Below are positions 1 to 50,605 of a stretch of 50,605 nucleotides of DNA, one piece after another. Made by a program: the position numbers and the translations under genes. Under the pieces are notes generated by a model. The model saw only the letters and a program-made list of their open reading frames with translations. It was not told the origin of the DNA and did not search any database. The first letter of the stretch is position 1. Each line of letters opens with the position of its first letter. The stretch is from NCBI GenBank assembly GCA_903900345.1, contig CAIUMO010000026.1, positions 1-50,605 of the forward strand, read 5' to 3'. Origin of the DNA: an uncultured bacterium (lineage in GTDB: Bacteria; Patescibacteriota; Saccharimonadia; Saccharimonadales; Saccharimonadaceae).

Positions 1-17
1 AGTCTTTCTTTTCTGCC

Positions 18-440
18 GTTCACCACCACTTAGTCCAGGCAGATGGCCACTTTACGTGTGACCACGAAGTGGTCAGCACGTGGCGCTTGGCCTCCGCTAC
101 CGCTACGCATCCATCTGCACTGAACCAAGTGGTGTTGAACGTATTTAAATTATCTTCAAACAATACGGCTCCTTGGCATAAACATCAGACCTAAACGGGT
201 GACGCGAGGCGGGGCGGACCGAGCGGCAGGACCCGTGGTATGGGCGGGGCTTATTTCACAGGCTAAATAGTCAATTCTGTCAAAGTAATCTAAATACGTC
301 TACCATCACTTACATTTATTACTGAGCAGACTGTGGTCCGCCAGGACCAGCCGAACGCCATAGGCTACGTTTTCCCCGTTAGATTGTAACGGGCGAAAGC
401 GTACCTAGTAGAGTGTGCTGCTTAGAATAAAGGTAAGTGA
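18..440. ncRNA. candidate large structured RNA, family unknown
   Basis: This stretch has no ORF of note but many complementary segments that nest without conflict. Bases 18-46 pair with 111-140 to give an imperfect rod about 28 bp long; inside it 54-65 pairs with 69-81 around a GAA loop. Bases 140-152 pair with 286-298 (12 of 13), enclosing 195-200 with 230-235. A second domain is closed by 306-318 with 428-440 (12 of 13), then 321-329 with 413-421, and contains a GGTCC/GGACC hairpin near 335-348 and a long hairpin at about 360-405. The segment is locally more GC-rich than the flanking genes. I looked for RNase P RNA, tmRNA, SRP RNA and 6S RNA signatures on both strands and found none. The strand and ends are not determined; the 5' part may lie outside the window. 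Confidence 0.4.
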
Positions 441-509
441 GGGGAGGCGGCAAAGAAGAGGGGACTAAAGGGACAATATGTAGCTCGCCTGTAATCCAAA
501 ATTCAAGTG

Positions 510-515
510 TATAAT
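510..515 (+). promoter_or_regulatory. -10 box of femAB, leaderless
   Basis: A perfect TATAAT ends 8 bases before the femAB ATG, so transcription should begin at or next to the start codon. No Shine-Dalgarno sequence is present. Confidence 0.65.
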
Positions 516-523
516 AGAAGCAT

Positions 524-1513
524 ATGATTACACTCAGGCAATGCCAGGACAAACAGGAATGGGATGACTACGTACTCGAAAACGGCGGCCACCCCTTGCA
601 ATTATGGGGATGGGGCGAATTAAAATCAGCCAATGGCTGGTCAGCCGAACGTCTCTTGGCGCTTAATGAAGCCGAAGAGGTAATAGGTGCCGCTCAAATA
701 TTAATCCGACATTTACCGTGGCCATTCAAATCACTGGCGTATATACCACGCGGTCCAATAGTTAACGACAGTGATAGGGAAGAGCTACTTGAACTTTTGT
801 CACAACGCACCAAAGAAACCCACAATTCAGTCGCGTTATCGATCGAACCAGATAGCGAAGAATATGCCTCTCCACAGAGGTGGAGACAGTCAGCTAACCA
901 TATTTTGCCAGCCAAAACCATCATCTTGAACCTCAAAAAGTCCGAATCGGAATTGCTGAATGACATGGCTAAAAAAACCCGTCAATATATCCGTAAATCG
1001 GCCAGCGAAGCAATCAAAATCAAACAAATTCGCAACAAAGCAGACCTAGATCAATGTCTGGCCATCTATCGCGACACCGCCCAGCGTGCCAAATTCAACT
1101 TACACGATGATCAGTACTACTATGACGTTTTTAATAAATTAGGCGACCATTCACCGGTGTTTGCGGCCTATCACGATGATCAACCAATTGCATTCTTGTG
1201 GCTCGCAATCAGCGCTGATGTATCTTATGAACTTTACGGCGGCGTTAACGAAACAGGACAGCAATTACGCACTAATTACGCTCTCAAATGGCATGCCATC
1301 CGCAAATGCAAAGAGTGGGGACTAAGTCGCTATGATTTTGGCGGACTAATCGAAGGCGGCGTTACAACCTTTAAAATGGGCTGGACTGACAGCGAAACCA
1401 ACTTGGCAGGCACATTTGATTATCCATTATCGGTATTCTACGGCTTGTGGAGTGGTGTTTTGCCAGCTGCCAAAGCTTTCGTCCATCGCGTCAAAAAAAT
1501 ATTTAACAGATAA
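524..1513 (+). CDS. FemAB-family peptidoglycan aminoacyltransferase-like protein
   Basis: The 329-residue product matches the FemA/FemB/FemX fold: two GNAT-like halves, with an N-terminal part containing LPWPFKSLAYIPRGPIV (about residues 63-79) and a C-terminal half with KKTRQYIRKS, the YDVFNKLGDH helix and FLWLAISADVSYELYGGVNE followed by YDFGGLIEGG, the pattern typical of the second GNAT domain. Family members add amino acids from aminoacyl-tRNA to the stem peptide of lipid-linked peptidoglycan precursors at the inner face of the membrane. A short basic C-terminus (HRVKKIFNR) may help membrane contact. The gene stands alone, is preceded by a TATAAT box 8 bases upstream, and ends directly against the 3' end of tsaD. 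The donor amino acid cannot be read from the sequence. Confidence 0.85.
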   Translation: MITLRQCQDKQEWDDYVLENGGHPLQLWGWGELKSANGWSAERLLALNEAEEVIGAAQILIRHLPWPFKSLAYIPRGPIVNDSDREELLELLSQRTKETHNSVALSIEPDSEEYASPQRWRQSANHILPAKTIILNLKKSESELLNDMAKKTRQYIRKSASEAIKIKQIRNKADLDQCLAIYRDTAQRAKFNLHDDQYYYDVFNKLGDHSPVFAAYHDDQPIAFLWLAISADVSYELYGGVNETGQQLRTNYALKWHAIRKCKEWGLSRYDFGGLIEGGVTTFKMGWTDSETNLAGTFDYPLSVFYGLWSGVLPAAKAFVHRVKKIFNR

Positions 1514-2551
1514 CTACCAATTATTCATCGACAAGCTAGGGCTGACTTCTAGTTCAAACGGGCTGGTCGGCTGAATTTTTTGAGCTTTATAAAACCCGAG
1601 TGTAGCCAACATCGCCGCATTGTCCGTACAAAGGTTCATCGGCGCATAGTCAATATGAATTGGCAGTCGTTCGGATAGTATCCGGCGCAGTTCTTGATTA
1701 GCCGCCACACCACCAGCAACAACGACAGACTTAGGATTATAATCCCTAAAAGCCTGGGCAGTTTTGTCAACTAGCGTTTCAATCGCGATTCGTTGGAAGC
1801 TAGCGGCAAAATCATTGCGCTGTACGTCGTCTAGACGCGCTGCAAGGCCGGTGGATGGAAAAGTAAAGTCAACGCCCACTTCGCGCTGAACAGCCCTCAA
1901 AACGGCTGTTTTAAGGCCAGAAAAGCTAAAGTCATAGGCACCAGCCAATTTAGCCTTTGGCAACTGATAAGCCAGCGGATTGCCGTTTAACGCCGCCTTG
2001 GCAATTGATGGCCCACCTGGATACCCTAAACCTAATATTTTAGCAACTTTGTCAAATGCTTCACCGATAGCATCATCGCAGGTTTGACCTAATAATTCAA
2101 AATCGCCATGACCGCGAAATAGCATCAATTGACTATGGCCACCACTGACAATTAATGCCAGCATCGGAAACTCTGGGGCTTTGTCGTTCAAAAAGTTTGC
2201 ATAAACGTGAGCCTCGACATGGTGAATAGGGTAGAGTGGCTTATTCTTTAACATCGCCAAAGTTCGGGCCGCCAGTGTACCAATCAACAGCGATCCAACC
2301 AAGCCTGGCGCATAAGTCACAGCAATAGCATCGATATCATCCCAGGTCAGGCCAGCATCAGATAGCGCCTGATTAATCACAGGGTTAACTACCTCAATAT
2401 GGCTTCGCGCCGCCACCTCTGGTACAACACCACCATAAACAGCGTGAATATCAATCTGCGAGTTAATGACATTACTCAGCAGCGTTCGACCGTCTTCAAC
2501 AACAGCCGCCGCCGTCTCATCACAACTAGATTCAATTCCCAGTATTTTCAT
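1514..2551 (-). CDS. tsaD: tRNA N6-adenosine threonylcarbamoyltransferase TsaD
   Basis: A 345-residue Kae1/TsaD protein of usual length. It has the start MKILGIESSCDETAAAVV, the metal-binding HxxxH in HHVEAHVYANF, the nucleotide-site loops ALIVSGGHSQ and VVAGGVAANQELR, and the C-terminal CTDNAAMLATLG motif. With TsaB and TsaE (not in this window) it transfers the threonylcarbamoyl group to A37 of tRNAs reading ANN codons, an almost universal modification. It converges on femAB with no spacer between the two stop codons. An extended -10 box sits 7 bases upstream of the ATG, so the mRNA is probably leaderless. Confidence 0.97.
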   Translation of the reverse strand: MKILGIESSCDETAAAVVEDGRTLLSNVINSQIDIHAVYGGVVPEVAARSHIEVVNPVINQALSDAGLTWDDIDAIAVTYAPGLVGSLLIGTLAARTLAMLKNKPLYPIHHVEAHVYANFLNDKAPEFPMLALIVSGGHSQLMLFRGHGDFELLGQTCDDAIGEAFDKVAKILGLGYPGGPSIAKAALNGNPLAYQLPKAKLAGAYDFSFSGLKTAVLRAVQREVGVDFTFPSTGLAARLDDVQRNDFAASFQRIAIETLVDKTAQAFRDYNPKSVVVAGGVAANQELRRILSERLPIHIDYAPMNLCTDNAAMLATLGFYKAQKIQPTSPFELEVSPSLSMNNW

Positions 2552-2558
2552 CTGTTAT

Positions 2559-2567
2559 ATTCTAGCA
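2559..2567 (-). promoter_or_regulatory. extended -10 box of tsaD, leaderless
   Basis: Read on the minus strand this is TGCTAGAAT, an extended -10 (TGn plus hexamer), 7 bases before the tsaD ATG. No Shine-Dalgarno site lies between. Confidence 0.6.
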
Positions 2568-2602
2568 CAAATGTACTTGCTTAACTGAAACTTAAAGCGT
2601 AC

Positions 2603-2608
2603 TATAAT
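2603..2608 (+). promoter_or_regulatory. -10 box upstream of the SGNH esterase gene
   Basis: Perfect TATAAT 32 bases before the ATG at 2641. The -35 side is poor. The transcript would have a short leader with a G-rich stretch (GTGGGGGT, 2622-2629) that may serve as a weak ribosome site. Confidence 0.45.
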
Positions 2609-2640
2609 TAATATTAATAGTAGTGGGGGTTATAAATTAA

Positions 2641-5349
2641 ATGATTTATATCGTGCATTCTAGACTCAGGCGAATAGCACCTTTTATTGTAATAATTTTT
2701 ATCTTTGCGATTACATTTCTATTATGGCCAAGGCCAGCAATAGCCGAAACGCCGAATGGCAATTGGTCTTGGACGACTGGCGACCCGACAGTTGCCTTAT
2801 CGAACGTCATATCAGATATTGGTCACGGTAATTGCAGTTCCGCTCTTCAAAAAAAAGATATACACGACGAGTTTAAATCACAACAAATGTGCGTCAAACA
2901 GGGCAGTAAGATCGATTTTGGAACTTCATACGACCCCGAGACTGGGGCTTCCGCTAATTTCGTCGGCTTTCATTATGATGACAAAATGCACAGATTGCTC
3001 AGCAGTTGCAGTGGTTACAGCAGCTGCACCTATTCACCGATCAACGATACTTTGGTTATCAAGACATATTTGACCAGCAGTTCGTCTACTTTTAGAGCTT
3101 ATCGAAACTTTTCTAGCCGTTTAACACTAAAAATGCAAAACCTTAGATTATATCCTAGCTTTGACGACTCTAACCCCGACTACATCATCGACAACGACAA
3201 TGGCAACACCTATCCAATTAATGCCACCGGCGTATCAGATAACGGACAATGGCTAGCAGTTGAATTTTACGACAGAGGCATTGGCTTATTCAACATGGAG
3301 ACGTTTCAAATGAAGCGGATCACATCTCAGGCTCATCATTATAACGTTGGTTTTAACCCATCAAGTGAGATTGCTGTTAGCAATGACGGCCGCTATATAG
3401 CTGTTATGGGCTTGAACTCTGGGTTCGACATCTACGAAGTTGACGACAATTGCGGTGGCCAAGTAACTTACAAAATACTTGCCGATATAGCCAGTTTGGT
3501 TAATCCCTGCAAAACATTGCAGGTCAATACACGTCAGTTTATTGATAGTTTCAGGAACGCTGTATACCCCAGATTTAACGATGACGGCGGGGAATTAAGC
3601 TTTTATGCTACATCTTACTCTACTGATATTCAGCCGCACGAAATCATCTTGCGAGCCAATAACTACTTTGCCACCAGAATGGAGTATCTAGCCCTGGGCG
3701 ATTCGTTCACTAGTGGTGAAGGTGAAACAGACGATAAATATTATCAGCCTGGAACAAATGACAGGTTCGAAAGATGTCACGTCAGTACTAGGTCATATCC
3801 GTATTTAGTGGCAAGCTTGCAAAATATTAATCTGTTTTATGTCAGGAGCGTGGCTTGTTCGGGGGCTACGACACAGGATATTATAGGTGATAATCTTAGT
3901 TATTGGGGACAGTTTAATAGGCTATCAACAGATAGTAGAAATCTAGCAAAAGACGAAAAGACCATAGCCCAAACCGAAGCCAGATACTCTTTTATCCCTG
4001 GAAGAATCCGTCAAGAGAGCTTCGTTAAAGAGTACCAACCTAAAATAATTACAGTTGGCATCGGCGGTAATGATGCAGGCTTGATGGAAAAATTAAAAGC
4101 CTGTGTATGGACTGGGACTTGCAACTGGGCAAGTGAACCAAAGAAGAAAGAGCAAGTATCAAGTGAAATCAAAGGTGTTTTTGATAAGTTAGTTAGCACC
4201 TACCAACAGCTCAATAAAGATTCGCCACTATCTAGGATATACGCGATTGGCTACCCTATGATTATTGATCAGGATAGAGGTTGTGGTTTTGCATTAGATA
4301 GAGTTATAGATGACACCGAAAAGGAATTTATGAATGAAAGCATCACCTACCTTAACCAGGTTGTTGCGGCCGCAGCCAAAGCAGCCGGCATCAGATATAT
4401 CGACATCAGCGACAGTTTCGGCAACCAGATTTTATGCGGCAGTGGATCACCGATTGCCATGAACGCCGTTAGGTTTGGCGACGACACCAACTTAGTTAAC
4501 GACTCAGAATGGCTTAGGTTCATCGGTAACGAAGGTTTCCACCCTAATTCAATCGGTCACGAGCTTGATGCGATCTCCATTAATCAATCAGTTAATAATC
4601 TGACTAATTTTGATTATTGTATGAACAATTCGTATGAATTATGTCCAGACAACACCGTCAAAGCCCCAGAACCATCGTCGTACTGGATACCAGACGGCAA
4701 ACACGACTATCCAGCATTAAAAGTTGCTAATTTCGTATCAGATTGTAGCAATCCAACGTGCAGTTTGCTACAAAGGCAATTAACACTCGATCCATTCTCT
4801 TTAAAGCCAAACTCATCTGTTAATGTCGAGATTAATTCAATCACCCAAGATTTAGGCCAATACACCACTAACAGCGACGGCTCCTTAAACATCAAGGTTA
4901 ACCTGCCGCCAGATCTAGACGAGGGTTATCACACGATTCATCTGTATGGATCCACTTATGCTGGCGAATCAATCGAACTGTACCAAGTGATTGAATATGT
5001 GAAACCAGTAATAACTAAACCTAGCGAGCAGCCCACCGCAACCGTTAATAAACCTGCCACTAAAACAGACTCGGTAATTAGTTTAGGCGCCGTCAGTCCA
5101 ATAACAAAGAGTAAAACTAACGAGATCAGCACTTATGTTAACGGCGACGCTAATAGCGTAGTAGAGAGCACTCAGCAAGTTGCGTCTTCATATCAGCCAG
5201 CCATTAAAGGCGCTTCATCTAATGTAGCTCACGTATCAACACGAACCAACAAAGAAAAGGTCCATGATAATACGATATTTTATTTACTGAGTGGCATTGC
5301 ACTAGGGTCTGTAGTCTTAGTAACTACCATAAAGATATTCAAAAGATAG
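2641..5349 (+). CDS. secreted, C-terminally anchored SGNH/GDSL esterase with beta-propeller-like region
   Basis: A 902-residue envelope protein. An N-terminal hydrophobic signal or anchor (residues 12-30) is followed by a Cys-containing region. Two blade-like repeats, SDNGQWLAVEFYDRGIGLF and SNDGRYIAVMGLNSGFDIYEV (about 199-267), suggest a beta-propeller. The SGNH hydrolase domain starts with GDSFTSGEG (Ser355), continues with the PGTND...CHxSxxSYP pattern seen in actinobacterial SGNH esterases, has block III GGND (475-478) and block V FHPNSIGH (His634). A beta-rich, Ig-like domain (about 700-800), a Ser/Thr-rich spacer and a C-terminal membrane helix with a basic tail (about 880-902) follow. 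The enzyme probably acts outside the cell on an ester-linked lipid or acetylated polysaccharide; the substrate is unknown. Confidence 0.8.
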   Translation: MIYIVHSRLRRIAPFIVIIFIFAITFLLWPRPAIAETPNGNWSWTTGDPTVALSNVISDIGHGNCSSALQKKDIHDEFKSQQMCVKQGSKIDFGTSYDPETGASANFVGFHYDDKMHRLLSSCSGYSSCTYSPINDTLVIKTYLTSSSSTFRAYRNFSSRLTLKMQNLRLYPSFDDSNPDYIIDNDNGNTYPINATGVSDNGQWLAVEFYDRGIGLFNMETFQMKRITSQAHHYNVGFNPSSEIAVSNDGRYIAVMGLNSGFDIYEVDDNCGGQVTYKILADIASLVNPCKTLQVNTRQFIDSFRNAVYPRFNDDGGELSFYATSYSTDIQPHEIILRANNYFATRMEYLALGDSFTSGEGETDDKYYQPGTNDRFERCHVSTRSYPYLVASLQNINLFYVRSVACSGATTQDIIGDNLSYWGQFNRLSTDSRNLAKDEKTIAQTEARYSFIPGRIRQESFVKEYQPKIITVGIGGNDAGLMEKLKACVWTGTCNWASEPKKKEQVSSEIKGVFDKLVSTYQQLNKDSPLSRIYAIGYPMIIDQDRGCGFALDRVIDDTEKEFMNESITYLNQVVAAAAKAAGIRYIDISDSFGNQILCGSGSPIAMNAVRFGDDTNLVNDSEWLRFIGNEGFHPNSIGHELDAISINQSVNNLTNFDYCMNNSYELCPDNTVKAPEPSSYWIPDGKHDYPALKVANFVSDCSNPTCSLLQRQLTLDPFSLKPNSSVNVEINSITQDLGQYTTNSDGSLNIKVNLPPDLDEGYHTIHLYGSTYAGESIELYQVIEYVKPVITKPSEQPTATVNKPATKTDSVISLGAVSPITKSKTNEISTYVNGDANSVVESTQQVASSYQPAIKGASSNVAHVSTRTNKEKVHDNTIFYLLSGIALGSVVLVTTIKIFKR

Positions 5350-5365
5350 AATTGTGATATGTTCA

Positions 5366-6325
5366 CTAATTGGGGATAAGAGTACTAGTTGAAGATACCC
5401 AATCATACCACTGTTGACGCGCTTGACCGTCGCATCTCAGTACTAGTGTTACTTTATCCACAACGCCTTTGACTTGTGACGAGTAGTTATTAGGTGATAG
5501 ATTTGCACTTTCAGTACTTTGTTCGTTTTTGGTTAGGTATCTACATTCTATGTCGGACTTTGTCTCTATATAATTCATCTCAGTACTACTCAATACTAAG
5601 TTTCCACCAATATCATACAATCGACCCAAGTCTGGCTTATTATTCTGCTCTAAAATTTGGCTATTACTGATAATTGGGAAGTATTTTTCTCTTAGGTCAT
5701 CGGCTTCTTTTATAGATGTGACTTTCTTTTCTATTACAACCAAAGCCACACAATTATAAACCGACGGGCCCGACCAGTCAGCATTATCCTCTCTACATAC
5801 AGCCTTATACTTCCACTCATCACCCACATTCGAAGCCAATTTAAGCTTCTGGTATATCCCTTGCATTGAAGTATCCAGATTCGTGAATTTGTCGTGATCA
5901 ATTTTGTCGAGAATAGGGTTAGTTACCAGGATCCACAAGATAATTACAGTGAAAAAGGCCGTTGGCACCAATATCACCACTAAAAATAATCTAGCAAGTA
6001 TCATAATGGCTGCATTATCAATCTTTTTGACCTTCTTAACAGATTGACGCAAGCGTTTCGAATCAACAGCCCACGCCACAACAACACCCGTAATCAACAA
6101 GCCGCTATCCCAAAGCAGACTATACTGTCCGAATAGCTGCAGATTAGCAACAAAGTTAAGCACTGAAAGAACAGTTACCGCCGCTATCGTTATGGCAGGC
6201 GTTTTTAGTGTCGCACGGCTATACCCCAAACGAGATGACAGCCTAAATAACAAGAAGATTACACTAATTAACGGCGGTAATACTATTGCCAAGAACAGAA
6301 CAATCAAAGACCATCCGAGACCCAT
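5366..6325 (-). CDS. membrane protein of unknown function
   Basis: A 319-residue protein I do not recognise. The N-terminal half holds about four hydrophobic helices (roughly residues 4-27, 40-60, 67-85 and 106-133). The C-terminal half (about 140-319) is soluble, contains several Cys (KAVCREDN, YNCVALVV, IECRYL, LRCDG) that could form disulfides, and is therefore probably extracytoplasmic. The start is supported by GGAG 8 bases upstream of the ATG. It converges on the SGNH gene with a 16-base gap and is followed on its other side by the trpB terminator region, so it is transcribed alone. Confidence 0.7.
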   Translation of the reverse strand: MGLGWSLIVLFLAIVLPPLISVIFLLFRLSSRLGYSRATLKTPAITIAAVTVLSVLNFVANLQLFGQYSLLWDSGLLITGVVVAWAVDSKRLRQSVKKVKKIDNAAIMILARLFLVVILVPTAFFTVIILWILVTNPILDKIDHDKFTNLDTSMQGIYQKLKLASNVGDEWKYKAVCREDNADWSGPSVYNCVALVVIEKKVTSIKEADDLREKYFPIISNSQILEQNNKPDLGRLYDIGGNLVLSSTEMNYIETKSDIECRYLTKNEQSTESANLSPNNYSSQVKGVVDKVTLVLRCDGQARQQWYDWVSSTSTLIPN

Positions 6326-6406
6326 TTATTTACTCCAATTATTATTTATTTTCGCTTATTTAATCATATTCTTAATATATCATGAGCATAAGCTTTATAA
6401 AACAAT

Positions 6407-6435
6407 CTAAAACCGACCATAACGGCCGGTTTTAG
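6407..6435 (-). terminator. terminator downstream of trpB
   Basis: CTAAAACCG pairs with CGGTTTTAG around an 11-base loop. On the minus strand it is followed by a T-rich stretch (ATTGTTTTAT). It lies 17 bases after the trpB stop. Confidence 0.7.
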
Positions 6436-6452
6436 GTTAAATAAAGAGGTAA

Positions 6453-7643
6453 TTAGTCCTGCTTTAAATAAGTCTCATAAACATTTTCGACGTCCTTATC
6501 TCCTCTGCCTGATAAGTTAACAACGACAATGTCGTCCTTTTTATATTTTTTAGCTTCGCGTTTGATATAGGCAATCGCATGGGCTGATTCAAGGGCGGGG
6601 ATTATACCTTCGGTGCGCGACAAATAGACAAAGGCGTCAACCGCTTCGTCATCGGTTGCTTCACTTAGTGTCAGTCTGCCTGATTCTTTTAACATACTCA
6701 GTTCTGGGCCGACACCAGGATAATCTAGGCCTGATGCGGCGCTATATGATTCTTTAATTTCACCCTTGTCATCAACCAGCGTCAACGTTTTATAGCCATG
6801 AATAACGGTTGGTTTACCAGCCGCCAACGACAAACCATGTCGTCCAGATAACAATCCACGACCAGCTGGCTCGACCGCCACTAATTCAACCGATTTTTCT
6901 GGTATAAAGTCGTACATGGCGCCAATCGCATTACTGCCACCGCCGACACAGGCCACAATCGAAGTTGGCAAGCGTCCTTCCATATCCATTATTTGTTGAC
7001 GAATTTCCTGTCCGACAATTTTCTGAAAGTCTCGCACCATCGTTGGATAGGGATGTGGTCCGACCGCTGAACCCAGCAAATAATGAGTCGACTTATAATC
7101 CTGCACAAAAGCTGTCAAAGCGGCATCAACCGCGTCTTTTAGCGTACCTTGGCCCTGAGTAACAGGTATAACCGTGGCACCCAAAATCTTCATGCGGTAG
7201 ACATTCGGTTTTTGCGCATCAATATCACGCGCACCCATATAAATGTCACATTCCATGCCTAAATAAGCCGCAATCGTCGCTGTTGCCACGCCATGTTGAC
7301 CAGCACCAGTCTCGGCAATTAATTTAGTTTTGCCCATTTGTTTGGCCAACAACCCCTGACCGATAACATTATTAATCTTATGCGCACCCGTATGGTTCAA
7401 ATCTTCACGCTTTAAATATATTTTTGGCCCCTTTAAATCAGCTGTCATATTCTCCGCAAAATACAGCGAACTTGGGCGGTTAGCATAGACCCGATACAGA
7501 TATTTCAGTCGATCTTGGAACTTTTTGTCAGTTTTAGATTTTTCGTATTCGTCAGCTAAATTTTTAAGCACTTTTTCGAGTTCTGGTGGCAAATAAACGC
7601 CGCCAAATTCACCGAAAAAGCCATCATTAATGGTGTTTTTCAT
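6453..7643 (-). CDS. trpB: tryptophan synthase beta chain
   Basis: A 396-residue PLP enzyme of the main TrpB type that condenses indole with L-serine to form L-tryptophan. The PLP lysine is in HKINN (Lys89), the catalytic Glu in ETGAGQHG (Glu111), the phosphate-binding loop in GGGSNA (234-239), and the C-terminal NLSGRGDKD is intact. No trpA or other trp gene occurs nearby. With no TrpA to make indole, the likely role is to salvage indole, or to act with a TrpA coded elsewhere. The start has AGGA 9 bases upstream. Forty-one bases upstream ends a short ORF with two adjacent Trp codons, which suggests control by tryptophan or charged tRNA-Trp. Confidence 0.97.
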   Translation of the reverse strand: MKNTINDGFFGEFGGVYLPPELEKVLKNLADEYEKSKTDKKFQDRLKYLYRVYANRPSSLYFAENMTADLKGPKIYLKREDLNHTGAHKINNVIGQGLLAKQMGKTKLIAETGAGQHGVATATIAAYLGMECDIYMGARDIDAQKPNVYRMKILGATVIPVTQGQGTLKDAVDAALTAFVQDYKSTHYLLGSAVGPHPYPTMVRDFQKIVGQEIRQQIMDMEGRLPTSIVACVGGGSNAIGAMYDFIPEKSVELVAVEPAGRGLLSGRHGLSLAAGKPTVIHGYKTLTLVDDKGEIKESYSAASGLDYPGVGPELSMLKESGRLTLSEATDDEAVDAFVYLSRTEGIIPALESAHAIAYIKREAKKYKKDDIVVVNLSGRGDKDVENVYETYLKQD

Positions 7644-7684
7644 TGTAGTTTTCCTAAATTAAGTTATTTTATTTCAAATCAAAT

Positions 7685-7786
7685 CTAAGTAAGAGAATTA
7701 AGTTGGGGTTGCCCCCACCAGATAGCGACAAAACTAAACAGAGCAACTACAACCTCTGTTATTTTGATACCGCTAATCTTTTGCAT
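7685..7786 (-). CDS. putative trp leader peptide (33 aa, tandem Trp codons)
   Basis: A 34-codon ORF (33 residues plus TAG) between promoter and trpB. It begins MQKISGIKITEV, has a hydrophobic middle and contains two consecutive TGG codons (7715-7720 on the plus strand) followed by GQPQLNSLT. Its ATG lies 7 bases after an extended -10, so it would be translated from the very 5' end of the mRNA. The Trp-Trp pair, the short length and the position directly ahead of a Trp-making enzyme fit a leader peptide sensing Trp-tRNA. Just after the Trp codons is a small GGGG-GCAA-CCCC hairpin. The alternative is a small single-helix membrane protein, because residues 9-24 are hydrophobic. Confidence 0.6.
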   Translation of the reverse strand: MQKISGIKITEVVVALFSFVAIWWGQPQLNSLT

Positions 7787-7793
7787 AGTTAAA

Positions 7794-7802
7794 ATTATAA
7801 CA
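7794..7802 (-). promoter_or_regulatory. extended -10 promoter of the trp leader and trpB
   Basis: On the minus strand this reads TGTTATAAT, a perfect extended -10 box. The leader-peptide ATG follows after 7 bases. No good -35 hexamer is visible, as expected for an extended -10 promoter. Confidence 0.65.
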
Positions 7803-7839
7803 CACAACCATGTTGGGTATTATCTCTGACATTAGGCAC

Positions 7840-7867
7840 TTGACATATCGTATAACTATGTTAATAT
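7840..7867 (+). promoter_or_regulatory. promoter of the seven-gene HAD-to-APH operon
   Basis: Consensus -35 TTGACA (7840-7845), a 16-base spacer and an extended -10 TGTTAATAT (7859-7867). It faces away from the trp promoter 38 bases to its left. The predicted leader is about 50 bases. Confidence 0.65.
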
Positions 7868-7879
7868 CTGAATGTATCA

Positions 7880-7901
7880 ACTGAGATGGAATCTCTTCAG
7901 T
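7880..7901 (+). promoter_or_regulatory. hairpin in the 5' leader of the HAD operon
   Basis: ACTGAGAT-GGA-ATCTC-TTCAGT forms a stem with a GGA loop at the very start of the predicted transcript. No T-run follows, so it is not a typical terminator; it could stabilise the 5' end or bind a regulator. Confidence 0.35.
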
Positions 7902-7923
7902 TTAAGTGTTAAATACCACCACC

Positions 7924-8613
7924 ATGACTACCAATAAATACTCTGGAATATTTGAAGGCATCGTATTCGACTTCGACGGTGTGATCGTAGACAGCGAGTC
8001 TAGGTGGGTTGATATTGAAACGCCATATCTAGTAAAACATATCCATAACTGGAAAGCAGAGAATTACTCAGAGCTAATCGGTAGGTCTCTCAATGACGTC
8101 TTTGACTATATAAAAGGCAATTACAACTTTAGCGTCACTAAAGAACAATACTTTAAAGATTACGAGAAGATGGCTCTAAAGCTATATAAAAAGATAGCCA
8201 TTTGTAACGCAGATATGGCGGATCTGTTACTCAATCTGCGGAACAACGAAGCTAAAATGGCCATTGCAACATCATCAAAATCGAGCTGGGTCAGAATGTC
8301 TCTAGAGAATAACAAAATATTAGAGTACATCAATACTATTATATCTGCTGACGATAATGACATTGAACATGGAAAGCCCGCTCCAGATGTTTATTTAAAG
8401 GCAGCTTCAATACTCAAAACTCAACCGAAAAATCTAGTTGCAGTTGAGGACTCTAGTAGCGGTATAAAAGCAGCTAAAGCAGCAGGCCTGTATTGCATAG
8501 GCCTAAGAAATGGAGCAAACGATGGTCAGAATATGGACGAAGCGGATGAGATAGTAAACGGATATAAACGACTAAAAGAAAATTTAATGTGTAAATTATA
8601 TGCAAAGCTATAA
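7924..8613 (+). CDS. HAD-superfamily phosphatase, beta-phosphoglucomutase-like
   Basis: A 229-residue HAD hydrolase with motif I FDFDGVIVDSE (about residues 15-25), a helical cap domain, motif II ATSSKSSW, and motif III/IV KPAPDVYLKAA followed by VEDSSSGIKAAKAAG. This layout matches subgroup IA phosphatases and phosphomutases acting on small phosphorylated sugars or polyols. The ATG at 7924 is preferred over a GTG at 7906 because the extra residues are not family-like; neither start has a good Shine-Dalgarno site. It is the first gene of an operon and overlaps the next gene by 14 bases, so it probably acts in the same pathway as that dehydrogenase. Confidence 0.85.
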   Translation: MTTNKYSGIFEGIVFDFDGVIVDSESRWVDIETPYLVKHIHNWKAENYSELIGRSLNDVFDYIKGNYNFSVTKEQYFKDYEKMALKLYKKIAICNADMADLLLNLRNNEAKMAIATSSKSSWVRMSLENNKILEYINTIISADDNDIEHGKPAPDVYLKAASILKTQPKNLVAVEDSSSGIKAAKAAGLYCIGLRNGANDGQNMDEADEIVNGYKRLKENLMCKLYAKL

Positions 8614-9604
8614 AGAAGCTATAGTCAAAAGAGACTCAGAAAAGTATTTAAATACACTTAACAAAGATGCTCTAGTAATTTATTCACCAACATCTATAAG
8701 TGCTATTAGGCTAAACAATACAAAAGTACATATGATTGATTCGCGTATATTCGGACGCAATGTTGCATTGATGGACGCACTTAGCAGCGGTGATGTTAAA
8801 TATGACACAATTGTTAGTTTTGGCGGCGGCACCGCCACTGATGTTGCTAAATTCATTTCCTATAAAATAGGTGCGAGGTTTGTTTGTGTCCCGACAATGC
8901 TATCAACTAATGCCTTCTCGACTAACAAAGTGGCTTTGGTGGTTGGCAAAGAAAAGATCACTCTAGATGCTAAACTGGCTGATGAAATCATACTTGATTC
9001 TAAACTACTCTCTAAGGCTTCCAGGCAAAATTTATTCGGCATTGCTGACGTACTATCAATTCATGTAGCACTAAAAGACTGGGAAATAGCTAACAGTGAC
9101 ATTAGCGAACCGATAGACAACGACGTGTACGTATCTGCCAATAAATTACTTTATGATACGGTTAAGTTTATTAACAAAAATAGCAAACGAAAAATTTGCA
9201 AAAATATGCCTGAAGTTATAAATCTAGTTGGTGATTCTGGTCAAATAACTAATATTTACGGTACTGGGCGACCAGAAAGCGGCTCTGAACATATTTTTGC
9301 CAAGAAGCTTGAGAGTTTGGTTGATGTTCCGCATGGGGTCAGCGTATCGATTGGTATCATTTTGATGTCTATCATCCAAGACAACTTGTCTAGCAGGATA
9401 ATTAACAGTATCAAGAAGATAGGTACGATTAACAACCTAGAGGAGTACTCGATTGACAGATCCGTTATCAAGAAGGCTTTAGCTATCATTAAGCCACGCA
9501 GCGATCGTTATTCAATCCTTAATCGCGTTACATTTGATGACCTAGAGGTTGATAACATAGTAGATAGATTTGAAGCTGAAGCCGGATTAAAACTAAGGCG
9601 ATAA
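8600..9604 (+). CDS. sn-glycerol-1-phosphate dehydrogenase-like enzyme (EgsA/AraM family)
   Basis: A 334-residue member of the DHQ synthase/iron-alcohol dehydrogenase superfamily. It has the NAD(P) loop FGGGTATDVAKFISYK (about 74-89), VPTMLSTNAFSTNK, then GIADVLSIHVALKDWEIAN, GTGRPESGSEHIFAKKLE and VPHGVSVSIG. Asp150, His231 and His245 correspond to the metal ligands. This block order matches glycerol-1-phosphate dehydrogenases (EgsA of archaea, AraM of Bacillus) better than 3-dehydroquinate synthases or aminocyclitol synthases. The expected reaction reduces dihydroxyacetone phosphate to sn-glycerol 1-phosphate, but the neighbours leave open a related ketose-phosphate substrate. Its start overlaps the HAD gene by 14 bases. 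Confidence 0.75.
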   Translation: MQSYKEAIVKRDSEKYLNTLNKDALVIYSPTSISAIRLNNTKVHMIDSRIFGRNVALMDALSSGDVKYDTIVSFGGGTATDVAKFISYKIGARFVCVPTMLSTNAFSTNKVALVVGKEKITLDAKLADEIILDSKLLSKASRQNLFGIADVLSIHVALKDWEIANSDISEPIDNDVYVSANKLLYDTVKFINKNSKRKICKNMPEVINLVGDSGQITNIYGTGRPESGSEHIFAKKLESLVDVPHGVSVSIGIILMSIIQDNLSSRIINSIKKIGTINNLEEYSIDRSVIKKALAIIKPRSDRYSILNRVTFDDLEVDNIVDRFEAEAGLKLRR

Positions 9605-9610
9605 ATAGCC

Positions 9611-10624
9611 ATGATTTATATATGCGATTTTTTCAAAAGACATAAGGAGGCTATTTCTAACCAGATCGAGCTATTAGCGATTAATAGTAATAGTGAAGTG
9701 ATTGCTGCAACTCGTTTTATGGGTCAAAAATCTTTTCAAAAAGACGATCGAAAAGATAAGATTTACATTTATCCACCAGCTATCTACAACTTACTATTAC
9801 CGTTAAAGATCATAAATAGCTGCAAGGAACCGGTCCATTATTTCGAAGAGGAGGCCTCTTCATATAAACGTTTTTTATTTAATTCTACCAAGACACCACT
9901 TTATATCTCTATGTATCGTCGTCCAACGTCAGAGTATATTGAACATATTAAAAAATATAAATATTTAGAGAAGATATTCGTAGAACTAGACTATCATCGC
10001 GACATACTTGTTAACGGTGGCATCTCAAAAGACAAAGTTATGGTTGCCCATACACCAGCTAAGATTGCGAGTTGCAACTCAACCAAGGAGTTCAGTCCAA
10101 GTGAGATCACATTAGCTTTTGCTAGTTGGAATAATAGTGAACCAAGCGCCCTAGAAGATAGGGGGATGATATATTTACTTGATCTATTAAAGAAGACACC
10201 AGGGGCTCGCCTTGAAATCGCATTAAGGGACAATAAAATAAATGGGTTTAATGAGATTGCTAGAAAATTAGACGTTATAGATAGGGTGAGTTTGAATAAT
10301 ATAGCTAATGAGAATGAGCTATTAGAAATGTTTAAGAAATCTGATTTTGTAGCTTTTTGCGCACAAAAGCGAGTAGTTAAAGATGTACCAAATTCACTAC
10401 TCGACGGTCTAATGCTATCTAAACCGGTTATTATAACCGACATTCTAGACTTCAGTAGGGTAGTTACGAAAAATAATATAGGTATAACAATTGAGACTGG
10501 CTCAATACCAACTAAATTAGTGGTCAGCAAAGCATCTTATAAAGAGATGTCAGCTAATGCTTTTCGATATTCAAAACTACACACACCTGATAACTATTTA
10601 AGAATATTAGAAAGTTACAAATAG
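9611..10624 (+). CDS. glycosyltransferase-like protein (GT-B fold)
   Basis: A 337-residue soluble protein whose C-terminal half follows the GT-B acceptor/donor pattern: ITLAFASWNNSEPSA at the start of the second Rossmann domain, ARLEIALRDNKINGF, then SDFVAFCAQKRVVKDVPN, LLDGLMLSKPVIITD and NNIGITIETG. The classic E-x7-E of GT4 is degenerate here (VPNSLLDGL). The N-terminal half is divergent. It starts 6 bases after the dehydrogenase stop and is followed after 4 bases by a clearer GT4, so the two may act in turn on one acceptor. Donor and acceptor are unknown. Confidence 0.6.
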   Translation: MIYICDFFKRHKEAISNQIELLAINSNSEVIAATRFMGQKSFQKDDRKDKIYIYPPAIYNLLLPLKIINSCKEPVHYFEEEASSYKRFLFNSTKTPLYISMYRRPTSEYIEHIKKYKYLEKIFVELDYHRDILVNGGISKDKVMVAHTPAKIASCNSTKEFSPSEITLAFASWNNSEPSALEDRGMIYLLDLLKKTPGARLEIALRDNKINGFNEIARKLDVIDRVSLNNIANENELLEMFKKSDFVAFCAQKRVVKDVPNSLLDGLMLSKPVIITDILDFSRVVTKNNIGITIETGSIPTKLVVSKASYKEMSANAFRYSKLHTPDNYLRILESYK

Positions 10625-10628
10625 AATT

Positions 10629-11780
10629 ATGAAGATCGCAATAATTAGCCCATGGGCGATATCTAAGTCAGCCATAGGTGGAACAGAGAGGTTTACGATC
10701 GACCTGGCCGACCAGTTCAGGGATATCGGTCACAGCGTCACAGTATTTACATTTTCAGGCAAAGATCAACGTATAAATAACACCGATTATATCAGTCTAG
10801 ATATTCTTGGTAACGGTAGGATAGCTAATGAATATGATATTAGGGAAATAGCAGGAGACTTTTCAGAAGAGTCATCTTTTTGCAAAATAGCTGAAAAAAT
10901 CGAAGGCAGAATTAGCCTAGAGGAGTTTGATGTCATACAAATTAATTCATTACTACTGCTCAAGGCCTGGACGAAAAAGCAACGCTTTTTTACCATTCAT
11001 ACGAACCCCTTCGAATATAAACTAGACTGGGGAGACACAGCGTTCTCGGTAATGATAGATGCCCTCAAAAGCCAAACGATCAATCATTTAACTAAAATAA
11101 GCGCACCTTCGAAACACTATGCCGATTATTTTTCTAAGTTAATTGACTCTACTGTAATCAACATACCACACGCTATCGACGTGTCGCGCCTTATTTGCAC
11201 TAAGAATAGCCAAAGCCTCAGAAGCATATATGGGCTAGACCAAAATAAAGTCACATTGTTATTGCCGAGCCGGCTTGAGCCAAACCAAAAAAGACCGCAC
11301 ATACTTTTTGAAGCACTAGGCAAAATAGACCCATCATTTAAAAATAACCTACAGGTTATATCGTCAGGAGTTGATACTCAATATGTAACCTATAAGACTG
11401 ATCTAGAACAACTAGCCGCCAAAAATAATATCCCTGCTAGATTTGTCTACTTCAAGGATATTGCTGAAGCCTATAGATTGGCGGATATCATAATCTTGCC
11501 AAGCGCTTCCGAAAGCTTCGGATACTCCGCACTAGAATCACTGTCACTCGAAAAGATAACCATACTAAACAACTTGCCGACATTTAAAGAAATAGCTCAA
11601 GATAATCCAAACGCCTTTTTCTTTAATCATACGTCTACTAATTTGGCGAAAGTAATAAATAGCATTCTTGAGCATAGAGTAACTTCGGTTAGTAATTCTG
11701 ATTTATGGATAAGTCGTTATGAACCAAAGCTATGGGTAAATAAATATCAGGAAGTCATTGAATCATGCATTTCGACATAA
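10629..11780 (+). CDS. glycosyltransferase family 4
   Basis: A 383-residue retaining GT-B enzyme. The N-terminus MKIAIISPWAISKSAIGGTE shows the usual Gly-rich acceptor loop; the second domain has LLLPSRLEPNQKRPHILFEA, then ADIIILPSASESFGYSALE, which holds the E-x7-E nucleotide-sugar site. GT4 enzymes move a sugar from an NDP-sugar to a lipid, polyol or glycan at the cytoplasmic face. It overlaps the next gene by 16 bases. Confidence 0.85.
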   Translation: MKIAIISPWAISKSAIGGTERFTIDLADQFRDIGHSVTVFTFSGKDQRINNTDYISLDILGNGRIANEYDIREIAGDFSEESSFCKIAEKIEGRISLEEFDVIQINSLLLLKAWTKKQRFFTIHTNPFEYKLDWGDTAFSVMIDALKSQTINHLTKISAPSKHYADYFSKLIDSTVINIPHAIDVSRLICTKNSQSLRSIYGLDQNKVTLLLPSRLEPNQKRPHILFEALGKIDPSFKNNLQVISSGVDTQYVTYKTDLEQLAAKNNIPARFVYFKDIAEAYRLADIIILPSASESFGYSALESLSLEKITILNNLPTFKEIAQDNPNAFFFNHTSTNLAKVINSILEHRVTSVSNSDLWISRYEPKLWVNKYQEVIESCIST

Positions 11781-12667
11781 GTATAAAAAAGCTAGCTTTT
11801 GAAAACAGTCAAATCATCGAGAAGCTGATTAGTAAAAGTTTTGTTAAAAGATCTAGACACAATAAGCTGACGACTATAGAAGTGGTTAATGCTAACCATG
11901 TACTCGCTGATTACGTTTATGGACCAAAGATCGCCACACTAGTTAGAGCGCACGATTTCGATAGATTAAATAATGTCTATAACAAAGTTTCAAACGATAT
12001 TCTTATTCCGGATATAATAACTAAAAAAATTGACTTTAATAAAATTGGCCTTGTTATTGTAAGGCCAGAATTAATCAATATACAGAAAAAATGCGTTGAT
12101 TTAATAGAGAAACAGCAACTAGATATTATATACAGAAAGAAATTTAAAATTAATTTTAATAAATATTGGCAACTATATCATCATGGTCTTACAGACCCAG
12201 AATCGTATTATGATTTCCCGACGAGAACCTTAAATTATATTAATAAAGATTTAATATTATTGATCATTACGGCAAGTAAACACAAAACCAATCAACCGAT
12301 AAGTGATATCCTTAACGATATAAAGGGCAAACAAGGTACTCACACAAGCAATACACTTAGGGGCGATCTGGCTTTTAATAAGTTAAAGCAATTAATTAAA
12401 GGCAACGGTAGTAATTTTACCTATAGTGGCAACATCGCACTAGATCCAATCGGCGCTTATCGGCATCTTATATCAGACCGCATTACTTCCGATCGTGCCC
12501 ACGTTACAGCCGACGTGCCAATTTTGTTTTATGCAGGGCAAGGTGTTCATATACCCAATAGCCAGGAAATTAGCCGCGATATTAGAGTTCTACTTCAAAA
12601 GGATGAACTAGAATCATTGATTAAATTAGGATTAATACCAATAGCAGAGGATTCGACCAATGAATAA
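11765..12667 (+). CDS. divergent nucleoside-diphosphate-kinase-like protein
   Basis: A 300-residue protein whose residues about 94-275 align by eye with nucleoside diphosphate kinase. IGLVIVRPELINIQKK (94-109) corresponds to the first strand with the KPD loop (here RPE). KYWQLYHHGLTDPESYYDF matches the HYxEHKGKPFF segment, LILLIITASKH the VVAMVLEG strand, and GTHTSNTLRGDLA the PGTIRGDFG loop (Arg199). GVHIPNSQEISRDI matches the catalytic IHGSDSxExAxxEI segment, keeping a histidine (His262). About 50 residues are inserted between RGD and the histidine, where the normal enzyme has about 10, and there is an extra N-terminal region of about 90 residues. It overlaps its neighbours (16 and 8 bases). 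It may transfer phosphate or only bind a nucleotide; the assignment rests on motif comparison. Confidence 0.5.
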   Translation: MHFDISIKKLAFENSQIIEKLISKSFVKRSRHNKLTTIEVVNANHVLADYVYGPKIATLVRAHDFDRLNNVYNKVSNDILIPDIITKKIDFNKIGLVIVRPELINIQKKCVDLIEKQQLDIIYRKKFKINFNKYWQLYHHGLTDPESYYDFPTRTLNYINKDLILLIITASKHKTNQPISDILNDIKGKQGTHTSNTLRGDLAFNKLKQLIKGNGSNFTYSGNIALDPIGAYRHLISDRITSDRAHVTADVPILFYAGQGVHIPNSQEISRDIRVLLQKDELESLIKLGLIPIAEDSTNE

Positions 12668-13451
12668 TCATCGCCTCGAAACATACAGCCCGCTCATTCA
12701 AGAAATCGTTGCGAAAAGTGGCGAAATCATTCGAAGTGGCTTTGATGGACAGCTTCAGATCAAGACCAAGAACGACTTAACCCCACTGACCCAAGTTGAC
12801 ACAGACGTTAATCGATACGTAATGGATAGACTCGCCGAAGAGTTCCCAAATGATGATTTTGCAGGCGAAGAGGGGTGTAGAGTGAACCATTCAGAACGTC
12901 TTTGGATATGTGACCCACTAGATGGAACGAGACCATTTATTAATGGCTTGCCACTTGGAACTTTTGCTCTTGCGTTAGTAGAAAACAAACAGGTTGTTTT
13001 GTCTGTTATACATGACCCGTTTATGAATCGAACTATCTACTCGGCAAAAGGCGAAGGCGCATGGCAAAATGGCCAAAGGCTAGAAGTCTCCAAACAGGCA
13101 TCTCTTGATGGAGCCGATATTCATACCTGTTGGGGTTCTACGGAATCTGGCTATCTGAGAAGGATAGATAATCTTCGCAAGGTTGGATCTAAGGTTATTA
13201 AGATGGATGCTACAGTTTATGCCGGAATGTTGGTATCAAACGGTAAATTGGATGGGGATATATATCCGGGAAAGCACCCCTGGGATGCTGCGGCTCAATC
13301 GTTGGCTGTAATTGAGGCTGGGGGAAGAGTTACGGATATAAACGGAGATAATATTGATTTTAGCCAAGACTCCATTAACGGCGCAGTTATCACAAATGGT
13401 AAAATTCACGATAAACTCATTGAACTTATACTAAGAAGTGAAATAGAATAG
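12660..13451 (+). CDS. inositol monophosphatase-family phosphatase
   Basis: A 263-residue Mg-dependent phosphatase of the IMPase/HisN/CysQ group. It shows the metal sites AGEEG (first Glu pair), WICDPLDGTRPFINGLP (DPxDGT signature), and the C-terminal GKHPWDAAAQSLAVIEAGG (WDxAA signature). Members dephosphorylate inositol phosphates, histidinol phosphate or related polyol phosphates. The neighbours include no his genes, which argues for a polyol or sugar phosphate. It overlaps the preceding gene by 8 bases and the kinase follows after 4 bases. Confidence 0.9.
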   Translation: MNNHRLETYSPLIQEIVAKSGEIIRSGFDGQLQIKTKNDLTPLTQVDTDVNRYVMDRLAEEFPNDDFAGEEGCRVNHSERLWICDPLDGTRPFINGLPLGTFALALVENKQVVLSVIHDPFMNRTIYSAKGEGAWQNGQRLEVSKQASLDGADIHTCWGSTESGYLRRIDNLRKVGSKVIKMDATVYAGMLVSNGKLDGDIYPGKHPWDAAAQSLAVIEAGGRVTDINGDNIDFSQDSINGAVITNGKIHDKLIELILRSEIE

Positions 13452-13455
13452 CATT

Positions 13456-14319
13456 ATGAGTATTAGGAAGTGGAAAAATAAACAGCTGATATCTACAGGC
13501 CTTGAAAGTGTTGTATATAAAATAACTCAGAATAACGGTGAAGAGTTTATCTTAAAATCCAGAAAGTTGGGTGGTAAACAAAATTATTTGTTTGAAGCTT
13601 ATTGTTTAGAGCAGCTAGCAAGTATTGGTGCTATGGTTCCTAGCGTTATCAATTATTCTAGTGATCATATATCTATTTCAATTATTAACGGCAGCGAGAT
13701 AGATGACCAGCGCGATATCTATAACAATAAGACTGTCTTTTTGGATATAGCCAATAATCTGGCCTTGTGTCAAAATAAGGCCTTTACCGGCTTTGGGGCT
13801 CCTATTAATAGAAACGGTGATTTTATAGGTGAGCATGACAGCTGGAAAGACTATCTCGCCAGTATATTGACCCTATTTGATACTACAGAGACCGAAACGT
13901 CCGGTTTGTCTGCTCAACAGATAGCAAAGATTAAAAAATATTATGAATCAAACTATTCAGATATAAGCCTGGATACTGGAACAATTGTCCATGGCGACTT
14001 TGCAATGAATGCTATCTTTGTGGACAATAAAAAGTTCAGCGGGATTATAGATTTTGGCGACGGACTAATAGGTGATCCAATGCTTGATTTAGCGTATTTC
14101 CGCTTTAAAGATATAAATAAAGATTATGGTAATAATATTTACCAAAATCTTATAAATAATTATTTTAACCAGCCTAAAATTAAAAAACCAAAGGATTTTG
14201 AATCACGAATAAACCTATACATGATCTACTGGGGTATTCAAAGAATTAATCATTGCCCAGATGATAATATAAGGCGCAAATTTGGCGATAAGTTAAAGAT
14301 TGTATCAGACATTTTATAA
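13456..14319 (+). CDS. APH/choline-kinase-family small-molecule kinase
   Basis: A 287-residue kinase-fold protein. It has a Lys in EEFILKSRKLG (ATP site), the catalytic loop VHGDFAMNAIFVD (Brenner HGDxxxxN pattern), the metal-binding IIDFGDGLIGDP and the following LDLAYFRF. Family members phosphorylate hydroxyls of aminoglycosides, choline, homoserine or sugars. Placed last in an operon with two phosphatases and two glycosyltransferases, it more likely phosphorylates a pathway intermediate or salvaged sugar than an antibiotic. A double hairpin terminator follows. Confidence 0.85.
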   Translation: MSIRKWKNKQLISTGLESVVYKITQNNGEEFILKSRKLGGKQNYLFEAYCLEQLASIGAMVPSVINYSSDHISISIINGSEIDDQRDIYNNKTVFLDIANNLALCQNKAFTGFGAPINRNGDFIGEHDSWKDYLASILTLFDTTETETSGLSAQQIAKIKKYYESNYSDISLDTGTIVHGDFAMNAIFVDNKKFSGIIDFGDGLIGDPMLDLAYFRFKDINKDYGNNIYQNLINNYFNQPKIKKPKDFESRINLYMIYWGIQRINHCPDDNIRRKFGDKLKIVSDIL

Positions 14320-14331
14320 AGCATACCAGCC

Positions 14332-14390
14332 TTGCAAGGATTATCCTTGCAAAAATAAAATAGCGACCACGAGGGTCGTTATTTTATTTT
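14332..14390. terminator. tandem hairpins, bidirectional terminator
   Basis: First a near-perfect palindrome (TTGCAAGGAT/ATCCTTGCAA, 14332-14352), then a long hairpin flanked by A- and T-runs (AAAATAAAAT...ATTTTATTTT with a GCGACC/GGGTCGT core, 14352-14390). It ends the seven-gene operon and can also stop transcription leaving the tRNA gene on the opposite strand. Confidence 0.85.
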
Positions 14391-14480
14391 TGGCGGAGAG
14401 GGCGAGATTCGAACTCGCGGTACCATTACTGACACGGCAGTTTTCAAGACTGCTACCTTCAACCACTCGGTCACCTCTCC
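14391..14480 (-). tRNA. tRNA-Ser (anticodon UGA)
   Basis: On the minus strand it folds as a class II tRNA: acceptor GGAGAGG with CCTCTCC, anticodon stem GCAGT/ACTGC around loop CTTGAAA (anticodon TGA), a long variable arm as expected for serine, and T-arm GCGAGTTCGAATCTCGC. The 3' CCA is encoded. The length is 90 bases with CCA. It reads UCA and other UCN codons. Confidence 0.97.
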
Positions 14481-14526
14481 AACCGCCATATTATATACCA
14501 TTTAACCCTTATGAGCTACCCTTTGA

Positions 14527-15192
14527 TTATTTCAGCCTTTGTCTGGCGATTGCAGCCACCCAGACATGCTTGGCGCCAGCGTCACGCAAGGCCTTACTGG
14601 CGTATTTAATAGTCGCACCAGTTGTTATAACATCGTCGATTAACAGATATGATGCATCAGGATTAATCTTGCCGCGCACCGCAAACGCCTGTTTAGCTTG
14701 GTTTGCGCGTTGCTTAGCATCAGCATGACGCTGCTTAGTATTAGTCTTACGATACAACAGCCGCTCAAGTTTCAACCCGCGCACCCGAGCAACATACTTG
14801 GCAATTAACATCATGTGATCATAGCCACGCTCGCGCACATGCCCAGGAACGGTAGGGACGGGGATAATTATCGTTTCGGCTGGTAATTGCGGCAGAACCG
14901 CTAATAACAACTCACTCAGCGCCCTGTATCCCGCCTTGGCTCGCTGAAATTTATACATTCCTATCAATCGCTGCAAAATACCGTCACGTTCGCCAACCAC
15001 CCAAACACGCTCGAATGGCGTGCGACAGGTACTACATAACCACATATCAGCAGTCGGACGATGGCATTTAACGCACACCGTTTTCGTCTCAGATATGATG
15101 TTGTTTTTACAATTGCTACATAGCAGGACACCAATTTTGCCACACCCACAACAGTAGTGTGGGGCTATGATTGACAGGATATTATCTAGCAT
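14527..15192 (-). CDS. comF: ComF-family phosphoribosyltransferase-like protein
   Basis: A 221-residue ComFC-type protein. The N-terminus has an eight-cysteine zinc ribbon (CCGCG, CSNC, CVKC, CSTC patterns, about residues 14-58). The C-terminal type I PRTase domain has IIIPVPTVPGHVRERGYDH, RKTNTKQRHADAKQR and the PRPP loop YLLIDDVITTGATI. ComFC assists uptake of transforming DNA in competent bacteria, which suits an organism that depends on imported nucleic acid. Its ATG overlaps a possible 11-codon upstream ORF. It faces hsp20 across overlapping divergent promoters. Confidence 0.92.
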   Translation of the reverse strand: MLDNILSIIAPHYCCGCGKIGVLLCSNCKNNIISETKTVCVKCHRPTADMWLCSTCRTPFERVWVVGERDGILQRLIGMYKFQRAKAGYRALSELLLAVLPQLPAETIIIPVPTVPGHVRERGYDHMMLIAKYVARVRGLKLERLLYRKTNTKQRHADAKQRANQAKQAFAVRGKINPDASYLLIDDVITTGATIKYASKALRDAGAKHVWVAAIARQRLK

Positions 15193-15217
15193 TGTGATTT
15201 TTACGTTTGATGGTCAT
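15182..15217 (-). CDS. possible short upstream ORF overlapping comF
   Basis: Eleven codons (MTIKRKNHNAR) plus TAA. The ATG lies 9 bases after a TATAAT box (15227-15232 on the minus strand), the same leaderless spacing seen for real genes here, and the stop overlaps the comF start in another frame. ComF has no Shine-Dalgarno site of its own, so translation may reach it by reinitiation. No protein function is implied. Confidence 0.3.
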   Translation of the reverse strand: MTIKRKNHNAR

Positions 15218-15223
15218 CCTTAG

Positions 15224-15252
15224 TTGATTATACTGGATATGTTAGTTATAAT
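15224..15252 (+). promoter_or_regulatory. promoter of hsp20
   Basis: TTGATT (15224-15229), 17-base spacer, TATAAT (15247-15252). It overlaps the minus-strand TATAAT for comF (15227-15232). The leader of about 40 bases ends in a GGAGG ribosome site. No CIRCE inverted repeat is visible. Confidence 0.7.
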
Positions 15253-15298
15253 GTGAGGGACTATTTGTCAATAGAGCCTAGAGAAAGTGGAGGATATC

Positions 15299-15760
15299 AT
15301 GGCCCGTAAACAAAACGATGATCTATTAATAGAAGACGAACTAACAGCGGCATTTTTAAGTGACGACTCTTTGATGAGCGATCACACAACACCAGCCGCA
15401 GCTGATGGTAACTGGGACGATTCCGAAGAAGAATTTCCAGGCCAACTAGCCGTTGACGTATACGAGACCGAGGACAAATTAGTTGTCAAAGCTCGCACCG
15501 CCGGTGTTAACAAAGAAGAACTAGATGTCAGCATCAGCGATGGTATTTTGACCATCAGCGGCACCCTAAGCAGTGGTGACGACACCGATGCTACCAACTG
15601 GCATATTCAAGAATGTTACTGGGGTGAATTTAACCGCACATTAGCACTACCCGTCAGCGTCAAAGAAGATGAAGTCGAAGCAGTCCTCAAAGACGGCGTT
15701 TTGACTATCAAATTCAACAAGATTCGCCAAGAAGCCGCTAAAAAGATCCAGATTCAATAA
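15299..15760 (+). CDS. small heat shock protein Hsp20/alpha-crystallin
   Basis: A 153-residue holdase chaperone. The alpha-crystallin domain (about residues 55-150) contains QLAVDVYETEDKLVVKARTA, LDVSISDGILTISG and the hallmark DGVLTIKFNK near the end, followed by a short KKIQIQ tail. The acidic, Asp/Ser-rich N-terminus is divergent as usual. The ATG at 15299 is chosen over an in-frame GTG at 15287 because GGAGG lies 5 bases upstream of it. It is monocistronic, ending at a strong hairpin. Confidence 0.93.
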   Translation: MARKQNDDLLIEDELTAAFLSDDSLMSDHTTPAAADGNWDDSEEEFPGQLAVDVYETEDKLVVKARTAGVNKEELDVSISDGILTISGTLSSGDDTDATNWHIQECYWGEFNRTLALPVSVKEDEVEAVLKDGVLTIKFNKIRQEAAKKIQIQ

Positions 15761-15778
15761 TCAGTTTCTGATTACTAC

Positions 15779-15809
15779 AAATACGACCCAATAAAAATGG
15801 GTCGTATTT
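15779..15809 (+). terminator. terminator of hsp20
   Basis: AAATACGACCCA pairs perfectly with TGGGTCGTATTT around a 7-base A-rich loop, followed by ATTATC. Confidence 0.8.
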
Positions 15810-15833
15810 ATTATCAGCCGCACAAAGGCTAAA

Positions 15834-15865
15834 AAATATCCGCCCATTTGATTGGGCGGATATTT
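15834..15865 (-). terminator. terminator of the pilin operon
   Basis: AAATATCCGCCCA pairs perfectly (13 bp) with TGGGCGGATATTT around a 6-base loop. On the minus strand a run of T follows directly, 20 bases after the last pilin gene. Confidence 0.85.
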
Positions 15866-15884
15866 AACGTTAAACTTCTTAAAG

Positions 15885-16277
15885 TTATTTAGCTACTAAC
15901 GAAGTCAGAACGAAGTTGACGATAGCAAAAGCCAGCAAAGCAACTACAACGCCAATGATAGCGTACATAATCGTATTCTTGGCACTCTCAACATCCTTAG
16001 CGTCACCCATAGATGTTGTGTAACGGATACCACCGTAGATCAACATCAAGACACTGATTGCACCAATCAAATACAGCGCCGTATTGGTGATAGTTTGAAA
16101 GACACCGCCACTTTCGAATAGGCTAGTTGCTTGGCCATTACCTTTAGCTGCATTGGCACCATCTACGATAGATTGCGCTGAAGCAGTTTGTACAATTGGT
16201 GCTGACAGGCTAATACCTAGCGCCAATACAGGCACAGCTAGCAACCCAGCGAGCATAATTTTTATTGATTTTTTCAT
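15885..16277 (-). CDS. VirB2/TrbC-like pilin subunit (paralogue 1)
   Basis: A 130-residue small membrane protein: signal peptide MKKSIKIMLAGLLAVPVLAL ending near AQS, a short variable Gly-rich segment, then two hydrophobic helices separated by the basic/acidic loop GGIRYTTSMGDAKDVESAKN. This is the layout of VirB2/TrbC pilins. The ATG at 16277 is preferred to 16295 because AAAGGA precedes it and a signal peptide then begins at once. It is the last of five tandem paralogues, but has its own promoter (16310-16338) and its own terminator, so it may be the most highly made subunit. Confidence 0.82.
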   Translation of the reverse strand: MKKSIKIMLAGLLAVPVLALGISLSAPIVQTASAQSIVDGANAAKGNGQATSLFESGGVFQTITNTALYLIGAISVLMLIYGGIRYTTSMGDAKDVESAKNTIMYAIIGVVVALLAFAIVNFVLTSLVAK

Positions 16278-16309
16278 TTTTCTAATTCCTTTCATTAATT
16301 CTTACTCTA

Positions 16310-16338
16310 CTTATACCAGATATTCTAATGCTTGTTAA
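16310..16338 (-). promoter_or_regulatory. internal promoter for pilin paralogue 1
   Basis: On the minus strand: TTAACA, a 17-base spacer and TATAAG preceded by TGG (extended -10). It lies in the 69-base gap between the fourth and fifth pilin genes. Confidence 0.6.
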
Positions 16339-16364
16339 GGACTAAATGTCTCAACTAACCATAA

Positions 16365-16739
16365 TTACTTAAATAACTTAACTACGACAAAGTTAACAAT
16401 TGCATAAGCAAGCAAAGCAACCACTAAACCAACCACCGCATACATAACTGTGTTCTTGGCGCCCTCGATATCCTTAGCTTCACCCATAGATGTCGTATAG
16501 CGAATACCACCGATAATAATCATAATCACCGACACAGCCCCTAAAACATACAACAATGTGTTAACGATCGTCTTAATAAATGTAGGCAAACTATCAGTCT
16601 TTTGCTTTTGGCATAAAACAGAGTCGCTACCATCACAAGAGCTAAAGGCATTAGCCGCACCAACAGTAACCGGCAAGGCAGACAGTCCAAATCCCGCTAT
16701 AATACCCAGCGTTAATATAATATGTTTAATTCGATTCAT
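16365..16739 (-). CDS. VirB2/TrbC-like pilin subunit (paralogue 2)
   Basis: A 124-residue protein with a signal peptide (to about VGAANA), a two-Cys segment (SSCDGSDSVLCQ) that could form a disulfide, and two helices around GGIRYTTSMGEAKDIEGAKN. The loop is nearly identical to that of paralogue 1, showing recent duplication. It probably builds or modifies the pilus or the pore of the type IV secretion-like apparatus. Confidence 0.82.
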   Translation of the reverse strand: MNRIKHIILTLGIIAGFGLSALPVTVGAANAFSSCDGSDSVLCQKQKTDSLPTFIKTIVNTLLYVLGAVSVIMIIIGGIRYTTSMGEAKDIEGAKNTVMYAVVGLVVALLAYAIVNFVVVKLFK

Positions 16740-16754
16740 TCCGTTATAACTCCT

Positions 16755-17036
16755 TTAAAATTTGCCTATTACGAAACTGGTAATTGCAAAGGCCATGCCG
16801 ATAACAATTAGTCCAATAACCGCATACAATATCATATCTCGGGCTTTGGTAATCTCGGACGAATCGCCCATCGACACGACGTACTTATAACCGGCGAAAA
16901 TAATCACAATAACAGCGACAGCACCAGCCGCAAAATAGGCGATATTTAGTCCGGTAGATAATGCCTTGTTGGCGTCCACTACAGGTATGTTAATGCCTTC
17001 AGCGCTAATTTTAGCTAAAAGTTCGAGCGTCTTCAT
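16755..17036 (-). CDS. VirB2/TrbC-like pilin subunit (paralogue 3, no signal peptide)
   Basis: A 93-residue protein with the two helices and the conserved loop YKYVVSMGDSSEITKARD, but with no classical signal peptide: the N-terminus MKTLELLAKISAEGI is amphipathic. It starts 1 base after the upstream gene, so translation is coupled. It may stay in the inner membrane as a component of the export channel instead of being assembled outside. Confidence 0.75.
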   Translation of the reverse strand: MKTLELLAKISAEGINIPVVDANKALSTGLNIAYFAAGAVAVIVIIFAGYKYVVSMGDSSEITKARDMILYAVIGLIVIGMAFAITSFVIGKF

Positions 17037-17037
17037 A

Positions 17038-17472
17038 TTATTTTAAAATCCCCGTTACAATATAGTTAACAACACCAACCGCCACTAGTGATATTATCAG
17101 GCCAACTACCGCATTCGATATTGTTGTGCGCGCCTTGGCGGCAGAATTTGGTTCACCCTCGCTGGTCAGATATTTAAAGCCGCCATACAGTATAAAGAAC
17201 ACTGTGACATAACCAGTCGCCATCATAGCGTCCTCGACCAGGTTCAGTACAACATGCCAGATAAAGTTACTTATATTGTCCACTGGAGCAATGTTGCAAT
17301 CTTTGTCGGTTAAACCCCTATACCAGGCAGGGAAGCCCAAAAAACCTGAATTACATGCATCGCCAGAGGCATTTGCTATCTGCGGCGTCGCAGCTACCAA
17401 TAATGATCCACCAGCGGTGAATACGACAGCCACTGCCAAAATCCAATTCTTCACCACGTTAAAGCTTATCAT
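17038..17472 (-). CDS. VirB2/TrbC-like pilin subunit (paralogue 4)
   Basis: A 144-residue protein: signal peptide (to about NASG), a Cys-containing extracellular segment (DACNSGFLGFPAWYRGLTDK, then DC), and two helices around YGGFKYLTSEGEPNSAAKAR. The segment before the first helix is longer than in paralogues 1-3. It overlaps the upstream gene by 4 bases (ATGA). Confidence 0.78.
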   Translation of the reverse strand: MISFNVVKNWILAVAVVFTAGGSLLVAATPQIANASGDACNSGFLGFPAWYRGLTDKDCNIAPVDNISNFIWHVVLNLVEDAMMATGYVTVFFILYGGFKYLTSEGEPNSAAKARTTISNAVVGLIISLVAVGVVNYIVTGILK

Positions 17473-17891
17473 TGTGTAAACAACCCTCCAGGAATAATAA
17501 AGTTCAAGAACGAATACATCAATGCATAGGCGGCCAATCCAACAACGACATTGGTGATAATAGTCCTGGCGGTCTTGACCTGGCCAGGGTCATCACCGGC
17601 ACTGGCGTACATAATCGAACCATAAATAACACCGCCAACCGCCGCAATACCAATCCCAGCAGTCAATATATTAATAACCAACAACAAAATCCCCCAAACA
17701 CCTGTGTTTTCAATACTGTCACCGCCGGTTTGATTACATGAAATAACAGATGTTACAACACCGCCGCAACAACTTTGTCCAGGTTTCAATTCCTGCCCGC
17801 CACAAGTAGCAGCAGACGCTAGTGGGCTTACAAAAATCAAGCCAAGTCCTAATAGTAATGCAACAGCCAAAAATATTTGTTTTATTTTCAT
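17469..17891 (-). CDS. VirB2/TrbC-like pilin subunit (paralogue 5)
   Basis: A 140-residue protein and first gene of the pilin operon. MKIKQIFLAVALLLGLGLIF is a clear signal peptide; the mature part has five Cys (ATCGG, SCCGG, ISCNQ) before two helices around YGSIMYASAGDDPGQVKTAR. The ATG at 17891 is chosen over 17930 because it starts the signal peptide. A TTTAAT box 7 bases upstream of it suggests a leaderless start. It is divergent from the main secretion operon. Confidence 0.75.
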   Translation of the reverse strand: MKIKQIFLAVALLLGLGLIFVSPLASAATCGGQELKPGQSCCGGVVTSVISCNQTGGDSIENTGVWGILLLVINILTAGIGIAAVGGVIYGSIMYASAGDDPGQVKTARTIITNVVVGLAAYALMYSFLNFIIPGGLFTQ

Positions 17892-18044
17892 ACTATCTAT
17901 TAAAGTACGATAAAAATCAGTTATCTGCAAGTATTACAGTTAAAAACATACGTCCCACTTGTGCTTTTTGACTTTTTGGTGTATAAATGTCATTAGTAAT
18001 ATAAATTCCGTGTAACCGAATAAGCATACAAGGAAACAATTTTT

Positions 18045-19013
18045 ATGACATCGACCGAACACGAACCAAAAAGTACAGAAATACATCACCACACCCCAGA
18101 AAAGAAGAAGGGCTTAACTAAAACCCAAAAAATAATTGGTTCTACTATTATATTGGTTGCATTGGTTAGTGGTGGTTTAGCTTATAATATATATCAAAAT
18201 AACCAGGCTGCCACCTCAAGCGAGACTGAAAAAAAGCCATCCATACCAGATGAAGCCAGGAGTTTTGTGAGTGAATTCGGCGACAGATACCTCAGTACTA
18301 GTACGGCGGTTTCAACTTATTACGCCGAAAAAGCATACGAGTCGCAAAACAACGACAAAGGTTCAGTAATAAGTAATGATTATATCGATACCTACGAAGC
18401 TGGCGGCTTGGTAGATACAACAGAGTTGGGATTTAAGGGATATAGCTTGCCATTGGATATAGCATACGACCAAGAAACATCAATGAAAGTATTTAATGAG
18501 TACACAGCTCCGATGTTAAACAGGTATATGAACCTTGTAGCCAGAAATACAGACGCCGTTGATATTATTGACAGTCAATTCTATGATGATTGCATAGGAA
18601 TAGATCCTAAGGATATAAATCCACTTAATCAGCAGGCGATAATTGCCGGACAAAACTTCATGTCCATGGCGAAGAGCGTAGTAGCAAAATATGGTAGTAA
18701 CGCAAACTACTCTGTTGCACTAGCATCAAATAAAGAAACCTCGACAGATTCAACATTCTTTTTCGATGCGCTAACCACATCCAGCAACATTAGCGGTCAG
18801 AATTCAGGTTTTGAGCAATATGTAGATTTATTAATAGACATAGATACATATAATGGCAAAAAAAAATCTCATGAGTCAAAAACTACAGATGTATACCTAA
18901 CCTTTTCGCGGATACAACTCGTCACAAGTCCATCCAGTGCCCCCGCTACATATCTACCGACATACTCATCCTCTAGCCAAATAGCTATCGGGCTAAAGGT
19001 AGCTCAACACTAA
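18045..19013 (+). CDS. single-pass membrane protein of the secretion locus, unknown family
   Basis: A 322-residue protein I do not recognise. A charged, His-rich cytoplasmic N-terminus (residues 1-30) is followed by one membrane helix (IIGSTIILVALVSGGLAYNIY, about 31-51) and a soluble outer domain of about 270 residues with few Cys. The topology is like that of VirB8 or TcpC-type assembly proteins, but no sequence motif supports that identity. AAGGAAA upstream of the ATG gives a ribosome site. It stands between the pilin operon and the VirB6-like gene, pointing to the same machine. Confidence 0.7.
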   Translation: MTSTEHEPKSTEIHHHTPEKKKGLTKTQKIIGSTIILVALVSGGLAYNIYQNNQAATSSETEKKPSIPDEARSFVSEFGDRYLSTSTAVSTYYAEKAYESQNNDKGSVISNDYIDTYEAGGLVDTTELGFKGYSLPLDIAYDQETSMKVFNEYTAPMLNRYMNLVARNTDAVDIIDSQFYDDCIGIDPKDINPLNQQAIIAGQNFMSMAKSVVAKYGSNANYSVALASNKETSTDSTFFFDALTTSSNISGQNSGFEQYVDLLIDIDTYNGKKKSHESKTTDVYLTFSRIQLVTSPSSAPATYLPTYSSSSQIAIGLKVAQH

Positions 19014-19079
19014 AATTAGAATATTGGATTAGACTCGGTCACGCCACTCCAACTCCTAGCTTAATTATTGCATAGTCTA

Positions 19080-19088
19080 TGCTATAAT
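19080..19088 (+). promoter_or_regulatory. extended -10 promoter of the VirB6-like gene, leaderless
   Basis: TGCTATAAT, a perfect extended -10, ends 6 bases before the ATG at 19095. It decides the start, because a TTG at 19068 lies upstream of the predicted transcription start. Confidence 0.65.
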
Positions 19089-19094
19089 TTTTAT

Positions 19095-21674
19095 ATGTTT
19101 CATTACAGTGTAAAAAGCTCAGAAAACACACTAAAACAAACAATAAAGCCGATTTCTACGAGCTCGCTTTTTGTATTAATATTATTTATATTGGCCTTTA
19201 TTTTGGGCGCATCGCCAGTTGGAGCGCTCGATATTGGGACTGCGACAACACCGACCATAACTGGTACGACGACAGCTACAAGCCCAGGCACCCTCAACGT
19301 TGGGACTGCGACAACACCGACCATAACTGGTACGACGACAGCTACTAGTCCCAGTAACCTTGAGATTGGTACCGTTACGCCCGGCGAAATAGAAATTATG
19401 ACCGTCGACGTCGTGGTTAGAATTACGGGCAATATCGCCAAAGCAACTTATGGACCGATACCAATAATAATCACCAGCAACAATAAAACTACCAAAAGTG
19501 TTGATACGGGTAGCGTCGATGCCAGTAGTAGCGCCAGTAGTACAATCGACCTACCCTTTGCTGAGTTTAATGGCGTAGCCAGCGGACACTATAAAGCTTG
19601 TATTGAAGGTCACCCAGATATTTGCTCTGACACTTTCGAAAAAGTAAAGAACGTAAGAAAAACCGTATATATCAATACGACTTCCGACAAGGTGTCCAAT
19701 TACATAACATTTCCACCGCCAACAGAATCATGCGGCAACAAAATAGCTAGTATAGGATGGATTGTTTGCCCAGTCATAAACTTTTTAGCCGGTCTTTCTG
19801 ATGCATCATATAATGTCGTGTCAAGCCTACTAAGCACGCCGCCCGTCAACACCGACATTAACGACCCCACCAACGGGACATACCAAGCCTGGGCAATGAT
19901 GCGCACATTCGCCAATGTCGCGTTTGTTATCGCTTTTATAATAATTATATTCTCTCAGATAACCAGTGTCGGAATCACGAATTACGGTATCAAAAAGCTA
20001 TTACCAAGGATTATTATTGCCGCCATACTTGTTAACTTGTCGTATTTTATATGCACAATAGCCGTAGACCTTTCTAATGTACTAGGAGGATCGCTAAAAG
20101 GCGTTTTTGATAGTATGAAGGGTGGCATATCAGCACCTAGTATCAACGATGGTACCGGATGGGTGTTTCTTATCACTATACTGTTTGGCGGTGGCGCAAT
20201 AGTCTTTACGGGTCTAACCGTAATGGGGGGATTGGCGTTGATATTCCCAGCAGTGGTAGCCGCGCTTATTGCCGTTGTTGTTGCTTTTTTGGTTTTGACA
20301 GTGCGACAGGCACTGATTATTATATTAATCGTCATATCGCCACTCGCGTTTGTTGCATTTTTGTTGCCAAATACTGAAAACTTGTTCAAAAAATGGAAAG
20401 GTTTATTCACAACCCTGTTGTTGATGTTTCCGATCATTTCGGTGATTTTTGGAGCATCGTCTTTTGCATCAAAAGTTATACTAAACTCTGCTGGTACGAA
20501 TTTTTATTTACAAACAATGGGCACTTTGGTAGCAGTTATACCATTATTTATAACCCCAATAATTATGAAGACAGCCGGCAGCACATTGGCCGGAATCGGT
20601 GGGTTTATCGCAGGTTCAGGCCTGGCGAAAAAAACTCAAGCTCTTGCAAACAAGGTATCTTCGGACGAATATGCAAAACAGCAAGCGATAATGAACAATA
20701 AAGCCATGAATAGTCCTAGGAGATTCAATCCACGAAAAACTATTTTGCGGCACAATGCGAGGAATGATGCTATAAAGCAGAATCAGCAACGCGATTTCGC
20801 TCGTGCAGAAGGCAGATATATTACGGAAGCGATGGATAAAAATACTCAAGGAGTTGGTCAACAGCTATTATCAAAAGCTACGTTTAACAAGCTCGGCGGT
20901 CATGGATTAACCGACCAAATAATTGCTGGCGGAGGAATTGAATCTAAAAATCGCGCAATGGCAAGTATCGCTTCGGCTGCTGACAAGAATTTTGAGGAAC
21001 AAGTCTCCGCAGCAGCAACTACGCTAAAAGGTAAATCGTTTGATGATATAAAGAAAATAGCAACAAGCGGAAGCGCACCAGAAGCAGACCGAGTAGCTGC
21101 TATCCGACAGACAATAAGCAAAGGTAACTATAACGACAGGAGAGAGGTCTATGCGTCGTCTAGCACGGCTACTAATCGAGGTCTCACTTCTATATCGGAT
21201 GGTTTTTATGCAGCCGGTGATCAAAAAGTATTCGGGTCTGTATTTGGCGGAGCGTTACTCGATGGAAAAGTAAAAGTAAAAGTCAAAGCTCTCGATGGAA
21301 CAGAAGAAGACAAAGCTATTGATATTGACAATAAGATCTTAAACGACCAGATAGTCAAACAGATTACAGGCGGCAATGTTGGCCCAGAGGCTCTAACTGA
21401 TGAAAAACTCATCGACCATATTATTCAACTAAATGAAGCTGGCAGCCTAGACATGCAAGCTAAAGAACGGCTATCTGAGACAATAAGCATTATCACCAAC
21501 TCACCAATCCTAGGAGCCAAGATAGCTCCTAGCCTAAGAGAGAAATTCAAAACAATTAGCAGTCTTGCACCACAGATTAATGGTAGTAACATTCAAAATA
21601 CGTCCACAAGAGAATACACAGACCCAATAGCTGGGACCTATATAGAGTATGATAATCAAAATAAACCGCAATAA
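19095..21674 (+). CDS. VirB6/TrbL-like polytopic secretion channel protein
   Basis: An 859-residue protein. After an N-terminal signal helix comes a Thr-rich region with a 22-residue direct repeat, then a probable Ig-like outer domain with Cys. The middle (about residues 265-515) holds at least six membrane helices, including the long hydrophobic run after GWVFLITILFGGG and VRQALIIILIVISPLAFVAF, the TrbL/VirB6 signature layout. The last 340 residues are a soluble, probably cytoplasmic tail rich in Lys and Gln. VirB6 proteins form the inner-membrane part of type IV secretion channels. Start chosen from the promoter position. Confidence 0.78.
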   Translation: MFHYSVKSSENTLKQTIKPISTSSLFVLILFILAFILGASPVGALDIGTATTPTITGTTTATSPGTLNVGTATTPTITGTTTATSPSNLEIGTVTPGEIEIMTVDVVVRITGNIAKATYGPIPIIITSNNKTTKSVDTGSVDASSSASSTIDLPFAEFNGVASGHYKACIEGHPDICSDTFEKVKNVRKTVYINTTSDKVSNYITFPPPTESCGNKIASIGWIVCPVINFLAGLSDASYNVVSSLLSTPPVNTDINDPTNGTYQAWAMMRTFANVAFVIAFIIIIFSQITSVGITNYGIKKLLPRIIIAAILVNLSYFICTIAVDLSNVLGGSLKGVFDSMKGGISAPSINDGTGWVFLITILFGGGAIVFTGLTVMGGLALIFPAVVAALIAVVVAFLVLTVRQALIIILIVISPLAFVAFLLPNTENLFKKWKGLFTTLLLMFPIISVIFGASSFASKVILNSAGTNFYLQTMGTLVAVIPLFITPIIMKTAGSTLAGIGGFIAGSGLAKKTQALANKVSSDEYAKQQAIMNNKAMNSPRRFNPRKTILRHNARNDAIKQNQQRDFARAEGRYITEAMDKNTQGVGQQLLSKATFNKLGGHGLTDQIIAGGGIESKNRAMASIASAADKNFEEQVSAAATTLKGKSFDDIKKIATSGSAPEADRVAAIRQTISKGNYNDRREVYASSSTATNRGLTSISDGFYAAGDQKVFGSVFGGALLDGKVKVKVKALDGTEEDKAIDIDNKILNDQIVKQITGGNVGPEALTDEKLIDHIIQLNEAGSLDMQAKERLSETISIITNSPILGAKIAPSLREKFKTISSLAPQINGSNIQNTSTREYTDPIAGTYIEYDNQNKPQ
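19235..19345 (+). repeat. 66-bp tandem repeat, two copies
   Basis: 45 bases starting at 19235 recur without change at 19301, a period of 66 bases or 22 codons. They encode the Thr-rich unit GTATTPTITGTTTATSP; a third, degraded copy starts at the following LEIGT. The nucleotide identity implies recent duplication or conversion. Confidence 0.9.
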
Positions 21675-21691
21675 CCAATCGCAAATAGTAA

Positions 21692-21700
21692 TGTTATACT
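21692..21700 (+). promoter_or_regulatory. extended -10 promoter of the PrgI-like gene
   Basis: TGTTATACT ends 9 bases before the ATG at 21710, again predicting a leaderless or nearly leaderless mRNA. Confidence 0.6.
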
Positions 21701-21709
21701 ATAAGCACG

Positions 21710-22645
21710 ATGGCGGTATACAAAGTTCCCCAGGATGTTGAGGCCGAAGATAAATTGATCGGGCCGTTTAGTTTTCGCCAGTTTATTTATCTGATTATCG
21801 TCTCATTGGCGATTGCGCTGGCTTGGGGATTAGGGCAATTATTTATACCTCTAGCAATCGCGCCGTTGCCGATAATTTTGTTGTTCGGGGCCTTGGCATT
21901 ACCACTACGCAAAGATCAACCGATGGAAACATATATGGCAGCAATGGTGTCGTTCTTTTTGAAACCACACCTACGGCTGTGGGATCCTGATGGTATGGAT
22001 TCGTTAATTGAAATCACTGTCCCGCGGATTGCCGAAGTCCAGCGCACCAAAGATATATCGCAAAACGAAGCCCAGCGACGTTTTAGCTACTTGGCCGAGA
22101 TTGCTGACAGCCAGGGTTGGTCAGTGCGAGGAGCTGGCGTTCAGGCACCTAACAGTGCGATGAATAGTGATGTTTACTTTGAAGCTCAACAAGTTCAAGA
22201 TGTGATGGACAATAACAATCTTACAGCCCAATCATTTAACCAAAAATTAGGTCAAAGTGACGCCTTGCGACATCAGAATGCCGTTAATATGATGACTGGC
22301 AAGACAAATCCAACTTCATTTAGCTATTTCAACAGTTCGACGCCAGCCGAGCCAACCGCCGCACCAGAGACAATCGCTGATGAAAAGTTAGCCTACAATC
22401 CATATCCCGAAGATATGCGACAAACGGTTGTTCAGCCGCTCAGCGCCATGCCAGCCAGGCCAACGATCGGTCCAGCTATATCTGCCGCCAAACCGATAAT
22501 AACCACTAGCGAAAAGCCATTGGCGGCTGGTATAATAAACCTTGCTAGCAATACCGATTTATCAATCGAGACAATCGCGCGCGAAGCTAATCGCATTCAT
22601 GCCAAACAAGATTTGAATGAAGAAGTAGTTATCTCGCTCAGGTAG
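21710..22645 (+). CDS. PrgI-family (VirB3-like) secretion protein with long C-terminal tail
   Basis: A 311-residue protein. Residues 1-95 match the PrgI family of Gram-positive type IV secretion: YKVPQDVEAEDKLIGPFSFR, two adjacent membrane helices (about 26-67), then RKDQPMETYMAAMVSFF and RLWDPDG. PrgI proteins sit in the membrane next to VirB4, like VirB3. Usual members are about 110-130 residues; here about 200 further residues follow, low in hydrophobicity, Ala/Pro/Asn-rich, with no domain I can name. It is followed directly by the VirB4 genes. Confidence 0.82.
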   Translation: MAVYKVPQDVEAEDKLIGPFSFRQFIYLIIVSLAIALAWGLGQLFIPLAIAPLPIILLFGALALPLRKDQPMETYMAAMVSFFLKPHLRLWDPDGMDSLIEITVPRIAEVQRTKDISQNEAQRRFSYLAEIADSQGWSVRGAGVQAPNSAMNSDVYFEAQQVQDVMDNNNLTAQSFNQKLGQSDALRHQNAVNMMTGKTNPTSFSYFNSSTPAEPTAAPETIADEKLAYNPYPEDMRQTVVQPLSAMPARPTIGPAISAAKPIITTSEKPLAAGIINLASNTDLSIETIAREANRIHAKQDLNEEVVISLR

Positions 22646-22664
22646 ATATAATAAATAATAGGGG

Positions 22665-23501
22665 ATGGGGTCAACAAAAATGCCACCGAACAATCAATTT
22701 CCAAATCCGGCATCGGCCGTTCCAGTTGGCAGTGGTTCTGTTCCGCAAGGCTCGGATACCGCCAAAGCGCCAATCAAACCCAAAAACCCTAATTCAACCC
22801 AAAACAGCCTGTTATTGTCCGAGGTGCGCGATAATATGGTCATCATGGCCGACGGTTCATTCCGCGCCGTTGTGGCTTGTAAATCAATCAACTTTGACCT
22901 GATGAGCAGCCGTGAACGTGAAGGTGTAGAGTTTAGCTACCAGAATTTCTTGAACGCCCTAAATCATCCTGTTCAAATCTTGATCAGGTCACAACGTATC
23001 GACATTGGACCATATATCGATCATTTAGTTCAGATTCGCCAAAACCAAGACAACATGTTATTAAACGTCTTGATGGATGATTATATTAATTTTATCGATG
23101 TCCTGTCCCAAGAGGCAAATATTATGGACAAGTCATTCTTTATTGTGATTCCATATTATCCATCCGGTGATATTGCAAATTTAGTCGAGCAAGGCAAAGG
23201 TTTTTTCAGCAAATTATTAGCCCGACCGCAAAATGCCATCACTAAAATTGACGCTCAAACTTATGAAAAGGCCAAGTCCGAGATCAAAAACCGCGTTGAT
23301 GGCGTTATGGCCGGACTATTTCAATTAGGTATTCAAAGCGTACAGCTGAACACCAAAGAATTAGGTGAATTATATTATAACTTTTATAACCCTGACACCG
23401 CTGTTCGTGAGCCACTAGGTGACTTTGCTAACGCCACTGCGACCTATATCAAGAAGGGGCAAGGTGAACCACCGATCGTTCAACAGGGAGGAATGTCATG
23501 A
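22665..23501 (+). CDS. VirB4/TraC N-terminal-domain protein (split VirB4, part 1)
   Basis: A 278-residue soluble protein. After a low-complexity start rich in Pro, Asn and Ser it reads as the N-terminal domain of a VirB4/TraC ATPase: DNMVIMADGSFRAVVACKS, FLNALNHPVQILIRSQRID, SFFIVIPYYPSG and LFQLGIQSVQLNTKELGELY. It has no Walker motifs. TATAAT at 22647-22652 lies 12 bases before the ATG at 22665; a second ATG at 22680 is possible. It overlaps the ATPase gene by 4 bases, so the two chains are made together and presumably assemble as one enzyme. Confidence 0.75.
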   Translation: MGSTKMPPNNQFPNPASAVPVGSGSVPQGSDTAKAPIKPKNPNSTQNSLLLSEVRDNMVIMADGSFRAVVACKSINFDLMSSREREGVEFSYQNFLNALNHPVQILIRSQRIDIGPYIDHLVQIRQNQDNMLLNVLMDDYINFIDVLSQEANIMDKSFFIVIPYYPSGDIANLVEQGKGFFSKLLARPQNAITKIDAQTYEKAKSEIKNRVDGVMAGLFQLGIQSVQLNTKELGELYYNFYNPDTAVREPLGDFANATATYIKKGQGEPPIVQQGGMS

Positions 23502-25390
23502 TGGCACGCAAGAAAAAACTTGATGTAACCGATATCGCCGCCCAGCAACGGGCGCGCGAGCAAGCCGAAGTCGAACAGGCCTTTTTGAAGGGTGTTACTA
23601 CACTACGTGATCTGATTGCACCAAGTAGCCTTGAAATTCATTCGGCCTATTTTCGATTGGGTACCAAATATGGTCGTACGCTCTACGTTTACGGCTATCC
23701 TCGACAAATCTATACCGGCTGGTTAAGTTCACTTATTAACATAGACGAGGTTCTGGATGTTAGCATGTTCGTTTATCCAGTAGAGAGCCAAGTCATATTA
23801 AATAACTTGCGCAAAAAAGTCACTCAACTAGAAGCCTCAATCTCGATTAACAATGAAAAAGGTAAGACCCGTGATCCAGAAATTGAAGCCGCTATTAATG
23901 ACGCCGAGGAGTTGCGAGACCAATTACAAGTCGGCGCCGAGCGATTCTTCCGCTATGGGTTATATGTTACTCTTTACGCCGACAGTCTAGACGAACTAGG
24001 CTTCGTCCAACATAAAATCGAGACATTGTTTGGTCAACAGATGATATTTAGCAAAATAGCCAGCAGCCAACAAGAACAAGGCCTAAACAGCACCGTTCCA
24101 CAAATGACTGACCAGTTGCAGATTCGTCGCAATATGAATACTGGCGCCATCAGTACCAGCTTCCCATTCACCAGCGCCGACCTGACCCAAGAAAACGGCG
24201 TGTTATACGGCATCAACATGCATAATAACGGCCTGGTTATTTTCGATCGATTTAGCCTTGAAAACGCCAATATGGTTGTATTCGCTAAATCTGGTGCAGG
24301 TAAGTCGTTTACGGTCAAATTAGAGGCGCTACGTAGCATGATGACAGGTAGTGAGATAATTATTATTGATCCTGAGAATGAATATCAGACGCTGTCTGAC
24401 GCTGTCGGTGGTAGCTATATCCGCCTTAGCTTGAATTCAAACATTCGTATCAACCCATTCGATTTGCCACGCGTTATCGACACCGATGAAGCTGAAAATG
24501 CTTTGCGTGCTAACCTAATTACGCTTCATGGTTTGTTAAAACTGATGTTAGGTAATTCACAAGTATCCATTAACGGCACAGCTCTGTCGGCATTAAATCC
24601 ATCCGAGGAAGCCGACCTTGACCAAGCGCTAATTGATACCTACGCTAGAGTCGGTATTACCAGTGATCCATTAACACACAACTCACAACCGCCAACAATT
24701 AGCGAACTATACGACACGTTATTGCACATGGGGGGGAATGGACCACAATTAGCACAACGCCTACGCAAATACACAACTGGCACATTTGCAGGTATTTTTA
24801 GCCAGCAATCGAATACCGATATCAATAATCCAATGGTAGTATTCAACATTCGCGATCTAGAAGATGAGTTGCGACCCGTTGCAATGTACATAGTCCTAAG
24901 TCATATCTGGAACATTATTCGTACCGAAAAAAAGAAGCGTATGTTGATCGTTGATGAAGCCTGGCAGTTGATGAAGTACGACGACTCGGCTAACTTTTTA
25001 TTCAGCTTAGCAAAACGGGCTCGTAAATATTATCTGGGACTAACAACCATCACCCAAGACGTTGAAGACTTTATGGGCAGTAAGATGGGTCGAGCAATCG
25101 TTGCCAACAGTTCAATGCAGATATTATTAAAGCAATCATCTAGCGCTGTTGACGTTTTATCTGATGTCTTTAAATTAACCGACGAAGAAAAGAAACGGCT
25201 GGCCAATTTCCCAGTCGGCCAAGGCTTATTCTTTGCAGGCCAAAGCCATGTTCATATCCAAATTGAAGCCAGCCAAACCGAAAAAAAGCTAATTAGCACC
25301 AGTCCTCAAAACTCAAATCAAAACACACCAACCATAGCCCTAGAAGAATCTGGCGCCAACAGTTACATCAACCCAGGTTCGAATATTTAA
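23498..25390 (+). CDS. virB4: VirB4-family type IV secretion ATPase (split VirB4, part 2)
   Basis: A 630-residue ATPase. The N-terminal 230 residues continue the VirB4 middle region (YFRLGTKYGRTLYVYGYPRQ, a coiled segment at 100-145). The RecA-like domain has Walker A AKSGAGKS (263-270), DPENEYQ, Walker B MLIVDEAWQLMK (about 481-492) and the TTITQDVEDFM sensor with Gln. VirB4 energises pilus assembly and substrate transfer. GGAGG lies upstream of paired ATG codons at 23498 and 23501. The Ser/Asn-rich C-terminus is not conserved. No VirD4 homologue is present. Confidence 0.93.
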   Translation: MMARKKKLDVTDIAAQQRAREQAEVEQAFLKGVTTLRDLIAPSSLEIHSAYFRLGTKYGRTLYVYGYPRQIYTGWLSSLINIDEVLDVSMFVYPVESQVILNNLRKKVTQLEASISINNEKGKTRDPEIEAAINDAEELRDQLQVGAERFFRYGLYVTLYADSLDELGFVQHKIETLFGQQMIFSKIASSQQEQGLNSTVPQMTDQLQIRRNMNTGAISTSFPFTSADLTQENGVLYGINMHNNGLVIFDRFSLENANMVVFAKSGAGKSFTVKLEALRSMMTGSEIIIIDPENEYQTLSDAVGGSYIRLSLNSNIRINPFDLPRVIDTDEAENALRANLITLHGLLKLMLGNSQVSINGTALSALNPSEEADLDQALIDTYARVGITSDPLTHNSQPPTISELYDTLLHMGGNGPQLAQRLRKYTTGTFAGIFSQQSNTDINNPMVVFNIRDLEDELRPVAMYIVLSHIWNIIRTEKKKRMLIVDEAWQLMKYDDSANFLFSLAKRARKYYLGLTTITQDVEDFMGSKMGRAIVANSSMQILLKQSSSAVDVLSDVFKLTDEEKKRLANFPVGQGLFFAGQSHVHIQIEASQTEKKLISTSPQNSNQNTPTIALEESGANSYINPGSNI

Positions 25391-25392
25391 GG

Positions 25393-25398
25393 TATAAT
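25393..25398 (+). promoter_or_regulatory. -10 box before the large secretion membrane protein
   Basis: Perfect TATAAT right after the virB4 stop, ending 11 bases before the ATG at 25410. It suggests that transcription of the last three genes of the locus can start separately. Confidence 0.5.
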
Positions 25399-25409
25399 GT
25401 AGGGTAGTT

Positions 25410-27683
25410 ATGCCACTACGAAATGCAGATGATGACCCAAGCAAAAACATAGGCCAAAAACACGCCGATAGCCTTTATGACCTCAAAAAGAGAGAAGAAG
25501 CTGGCAGTCCGCCTAGCAATAGCGAACAAGCCCCAGATGACTCCAAAAATACTAACCTCAACCAGGCCGAAGGTAATCCACCCGATAATTGGCGGACTAA
25601 AGTATCTGGCAATAAAAAAACCTCTGCAACTGGTGGCCGTTTTGGATTTGTAAAAAAGAAGGGGCCATTAATAGCAATTGTCATCACACTTGTTGGTGGT
25701 GGAATTGGAATCGCAGGACTATTATCTCCAGCACTTATGATGCAAAGTATTTTAGCTAACCTGGTGCAAAAATTTAATATCCAAGAGACGAGCTTAACAC
25801 TAAGAACCAATAAGCTTATCGCTAGTAAACTATCTAGTAAAGTCACTGATGGATATTGTGGCGAAAAGACAACAATTTTATGTAAATTTTCTAGACCATC
25901 AAATAGTTTTTTAACAAAACTCGGAAAAAATGGTATCCAAGCTTTGGACGAAAAAGGTAATGTAATAGAGAAAAAACTTCTTTCCTTTAATACTCGTCCA
26001 GCTAAATATTCATTTACGGGGAATGACGGTAAAACCCTAACTGTTGGCGCAGAGGAGCTTTCCACGACGCTTGCAGAAAATAGCGAATTTAGAGCAGCCC
26101 TCCATAATTCCTCTAATTCTCGATTTATGAGCCTTACCGACGACATTTTTAAAGCTATCGAGAGTAAGTTCCAGTTTAGCCTAACCAATAAACTAAAAAA
26201 TGCTACAGATAGTAATAATCTGAACAGTGAGATAAATGATAACGTAATTGTTGACGAGAGCCAGGTAGTCACAGCAGCTAAAGACGGGGCGGCAGCCGAA
26301 GAAGAGGTTATAAAAGACCTTATTAAACAAGAGGGTGACGAATCAATCAAGAAACTAGCAAAAGCAGGCAAGGGAGACTTAGTAGGTCTCGCGGCTGGCG
26401 CTGCGTGTCTAGTATCAGACGTACCGGGTTTGATTATTAAAGTGAATAGGGCTTTTCAAATGCAACAGCTAGTAAAATACGGCATGGTCTTCTTGTCGGC
26501 TTTTGGGTCGATCAAGGCAGGTGATGCTACGGCTGCAGAAGTAAGTGCAATCGGCGATGCTCTTACTAAAGTGGACAAGAATGGTAAATCAGCTATGGAT
26601 TCATTTGGTATGAAATATGTTATGACGGGCAGTACAAAACCACAAAATAATAATTACAAAAACTTCATTCCCGGCGGTGGCGCGATATCAGCATGGAGTG
26701 GCATTACTAGCATAACCGATAGTGTAACAAAAAAAGATGTTTGCGCAGTGATGACTGATCCATTAACGGGTCAGGCTATAAACATAGCTCTTACAGAGGG
26801 AGCCTTAGTTTCATTGGGAGCATCTCTAGGGTTGGCCGCTCTTAACTTAGTTGGCGGATGGGCAGCCTCGGCGATTATAAGCACAACTCTTCCTCCAATA
26901 CTTGACGCGGCAATAAATGTTTTCGACTTAGAGTCTATATTTGGAAATATATTGAGTTTTTTCAGTGGAGATCTAACTAAGAATTTAAGTGGCGAGAGCG
27001 TTGGTGATGCCCTGACAAGTGGCGCAAGTCATGTCATGGGTCAGACGGCTAATGCCGGCGGCAATATGCCATTATCAACCCAACAAGCAATCGCTTATGC
27101 AGATACAACAAAGACCGTTCAACTAGCTTATGCTGAAGAGGATAGGGCAACCTTAAACCCATTTGACACCAGCAGTCCGAACACAATGCTAGGTAGTATT
27201 GTACAAACACTAATTCCATATTTCAGTCATTCAAACTCAACCGTTAACTCAATAACGAGCACGTTTACATCTATAGGCAGTATGGTTGTAGGCTCATTCA
27301 GTGCCGCCCTAAAGCCACTTACTGTAGGGGCTGAGTCAAATAACACAAGTCAATATCAACTTTGTGACGATCCAGCTATAAAAGACTACAGTATTGCCGC
27401 TGGCCCATATTGCAATATAATCTATGGTGTGCCAACAGAATATCTTGATGAAGACCCCATAACCGTTGCGGCAAACCTAATTAAAAGTGGCGACATTAAT
27501 ATTGAGACAGGCGACCCTATTTCAGACAAAGAGGGTGGCCTGCAGTCATGGATGGATTTATGTACTAGTGGAACTACAACTGCCGTAAATAGTTGTGAAA
27601 TAACCAGTCAAAAAACAGCTGAATATGCCCTATACACTATCGACCATAGAATCCAAAAATCAATGGATCCGGAGTTGAATTAA
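25410..27683 (+). CDS. large membrane protein of the secretion locus, unknown family
   Basis: A 757-residue protein I do not recognise. The first 80 residues are charged and probably cytoplasmic. One membrane helix follows (PLIAIVITLVGGGIGIAGLL, about 86-105), then a 230-residue soluble part with a Cys pair, then hydrophobic stretches at about 325-345, 455-500 (including LGAALNLVGGWAASA-like helices) and 630-650, and a Cys-containing C-terminal segment. Several helices near the middle recall VirB6-like channel parts, but I see no family motif. Its stop overlaps the start of the wall hydrolase by 1 base. Confidence 0.7.
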   Translation: MPLRNADDDPSKNIGQKHADSLYDLKKREEAGSPPSNSEQAPDDSKNTNLNQAEGNPPDNWRTKVSGNKKTSATGGRFGFVKKKGPLIAIVITLVGGGIGIAGLLSPALMMQSILANLVQKFNIQETSLTLRTNKLIASKLSSKVTDGYCGEKTTILCKFSRPSNSFLTKLGKNGIQALDEKGNVIEKKLLSFNTRPAKYSFTGNDGKTLTVGAEELSTTLAENSEFRAALHNSSNSRFMSLTDDIFKAIESKFQFSLTNKLKNATDSNNLNSEINDNVIVDESQVVTAAKDGAAAEEEVIKDLIKQEGDESIKKLAKAGKGDLVGLAAGAACLVSDVPGLIIKVNRAFQMQQLVKYGMVFLSAFGSIKAGDATAAEVSAIGDALTKVDKNGKSAMDSFGMKYVMTGSTKPQNNNYKNFIPGGGAISAWSGITSITDSVTKKDVCAVMTDPLTGQAINIALTEGALVSLGASLGLAALNLVGGWAASAIISTTLPPILDAAINVFDLESIFGNILSFFSGDLTKNLSGESVGDALTSGASHVMGQTANAGGNMPLSTQQAIAYADTTKTVQLAYAEEDRATLNPFDTSSPNTMLGSIVQTLIPYFSHSNSTVNSITSTFTSIGSMVVGSFSAALKPLTVGAESNNTSQYQLCDDPAIKDYSIAAGPYCNIIYGVPTEYLDEDPITVAANLIKSGDINIETGDPISDKEGGLQSWMDLCTSGTTTAVNSCEITSQKTAEYALYTIDHRIQKSMDPELN

Positions 27684-28891
27684 TGATAAAAATACAAAAT
27701 ATATCAAAACTTATTATTAGTTATTTAATAATAAGCGTATTATGTGTCACATCAATCACAGGGACAGTCAGCGCTGTTTACGATGAGCAGTTCTTTTCGT
27801 CTAATGATATATTATTCTACAACCCAAGCGATACTGGCTGTATAAGCAACTCGTCTGGTGCATATACATCACAAAATAGTAATATAAACCAAGAGACAAC
27901 GGCTAGGTTCCTCACATCAACAAACTTCGTAGGCAATAACAATAAACCGATGAATGCCGTACAAATGGCCGCTATTATGGGCAATGTACAGCAAGAGTCA
28001 GGGTTTAACCCATACTCCGGAGAAGGTAAATCATTTAAGGGTATCGTGCAGTGGAATTCACCTGGCAGATGGGATAATATAACTGATCCAAAAACAGACC
28101 TTAATAACCAACTTAACTTCTTAAAAATAGAACTGGATGGAGTATATAAAGATAAACTAAATGAGTTCTGGCAGGCATCAAACCCAGGTGATATAAACAA
28201 GGCAACTTACGCTATAACTAGAAATTACGAAGTTGCTATTAATCCAGGTAAAGATAACTCGTCTACAACTTGGACTAATAGTACAGACGCCGTAGATAAT
28301 GTTCAAGATTGGTTAAAACGGGAAGGATACGCGAGCGGCTTTTATGACCAGTTTGGCAATTTAGCCAGCTCTGGCTATACACCAGGATCCAGTTGTGGAA
28401 GGCTGGTCTCTGGAGGTATGACACTAGAAAAAGCAAAATCTTTTATGAATGAATATAGGAGCCTTAAACCAATAAACTCAAACTGGCTTGTAAACTCATC
28501 AGATACTATATATGCGCTTAATAACGCAGGTTGTTCTGGTGGCCCATTAGCTAATTGTGTGACTTTTTCGCAATACTTCATCAATCGCTATACTAATGAA
28601 CAATATATACACACTAGTAATGGTGATGGCGTTGTTAAGGATTTAATCGCATTAGGCCTTAAGGATGGTGGCCATACCCCTAAAGCTTATTCGGTATTTA
28701 GTGCGACATTTAATCACACAGGGGTCGTCTTAGGTGTAGATCAAACTAATAATAAGATAATCATTGGCGAAGCCTCGTGTGGATTTAGTATGGATTACAT
28801 CAAAGCCACAGAATATAATTTAAGTGACTACTCGAATAATATATATACATATGCCTATACTGACGATGTTTTGAAAGGTGGCTCTTTATGA
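27683..28891 (+). CDS. secreted cell-wall hydrolase: phage-tail-type lysozyme plus CHAP-like domain
   Basis: A 402-residue protein with a signal peptide (to about VSAVYD). Residues about 75-215 match the phage tail lysozyme domain: AAIMGNVQQESGFNPYSGEG with the catalytic Glu near 105, GIVQWNSPGRWDNI and LDNQLNFLK-like packing. Residues about 285-385 look like a CHAP amidase/endopeptidase: NCVTFSQYFINRY (Cys near 292), FNHTGVVLGV (His near 344) and IIIGEASCG. Such two-domain enzymes accompany Gram-positive type IV secretion systems and cut peptidoglycan to let the apparatus through. It could open its own wall or that of a host bacterium. Confidence 0.85.
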   Translation: MIKIQNISKLIISYLIISVLCVTSITGTVSAVYDEQFFSSNDILFYNPSDTGCISNSSGAYTSQNSNINQETTARFLTSTNFVGNNNKPMNAVQMAAIMGNVQQESGFNPYSGEGKSFKGIVQWNSPGRWDNITDPKTDLNNQLNFLKIELDGVYKDKLNEFWQASNPGDINKATYAITRNYEVAINPGKDNSSTTWTNSTDAVDNVQDWLKREGYASGFYDQFGNLASSGYTPGSSCGRLVSGGMTLEKAKSFMNEYRSLKPINSNWLVNSSDTIYALNNAGCSGGPLANCVTFSQYFINRYTNEQYIHTSNGDGVVKDLIALGLKDGGHTPKAYSVFSATFNHTGVVLGVDQTNNKIIIGEASCGFSMDYIKATEYNLSDYSNNIYTYAYTDDVLKGGSL

Positions 28892-29622
28892 AAATCAATG
28901 AATTAAACCCAAAACAAAAAATTACTATTATCTCACTAGGTTTTATATTTATTATTCTATTTATATCATTATTTTTTTTCATTAAACCAGCTAATAAGTA
29001 TGGCGCTGATATAGGTATTAATAATTATGATAAATATATATCAAATTTACCAGCCGACAGAAGAGATTCTTTAAATAGTTCTCTTTATAACCTTGTAAAA
29101 TACAATTCCAAATCTGGTAAATCTAATATTAATGATGCAACCGTCAGAGGAGACTCTGTCGAATATAATTATAATAAAACAACTAATATAAATTCAGGTT
29201 CTTTTATAGTCGATATACCAAGCATTAAACAATCTTATTTATTGTCTTATAGATGGTCATCAGATAATAGTAATGTCAACTTAGGCGGATACACCGCCAC
29301 GGCTGCCTGTGTACCATCAAAAAAACTAATATATAGCAACTTTGACTGTAAAGATAGTTTCGCTAACTCACCAGACATTACTAGTAGCGACCCTATATTA
29401 AGCCATTTACCATATTCGACATTTAATTACACCGTAACAGGAAAATATAACGATAATAACAAACTCGACCTAAATGTTAATATAATACTGTACTCATCTG
29501 ATACGCGTGATGGTCAAAGAGACAATTCAATCAGTAAATATAAATCCCAAGTTATAGATTGGATAAAGTCAATCAACCTCAATCCAGATAATTATTTAAT
29601 AAATTACATTATTCATGGGTAA
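28888..29622 (+). CDS. single-pass membrane protein, last gene of secretion operon
   Basis: A 244-residue protein of unknown family. One helix (ITIISLGFIFIILFISLFFF, about 13-32) is followed by an outer domain with two Cys (AACVPSK, FDCKDS) and a C-terminal segment FNYTVTGKYNDNNKLDLNVN, then VIDWIKSINLNPDNYLINY. The repeating strand pattern could be an NTF2-like or other alpha+beta fold, as in VirB8, but this is a guess. It overlaps the hydrolase gene by 4 bases, so both are translated together. Confidence 0.7.
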   Translation: MKINELNPKQKITIISLGFIFIILFISLFFFIKPANKYGADIGINNYDKYISNLPADRRDSLNSSLYNLVKYNSKSGKSNINDATVRGDSVEYNYNKTTNINSGSFIVDIPSIKQSYLLSYRWSSDNSNVNLGGYTATAACVPSKKLIYSNFDCKDSFANSPDITSSDPILSHLPYSTFNYTVTGKYNDNNKLDLNVNIILYSSDTRDGQRDNSISKYKSQVIDWIKSINLNPDNYLINYIIHG

Positions 29623-29641
29623 TTTAAATTAAGTATACTAA

Positions 29642-30682
29642 TTACAACTTAATTGAATAATAATACTTAATAACCTCTGGTGTATGTGCCGAGGTTATTA
29701 TTATTTGGCCTTTTTGACTATCCATTAAATATTTTTGACGTGAGTCATCAAGTTCACTAAAGACGTCATCTAGTAATATTATTGGTTTAATATTAGTTAT
29801 TTGTTCGATGATATCGACTTCCAAAAATTTCAAAGCCAGTACGATTGTTCGGACTTCACCACGCGATATAACCGACAAAGCAGGGGAGTAGTTGAATTGA
29901 AAAACAACGTCATGACGATGCGGCCCAATACTAGTAAATCCAACAATAGCATCACGTCCACTATGGCTATGTAGGTCGTTTAGTAATTTCTGTTTTATAT
30001 CACCAATATAGGTATGCGAGTAGTGAATCGACACAACGTCTTTTGTTTTGGCAATAATATTATAGGCATCGTTTAATTGGCTGTTAATCTTTTCAATAAA
30101 AGCAATGCGCTTTTCAATAATGTAGGCACCATATTCACTAAGGGTGATATCCCAAGCAAATAATTCATCGGCTGTTGTGTATTGCTGTTTTAATAGGTTA
30201 TTACGCTGTTTTAAAGCCCGCTCGTACTTGTGAAGCGCATTTTGATACATTGGGTCGAGTTGGCTAATAAAATGATCTATAAACTGTCTACGACGGGTTG
30301 GTGAACCATGTAATAAGCGCAGGTCGTCGGGTTCAAATAATACAACTGGGTGTTTATATTTAGGCAGCAGGCGATACATAGTTTTGTCGTCAACGATAAT
30401 CTTTTTTCGACCAGATTCTAGGCTGGGATTAAATGTCACCGAGCGTTTAATATATTCATCTAATTCAACATCAATCTTCCACCAAGGTGATTCGTGACGC
30501 AGCACATCATTGTCACTACCCTTAAAAGAGCTACCTTGTAGCGCAATATACAAAGCTTCAATCAACGACGTCTTGCCGCTACCGTTAGCGCCAGTAATAA
30601 CTGTAATTGTCGGTGATAATACGATCGACAATTCACTATGTGATCGAATATTTTGGACTGATAGCTTTTTTACCACCGCCAT
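29642..30682 (-). CDS. recF: DNA replication and repair protein RecF
   Basis: A 346-residue SMC-like ABC ATPase that loads RecA at ssDNA gaps. It shows Walker A ITGANGSGKTSLIEAL (about 29-44), FEPDDLRLLHGSPTRRRQF, the signature ISRGEVRTIVLALKF and Walker B PIILLDDVFSELDD. Length is slightly below the usual 360-370. It ends 19 bases from the converging secretion operon; an AT-only hairpin (29627-29654) covers both stops. It follows dnaN by 11 bases, the classical order. Confidence 0.95.
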   Translation of the reverse strand: MAVVKKLSVQNIRSHSELSIVLSPTITVITGANGSGKTSLIEALYIALQGSSFKGSDNDVLRHESPWWKIDVELDEYIKRSVTFNPSLESGRKKIIVDDKTMYRLLPKYKHPVVLFEPDDLRLLHGSPTRRRQFIDHFISQLDPMYQNALHKYERALKQRNNLLKQQYTTADELFAWDITLSEYGAYIIEKRIAFIEKINSQLNDAYNIIAKTKDVVSIHYSHTYIGDIKQKLLNDLHSHSGRDAIVGFTSIGPHRHDVVFQFNYSPALSVISRGEVRTIVLALKFLEVDIIEQITNIKPIILLDDVFSELDDSRQKYLMDSQKGQIIITSAHTPEVIKYYYSIKL

Positions 30683-30693
30683 ACAATTACCAA

Positions 30694-31794
30694 CTAACTT
30701 TTAAGAGGCATGATTATATGGTAATAATCGGTATTTGTTTTGGTTGACTTCAATATACAAGGCGCAATTTTACCATTAAAGCCAAATTCTACAATATCGC
30801 CATCCGTAACTGACAAAGCTTCACTTAGATAACGATAGTTAAGTGTAATTTGACCATCATTAGTAATCTCGGCGTCGGTTTCGGATGTATTTTCACCCAT
30901 TTGTGAAGCAATTGAGTGAACCGATAAAGTTTTTTTCTTTTTATCAGCTGTCAAAGTAATACTACCGCCTGATTCGCGAGCAAACAAACCAGCAATTTTA
31001 GTAATACGTACAAAATCAGCTTTATTGATGGTAATCACGGTTTCGGAAGCGCTTGGAACTAGTTGGCGATAATCAGGGAAGTTACCGTCAATTAAACGAC
31101 TGATTATTTCAGTATCGTTAATTCTAAATCGCACCTGAGTTTCATCAAACAGTATATCAATTTGATCTGATTCTTCGGTAATATTACGTAATACTTCCTG
31201 AAGAGTTTGAGTTGGAATAATAGCCGATACTTCGCTTTTTGTCTCGACTAGTCGACGTTCAGATAACCTATAACCATCAGTTGCCGCCAAATATAACTGA
31301 CCTTGATGTGAATTCCAGTAAACACCAGTTAAAACAGGGCGAGCCGAGTCATTACTAGCAGTTATAATCGTCTGTGAAACAGCTTGTTTAAAATCTTCAA
31401 CCTTAATACTATATTGAATCGATGACGATTCATTAATAGTCGGCAATTCAGGGAATTCATCAGCAATAAAGCCATTGATAATTGAATTATATGAACCACT
31501 TTTGATATGTAAATTGTCGTTTACAACTTTTAGTTCGACTGATTCTTTTGGTAGGCTAGAGATGAATTCTGACATTAATCTGGCTGGAATAGTAATTGAT
31601 CCTGGTTTAATAATTTTTGCGCCAATATACTGTGTAATGGCAATTTCTAGGTTAGTAGCAGCTACCAACAGGCGAGTGCCATCGGTGCGAAGTAGGATAT
31701 TACTCAGAATTGGTAATTGAGTTTTAATACTTGCAATTCGACTGACGGCTGATAATGCACGATTGAGTTTTTCTTGAGTTACGATAAGTTCCAT
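30694..31794 (-). CDS. dnaN: DNA polymerase III beta sliding clamp
   Basis: A 366-residue clamp. It has the usual three-fold domain pattern: MELIVTQEKLNRALSAVSRI at the start, ARLMSEFISSLP in domain 1, RPVLTGVYWNSHQGQLYLAATDGYRLSERRL in domain 2 and the C-terminal YYHIIMPLKS close to the canonical ending. It encircles DNA and tethers the polymerase. AGGTAACAAT upstream gives an AGG ribosome site. It lies between recF and the small ORF after dnaA. Confidence 0.97.
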   Translation of the reverse strand: MELIVTQEKLNRALSAVSRIASIKTQLPILSNILLRTDGTRLLVAATNLEIAITQYIGAKIIKPGSITIPARLMSEFISSLPKESVELKVVNDNLHIKSGSYNSIINGFIADEFPELPTINESSSIQYSIKVEDFKQAVSQTIITASNDSARPVLTGVYWNSHQGQLYLAATDGYRLSERRLVETKSEVSAIIPTQTLQEVLRNITEESDQIDILFDETQVRFRINDTEIISRLIDGNFPDYRQLVPSASETVITINKADFVRITKIAGLFARESGGSITLTADKKKKTLSVHSIASQMGENTSETDAEITNDGQITLNYRYLSEALSVTDGDIVEFGFNGKIAPCILKSTKTNTDYYHIIMPLKS

Positions 31795-31809
31795 TATTGT
31801 TACCTTTCT

Positions 31810-32067
31810 TTAAATTTCATTTATTAGTTCTAATAATAGGTGCTGTGGATTGTGAGTAAAACTTTTATGCAACAGATTGATTTTAATGTTTTTGTATGTG
31901 GATAAAGTATAGGAAAGATGGGGTGAAGTTTGGTTGATAAACTGGCTTTGTAACCAGTCGACTGTCGCTAATTGCATGATTGGATGTTGTTCGGTGGGTG
32001 TATATTCACCAGTTATACAGGTGTTAATCCGCTGGTTGTTCACATATTTTGAACAGCTATTAGGCAT
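31810..32067 (-). CDS. small protein coupled to dnaA, unknown
   Basis: An 85-residue ORF filling the dnaA-dnaN gap. Its ATG overlaps the dnaA stop as ATGCCTAA, and GGGAG lies 7 bases upstream, a good arrangement for coupled translation. It ends 15 bases before dnaN. The product (start MPNSCSKYVNNQRINTC) is polar, with aromatic and His residues and no recognisable domain. The same DNA carries DnaA-box-like sites, so the ORF may be fortuitous. In the same place other bacteria often have a small RNA-binding (YaaA/S4-like) gene, but I see no S4 pattern here. Confidence 0.45.
   Translation of the reverse strand: MPNSCSKYVNNQRINTCITGEYTPTEQHPIMQLATVDWLQSQFINQTSPHLSYTLSTYKNIKINLLHKSFTHNPQHLLLELINEI
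31844..32044. other. second cluster of DnaA boxes (dnaA-dnaN gap)
   Basis: A perfect box TGTGGATAA (31897-31905, reverse of TTATCCACA), plus weaker matches TGTGGATTG (31844-31852) and TTGTTCACA (32036-32044). Together with the boxes upstream of dnaA this resembles the bipartite origin of Bacillus, where DnaA boxes lie on both sides of dnaA. Confidence 0.5.
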
Positions 32068-33442
32068 ATAGTTTCTCCCGAATTGAAGCAACTTGCTCGC
32101 GAATCAGAAAGTCTAATTTGATTGCTTTTTCGATCTTTTCAACTGAGTGAATAGCTGTTGTATGGTCTTTGCGTCCAAGTTCAATTGCTATTTTAGGGAA
32201 ACTAAGGTGTAGCTCACTTCGTAGCAGGTACATTGCAATTTGACGCGGCACGACAATATATTTATCACGCTTTTCACTACAAATTTCATTAGCGTCTAAC
32301 TGGAAGTGTTTAGCTGTACGGTCGATAATTTGTTTACTCGATATATGTTGTGGTCGAGAATGACGGATATTACCTAGTAAACCTTCGGCGGTTGAAATAT
32401 CTGGCTCGATGCCACGCATTTCAGCATAGGCCAGTAGTTGATTAAGGGCACCTTCTAGTTCACGAATATTAGTTTTGATATTTGTAGCTAAATATTCAAT
32501 CGTATCTTGTTTTAAAGTCACACCTGATAAAGACGCCTTGATATTAAGAATGGCACAACGAGTCTCAAAGTCGGGCATTTGAATATCAATCGCCATACCC
32601 ATCTCGAACCTACTACGTAAACGTTCAGTTAAAGTTGGAATGCTTTTAGGTGGCTTATCGCTACTGATGATAATTTGTTTATTGTTTTGGTGTAGATGAT
32701 TAAAGGTATGAAAGAATTCTTCCTGAGTCTTTTCTTTGCCAGCGATAAATTGCATATCATCAACAATCAACACATCAACATTACGGTATTTATCGGAAAA
32801 ACCTTTTTTCTTGAATCTGATATGATCTAGGAATTCATTAACGAATGTTTCGATGCTAATATAAACGATTCTAGTTTTGGGGTCGTTTTTGATGATTTCA
32901 TTACCGATAGCCTGCATCAAGTGGGTTTTACCAAGTCCAACACCACCATATAAATATATCGGGTTATATTTAACACCTGGGCTAGCTGCAACGGCGCGAC
33001 TGGCGGTGTAAGCCAGGTCGTTACTAGAGCCGACAATAAAGTTATCAAAAGTATAGCGAGGGTTTAGCCCACCCGTGACCGCTGGGGTTGGTGCCGATTG
33101 CGATCGACTGGAGTTAGACAGTAAATCATCGGCTGGCGATAGGGATGATGAAGCTGTTGGTTCGACGGTTGTTTCACGATTAAGGCGAGTATGTTTGCCT
33201 GTAGTGCTGACAATATAGTTAATCTGCTTTGGGTTGATGCCGTTCTTGGCTAGTATGGTTTTGATTTGATCGTTAAATTTTACCTCAAATTGCTTTTTGG
33301 CAAAGATATTTGGGACAGATATAACTATGCCAGCATCATTTTGGCTGATGAGTTCGGTGTTTTTAAACCACGTCGTAAATGTTGCATGAGAAACCGATAA
33401 TTCGATCTCACCGAGCACACTTTGCCATAACGAGTGAAGCAT
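32060..33442 (-). CDS. dnaA: chromosomal replication initiator DnaA
   Basis: A 460-residue AAA+ initiator. Domain I begins MLHSLWQSVLGEIELSVSHA, with the conserved FTTWF; a Ser/Pro-rich linker (about 95-125) is domain II. Domain III has YTFDNFIVGSSNDLAYTAS, Walker A GGVGLGKTHL, Walker B VLIVDDMQFI and the arginine finger region ERLRSRFEMG. Domain IV has PRQIAMYLLRSE and the DNA-binding signature GRKDHTTAIHSV. The ATG at 33442 is chosen because domain I starts there and GGAGAGG lies upstream; an upstream ATG at 33511 falls within the -35 element. Confidence 0.97.
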   Translation of the reverse strand: MLHSLWQSVLGEIELSVSHATFTTWFKNTELISQNDAGIVISVPNIFAKKQFEVKFNDQIKTILAKNGINPKQINYIVSTTGKHTRLNRETTVEPTASSSLSPADDLLSNSSRSQSAPTPAVTGGLNPRYTFDNFIVGSSNDLAYTASRAVAASPGVKYNPIYLYGGVGLGKTHLMQAIGNEIIKNDPKTRIVYISIETFVNEFLDHIRFKKKGFSDKYRNVDVLIVDDMQFIAGKEKTQEEFFHTFNHLHQNNKQIIISSDKPPKSIPTLTERLRSRFEMGMAIDIQMPDFETRCAILNIKASLSGVTLKQDTIEYLATNIKTNIRELEGALNQLLAYAEMRGIEPDISTAEGLLGNIRHSRPQHISSKQIIDRTAKHFQLDANEICSEKRDKYIVVPRQIAMYLLRSELHLSFPKIAIELGRKDHTTAIHSVEKIEKAIKLDFLIREQVASIREKLYA

Positions 33443-33482
33443 ACCTATAAATCCTCTCCATGAACACACTTTATTACTTATA

Positions 33483-33511
33483 ACTATACCTAATGACAGA
33501 GTTTTCCACAA
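33483..33511 (-). promoter_or_regulatory. dnaA promoter overlapped by a DnaA box
   Basis: On the minus strand: TTGTGG (-35), 17-base spacer, TATAGT (-10). The DnaA box TTTTCCACA (33502-33510) covers the -35 element, so DnaA-ATP binding would be expected to repress dnaA. Confidence 0.6.
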
Positions 33512-33594
33512 CCTATAATATTAAAATTTAATCAGGCCATTAAAGGGTAGGGGTTATCCACAATTCAAGCCCACCCCAGTAGATATGTGGAAAA
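33502..33594. other. oriC candidate upstream of dnaA
   Basis: Three DnaA boxes: TTTTCCACA (33502-33510), the consensus TTATCCACA (33554-33562) and TGTGGAAAA (33586-33594, opposite orientation). Between the first two lies an AT-only stretch (about 33511-33533, ATAATATTAAAATTTAAT) that could be the unwinding element. The location between dnaA and rpmH is the classical origin site. Confidence 0.75.
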
Positions 33595-33628
33595 ACATCA
33601 TATTTCAGGGGACAAGTTTTGTTTACTC

Positions 33629-33657
33629 TTGCTAAATAACACTAATTTAGGTACACT
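33629..33657 (+). promoter_or_regulatory. promoter of rpmH, leaderless
   Basis: TTGCTA, 17-base spacer and TACACT, ending 9 bases before the rpmH ATG. Confidence 0.55.
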
Positions 33658-33666
33658 GGAACAGAT

Positions 33667-33807
33667 ATGACAACAAAACGGACATTTCAACCACACAGTA
33701 TCCATCGCGCTCGCGTACATGGATTTAGAGCACGTATTGCGACCAAAGGCGGACGATCTGTCTTGAAAAGGCGCCGTGCTAAAGGCCGATCTAAACTAAC
33801 GGCCTAA
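33667..33807 (+). CDS. rpmH: 50S ribosomal protein bL34
   Basis: A 46-residue basic protein, [20 protein letters not shown] followed by [20 protein letters not shown] and RSKLTA. This is full-length bL34, with the conserved KRTFQP start and GFRxRxxTxxGRxVLxxRRxKGR core. It is the first gene of the conserved rpmH-rnpA-yidC-jag row and is separated from rnpA by a terminator. Confidence 0.97.
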
Positions 33808-33810
33808 CTA

Positions 33811-33847
33811 TTTAAAAAACACTGCTCAAAAAGCAGTGTTTTTTAAA
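33811..33847 (+). terminator. terminator between rpmH and rnpA
   Basis: TTTAAAAAACACTGCT pairs perfectly with AGCAGTGTTTTTTAAA around a 5-base loop, with a T-run in the 3' arm. Confidence 0.85.
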
Positions 33848-33862
33848 ATCCACTAAATACCA

Positions 33863-33868
33863 TATACT
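33863..33868 (+). promoter_or_regulatory. -10 box of rnpA, leaderless
   Basis: TATACT ends 7 bases before the rnpA ATG and directly follows the rpmH terminator. Confidence 0.5.
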
Positions 33869-33875
33869 AATAACA

Positions 33876-34226
33876 ATGATACCTTTTCGTAATCGCTTTC
33901 ACGGCCACAGTAGTTTGAACTATGTCTATCGTAATGGACAGGCGATTCATTCGCATTTATTTACTTTGAAGGTAATTAGCAACCCACACCGCAAACAATC
34001 TAGGGTAGCGGTCGTGATTAGTAAAAAGGTCTTGAAAAGCGCGGTGCGTCGTAATCATATTCGTAGACAAGTTTATGAATATATTCACAGTTTATTACCA
34101 AAACTTGAGGGCGCGTATGATATGGCGGTGATTGTTACTTCTGGTGAGTTGTTTACTAAAACACATGATGAGATATCTAAACAACTCGATCAACTTTTTA
34201 ACCAAACCGACATACATAAAAAATAG
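33876..34226 (+). CDS. rnpA: ribonuclease P protein component
   Basis: A 116-residue basic protein with the RnpA signature: FTLKVISNPHRKQSRVAVVI, SKKVLKSAVRRNHIRRQVYE (the RNR motif that binds the RNA subunit and tRNA 5' leader) and a final helix. It processes the 5' ends of tRNAs with the rnpB RNA, which I did not find in this window. Confidence 0.95.
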   Translation: MIPFRNRFHGHSSLNYVYRNGQAIHSHLFTLKVISNPHRKQSRVAVVISKKVLKSAVRRNHIRRQVYEYIHSLLPKLEGAYDMAVIVTSGELFTKTHDEISKQLDQLFNQTDIHKK

Positions 34227-34303
34227 TTCTAAAATACCAAAAAGGCCGTGAAGCTGTTATAATAAGTCTATAAATTATAGTGCTTTTTGGAGTTATAGAC
34301 CCT

Positions 34304-35272
34304 GTGAATATATTTGATACCCTGATTGTCCAGCCAATTTTTAACCTACTGATTGGTATATATAGCTTAATCCCAGGTGGTGATTTCGGTATTACTTTGA
34401 TTGTCTTTACGATTATCGTCAGGTTGGCATTATGGCCACTAGTTAAAAAACAATTGCATCAAACCAGGGCTATGCAGAAGTTGCAGCCAGAGTTAGTCAA
34501 GATCAAAAAGGCCACAAAAGGCAACCGGCAACTTGAAAGCATCCAGACGATGGAACTCTACAAGAGCCATAATATTAGCCCATTTGGCTCAATCGGCATC
34601 GCTTTTATTCAGCTACCAATCCTTATTGCTTTGTATCGAGTTGTTCAGATCTTTTCTATACAGACGACAGATGTTCCGAGGTATACTTACGGCTTTTTAC
34701 AAAATATAGGTCCAATCAAGAATCTAATTGATCATCCTGAACAATTTCACCAAACTTTCCTTGGTTTTATTGATTTAACGTCAAGGGCAACCACTAGTTT
34801 TACTAGTAAGATATCACTAAGTAGTGTTGTTATCTTGATTTTGGCAATTGGCGTAGCGGTTACTCAATATATTATTTCAAAACAGACGATGCCAAAACGT
34901 CAAACCAACAAACGCCTACGAGATATTATGAGCGAAGCGGCCGACGGCAAGACGGCTGACCAGTCCGAGATGAACGCAGTTATGATGGGTAATATGACTA
35001 AATTTTTGCCAATCATGATGTTTTTTATTATGATTAATCTGGACGGTGCTTTGGTTTTGTTCTACGCAGTTTCTAACCTAGTAGCAGTTTTACAGCAACG
35101 CAGTGTTTTGCAACAAGATAGTGAAGAACTAATCGCGATCGCTGATGAAGAACCGATCGCTCAAAATAAAAAAGCTACCGCTAAAGCGCGGGAAAAGCAG
35201 GCCCAAGAGGCGACTATTATCCGCCTGACAGCCAAAGATACGGCTCCTAAGAAGTTTAATAAAAGGAGGTGA
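34304..35272 (+). CDS. yidC: membrane protein insertase YidC/Oxa1
   Basis: A 322-residue insertase of the short (Gram-positive) type. NIFDTLIVQPIFNLLIGIYS begins helix 1; the hydrophilic-groove region follows with LIVFTIIVRLALWPLVKKQ (conserved Arg), then the charged coiled loop with KLQPELVKIKKATKGN, three more helices, and a long basic tail (KKATAKAREKQAQ, KKFNKRR) that can contact ribosomes. The GTG at 34304 is preferred (GGAG 12 bases upstream; the protein then begins like other YidC proteins); a GTG at 34280 is the alternative, since an extended -10 (TGTTATAAT, 34255-34263) lies close to it. Confidence 0.93.
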   Translation: MNIFDTLIVQPIFNLLIGIYSLIPGGDFGITLIVFTIIVRLALWPLVKKQLHQTRAMQKLQPELVKIKKATKGNRQLESIQTMELYKSHNISPFGSIGIAFIQLPILIALYRVVQIFSIQTTDVPRYTYGFLQNIGPIKNLIDHPEQFHQTFLGFIDLTSRATTSFTSKISLSSVVILILAIGVAVTQYIISKQTMPKRQTNKRLRDIMSEAADGKTADQSEMNAVMMGNMTKFLPIMMFFIMINLDGALVLFYAVSNLVAVLQQRSVLQQDSEELIAIADEEPIAQNKKATAKAREKQAQEATIIRLTAKDTAPKKFNKRR

Positions 35273-35276
35273 CAAG

Positions 35277-35738
35277 ATGAATAAAGAAGAATCAGTACAG
35301 TTTGCGCAAAAGTATTTAGAGGATTTGTTATCGTTTTTTGGCGCTAATTTAACAGTGTCATCGACTTGTGATGACGAAGTGATTGAGTTATCTGTACCAT
35401 CGAATGAATTAAATAGCCTGTTAATCGGTCGTAATGCCGAAACTTTACGTAGTCTACAGTATATAGTTTCGACAGTCTTGCGCAACAAAGATGCCGAATT
35501 AACCCGCGTTAATATTGATATCGCTGACTATAAAAAGCAACGTGCCGATCGAATTGCTAAACAGGCCCATGAGTGGATTGAAGAGGTTAGACGGACCGGC
35601 GATTCACGCATTGTTAATATGAATGCCGCTGACCGACGAATTGTTCACCAGGTCGCTAGTGAGTATGGTGATATTCGTACCTTTTCTGAGGGTGAAGGCT
35701 ATGACCGCAAGCTAACGATTGCTCAAGCTAGTTCTTGA
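35277..35738 (+). CDS. jag: Jag (SpoIIIJ-associated) KH-R3H RNA-binding protein
   Basis: A 153-residue protein lacking the N-terminal Jag_N domain. The KH domain holds SLLIGRNAETLRSLQYIVS (GxxG-like loop) and the R3H domain holds MNAADRRIVHQVASEYG (Arg and His of R3H). Jag/KhpB proteins bind RNA and affect cell elongation. A strong GGAGGTG lies 4 bases after the yidC stop codon, so the two genes are co-expressed. Its 3' end overlaps the converging GT4 gene by 11 bases. Confidence 0.93.
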   Translation: MNKEESVQFAQKYLEDLLSFFGANLTVSSTCDDEVIELSVPSNELNSLLIGRNAETLRSLQYIVSTVLRNKDAELTRVNIDIADYKKQRADRIAKQAHEWIEEVRRTGDSRIVNMNAADRRIVHQVASEYGDIRTFSEGEGYDRKLTIAQASS

Positions 35739-36825
35739 TTTTAAGAGCTTTAATATAAATTTCATGAGTTTGCTGTGCCATGCGTAGCCATGAATATTTT
35801 TTGATTTGTTTGTAACCTTTTTTAATTAGATCGTCTCGCAGTTTATCATCTGTTAAAACGTCGTTAATCGCTCGAGCGATGTCGTTAACGTCGTCAGGGT
35901 TGAAGTAATAGGCGGCATCACCATATACCTCTGGTAGACAAGTCGCATCGCTACTAATAACAGGGGCGCCATAACCCATAGCCTCTAATCCTGGTAGTCC
36001 AAAACCTTCCATCAGAGAAGGGAAGACATAGGCAGTTGCCTGAGTGTATAGCCAATCACGTTGATTATCTGGAATAAAATCTGTAAAAATAATATTTTTA
36101 TAATTATTTTCAACAAAATATTGTTGATTTATTTTGGCGCTGTCATTGATTTTGCCGACTAAGATTAAACCTAAATCAGGATGTTTTTTTAGTAATTTTT
36201 GGTGAGCATCCCCTAGATAACGGATATTTTTATAGTCTCTTTGTTGGCCGACATACAAGATAAATTGTTTAAATGGGTGTTTGTATGTTGTTAATTTATC
36301 AACATATACATCAGCAGCTTCATAAGTAATGGTTATCTTGTCAGCTGGAATATTAACCAATTTTAATAACTCGTTTTTTGTAAAATTGCTAGGAACAATA
36401 ATCTGATTGCTAGATTTAGCAACTTGTTTAAAAACGTATTTTCCAATAACTTGTTTAAAATGGTAAATCAGCCAATTCTTATCAGTATTGTATGTTTTTA
36501 ACAATGTTAGGTCGTGAAATGTGGTGACATGATTGCCATGATACAATATTGGTTGTTGAGGCATACAAAAATGAACCAAGTCTGGTGACAGCTGATCTAG
36601 GAATTGTTTAAAACCAAACTGCTCATTTATGGAATAGTTTTTAAAATCAGCGATTTTAACCTTAAAATTATTAGCGGTCGGCTGCCAGTAATTCTTATCT
36701 TTGGCTAAAACTAAAATTGAATAATTATTAACTTGGTCAATTTGTTGTAGGTAATTTAATAATCTTTCGACATATCGTCCCGTCGAGCTGTTGATGATTC
36801 GAGCATCAATTGCGATATGGCTCAT
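35728..36825 (-). CDS. glycosyltransferase family 4
   Basis: A 365-residue GT-B enzyme with NSSTGRYVERLLNYL in the acceptor domain, NQIIVPSNFTKNELLKLVNI, ILYVGQQRDYKNIRYL and the E-x7-E site FPSLMEGFGLPGLEAMGYG. The pattern is typical of mannosyl- or rhamnosyltransferases building cell-surface polysaccharide. It is last in a five-gene minus-strand operon, overlapping the GtrA gene by 4 bases (ATGA). Confidence 0.9.
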   Translation of the reverse strand: MSHIAIDARIINSSTGRYVERLLNYLQQIDQVNNYSILVLAKDKNYWQPTANNFKVKIADFKNYSINEQFGFKQFLDQLSPDLVHFCMPQQPILYHGNHVTTFHDLTLLKTYNTDKNWLIYHFKQVIGKYVFKQVAKSSNQIIVPSNFTKNELLKLVNIPADKITITYEAADVYVDKLTTYKHPFKQFILYVGQQRDYKNIRYLGDAHQKLLKKHPDLGLILVGKINDSAKINQQYFVENNYKNIIFTDFIPDNQRDWLYTQATAYVFPSLMEGFGLPGLEAMGYGAPVISSDATCLPEVYGDAAYYFNPDDVNDIARAINDVLTDDKLRDDLIKKGYKQIKKYSWLRMAQQTHEIYIKALKIKN

Positions 36826-37241
36826 TGGTCGGATCCTTTAAAGACGAATTTACGATATAGAAGATAGTTCCAAATTAATGTAGCGACAGTGGCAATGATT
36901 TTGCCGACGAATAATATTACATAACTATTAATTGCTGACTGGCTTAACAATAATTTAACGCCGTTGATGATTAACGGTTGAATAACCCAGAGGCTAAACA
37001 AAGTAATAATCAAAAAGTATATCAGTTGGGATTTGTTGGTCGTATTGTTTTTGAAAGTAAACTTTTTGTTGGCATAAAAACTAAATCCTAATGCCAAGGA
37101 TGTTGATATAAGATTACTAATTGTTGCCGATAAGCCTAATGACACCAAAATAAATAAAATAGTGAAGTCGATAGTGGTATTGGCGCCACCAACAATTGCA
37201 AAACGAATCTTATCAGCGTGTTTTTTTAGTAGCTTTTCCAT
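36822..37241 (-). CDS. GtrA-family membrane protein
   Basis: A 139-residue protein with four membrane helices and the GtrA pattern: KIRFAIVGGANTTIDFTILF at the start and FYANKKFTFKN after helix 2, ending NYLLYRKFVF. GtrA proteins are thought to flip undecaprenyl-linked sugars across the membrane. The start overlaps the end of the GT2 gene by 29 bases, and GT2/GtrA pairs are a common functional unit. Confidence 0.9.
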   Translation of the reverse strand: MEKLLKKHADKIRFAIVGGANTTIDFTILFILVSLGLSATISNLISTSLALGFSFYANKKFTFKNNTTNKSQLIYFLIITLFSLWVIQPLIINGVKLLLSQSAINSYVILFVGKIIATVATLIWNYLLYRKFVFKGSDQ

Positions 37242-38163
37242 GGTGGTATTCCTCGATTAAATAAAGGGGGCGGTTTTTGGTCTCGTTATAGATTCGACCT
37301 ATATATTCACCAATGACACCAAGGGATAGTAACTGAACACCACCCAAAAATAGTATAGCCGCCATCATTGATGGGTACCCAAGAGCTGGATCTCCATATA
37401 ATATCGTTTTTACGACAATTACTATTATGAATACAAAAGCCACAAATGAAATAATAAAACCAAGAATTGATGATATTCGTAGTGGTGCGGTTGTAAATGA
37501 AGTGATTCCGTCGATTGCAAAATTAAATAGTTTTACATAATTCCATTTACTAACACCGGCAGTTCGCGGGTCACGGTCATAGGTAATTTCCTTTTTTTTG
37601 TAGCCAATCCAACTAAACATTCCTTTGGTGTAGCGCTGTGATTCACGAATCTGTTTTAATGCTTCGATGCAACGGCGATCTAACAGGCGGAAATCGCCAG
37701 TATCAATTTGAATCGGGATATTGGTAGTTTTTTGCAGGATTTTATAAAACCACTGCGAGCTGGCTTTTTTGAACCACGTCTCGCCTTTACGGCTGTTACG
37801 TTTAGCGTAAATATCGTCGTAGCCTTCTTCCCAGTATTTAATCATTTGAGGAATTAACTCTGGTGGGTCTTGTAGGTCAGCATCAATAATAACAGTCGCA
37901 TCACCTGTTACGTGATCAAAGCCGGCAACCATAGCGACTTCTTTGCCAAAGTTGCGTGAGAAATTAACGTAGGATACGCGATCATCTGTTTGTGCAAGAT
38001 CTTTGATTATGTCGAGGGTTTTATCGCGACTGCCATCATTTATAAATAGAAATTCAAAACTGTAAGATTTATTATCATTAGCTAATTTATCAAGCCGGTG
38101 ATATAAAGCTTTTAGGATATCCTGTTCATTATAGGTAGGGATTAGGATACTGATCTTTTTCAT
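37213..38163 (-). CDS. GtrB/DPM-like polyprenyl-phosphate glycosyltransferase (GT2)
   Basis: A 316-residue GT2 enzyme with SILIPTYNEQDILKALYHRL, the DxD-type IIDADLQDPPELIPQM, the acceptor region TGDFRLLDRRCIEALKQI and YDRDPRTAGVSKWNYVKL, and two C-terminal membrane helices (about 232-256 and 268-292). It probably makes an undecaprenyl-phosphate sugar for the adjacent GtrA protein to flip. Confidence 0.93.
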   Translation of the reverse strand: MKKISILIPTYNEQDILKALYHRLDKLANDNKSYSFEFLFINDGSRDKTLDIIKDLAQTDDRVSYVNFSRNFGKEVAMVAGFDHVTGDATVIIDADLQDPPELIPQMIKYWEEGYDDIYAKRNSRKGETWFKKASSQWFYKILQKTTNIPIQIDTGDFRLLDRRCIEALKQIRESQRYTKGMFSWIGYKKKEITYDRDPRTAGVSKWNYVKLFNFAIDGITSFTTAPLRISSILGFIISFVAFVFIIVIVVKTILYGDPALGYPSMMAAILFLGGVQLLSLGVIGEYIGRIYNETKNRPLYLIEEYHHGKATKKTR

Positions 38164-38204
38164 TAGTACTATTATAACTTAGATTGGCAAGCGGTGGCTC
38201 GCTA

Positions 38205-39332
38205 TTAGCTAAGTAGTTTTTCGGTGTAGTTGATAATAGTTTGGCTATTCTTTTCCCAGGAGAATTGGGTAAGTTGTTGCTTGCCTTTGGCGACCAGTTC
38301 TTTTTGTAAGTTTTTATCATTAATCAATTGCTGGATTGTCTGACAAAAACTATCACTATCGCCTGCCTTGGCAAACAAAGCTGCGTCACCGGCGGTTTCG
38401 CGTAAGACTGGTATGTCTGATGCGATTACGGGGCAGTCGCTGGCCATAGCCTCAAGTATCGGCATGCCAAAACCTTCGTAAATTGACGGCATGACAAACA
38501 TCGTCGCTTGTTGATAGAAAGCCGCTGTGTCTTTGCTGTCAACAAAGCCAACATGAACAACTTTATCACCGGCGGCTTGAGCTGCCTTGATCGCCTGACG
38601 GCTTTTCTCAGTTTTCCAACCATTGCCACCAGCTAGTACTAAACTATATTCATCTTTTATGTTTGTTGGTAGTTTTTGATAAGCTTCGATTAATGTCGGT
38701 AGGTCTTTGCGTGGTTCGAGGTTGCCGATGAAATAAATGAATTTTTGCGTAGGGACACCATATTTTTTATGTATCTCGTTATCGTTTTTTGTGAGATAAG
38801 TCGTATCTGGCGGAATTGGAGTAATGATTATTTTTTCAGGTTCTATCGAAAATTCTTTGACTATCTCGGATTTAACAGCCTCGGAGATAGTGATAATAAA
38901 GTCGGCTTGATGAATTGATCTAGGTACAACACGGCGTAAATGTTCAAGATTTTTAGCTTCGACTACTTCTGGGAAGTATATATATGTCAGGTCATGAATA
39001 ACGGCCGCTTTGAGGCCTGATTTAATAGTTGGCCAAGTGGCAAAGTTGGGGTGAATAGTTAAATCTACCCTGGTCAGGAAAAAATCAAATGGAGGTGCGA
39101 TATTGTAACTTTGAAGCTTGGCATAGATTCGCAGTGGCACTAGACTATTTTTTTCAAGTGGTCTGCGAAGGTTTATTTTTGGTTGCGATTGACGATTCAA
39201 AAAATTAAAATAGGCGGCATGGACTTCTGTGCCTGGATTATTATCCAGAGCTTCAGTCAGCAATTTGGTGTAATTAGACACGCCAGATAGGCTTTTGGTC
39301 GCCAGACAACTAACTTCGACACGAATTCTCAT
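38205..39332 (-). CDS. glycosyltransferase family 4
   Basis: A 375-residue GT-B enzyme. It has LSGVSNYTKLLTEALD, AAVIHDLTYIYFPE, DFIITISEAVKSEIVKEFSI, IYFIGNLEPRKDLPTLIEAY and the E-x7-E site YEGFGMPILEAMASDCPVI. It overlaps the upstream GT4 by 4 bases (ATGA). A gap of 41 bases separates it from the GT2 gene. Confidence 0.92.
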   Translation of the reverse strand: MRIRVEVSCLATKSLSGVSNYTKLLTEALDNNPGTEVHAAYFNFLNRQSQPKINLRRPLEKNSLVPLRIYAKLQSYNIAPPFDFFLTRVDLTIHPNFATWPTIKSGLKAAVIHDLTYIYFPEVVEAKNLEHLRRVVPRSIHQADFIITISEAVKSEIVKEFSIEPEKIIITPIPPDTTYLTKNDNEIHKKYGVPTQKFIYFIGNLEPRKDLPTLIEAYQKLPTNIKDEYSLVLAGGNGWKTEKSRQAIKAAQAAGDKVVHVGFVDSKDTAAFYQQATMFVMPSIYEGFGMPILEAMASDCPVIASDIPVLRETAGDAALFAKAGDSDSFCQTIQQLINDKNLQKELVAKGKQQLTQFSWEKNSQTIINYTEKLLS

Positions 39333-40483
39333 TTAGACTCTCCTCTATAAAGAGGAATAAAACTCTCTTTTACGATTTGGTCAAACTGGAATTTATCAAG
39401 ATATTGATTGCGGGCATTTTTAGCAAGTTTATATCGAAGATCCTTATCTTCGTATAGTTGTTTCATAGCCCCATAAAGAGCGGGCACATTTCGAGCTGGT
39501 ATTAGTAGCCCAGTTTTGTGATCATGAATAATCTCTGTGTTGCCACCTACAGCCGTGGCGATAATAGGCTTTTCAAGCATGCTAGCTTCGACTATTGATA
39601 CACTAAAACCTTCATGGTAAGTGGGGTGGACGTAAACATCAGAATTCGAGACATAGACAAATGGGTCTTTTTGATAACCTAGGAATTGAATATTTTTGTT
39701 GTCTGAAGCTAGTTTTTTGAACTTTTCTTCCTCTGGGCCATCGCCAACCAAGGTTAGTTTTATATTTAAGTAATCTTTCGATAGATCATTAAAAGCTTCA
39801 ATAAGTTCATGAATTCCCTTGTCTGTAACCATTCGACTGACGGCACAAAATGAAAATATTTCATCATCACTTACTTTTTTATAGTGCGATGATGTATCAA
39901 CGACGCCGTTATATACAACCTGAAGTTTACTTAATATTATACTGTCATTGGCTAAGTTATCGCTGACCAGCTTTTGCTCACTTTTACTGACAACTGTAAT
40001 GGCGTGCGTGTATTTAGCAGCCAAATAAACTAGTTTACCGACGGGGTTTTTATACCAAATTCCAATATTTTGCCAGATGTGCTTTAGGTCGGCGTGGTCA
40101 GTCCAGATAATCTTTGCGCCAACAATTCGCCCCGCAAAAGTTGCGGCAATAAAGTCGTCTTTGCTTTGAATGTGTACAATGCTTGGTTTTTTATTAACGA
40201 AGACTACTAAATACCAAAGAGTTAGGATAATTTGCCATACGACATAAACAGGGAAAAGTAACGCAAATTTACCGCTCCAATTCTGCTGTGACCACCACCA
40301 ACCGCGGATGGTTTGAATATCGTTATCCTTGGCAAAAGCTAGTAACTTAGACGAACGTGAAATAATAATTGGTCGAAAGTTTAGCTTGGCTAAAACATCA
40401 GCCAAGAATACCGGAAAACGCTCCCCGCCACCAAAGTCATAGCTCTTGGCGTTGCGAATAATTATGATATGTTTATTGATCAT
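39329..40483 (-). CDS. glycosyltransferase family 4
   Basis: A 384-residue GT-B enzyme and first gene of the five-gene operon. It has YDFGGGERFPVFLADVLA, a hydrophobic patch around YVVWQIILTLWYLVVFV (about 86-102) that may attach it to the membrane, HAITVVSKSEQKLV, FCAVSRMVTDKGIHELIEAF and YHEGFSVSIVEASMLEKPII. A TATACT box lies 11 bases before the ATG. Confidence 0.92.
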   Translation of the reverse strand: MINKHIIIIRNAKSYDFGGGERFPVFLADVLAKLNFRPIIISRSSKLLAFAKDNDIQTIRGWWWSQQNWSGKFALLFPVYVVWQIILTLWYLVVFVNKKPSIVHIQSKDDFIAATFAGRIVGAKIIWTDHADLKHIWQNIGIWYKNPVGKLVYLAAKYTHAITVVSKSEQKLVSDNLANDSIILSKLQVVYNGVVDTSSHYKKVSDDEIFSFCAVSRMVTDKGIHELIEAFNDLSKDYLNIKLTLVGDGPEEEKFKKLASDNKNIQFLGYQKDPFVYVSNSDVYVHPTYHEGFSVSIVEASMLEKPIIATAVGGNTEIIHDHKTGLLIPARNVPALYGAMKQLYEDKDLRYKLAKNARNQYLDKFQFDQIVKESFIPLYRGESK

Positions 40484-40494
40484 GTGTTATTTAC

Positions 40495-40524
40495 AGTATA
40501 CAGCAGTGCCCGAGCTGGTATAAT
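40495..40524. promoter_or_regulatory. divergent promoters for the GT operon and the ABC exporter
   Basis: Minus strand: TATACT (40495-40500), 11 bases before the GT4 ATG. Plus strand: extended -10 TGGTATAAT (40516-40524), 7 bases before the permease ATG. Both predict very short or absent leaders. The two boxes are only about 16 bases apart, so the operons may compete for polymerase. Confidence 0.6.
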
Positions 40525-40531
40525 AGTAAAG

Positions 40532-41323
40532 ATGAAATATTTACATTCACGCAACCGCGCGATATTGCGCGAGATGGTTATTACAGACTTTAAGGTTCGT
40601 TATCAAAATTCAGTTTTAGGTTATATGTGGTCACTTCTAAAGCCACTTTTTCTGTTTGCGATTTTATATATTGTCTTTACTTATATTATTCCACTCGGCA
40701 AAGGCATAGATCATTATCCAGTTTATCTGTTGACTGGGATTATATTTTGGAATTTTTTTGTGGAATCTACTATGATAGGCTCAAGTTCGATCGTAGCCAG
40801 GGGTGATCTAATAAGAAAGATCAGTATACCTCGATATTTAGTTGTTTTGTCGAGTTCGCTTTCGGCGCTAATCAACCTCAGCCTTAGTTTAGTAGTTGTG
40901 TTTATTTTTGCATTATTCAATGGTATTATGCCATCGTTTAGCTGGTTTTTGATTATACCGATTATTGTTGAGCTATTTGTGTTTGCTTTAGGCATTTCTT
41001 TCTTGCTCTCAGCGATGTATGTCAAATTTCGTGACATTACCTACATCTGGGAAATATTCCTTCAGGCTGGTTTTTACGCTACGCCAATCATCTATCCATT
41101 AATGAATATATCTGAACGATATCGGGGCTGGCTTTTTATGAATCCGATGGCGCAGATTATTCAGGACGCCAGATATGTGGTAGCTACTAATACTAGTATT
41201 ACTCTCTGGTCGACAGTTCATTCAATTGCTATAATTGCACCCTTTATAATAATTGCTTTATTTGCCATCGGTGGTGGTTTATATTTCAAGAGTCGTTCTA
41301 AGTATTTTGCGGAGGATATATAA
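40532..41323 (+). CDS. ABC-2 polysaccharide exporter permease (Wzm-like)
   Basis: A 263-residue permease: an N-terminal amphipathic segment (AILREMVITDFKVRYQNSVL), then six membrane helices with GYMWSLLKPLFLFAILYIVF and the ABC-2 motif YVKFRDITYIWEIFLQAGFYATPIIYP. It exports lipid-linked polysaccharide with the next gene. The ATG at 40532 is preferred to 40469 because the promoter's -10 box lies between them; the shorter protein begins like other Wzm proteins. Confidence 0.9.
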   Translation: MKYLHSRNRAILREMVITDFKVRYQNSVLGYMWSLLKPLFLFAILYIVFTYIIPLGKGIDHYPVYLLTGIIFWNFFVESTMIGSSSIVARGDLIRKISIPRYLVVLSSSLSALINLSLSLVVVFIFALFNGIMPSFSWFLIIPIIVELFVFALGISFLLSAMYVKFRDITYIWEIFLQAGFYATPIIYPLMNISERYRGWLFMNPMAQIIQDARYVVATNTSITLWSTVHSIAIIAPFIIIALFAIGGGLYFKSRSKYFAEDI

Positions 41324-41324
41324 A

Positions 41325-42524
41325 ATGTCTGTTAAAAAAGAAGCTGCTGTTGCGATAAAAAATATTCATAAAGAGTTTATTTTGCCTCAAAGTAAAAACT
41401 CTACATTCAAGCAAACCGTCGTCAATATCGTCAAGAAAAACAAAAAAGTAACTCAAAAAGTTCTTGACGGTATTAGTTTTGAGATTGATAAAGGTGATTT
41501 CTTCGGCATCGTTGGACGTAACGGTAGCGGTAAAAGTACGCTACTAAAACTGATTGCTGGAGTTTATACACCAACAGCAGGTGAGATACAGATTAATGGC
41601 GGTCTGACGCCGTTTATTGAGCTGGGTGTGGGCTTTAATCCGGAACTATCTGGACGTGACAATGTGTATTTAAATGGCGCTTTGCTTGGATTCAACCGTA
41701 AGCAAATGGACTCTATGTATAATGAAATCGTAGATTTCGCCGAACTGCAACCGTTTATGGATCAAAAACTTAAGAATTATTCCAGTGGTATGCAGGTGCG
41801 GTTAGCATTCTCGATTGCTATCAAAGCCAAGAATGAAATTCTTATCTTTGATGAGGTTTTGGCGGTTGGAGATGAAGCCTTTCAAAGGAAATGTTTAGAT
41901 GTATTCGATGATTATAAGGCAATTGGACAGACTGTTATTCTGGTTACGCATGATATGGCTACTGTCAAGAAGTTTTGCAATAGAGCTGCATTGATTAATG
42001 AGGGCAAAGTTACAAAGATCGGTAACCCAATTGAAGTTGCTAATGAATATAGTCGCCTTAACCAGATTGCTATCGATGCTCAAACTGGCAAGAAGCAACA
42101 AGTATCTGAAGAATCAGCTAAAAAGCCCAATATTTTCCTAAGTTTGACGAAATATGGTGTTAAAGCCAATAGCTTTGCCGTCAATGATATTGCCGATCTC
42201 AAGATAACTTGGGATTCTGATATTGTAGCTGACAGATTATTAGTTGATCTATACAAAAAGAGCGGTGAACAAGTTTCTAACTTTATCTCGAGTCGTGAAG
42301 GTATTAAAACTTTGATTGGTAAGAATTCAGTGGAGTTGCAAATGACTCTCAATCTTGCACCTGGTAGTTATTATTACTCTCTAGGTTTATGGACGAAAGA
42401 CTTCAAGAGGAAATTGACATCAGTGAGCCCTGTTGGCGAATTTACTGTAACAAAAGACTACTCACGGGCGCCACACGAGTTTGCTGGTACGACACTCATA
42501 GAGCATAAATGGAAAAGCAGCTAG
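41325..42524 (+). CDS. ABC-2 polysaccharide exporter ATPase with C-terminal Wzt-like domain
   Basis: A 399-residue ATPase. The nucleotide-binding domain has Walker A GRNGSGKSTLLKL, the signature NYSSGMQVRLAFSIA, Walker B ILIFDEVLAVGD and the H-loop VTHDM. About 140 residues after it form a beta-sandwich like the Wzt C-terminal domain, which in O-antigen exporters recognises the polymer's end cap. This suggests that a capped polymer is exported. The ATG at 41325, one base after the permease stop and downstream of GGAGGAT, is chosen over an upstream TTG. Confidence 0.93.
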   Translation: MSVKKEAAVAIKNIHKEFILPQSKNSTFKQTVVNIVKKNKKVTQKVLDGISFEIDKGDFFGIVGRNGSGKSTLLKLIAGVYTPTAGEIQINGGLTPFIELGVGFNPELSGRDNVYLNGALLGFNRKQMDSMYNEIVDFAELQPFMDQKLKNYSSGMQVRLAFSIAIKAKNEILIFDEVLAVGDEAFQRKCLDVFDDYKAIGQTVILVTHDMATVKKFCNRAALINEGKVTKIGNPIEVANEYSRLNQIAIDAQTGKKQQVSEESAKKPNIFLSLTKYGVKANSFAVNDIADLKITWDSDIVADRLLVDLYKKSGEQVSNFISSREGIKTLIGKNSVELQMTLNLAPGSYYYSLGLWTKDFKRKLTSVSPVGEFTVTKDYSRAPHEFAGTTLIEHKWKSS

Positions 42525-42537
42525 ATAGCTGCTTTTC
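42512..42537. terminator. terminator of the ABC exporter operon
   Basis: GAAAAGCAGCTA pairs perfectly with TAGCTGCTTTTC around two bases; it includes the Wzt stop codon. A- and T-rich arms allow use from both sides, including by the flavoprotein gene ending at 42555. Confidence 0.75.
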
Positions 42538-42554
42538 GTTGACCGTGTGTTTTG

Positions 42555-43823
42555 TTATTTTAATTTTTCTGACAACTCTTTTGCCCAGATCATACAGTCT
42601 TCCATTGAGCAGTATGTCCATTTGCCGTAGCGACCTGTTGTATATACATCTTGCTCAGCTAATTCCGCGGTAACTTGTTGAAGGTCTTTGTCGGTTTTAT
42701 TAGAGATGTGGACGTATGCAGGATCCATTATTATAACCGACTTGTCGACTAGTTTTATATCGTCATCGATCATGCCGATCTTTTTCATTCCATCGAGCGT
42801 ACTTGCAAGTTCTTTCTCGACATCAATTTTTGCGTCTTTTGAAAAACCAATCTCAACATAGACACTTAGTTCATCGCTGCCGAGGATATTGTTGTAGAAG
42901 CCAATACGGTAAAAGTTTAAGTCTTTGGAAGGGAAGTATATCCAGTGCTCCTTGGTGTATCGCTTTGATGGTTTATCAAAGCCAAGGTTAAGGACGAGCA
43001 CCTTGTTGTATGACATTTCTTCTAGTATTTTACCCTTGTCTTTGTCGATTTGACCAAGGAATTTGTTATATGGAGCTGTATTTATGAGATTTTGGTAGTA
43101 GATCTTTTCATTAGCGTCAGTAATGACGTATTTCTCATTCGTATTAACTTCGACAACCTTAGTGTTCAGCTTGACCTTATTCGCGTCAATTTTTGAATAT
43201 AGTTTGTCGATAAAATACTGAGTACCCTTTTTTAAATAAAGGAAACTATCGTTATATGATGTGTTATTCTGGACTTTCATGTTGCGGATAATCGCATCAA
43301 AATCGGCATAAGGGAAGAAGCGGCCCATTGCATCTTTATCGAGCTTTTTAAGATCAATAGCGTATAACTTCTCGTTGTATGGACGTAGAAATTTTTCAAC
43401 AATGCCTGTTCCAAACTTGCCATAAAGCATATCTAGGAAATTATCGTAAGTTTCTTTCTCTTCTTTTGTGTAGAGATCGTATAGACACTCAATAAACTCA
43501 TCTTTTTCAAGTTGATGAATGTTAGTTTGAAACGGATAATCTATAAGGGCATCTTTATAATAGATTTTTGTTACTTTTTTACGTTCGATGATTTCGTCTG
43601 GCTCGACGAGTGATAAAAATAGTTTTTTAAACTCCTCAGTCTTAAAATGGTAGAAGTGTCCGGCGTAATCCCAGACGTACCTAGAGTTTTTAATCGTGCG
43701 ACAATATCCACCAATCTCGCTCTCTTTTTCAAGAATCAAATAATCATCCTTAAGATAATTAGCGACTGTTAGTCCTGATATTCCTGTGCCAATGATGAGA
43801 TTCTTTACTTTATTTTGGGTCAT
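42555..43823 (-). CDS. FAD-dependent oxidoreductase, UDP-galactopyranose mutase/protoporphyrinogen oxidase-like
   Basis: A 422-residue flavoprotein. It has the FAD-binding GxGxxG in LIIGTGISGLTVANYL, then LEKESEIGGYCRTI (the second dinucleotide-binding motif), and a C-terminal motif VYTTGRYGKWTYCSMEDCM that closes the FAD site as in UDP-galactopyranose mutase and related enzymes. Gene context (glycosyltransferases and a polysaccharide exporter) favours a sugar-nucleotide or glycan role over haem biosynthesis. AAAGGAG lies upstream of the ATG; it forms an operon with the large glycosyltransferase gene. Confidence 0.8.
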   Translation of the reverse strand: MTQNKVKNLIIGTGISGLTVANYLKDDYLILEKESEIGGYCRTIKNSRYVWDYAGHFYHFKTEEFKKLFLSLVEPDEIIERKKVTKIYYKDALIDYPFQTNIHQLEKDEFIECLYDLYTKEEKETYDNFLDMLYGKFGTGIVEKFLRPYNEKLYAIDLKKLDKDAMGRFFPYADFDAIIRNMKVQNNTSYNDSFLYLKKGTQYFIDKLYSKIDANKVKLNTKVVEVNTNEKYVITDANEKIYYQNLINTAPYNKFLGQIDKDKGKILEEMSYNKVLVLNLGFDKPSKRYTKEHWIYFPSKDLNFYRIGFYNNILGSDELSVYVEIGFSKDAKIDVEKELASTLDGMKKIGMIDDDIKLVDKSVIIMDPAYVHISNKTDKDLQQVTAELAEQDVYTTGRYGKWTYCSMEDCMIWAKELSEKLK

Positions 43824-43842
43824 TATTTTCTCCTTTTGGCTC

Positions 43843-46428
43843 TTATTTATGTAGTCGTTGGGAAACTTTTTTTAGTATATTATCTGCAAAAACGATTCGT
43901 CCCCGTGTTGTTCGATGTAGCCTTATGATCTTTCCTGCAATTTCACGGTCGTAGTAGTAGGTTGGAAATTCTTTTAACTTTGAATCAAACGATAAAAATT
44001 TATGTTTGTTGTTAAAATATTCCGTCGCAACATAGTACTGAGTTTTACACAAAGGAAGTATTAACTTATTGATAATATATTCCCGCTTGTTTGGCGTGAT
44101 TGATTCGCTACGTTCCTCGAGTTCCTTGAGCAGTCGGAGAGAAACCTTTTCGTGGTGAAAGACATTTCGAGCGAACGATTCCTTTGACATCGATTGACCT
44201 TCGCGACCTAGGTAATAATTATATATCGTAAGAGGATAATATGTAACCGTCTCGGCTTTTGCGTATATGATAAAGTTATACTCCATATCCACATAAAAAC
44301 AGTTTTCATCAATCATGAAACCAGCTTCCTTTAGAAGGCTTGTCTTACATGTTGTTGTAGGCAGTAGTGGGCCCCATTCACGAAATCCATATATGCCAAA
44401 GTTCATTTGCTCTAGATGATATTGGTATCCAGGGTTCATGAACTGGTAGTATTTTTTGTAGCGTCGAGTTGCCGATACGGCGTAGTCTTCGACTAAATCT
44501 GTAAGTATGATATCGCTATCTTCGTTTTCAAGTATATTAATAAACTTTTCGAATTGGTCGGTTATGTAGTAGTCGTCACCATCGAGTAGGCGAAAATATT
44601 TACCTTTTGCTTCGCGTATTCCAGCGTTTATTGTAGACCCGTGACCGCCATTTTCTTTGTCGATAAGGCGAACTATTGGAAGCTTTGCGTTAACTGTTGT
44701 TAGCTTTTCTAGCTCACGAGCTATTTTTGCGGTGTTATCTTTTGAACCGTCGTTAACGATTAGAACTTCTATTTTATGTGATAATTTATGATTAACTAGT
44801 GAGAGTACGCTGTTACGAAGGAACTTCTCAACATTGTAAGAAGGAATGACTACTGTTAGTAGAGGTTCTTTTACGCGCTCTTTATACTCGTAGGGTTCGA
44901 AGGCGCTTTTTTCTAATACCAGTTTGAGATTAGGATCGATGGTGTGCTGAGGATCACGGTTCGACAAGACAGATTCATGAATCTCTTTGGTGAGATTAGA
45001 GAACGCGTTATCTTGAGAGATGACGCCTTCAACAATATCGGCCGCTTTACGAAAATCTTCTGTTTCGAAGTACAGGTTAAGAGATTTATTAATATCTTCT
45101 ACGACATCGCCATTTGGCGATGTGATGACTACAAGGCCGGTTAGTGCTGCCTTGGCGGCTGCGTCAGACTGGCGACCTTCGCGATTAGCAAACAGCCCAA
45201 TGCCATTTTGACGGTAGATTTCAGCTGACTCCTCCTCGGTAGGGTTGTACTTGTGGATGTGTATATTTGAAAAATTCCTCAATGGTGCAATTAGTGTGTC
45301 GTGCACGTTGCCGTCTCCATAAACGGATATATCAAGCTTGTCAAAAAATGGCCTAGTGCTAAGTTCTAGTATGGTACGGATATCGATGTCAACTGAATAA
45401 CTGTTGATGTTATTAAAATCTCGAATCATGCAGATCTTTTTTGCTATAGCAGCCGAACGCTTCTTGTAGGCAAAAAGCTTTGTATCTATTGTTTTGGGAA
45501 TAATAACGGCTTTTTTAAAGACTGTATCGATTAATTTTTCAGCAGTGTCTTTTGCGCCTCTCGATTGAAATACCCAGGTTGTGTTGGGGTTGTTACTGTA
45601 ATGCCTGATGGCGATATCTTTTTCGGTGTAGATCGCTTGAAGTTCTGGGCTAATGATCGGATCATTAACGAAATACGGTTTATTATATGCACCAGACGAT
45701 CGGTATGAGGTATCTTGCCTGTCTGCGTATATATATATTGCCGTATTTGATAGATCTGTTGCGTCTAGTAATTGAGCGTATGCTTCATCAAGAGAGTAAA
45801 TGATTATTTTAGAATATCTTTTTACCTGTAGTAGGCTCCGTACTTCGTTATATCCGGTCTTTGTGATATTTACACCATCGAGGCTATAATAGTCAGTTAT
45901 ATTTAGGTGGCTCAGATTGATAATTGCAACGTCTACATTTACTTGGTGGTCTTTATAGGACTGTATTATCGCATGTAAACCTGCAGGGTCGGTATCCGAA
46001 CTTTTTTCTGGATAGCTGGGTGCAATAACCAATATGTCACTAGTGAATCGATTATTGATTATTGATTCTTTTTGTTCCTCTATCTTAATCGCCGCATCTT
46101 TTACATTGACTACACTGTTCGCTGGGACAACGAGGGCTAATATGTAGAATTTTCTTGTATCGGAAAAGAGGTAAGTGTGGTTGGCTGTGATTCTATGTTG
46201 TGTTTTAAGTTTTCTATCTAATAATCTAAACGTGCAGTCGCTACCACTGACAACTTTTGTTGTTGAAGTAAACTTAATGACTTTATTTTTAGTGTAAATT
46301 GGTTTTGAAAAAATATATCTCATTGGTTGAGATGTACGGTTTGTTAATATGAGGCCTTTTTTGGGTATCGAACCTATATATGGCTTAAACTTTGATCTCT
46401 CTAATAAGGCTCGTGACATAATTCTCAT
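43843..46428 (-). CDS. large two-domain glycosyltransferase (GT-B-like plus GT2)
   Basis: An 861-residue protein. Residues about 1-115 are a beta-rich segment. About 130-500 resemble a GT-B enzyme: DILVIAPSYPEKSSDTDPAG, SVYGDGNVHDTLIAPL and the donor site region IGLFANREGRQSDAAAKAAL. About 525-760 are a GT2/GT-A domain with LLTVVIPSYNVEKFLRNSVL, VLIVNDGSKDNTA and the DxD-type RLLDGDDYY. It probably adds two sugars, or one sugar with a second domain for binding. It starts with AGGAG upstream and is the first gene of a two-gene operon with the flavoprotein. Confidence 0.82.
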   Translation of the reverse strand: MRIMSRALLERSKFKPYIGSIPKKGLILTNRTSQPMRYIFSKPIYTKNKVIKFTSTTKVVSGSDCTFRLLDRKLKTQHRITANHTYLFSDTRKFYILALVVPANSVVNVKDAAIKIEEQKESIINNRFTSDILVIAPSYPEKSSDTDPAGLHAIIQSYKDHQVNVDVAIINLSHLNITDYYSLDGVNITKTGYNEVRSLLQVKRYSKIIIYSLDEAYAQLLDATDLSNTAIYIYADRQDTSYRSSGAYNKPYFVNDPIISPELQAIYTEKDIAIRHYSNNPNTTWVFQSRGAKDTAEKLIDTVFKKAVIIPKTIDTKLFAYKKRSAAIAKKICMIRDFNNINSYSVDIDIRTILELSTRPFFDKLDISVYGDGNVHDTLIAPLRNFSNIHIHKYNPTEEESAEIYRQNGIGLFANREGRQSDAAAKAALTGLVVITSPNGDVVEDINKSLNLYFETEDFRKAADIVEGVISQDNAFSNLTKEIHESVLSNRDPQHTIDPNLKLVLEKSAFEPYEYKERVKEPLLTVVIPSYNVEKFLRNSVLSLVNHKLSHKIEVLIVNDGSKDNTAKIARELEKLTTVNAKLPIVRLIDKENGGHGSTINAGIREAKGKYFRLLDGDDYYITDQFEKFINILENEDSDIILTDLVEDYAVSATRRYKKYYQFMNPGYQYHLEQMNFGIYGFREWGPLLPTTTCKTSLLKEAGFMIDENCFYVDMEYNFIIYAKAETVTYYPLTIYNYYLGREGQSMSKESFARNVFHHEKVSLRLLKELEERSESITPNKREYIINKLILPLCKTQYYVATEYFNNKHKFLSFDSKLKEFPTYYYDREIAGKIIRLHRTTRGRIVFADNILKKVSQRLHK

Positions 46429-46467
46429 TTATACTCCTGTGACTAACGACTAAAAGCTGATACTAAT

Positions 46468-46476
46468 ATTATACCA
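46468..46476 (-). promoter_or_regulatory. extended -10 promoter of the large glycosyltransferase operon
   Basis: TGGTATAAT on the minus strand, about 40 bases before the ATG. Unlike the leaderless genes, this mRNA would have a leader of about 33 bases with an AGGAG ribosome site. Confidence 0.55.
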
Positions 46477-46573
46477 TCATGGATAGAATAGGGTAGCTTT
46501 GTATGGTATATATACCGCTATGGCTTATACTAAATATTATGAATTATAGTATTAGGAAGGTTGTAGGAGTTTA

Positions 46574-48289
46574 ATGACGATTAACTTAGATCAATTAAGT
46601 AATAGACTAAGCAAGCATAAAACATTATTGCTATTTATTATGGTTGCAGTGTTTGTGGTTTTAGCTAACTTATTAGTAATGCACTATATCAATACCGAGA
46701 AAAATGTATACTATTGGGACAATTCTGCCTATTGGACGTCTGCTATTGCCTTATTGCACTCTTTCGAGACTAGCATACGAAGTGGCCTAGCTATCACGAT
46801 ACAAAGTCTTCAGACGGATTATAATTATTTACCAATTTTACCAATCGTTCCTATCTTGAAGGCTTTTGGCATCAGTCGTTTAACATTTGTTCTGGCAATC
46901 GTAAACCTATATGTCATACCGACTACTATTATTGCAGTATGGTTATTTCAGAACCTATTTTACAAAAAAGCTAGTGGTAAATTTTTGGCTATGGCTTTAT
47001 TTGCAATCTTATTATTTCCTTCCTTATTATTGCCAGCCTTAACGGGGCAGGTTGATGCGGTCGGCTTGCTGGTTATCGCTGTAATTCTTTTAGTTTTTAG
47101 CAAAATGGATTTCACGAAGTATAGCCCAATTTTTAGTGTGGCGCTGGGCACGTTAATGTGTTTACTTGTTGTGTTGCGTCGTTGGTATAGTTATTGGGCG
47201 ATTGGGGCGGTTGTTGTGCTTACCCTGGTTGTAATATATAGACTAGTTAAATCTAGCGGTTTTAAGTTAGATAAAACATTCCTGAAGATGTTTGTGGGTC
47301 CATTTTTAAATATGATCACAATCGGTCTTACATCTCTAGCTCTGATGTATTTCTTATTTAACCATCTGTTAGCGGCCTACACTATAAACTATAGTGATTT
47401 GTACTCGGCCTATAAAGACGGTGGCCTATTGAGCCAGGTGGTGCGTTTTGGGTATTATTTTGGTATCGTACCAATTATTATCATGCTGTTTGGTTTAGCT
47501 ATAGCATTTTTTGATAAACGCTTTAAAAAAAGAAGGATAATCGCAGCCTTCTTTGCGATGCAGACCGTATTAGTATTCTTGCTATTTATAATCACTCAGA
47601 ACTTCAGTGCTCATCATTACTATCTATTGTTACCGCTGTTCATATATTCATATTTAGTGGTAATTACATATATATTACAATCTAACAAAAGGGTTATATT
47701 GGGGGCTATACTTTCTGTAATTATCGTTCTGTCTTTTGTTAACGCCTTTGTATCGACAAGCAGGGAGTCGACAGCCCATTTATTATTGGGTGAACAAAAC
47801 TCACCAGTTGTCAGAAAAGATATATCCACACTGAAGGACTTAGTCGCCTATGTTGAAGCTGTAAAGCAGCCAAGTGATACAACCTATATTATATCGAGTT
47901 CGGATACATTCAACGACAGCCTACTTAGAGATGTTGATCTGCCTAACCGATTTATTGATAATATCCTTACGGTTTCACATGTTGATAAGCGAGACGGTTT
48001 TCCAAATGGCTTTTTTGGGGCTAACTATGTTTTAGTTGCCAATCCTGTACAGTACCACCTGACGGGCGGGCAAGGCCAAATGGTGATTACCGTCTTGGCC
48101 GATGCAGTTTTAAGTGGCAGTTGTGCTAATTTAACTAAACTGAAAGAGTTCAGTATTGATAACGGCGTTAAAGTGGAAGTCTTTAAGCGTACGGGTAAGT
48201 ATGACGAAGCTTTTGTGAGTACACTTAGAAGTATATTTAAGAAAGAATACGGAAATTACCCTAATCTTTACGATATAAATCAGCAATAA
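46574..48289 (+). CDS. polytopic membrane protein, possible GT-C glycosyltransferase
   Basis: A 571-residue protein with about ten or more membrane helices. The first outer loop reads NTEKNVYYWDNSAYWTSAIA, with an acidic Asp after helix 1 as in GT39/GT83-type lipid-sugar-dependent transferases. The last 170 residues are soluble (YIISSSDTFNDSLL, FFGANYVLVANP) and probably outside the cell. TAGGAG lies 6 bases upstream of the ATG. It is near the polysaccharide genes, which supports a glycan role, but no catalytic motif is certain. Confidence 0.65.
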   Translation: MTINLDQLSNRLSKHKTLLLFIMVAVFVVLANLLVMHYINTEKNVYYWDNSAYWTSAIALLHSFETSIRSGLAITIQSLQTDYNYLPILPIVPILKAFGISRLTFVLAIVNLYVIPTTIIAVWLFQNLFYKKASGKFLAMALFAILLFPSLLLPALTGQVDAVGLLVIAVILLVFSKMDFTKYSPIFSVALGTLMCLLVVLRRWYSYWAIGAVVVLTLVVIYRLVKSSGFKLDKTFLKMFVGPFLNMITIGLTSLALMYFLFNHLLAAYTINYSDLYSAYKDGGLLSQVVRFGYYFGIVPIIIMLFGLAIAFFDKRFKKRRIIAAFFAMQTVLVFLLFIITQNFSAHHYYLLLPLFIYSYLVVITYILQSNKRVILGAILSVIIVLSFVNAFVSTSRESTAHLLLGEQNSPVVRKDISTLKDLVAYVEAVKQPSDTTYIISSSDTFNDSLLRDVDLPNRFIDNILTVSHVDKRDGFPNGFFGANYVLVANPVQYHLTGGQGQMVITVLADAVLSGSCANLTKLKEFSIDNGVKVEVFKRTGKYDEAFVSTLRSIFKKEYGNYPNLYDINQQ

Positions 48290-48362
48290 ATAATTGAATT
48301 TGCCGGTCGTTAGTGTTGTTATTGACGTTACTTTATGTGTTATTATAGTAATAAGGTTAACC

Positions 48363-48938
48363 ATGATGAAAATAAAAAAATCCGCAAAAATAAAACAACC
48401 TATAATAGTCACTATTGTTATTGTTGTCATTGTTGCGGCTGGCTATATGCTTTATGCTAGCTATAATCACCTTCCACCCTTTCAGTCTTCAAGTCCTTTG
48501 CCTGGAGATTATACTATTAATCAACAGAAATCAGATACAGAGAAGCAACAGATCCAAAAGCTTAAAGATGATCCGTCCCAAAAAGTCGTAAATCAACAGA
48601 CAGATACACCTTCGACGCCAGCCGTAGATCCAGCGTCAAACAAACAAGTTGCCTCGGTTGTTATTACATATGCATCAATTCAAAATGAAACAGTTTCAGT
48701 TAGTGGGTTTGTTTCGAATGTTGCAGAGGATGGTGGTACCTGCACCTATACGTTCACAAAAGACGGTCTAGATGTTAAAAAAGTATCTAGCTCGATGTCG
48801 AATCCAACATCAACCACCTGTTCGACTCTTAATTTCCCTGCATCTCAACTAACAAGCGGCGTATGGACTGTTAAGCTCGTATACAGCTCGACGTCTAGTT
48901 ATGGTGAATCTTCTTCAAAGGATATAACAAAGTCATGA
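48363..48938 (+). CDS. membrane-anchored protein with Ig-like domain
   Basis: A 191-residue protein: short basic N-terminus, one membrane helix (PIIVTIVIVVIVAAGYMLYA, about 13-32), a Lys/Gln/Pro linker and a C-terminal beta-sandwich domain (about 95-185) with a Cys pair (GTCTYTF, TTCSTLNF). The paired ATG codons at 48363 have AAGG upstream; an earlier TTG at 48294 would place extra hydrophobic residues before the basic start. It overlaps the next surface protein gene by 4 bases (ATGA), so the pair may work together on the cell surface. Confidence 0.7.
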   Translation: MMKIKKSAKIKQPIIVTIVIVVIVAAGYMLYASYNHLPPFQSSSPLPGDYTINQQKSDTEKQQIQKLKDDPSQKVVNQQTDTPSTPAVDPASNKQVASVVITYASIQNETVSVSGFVSNVAEDGGTCTYTFTKDGLDVKKVSSSMSNPTSTTCSTLNFPASQLTSGVWTVKLVYSSTSSYGESSSKDITKS

Positions 48939-50605
48939 GATTTAAATGGCGAGTATTAACGGCGTCTATATTTACCATGATGTTTATGTCGGTTTTGGGC
49001 TGTACTCAAACTTATGCCATCAACCCTGCGGACTTTAATCCTGGTAGGATTATTGACGATGAAGTTTTTTATAACAAAGATGCGATGAGTAATGTTGCTG
49101 AAGTTCAAAATTTTATCAATAATCATACGCCAACCTGTGATACATGGGGCACCCAGCCTTCTGGCTACGGTAATCTGACGCGTGCCCAGTATAATCAGCA
49201 AATTAAAGGTTGGGCTGGTCCACCTTATGTTTGTCTGCAGAATTATTATGAGAATCCAAACACTGGTGAAACTTCATTTGAAAAAGGTGGAGGTTCTTTT
49301 AGTGGCGGGGAAAGCGCAGCCCAGATTATATATGATGCAGCCCAACAATATACGATCAATCCAGAGGTACTTCTGGTCACCATTAGAAAAGAGTCGCTTA
49401 ATCTTTTCTCTGACGACTCGCCACTGAAGTCTCAATATAAGTATGCTATGGGTTATGCCTGTCCAGATAGTGGTCCAAATTACTCTGCATCTTGCGTTGA
49501 TTCAAAGTCTGGTTTTTATAAACAAGTTACTCTTGCTGCTTGGCAACTAAGACACTACTACGAAAATATGGGTTCTTATAATTACGCACCTGGGCGTATC
49601 AATACTATTCAATATGATACCAATCCATCTTGTGGGACTAGGGATGTATATATTGAAAACTACGCAACAGCTAGTTTATATATCTATACTCCATATACAC
49701 CCAGTGTCGCGTCTTTAAATGCATATCCTGGACAGACATCTAGTTGTGGATCATACGGAAATCGTAATTTTTGGTATATGTGGCAAGAATGGTTTGGGTC
49801 GCCATACGGAAATATAAAGGCGACACCGCTTACGGTCAGTGCTTCTGATGATCTGGGACAGAGATTTGTTGGCGATAAAATAACCGTTAGCTTTACTGTG
49901 AAGAATCTAGCTAGTAGGCCGTATACCTTTAAAGAGATTGGTATTGCTGGAAGGGATAGCGCTTGGCAGAGTACGGCGGCTATATTCTATGCAAACCTCA
50001 CCTTACAGCCTGGCGAAAGTCGTGTTGTGTCTGGCGACGTAACATTGCCGACGGAAGGTGAGTATAAATTCTTCGTTAGTAGTATCGGGCAGGGTGAATC
50101 TGACTGGAAAGAATGCTTTATTAATCAATCGCAAAGCACGTGCTATAACCCTTATGTTGTTCAGACAAAACCAGAAAAACATTTTCAGTATACCAATCAG
50201 GGTTCTGTAATTCGAAAATCGGATAAATTAGGTGTGAGCTATACGGTGACAAACCCTAGTCAAATATATAGCTTGAAGGATTCGATTAGTAAGATAACTT
50301 TATGGGTAGACGGTAATGCTCGTGGTCAATGGAATGATAATACCGGCGTTATTGCGCCAAATGGAACCGCAACGAAGACTTTTTCTTATAATATACCTAG
50401 CGACAGTAAATCATTAACTAACTATCAAATTTTTAATGCATTGGATGAGACCGTATTGCCTTTATTTACAGTTAAACCCGACATAACTCTAACCCAAGGG
50501 CTATCGCTATCAACAGCTAGTCCAAGAGCCCTAGACGACGTTACTGGATCATTCAAGGTCAAGAATAACTCTCAAGTGGCGATCACGAGGAATGAACAAC
50601 TCTGC
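48935..50605 (+). CDS. large secreted surface protein, 5' part, cut by window end
   Basis: The reading frame is open for 557 codons and runs off the window. A signal peptide (MRFKWRVLTASIFTMMFMSV to about TYAIN) is followed by a domain with FNPGRIIDDEVFYNKDAMSN, a Cys pair, and a lysozyme-like helical part AAQIIYDAAQQYTINPEVLL with VTIRKESLN (possible catalytic Glu) and WYMWQEWFG. At least two Ig-like or CARDB-like repeats follow (VSFTVKNLASRPYTF, YTVTNPSQ), spaced about 120 residues apart. This layout is like large adhesins or wall-active proteins. It overlaps the upstream anchored protein by 4 bases (ATGA). Confidence 0.8.
   Translation, partial: MRFKWRVLTASIFTMMFMSVLGCTQTYAINPADFNPGRIIDDEVFYNKDAMSNVAEVQNFINNHTPTCDTWGTQPSGYGNLTRAQYNQQIKGWAGPPYVCLQNYYENPNTGETSFEKGGGSFSGGESAAQIIYDAAQQYTINPEVLLVTIRKESLNLFSDDSPLKSQYKYAMGYACPDSGPNYSASCVDSKSGFYKQVTLAAWQLRHYYENMGSYNYAPGRINTIQYDTNPSCGTRDVYIENYATASLYIYTPYTPSVASLNAYPGQTSSCGSYGNRNFWYMWQEWFGSPYGNIKATPLTVSASDDLGQRFVGDKITVSFTVKNLASRPYTFKEIGIAGRDSAWQSTAAIFYANLTLQPGESRVVSGDVTLPTEGEYKFFVSSIGQGESDWKECFINQSQSTCYNPYVVQTKPEKHFQYTNQGSVIRKSDKLGVSYTVTNPSQIYSLKDSISKITLWVDGNARGQWNDNTGVIAPNGTATKTFSYNIPSDSKSLTNYQIFNALDETVLPLFTVKPDITLTQGLSLSTASPRALDDVTGSFKVKNNSQVAITRNEQLC

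Follow-up and report, generated by a model that had tools for sequence, protein, structure and literature searches.

What product, if any, do seven consecutive genes of an uncultured member of the Saccharimonadaceae make together, and do all seven belong to one unit? The genes lie in a window of 50,605 nucleotides (the whole stretch of DNA that was analysed, from contig CAIUMO010000026.1), and a preliminary description had read them as one operon, between one promoter and one terminator, for an undescribed phosphopolyol or glycoconjugate pathway. Members of the Saccharibacteria and related groups inhabit the surface or interior of other cells, and their very small genomes encode few biosynthetic pathways. 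A conserved mobile biosynthetic unit stands out in such reduced genomes and may be linked with host contact.

Layout and borders of the gene block

The seven open reading frames are collinear on the forward strand, encode proteins of 229 to 383 aa and contain no internal stops. Gaps between successive frames from g1 to g7 are −14, +6, +4, −16, −8 and +4 bp, so that the tight packing and overlap first described (−16 to +6 bp) were borne out. For g1 the first ATG is at 7924, with a GTG at 7906 as a possible alternative start. None of the seven proteins has an obvious membrane segment. The features of the locus are as follows:

7924..8613 (or from 7906), + strand: g1, HAD-superfamily phosphatase, beta-PGM/hexitol-phosphatase-like; accessory, exchangeable
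8600..9604, + strand: g2, glycerol-1-phosphate-dehydrogenase-like reductase; core
9611..10624, + strand: g3, divergent GT-B glycosyltransferase (“GTa”); core, diagnostic
10629..11780, + strand: g4, GT4 glycosyltransferase; core
11765..12667, + strand: g5, orphan NDK-fold-like protein; core
12660..13451, + strand: g6, IMPase-family phosphatase, HisN-like, between g5 and g7; accessory
13456..14319, + strand: g7, APH-fold small-molecule kinase; core
7800..14352, no strand: extent of the acquired block, where homology to sister genomes breaks off
14352..14392, no strand: terminator hairpin common to tRNA-Ser, kept in sisters without the operon
14391..14480, − strand: tRNA-Ser(tga), bounding the variable slot on the right

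On the left, homology to sister genomes ends near 7799; on the right it resumes near 14352. The slot beside tRNA-Ser is variable, holding other cargo or being nearly empty in the sisters. Evidence for a single promoter ahead of the genes was weak: the best promoter-like site (7840-7867) scored 10/12, and the number of such sites (33) was not above that expected by chance (30.3 ± 5.3). The terminator is a real hairpin (17 bp, z = −7.1) but part of the adjoining tRNA-Ser locus: three sister genomes have no such operon and yet keep this stretch at ∼91% conservation.

A five-gene core in three genomes

Comparison of gene neighbourhoods, asking whether relatives retain genes singly rather than as a set, divided the seven genes into a core of five (g2 reductase, g3 GTa, g4 GT4, g5 NDK-like protein and g7 APH kinase) and two accessory phosphatases. 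The core also occurs in G025/UBA949 (locus L006; a MAG from a different Saccharibacteria genus) and in G473 (locus L010; another class of the same phylum), with core protein identities of 31-45% across carriers. Genes are ordered g2-g3-g4-g5/g7 in the former and g3-g4-[g5+g7 fused]-HAD (opposite strand)-g2 in the latter, so the g3-g4-g5/g7 order is kept across carriers. The g6 IMPase is in neither of these cassettes, and the g1 HAD is absent from L006 and replaced in L010 by an unrelated MtnX-like HAD-IB. The claim of a seven-gene set thus failed, with the HAD exchangeable and the IMPase confined to this genome, and the five-gene claim survived; joint action is likewise supported for the five genes that are neighbours in two other genomes (one of another class), but not for g1 and g6. 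A HAD phosphatase does stand beside two of the three cassettes, from different HAD subfamilies, suggesting that dephosphorylation may be a recurring need; there is no phosphatase near the G025 cassette, so the step appears not to be obligatory there.

The most specific member of the core is g3, whose true orthologues match at E ∼1e-180 (all other matches are at 1e-7 or worse). All three genomes having g3 also carry the other four core genes, and no further orthologue was found in draws of 354 genomes from the family and 380 from the phylum. Three complete cassettes are known; one contig scan, which returned UBA949 only, used poor patterns and is not a measure of rarity. The existence of a functional cassette is well supported: five genes that recur as a group in two other bacteria of the phylum, only distantly related, have the look of a mobile kit. 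We propose that this biosynthetic cassette moves horizontally among Patescibacteria, and its five-gene core offers a concrete signature by which the pathway could be found and tested. A phage or plasmid origin was rejected: g5 had no match among 50,697 phage and 72,556 plasmid records, g3 had none in plasmid records, and four IMG/VR scans gave none for g2, g3, g4 or g5 (relatives of g2 there stand in other contexts).

Enzyme families encoded by the block

The reductase g2 is G1PDH-like (Pfam Fe-ADH_2, 7e-14; PDB G1PDHs, 7e-32), and reaches 121 bits (E = 5.9e-35) against an NCBIfam G1PDH equivalog whose cut-off is 413; the other two members score 107 and 155 bits. It resembles archaeal/AraM sn-glycerol-1-phosphate dehydrogenase in fold family, in GRPxSGSEH, in the NAD(P)-binding GGG motif (GNG in the L010 member) and in its putative metal ligands D150, H231 and H245, invariant in an alignment of all three carriers. 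It differs in its far-sub-equivalog score and shortened N-terminus, and the cassette differs in its neighbours, which include no PcrB/GGGPS partner over cut-off. On its scores against sugar-phosphate cyclases (aroB, 25.5 bits; phospholyase, 22.9 bits), such an activity was rejected for g2. One homologue with a G1PDH annotation was shown to reduce glycolaldehyde and to have no notable activity on G1P (PMC9700705).

The glycosyltransferase g4 matches Glycos_transf_1 (2e-17) and Glyco_transf_4 (7.6e-12) and has E295-x7-E303, with only 33 bits against the MshA equivalog (cut-off, 462). A weak GT-B match was obtained for g3 (Glycos_transf_1, 1.8e-5, below cut-off), in which Lys replaces the first Glu of the E-x7-E motif and whose AF2 model has a pLDDT of 47.1. 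Both phosphatases were readily placed (g1, Pfam HAD_2, 8e-34; g6, Inositol_P, 3.7e-46), as was the kinase g7 (Pfam APH, 2.1e-14), which has the motifs HGDFAMN (Asn becoming Asp in relatives) and IDFGD, with D181 as catalytic residue. Predicted catalytic residues are conserved in g2, g4, g5 and g7.

The earlier call of g5 as NDP-kinase-like is probably right, as a remote likeness. No Pfam or NCBIfam family was matched at E up to 1, but g5 matches NME5 at E = 0.05 and NDKs by hhalign at E = 1e-4 (probability only 55%, over 46 columns), and its profile finds a Pfam-NDK protein in L029. It resembles NDK (PF00334) in the KPD strand-helix-strand part and in an Arg..His..Glu active-site-like pattern, where TLRGD and H..(x5)E would supply the equivalents of Arg105 and His118. 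These residues of g5, R199 and H262, are invariant in a four-member alignment; their match to NDK was set by eye, and automatic alignments leave the C-terminal half unpinned. Beyond the missing Pfam match, g5 differs from NDK in ∼40 extra residues between R199 and H262 within the active-site segment, in an N-terminal extension of ∼90 aa, in replacement of Lys12 (Arg in most members, Lys in L011) and Asn115 (Gln/Ala), and, in one relative, in its fusion to an APH kinase. The AF2 model (pLDDT 37.7) agrees with the ferredoxin-like fold of NDK only in strand-helix-strand order at residues 94-129. In NDK, Arg105 touches the beta-phosphate and His118 bears the phosphoryl group, and Lys12 and Asn115 are ribose contacts (PMC10482350); keeping the first two and changing the others would be consistent with phosphotransfer that persists while the acceptor has changed. 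A true NDK (7e-42) is encoded separately in the genome.

A candidate pathway

As the preliminary description had supposed, no named pathway was found for the set, and a literature search (subscription literature being outside its reach) yielded no matching cluster. The enzyme classes fit the reduction, dephosphorylation, glycosylation and re-phosphorylation chemistry first suggested; what each enzyme acts on, the sequence of steps and the end product are all inferences. We tentatively suggest that the five-gene core quite possibly yields a phosphorylated glycosyl-polyol in the cytosol. In the first step g2 would reduce a ketose phosphate (DHAP is the likeliest) to G1P or a similar polyol phosphate, onto which g4 would transfer a sugar, as known polyol-phosphate glycosyltransferases do. 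The phosphate could then be removed by g1, perhaps by g6, or by the other HAD in a relative, before g3 adds a second sugar. Finally, g7 would phosphorylate a hydroxyl, and g5, with its putative phospho-His machinery and enlarged acceptor site, would act on the same intermediate, either placing a second phosphate on the new one or supplying g7. Several observations speak against this scheme, namely the low equivalog score of g2 and its glycolaldehyde-reducing homologue, the remote assignment of g5, the substituted Glu in g3, the lack of a phosphatase near the G025 cassette and the small number of complete cassettes.

Parts of the scheme have known counterparts. GgpS/GgpP, MpgS/MpgP and MshA with its phosphatase are glycosyl-polyol or glycosyl-acid phosphate synthase and phosphatase pairs, in which a glycosyltransferase takes a small polyol or acid, already phosphorylated, as its acceptor and a dedicated HAD/IMPase-type phosphatase follows. 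They share with the cassette this enzyme combination and its solubility, but have no G1PDH-like reductase, second GT-B, or APH or NDK-fold kinase. The CDP-2-glycerol pathway of pneumococcal capsules (Gct/Gtp1-3) likewise directs a DHAP-derived polyol phosphate to a glycan with a reductase and HAD-type enzymes; the cassette differs in having no cytidylyltransferase or glycerol-phosphate transferase, and in having two GT4-like enzymes and the APH/NDK pair.

Alternative explanations

The soluble products might instead be precursors for surface-glycan decoration (teichoic-acid-like or glycolipid), which enzymes from other loci would later join to a carrier in the wall or membrane. Two glycosyltransferases, polyol-phosphate chemistry and the variable presence typical of surface traits are consistent with this, and a glycan/ABC-export-like locus at 36-46 kb of the window is a possible source of attachment enzymes. 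We nevertheless regard it as rather unlikely, as the three cassettes have no priming transferase, flippase, polymerase or nucleotidyltransferase, and the seven proteins no obvious membrane segment. The membrane-lipid head group also suggested at the outset is, in its archaeal form, disfavoured on this last ground too. Synthesis of ether lipids or of an AraM-PcrB head group, in which g2 would be a true G1P dehydrogenase, would agree with the best family match of g2 and its PDB hits, but g2 falls below the equivalog cut-off, and GGGPS/PcrB searches of the three carriers, in which controls such as B. subtilis scored positive, gave no match in G000 (97% complete) or G025 and only a sub-threshold fragment in G473; we consider this scarcely credible.

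The cassette might also make a small glycosylated natural product resembling an aminoglycoside or a nucleoside, which the APH kinase would modify or against which it would protect the producer. This reading would account for the APH(2'')/Hph-like character of g7, an AroB-superfamily enzyme alongside glycosyltransferases and phosphatases, and a mobile, sporadic distribution. It seems quite improbable, given that g2 scores as G1PDH and not as a cyclase, that the cassette has no aminotransferase, ligase or transporter, and that the kinase is fused to an NDK-like domain; we know of no resistance kinase with such a fusion. The variable slot beside a tRNA and the integrase-core genes that adjoin the cassette in two carriers could also suit a nucleotide- or sugar-based defence or conflict system, as could a weak GT4-conflict Pfam match (0.004), but this match is far below cut-off, no sensor, nuclease or membrane effector is present, and PADLOC gave no match for any of the seven at E 0.01. 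Anti-phage defence was accordingly rejected, and defence or conflict in general is highly improbable. Chance gathering of unrelated metabolic genes in a hot spot of varied cargo agrees with the lack of conservation of g1 and g6, to which it may apply, but is largely refuted for the core, whose five genes keep company in two classes, with the g3-g4-g5/g7 order shared and a fusion; its probability is very slight.

Linked phosphotransferases

Within the phosphorylated glycosyl-polyol reading, the last steps draw on an unusual protein. In L010, g5 and g7 form an uninterrupted 615-aa reading frame (APH, 9.6e-17), linking two phosphotransferases; in the present genome g6 is inserted between the two genes that correspond to this one protein. 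Such a two-kinase (APH/NDK-like) protein is not assigned here to any described family. It might be a two-step kinase, the APH domain forming a monophosphate and the enlarged-pocket NDK-fold domain adding a second phosphate on a non-nucleotide, so that a glycosylated polyol becomes a diphosphate. We think this distinctly unlikely, but if true, mobile cassettes of Patescibacteria would make a previously unknown diphosphate-activated glycosyl-polyol. Activity of the NDK-like/APH pair on non-nucleotides would widen the known phosphorylation range of the NDK fold. An independent pair of neighbouring NDK and APH genes occurs in G805, with a gene for a weak nucleotidyltransferase domain, inside a GT2 cluster.

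A five-gene core in three genomes

The window belongs to a genome of 787,773 bases (97% complete; contig C26) and carries the cassette as follows:

7924-14319 (+): g1, HAD phosphatase; g2, glycerol-1-phosphate dehydrogenase (G1PDH)-like reductase; g3, GT-B glycosyltransferase; g4, GT4 glycosyltransferase; g5, NDK-fold-like orphan; g6, IMPase-family phosphatase; g7, APH-fold kinase

The seven ORFs were as tightly packed as the preliminary description stated (spacing −16 to +6 bp; no internal stops were seen), and its family calls agreed with Pfam and NCBIfam, with qualifications for g2 (a G1PDH family member scoring far under the curated cut-off), g3 (weak GT-B match) and g5 (no match whatever in either database). 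The single promoter it proposed was not supported, the best site being a 10/12 match in a region without an excess of such sites. A strong hairpin (17 bp, z −7.1) does exist where an operon terminator was claimed, but we assign it to the tRNA-Ser locus because the stretch from 14352 through tRNA-Ser is ∼91% identical in three sister loci without the operon (L055, L056 and L057).

Among draws of 380 phylum and 354 family genomes, g3 occurred only in the window's genome (G000), G473 and G025: its profile scored E ∼1e-180 or better in these carriers and 1.7e-7 or worse in every other genome, where matches were generic GT-B C-domains. Genes g2, g4, g5 and g7 accompanied g3 as neighbors in 3/3 carriers, and a search of 151 family genomes detected g5 in two, both of which also had g2. 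The claimed co-occurrence thus stands for five core genes but not for the IMPase, absent beside the cassette in both relatives, nor for the HAD, which in G473 is MtnX-like and of a different subfamily from g1. A five-gene functional unit very probably exists, on a small number of complete cassettes (n = 3) from collections holding one genome per species, one relative being only 78% complete.

Gene order and genomic setting

Each core protein that was aligned shared 31 to 45% identity with its window counterpart. In G025 (locus L006, same record as L009/UBA949; same family as the window) the order is g2-g3-g4-g5 plus APH; the g5 frame runs into the APH N-lobe up to a 2-N assembly mark, beyond which the frame changes, so that the sequence makes a g5-APH fusion likely, if not proven. 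In G473 (L010; another class of the phylum) g3 and g4 precede a fused, uninterrupted g5+g7 ORF of 615 aa, followed by the opposite-strand HAD and g2. Because g6 sits exactly between g5 and g7 in the window, its insertion into a formerly fused gene is a reasonable reading; the reverse, with separate g5 and g7 genes later fused, is possible. Integrase-core (rve) genes adjoin the cassette in both other carriers (L006, 10453-10758; L010, 46-921), consistent with cassette mobility. A divergent AMP-binding (adenylate-forming) enzyme also adjoins it in UBA949 (L006, 3677-5203) and may be an extra tailoring gene.

Most of the genomes examined from this genus have comFC next to tRNA-Ser(tga), with variable content on the left. 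In G727 (L054) other ORFs separate tRNA-Ser from a TrpB gene that shares 92% identity with the window copy, and G705 (L055) retains a TrpB remnant ∼130 bp from tRNA-Ser. Since left-hand homology to L054 stops at ∼7799 and right-hand homology restarts at 14352, the seven genes form a single block filling this variable slot. Their G+C content (34 to 38%; g6, 43%) is mostly below the 40 to 48% of nearby genes. Given the rarity of the cassette, gain at this slot is the simplest reading, while loss from the sister genomes is formally possible. Across the genus (L053 to L064 and window 7800-14352), what lies to the left of tRNA-Ser(tga)/comFC varies, and in L054 a LAGLIDADG plus HTH gene overlaps the end of tRNA-Ser.

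Active sites and proposed chemistry

Alignment showed that g2 keeps D150, H231, H245 and the GRPESGSEH motif and that g7 has HGDFAMN and IDFGD; by our reading of the alignments, g4 has E295-x7-E303 and g3 has Lys where the first Glu of E-x7-E is expected. In g5, R199 (TLRGD) and H262 (GVH) are invariant in a four-member alignment and by our reading may be equivalent to NDK Arg105 and His118, a register resting on judgement as the automatic alignment is firm for the N-terminal half only. As in NDK, a Glu (E268) stands at +6 from the His. In contrast, the Arg-to-His spacing is 65 residues versus ∼26 in the same genome's own NDK, implying ∼40 residues added to the active-site segment, within which DP, R and H positions are invariant. 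Lys12 and Asn115 of NDK contact ribose (PMC10482350); both positions are altered in g5. The genome's own NDK (L001, 1501-1953; contig C11) has NILHASGN in place of the usual N..HGSDS and a longer TIRGD-to-His segment (∼26 residues).

Solo g5 relatives (L011, L027 [broken frame] and L028) indicate another life for g5 outside the cassette. A second, independent instance of NDK-APH pairing is L029 (1554-4072; G805:C3), where a Pfam NDK protein (1.6e-17) adjoins an APH kinase (5.8e-16), with a weak nucleotidyltransferase-domain match too, all inside a GT2-rich cluster. The solo relative at L028 (6320-9583; G796:C39) has both a NUDIX gene and an APH kinase in its vicinity; the ORF just upstream resembles a CYTH domain by reading, without a Pfam match.

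The enzyme classes would permit a reduction, two sugar transfers, the removal of a phosphate and a phosphorylation. The GT4 would act on the polyol phosphate before the phosphatase, since known glycosyl-polyol pathways transfer the sugar to a polyol phosphate and then dephosphorylate; the order first proposed, dephosphorylation ahead of glycosylation, fits the evidence just as well. We regard this chemistry as tentative, and formation of a diphosphate, with g5 adding a second phosphate to a g7 product, as improbable. An archaeal protein annotated as G1PDH turned out to be a glycolaldehyde reductase (PMC9700705), so family membership does not identify the substrates. An archaeal-type lipid role is disfavored, GGGPS/PcrB being absent or under cut-off in all three carriers.

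Two further features of the window were noted:

35728-46428: a glycan locus that includes several glycosyltransferases and a pair of ABC-export genes resembling TagGH/Wzm-Wzt by reading; it may use the cassette product
29642-33511: ORFs reading as RecF, DnaN and DnaA; cumulative GC skew reaches its minimum close by (24-30 kb), and this is the probable replication origin region
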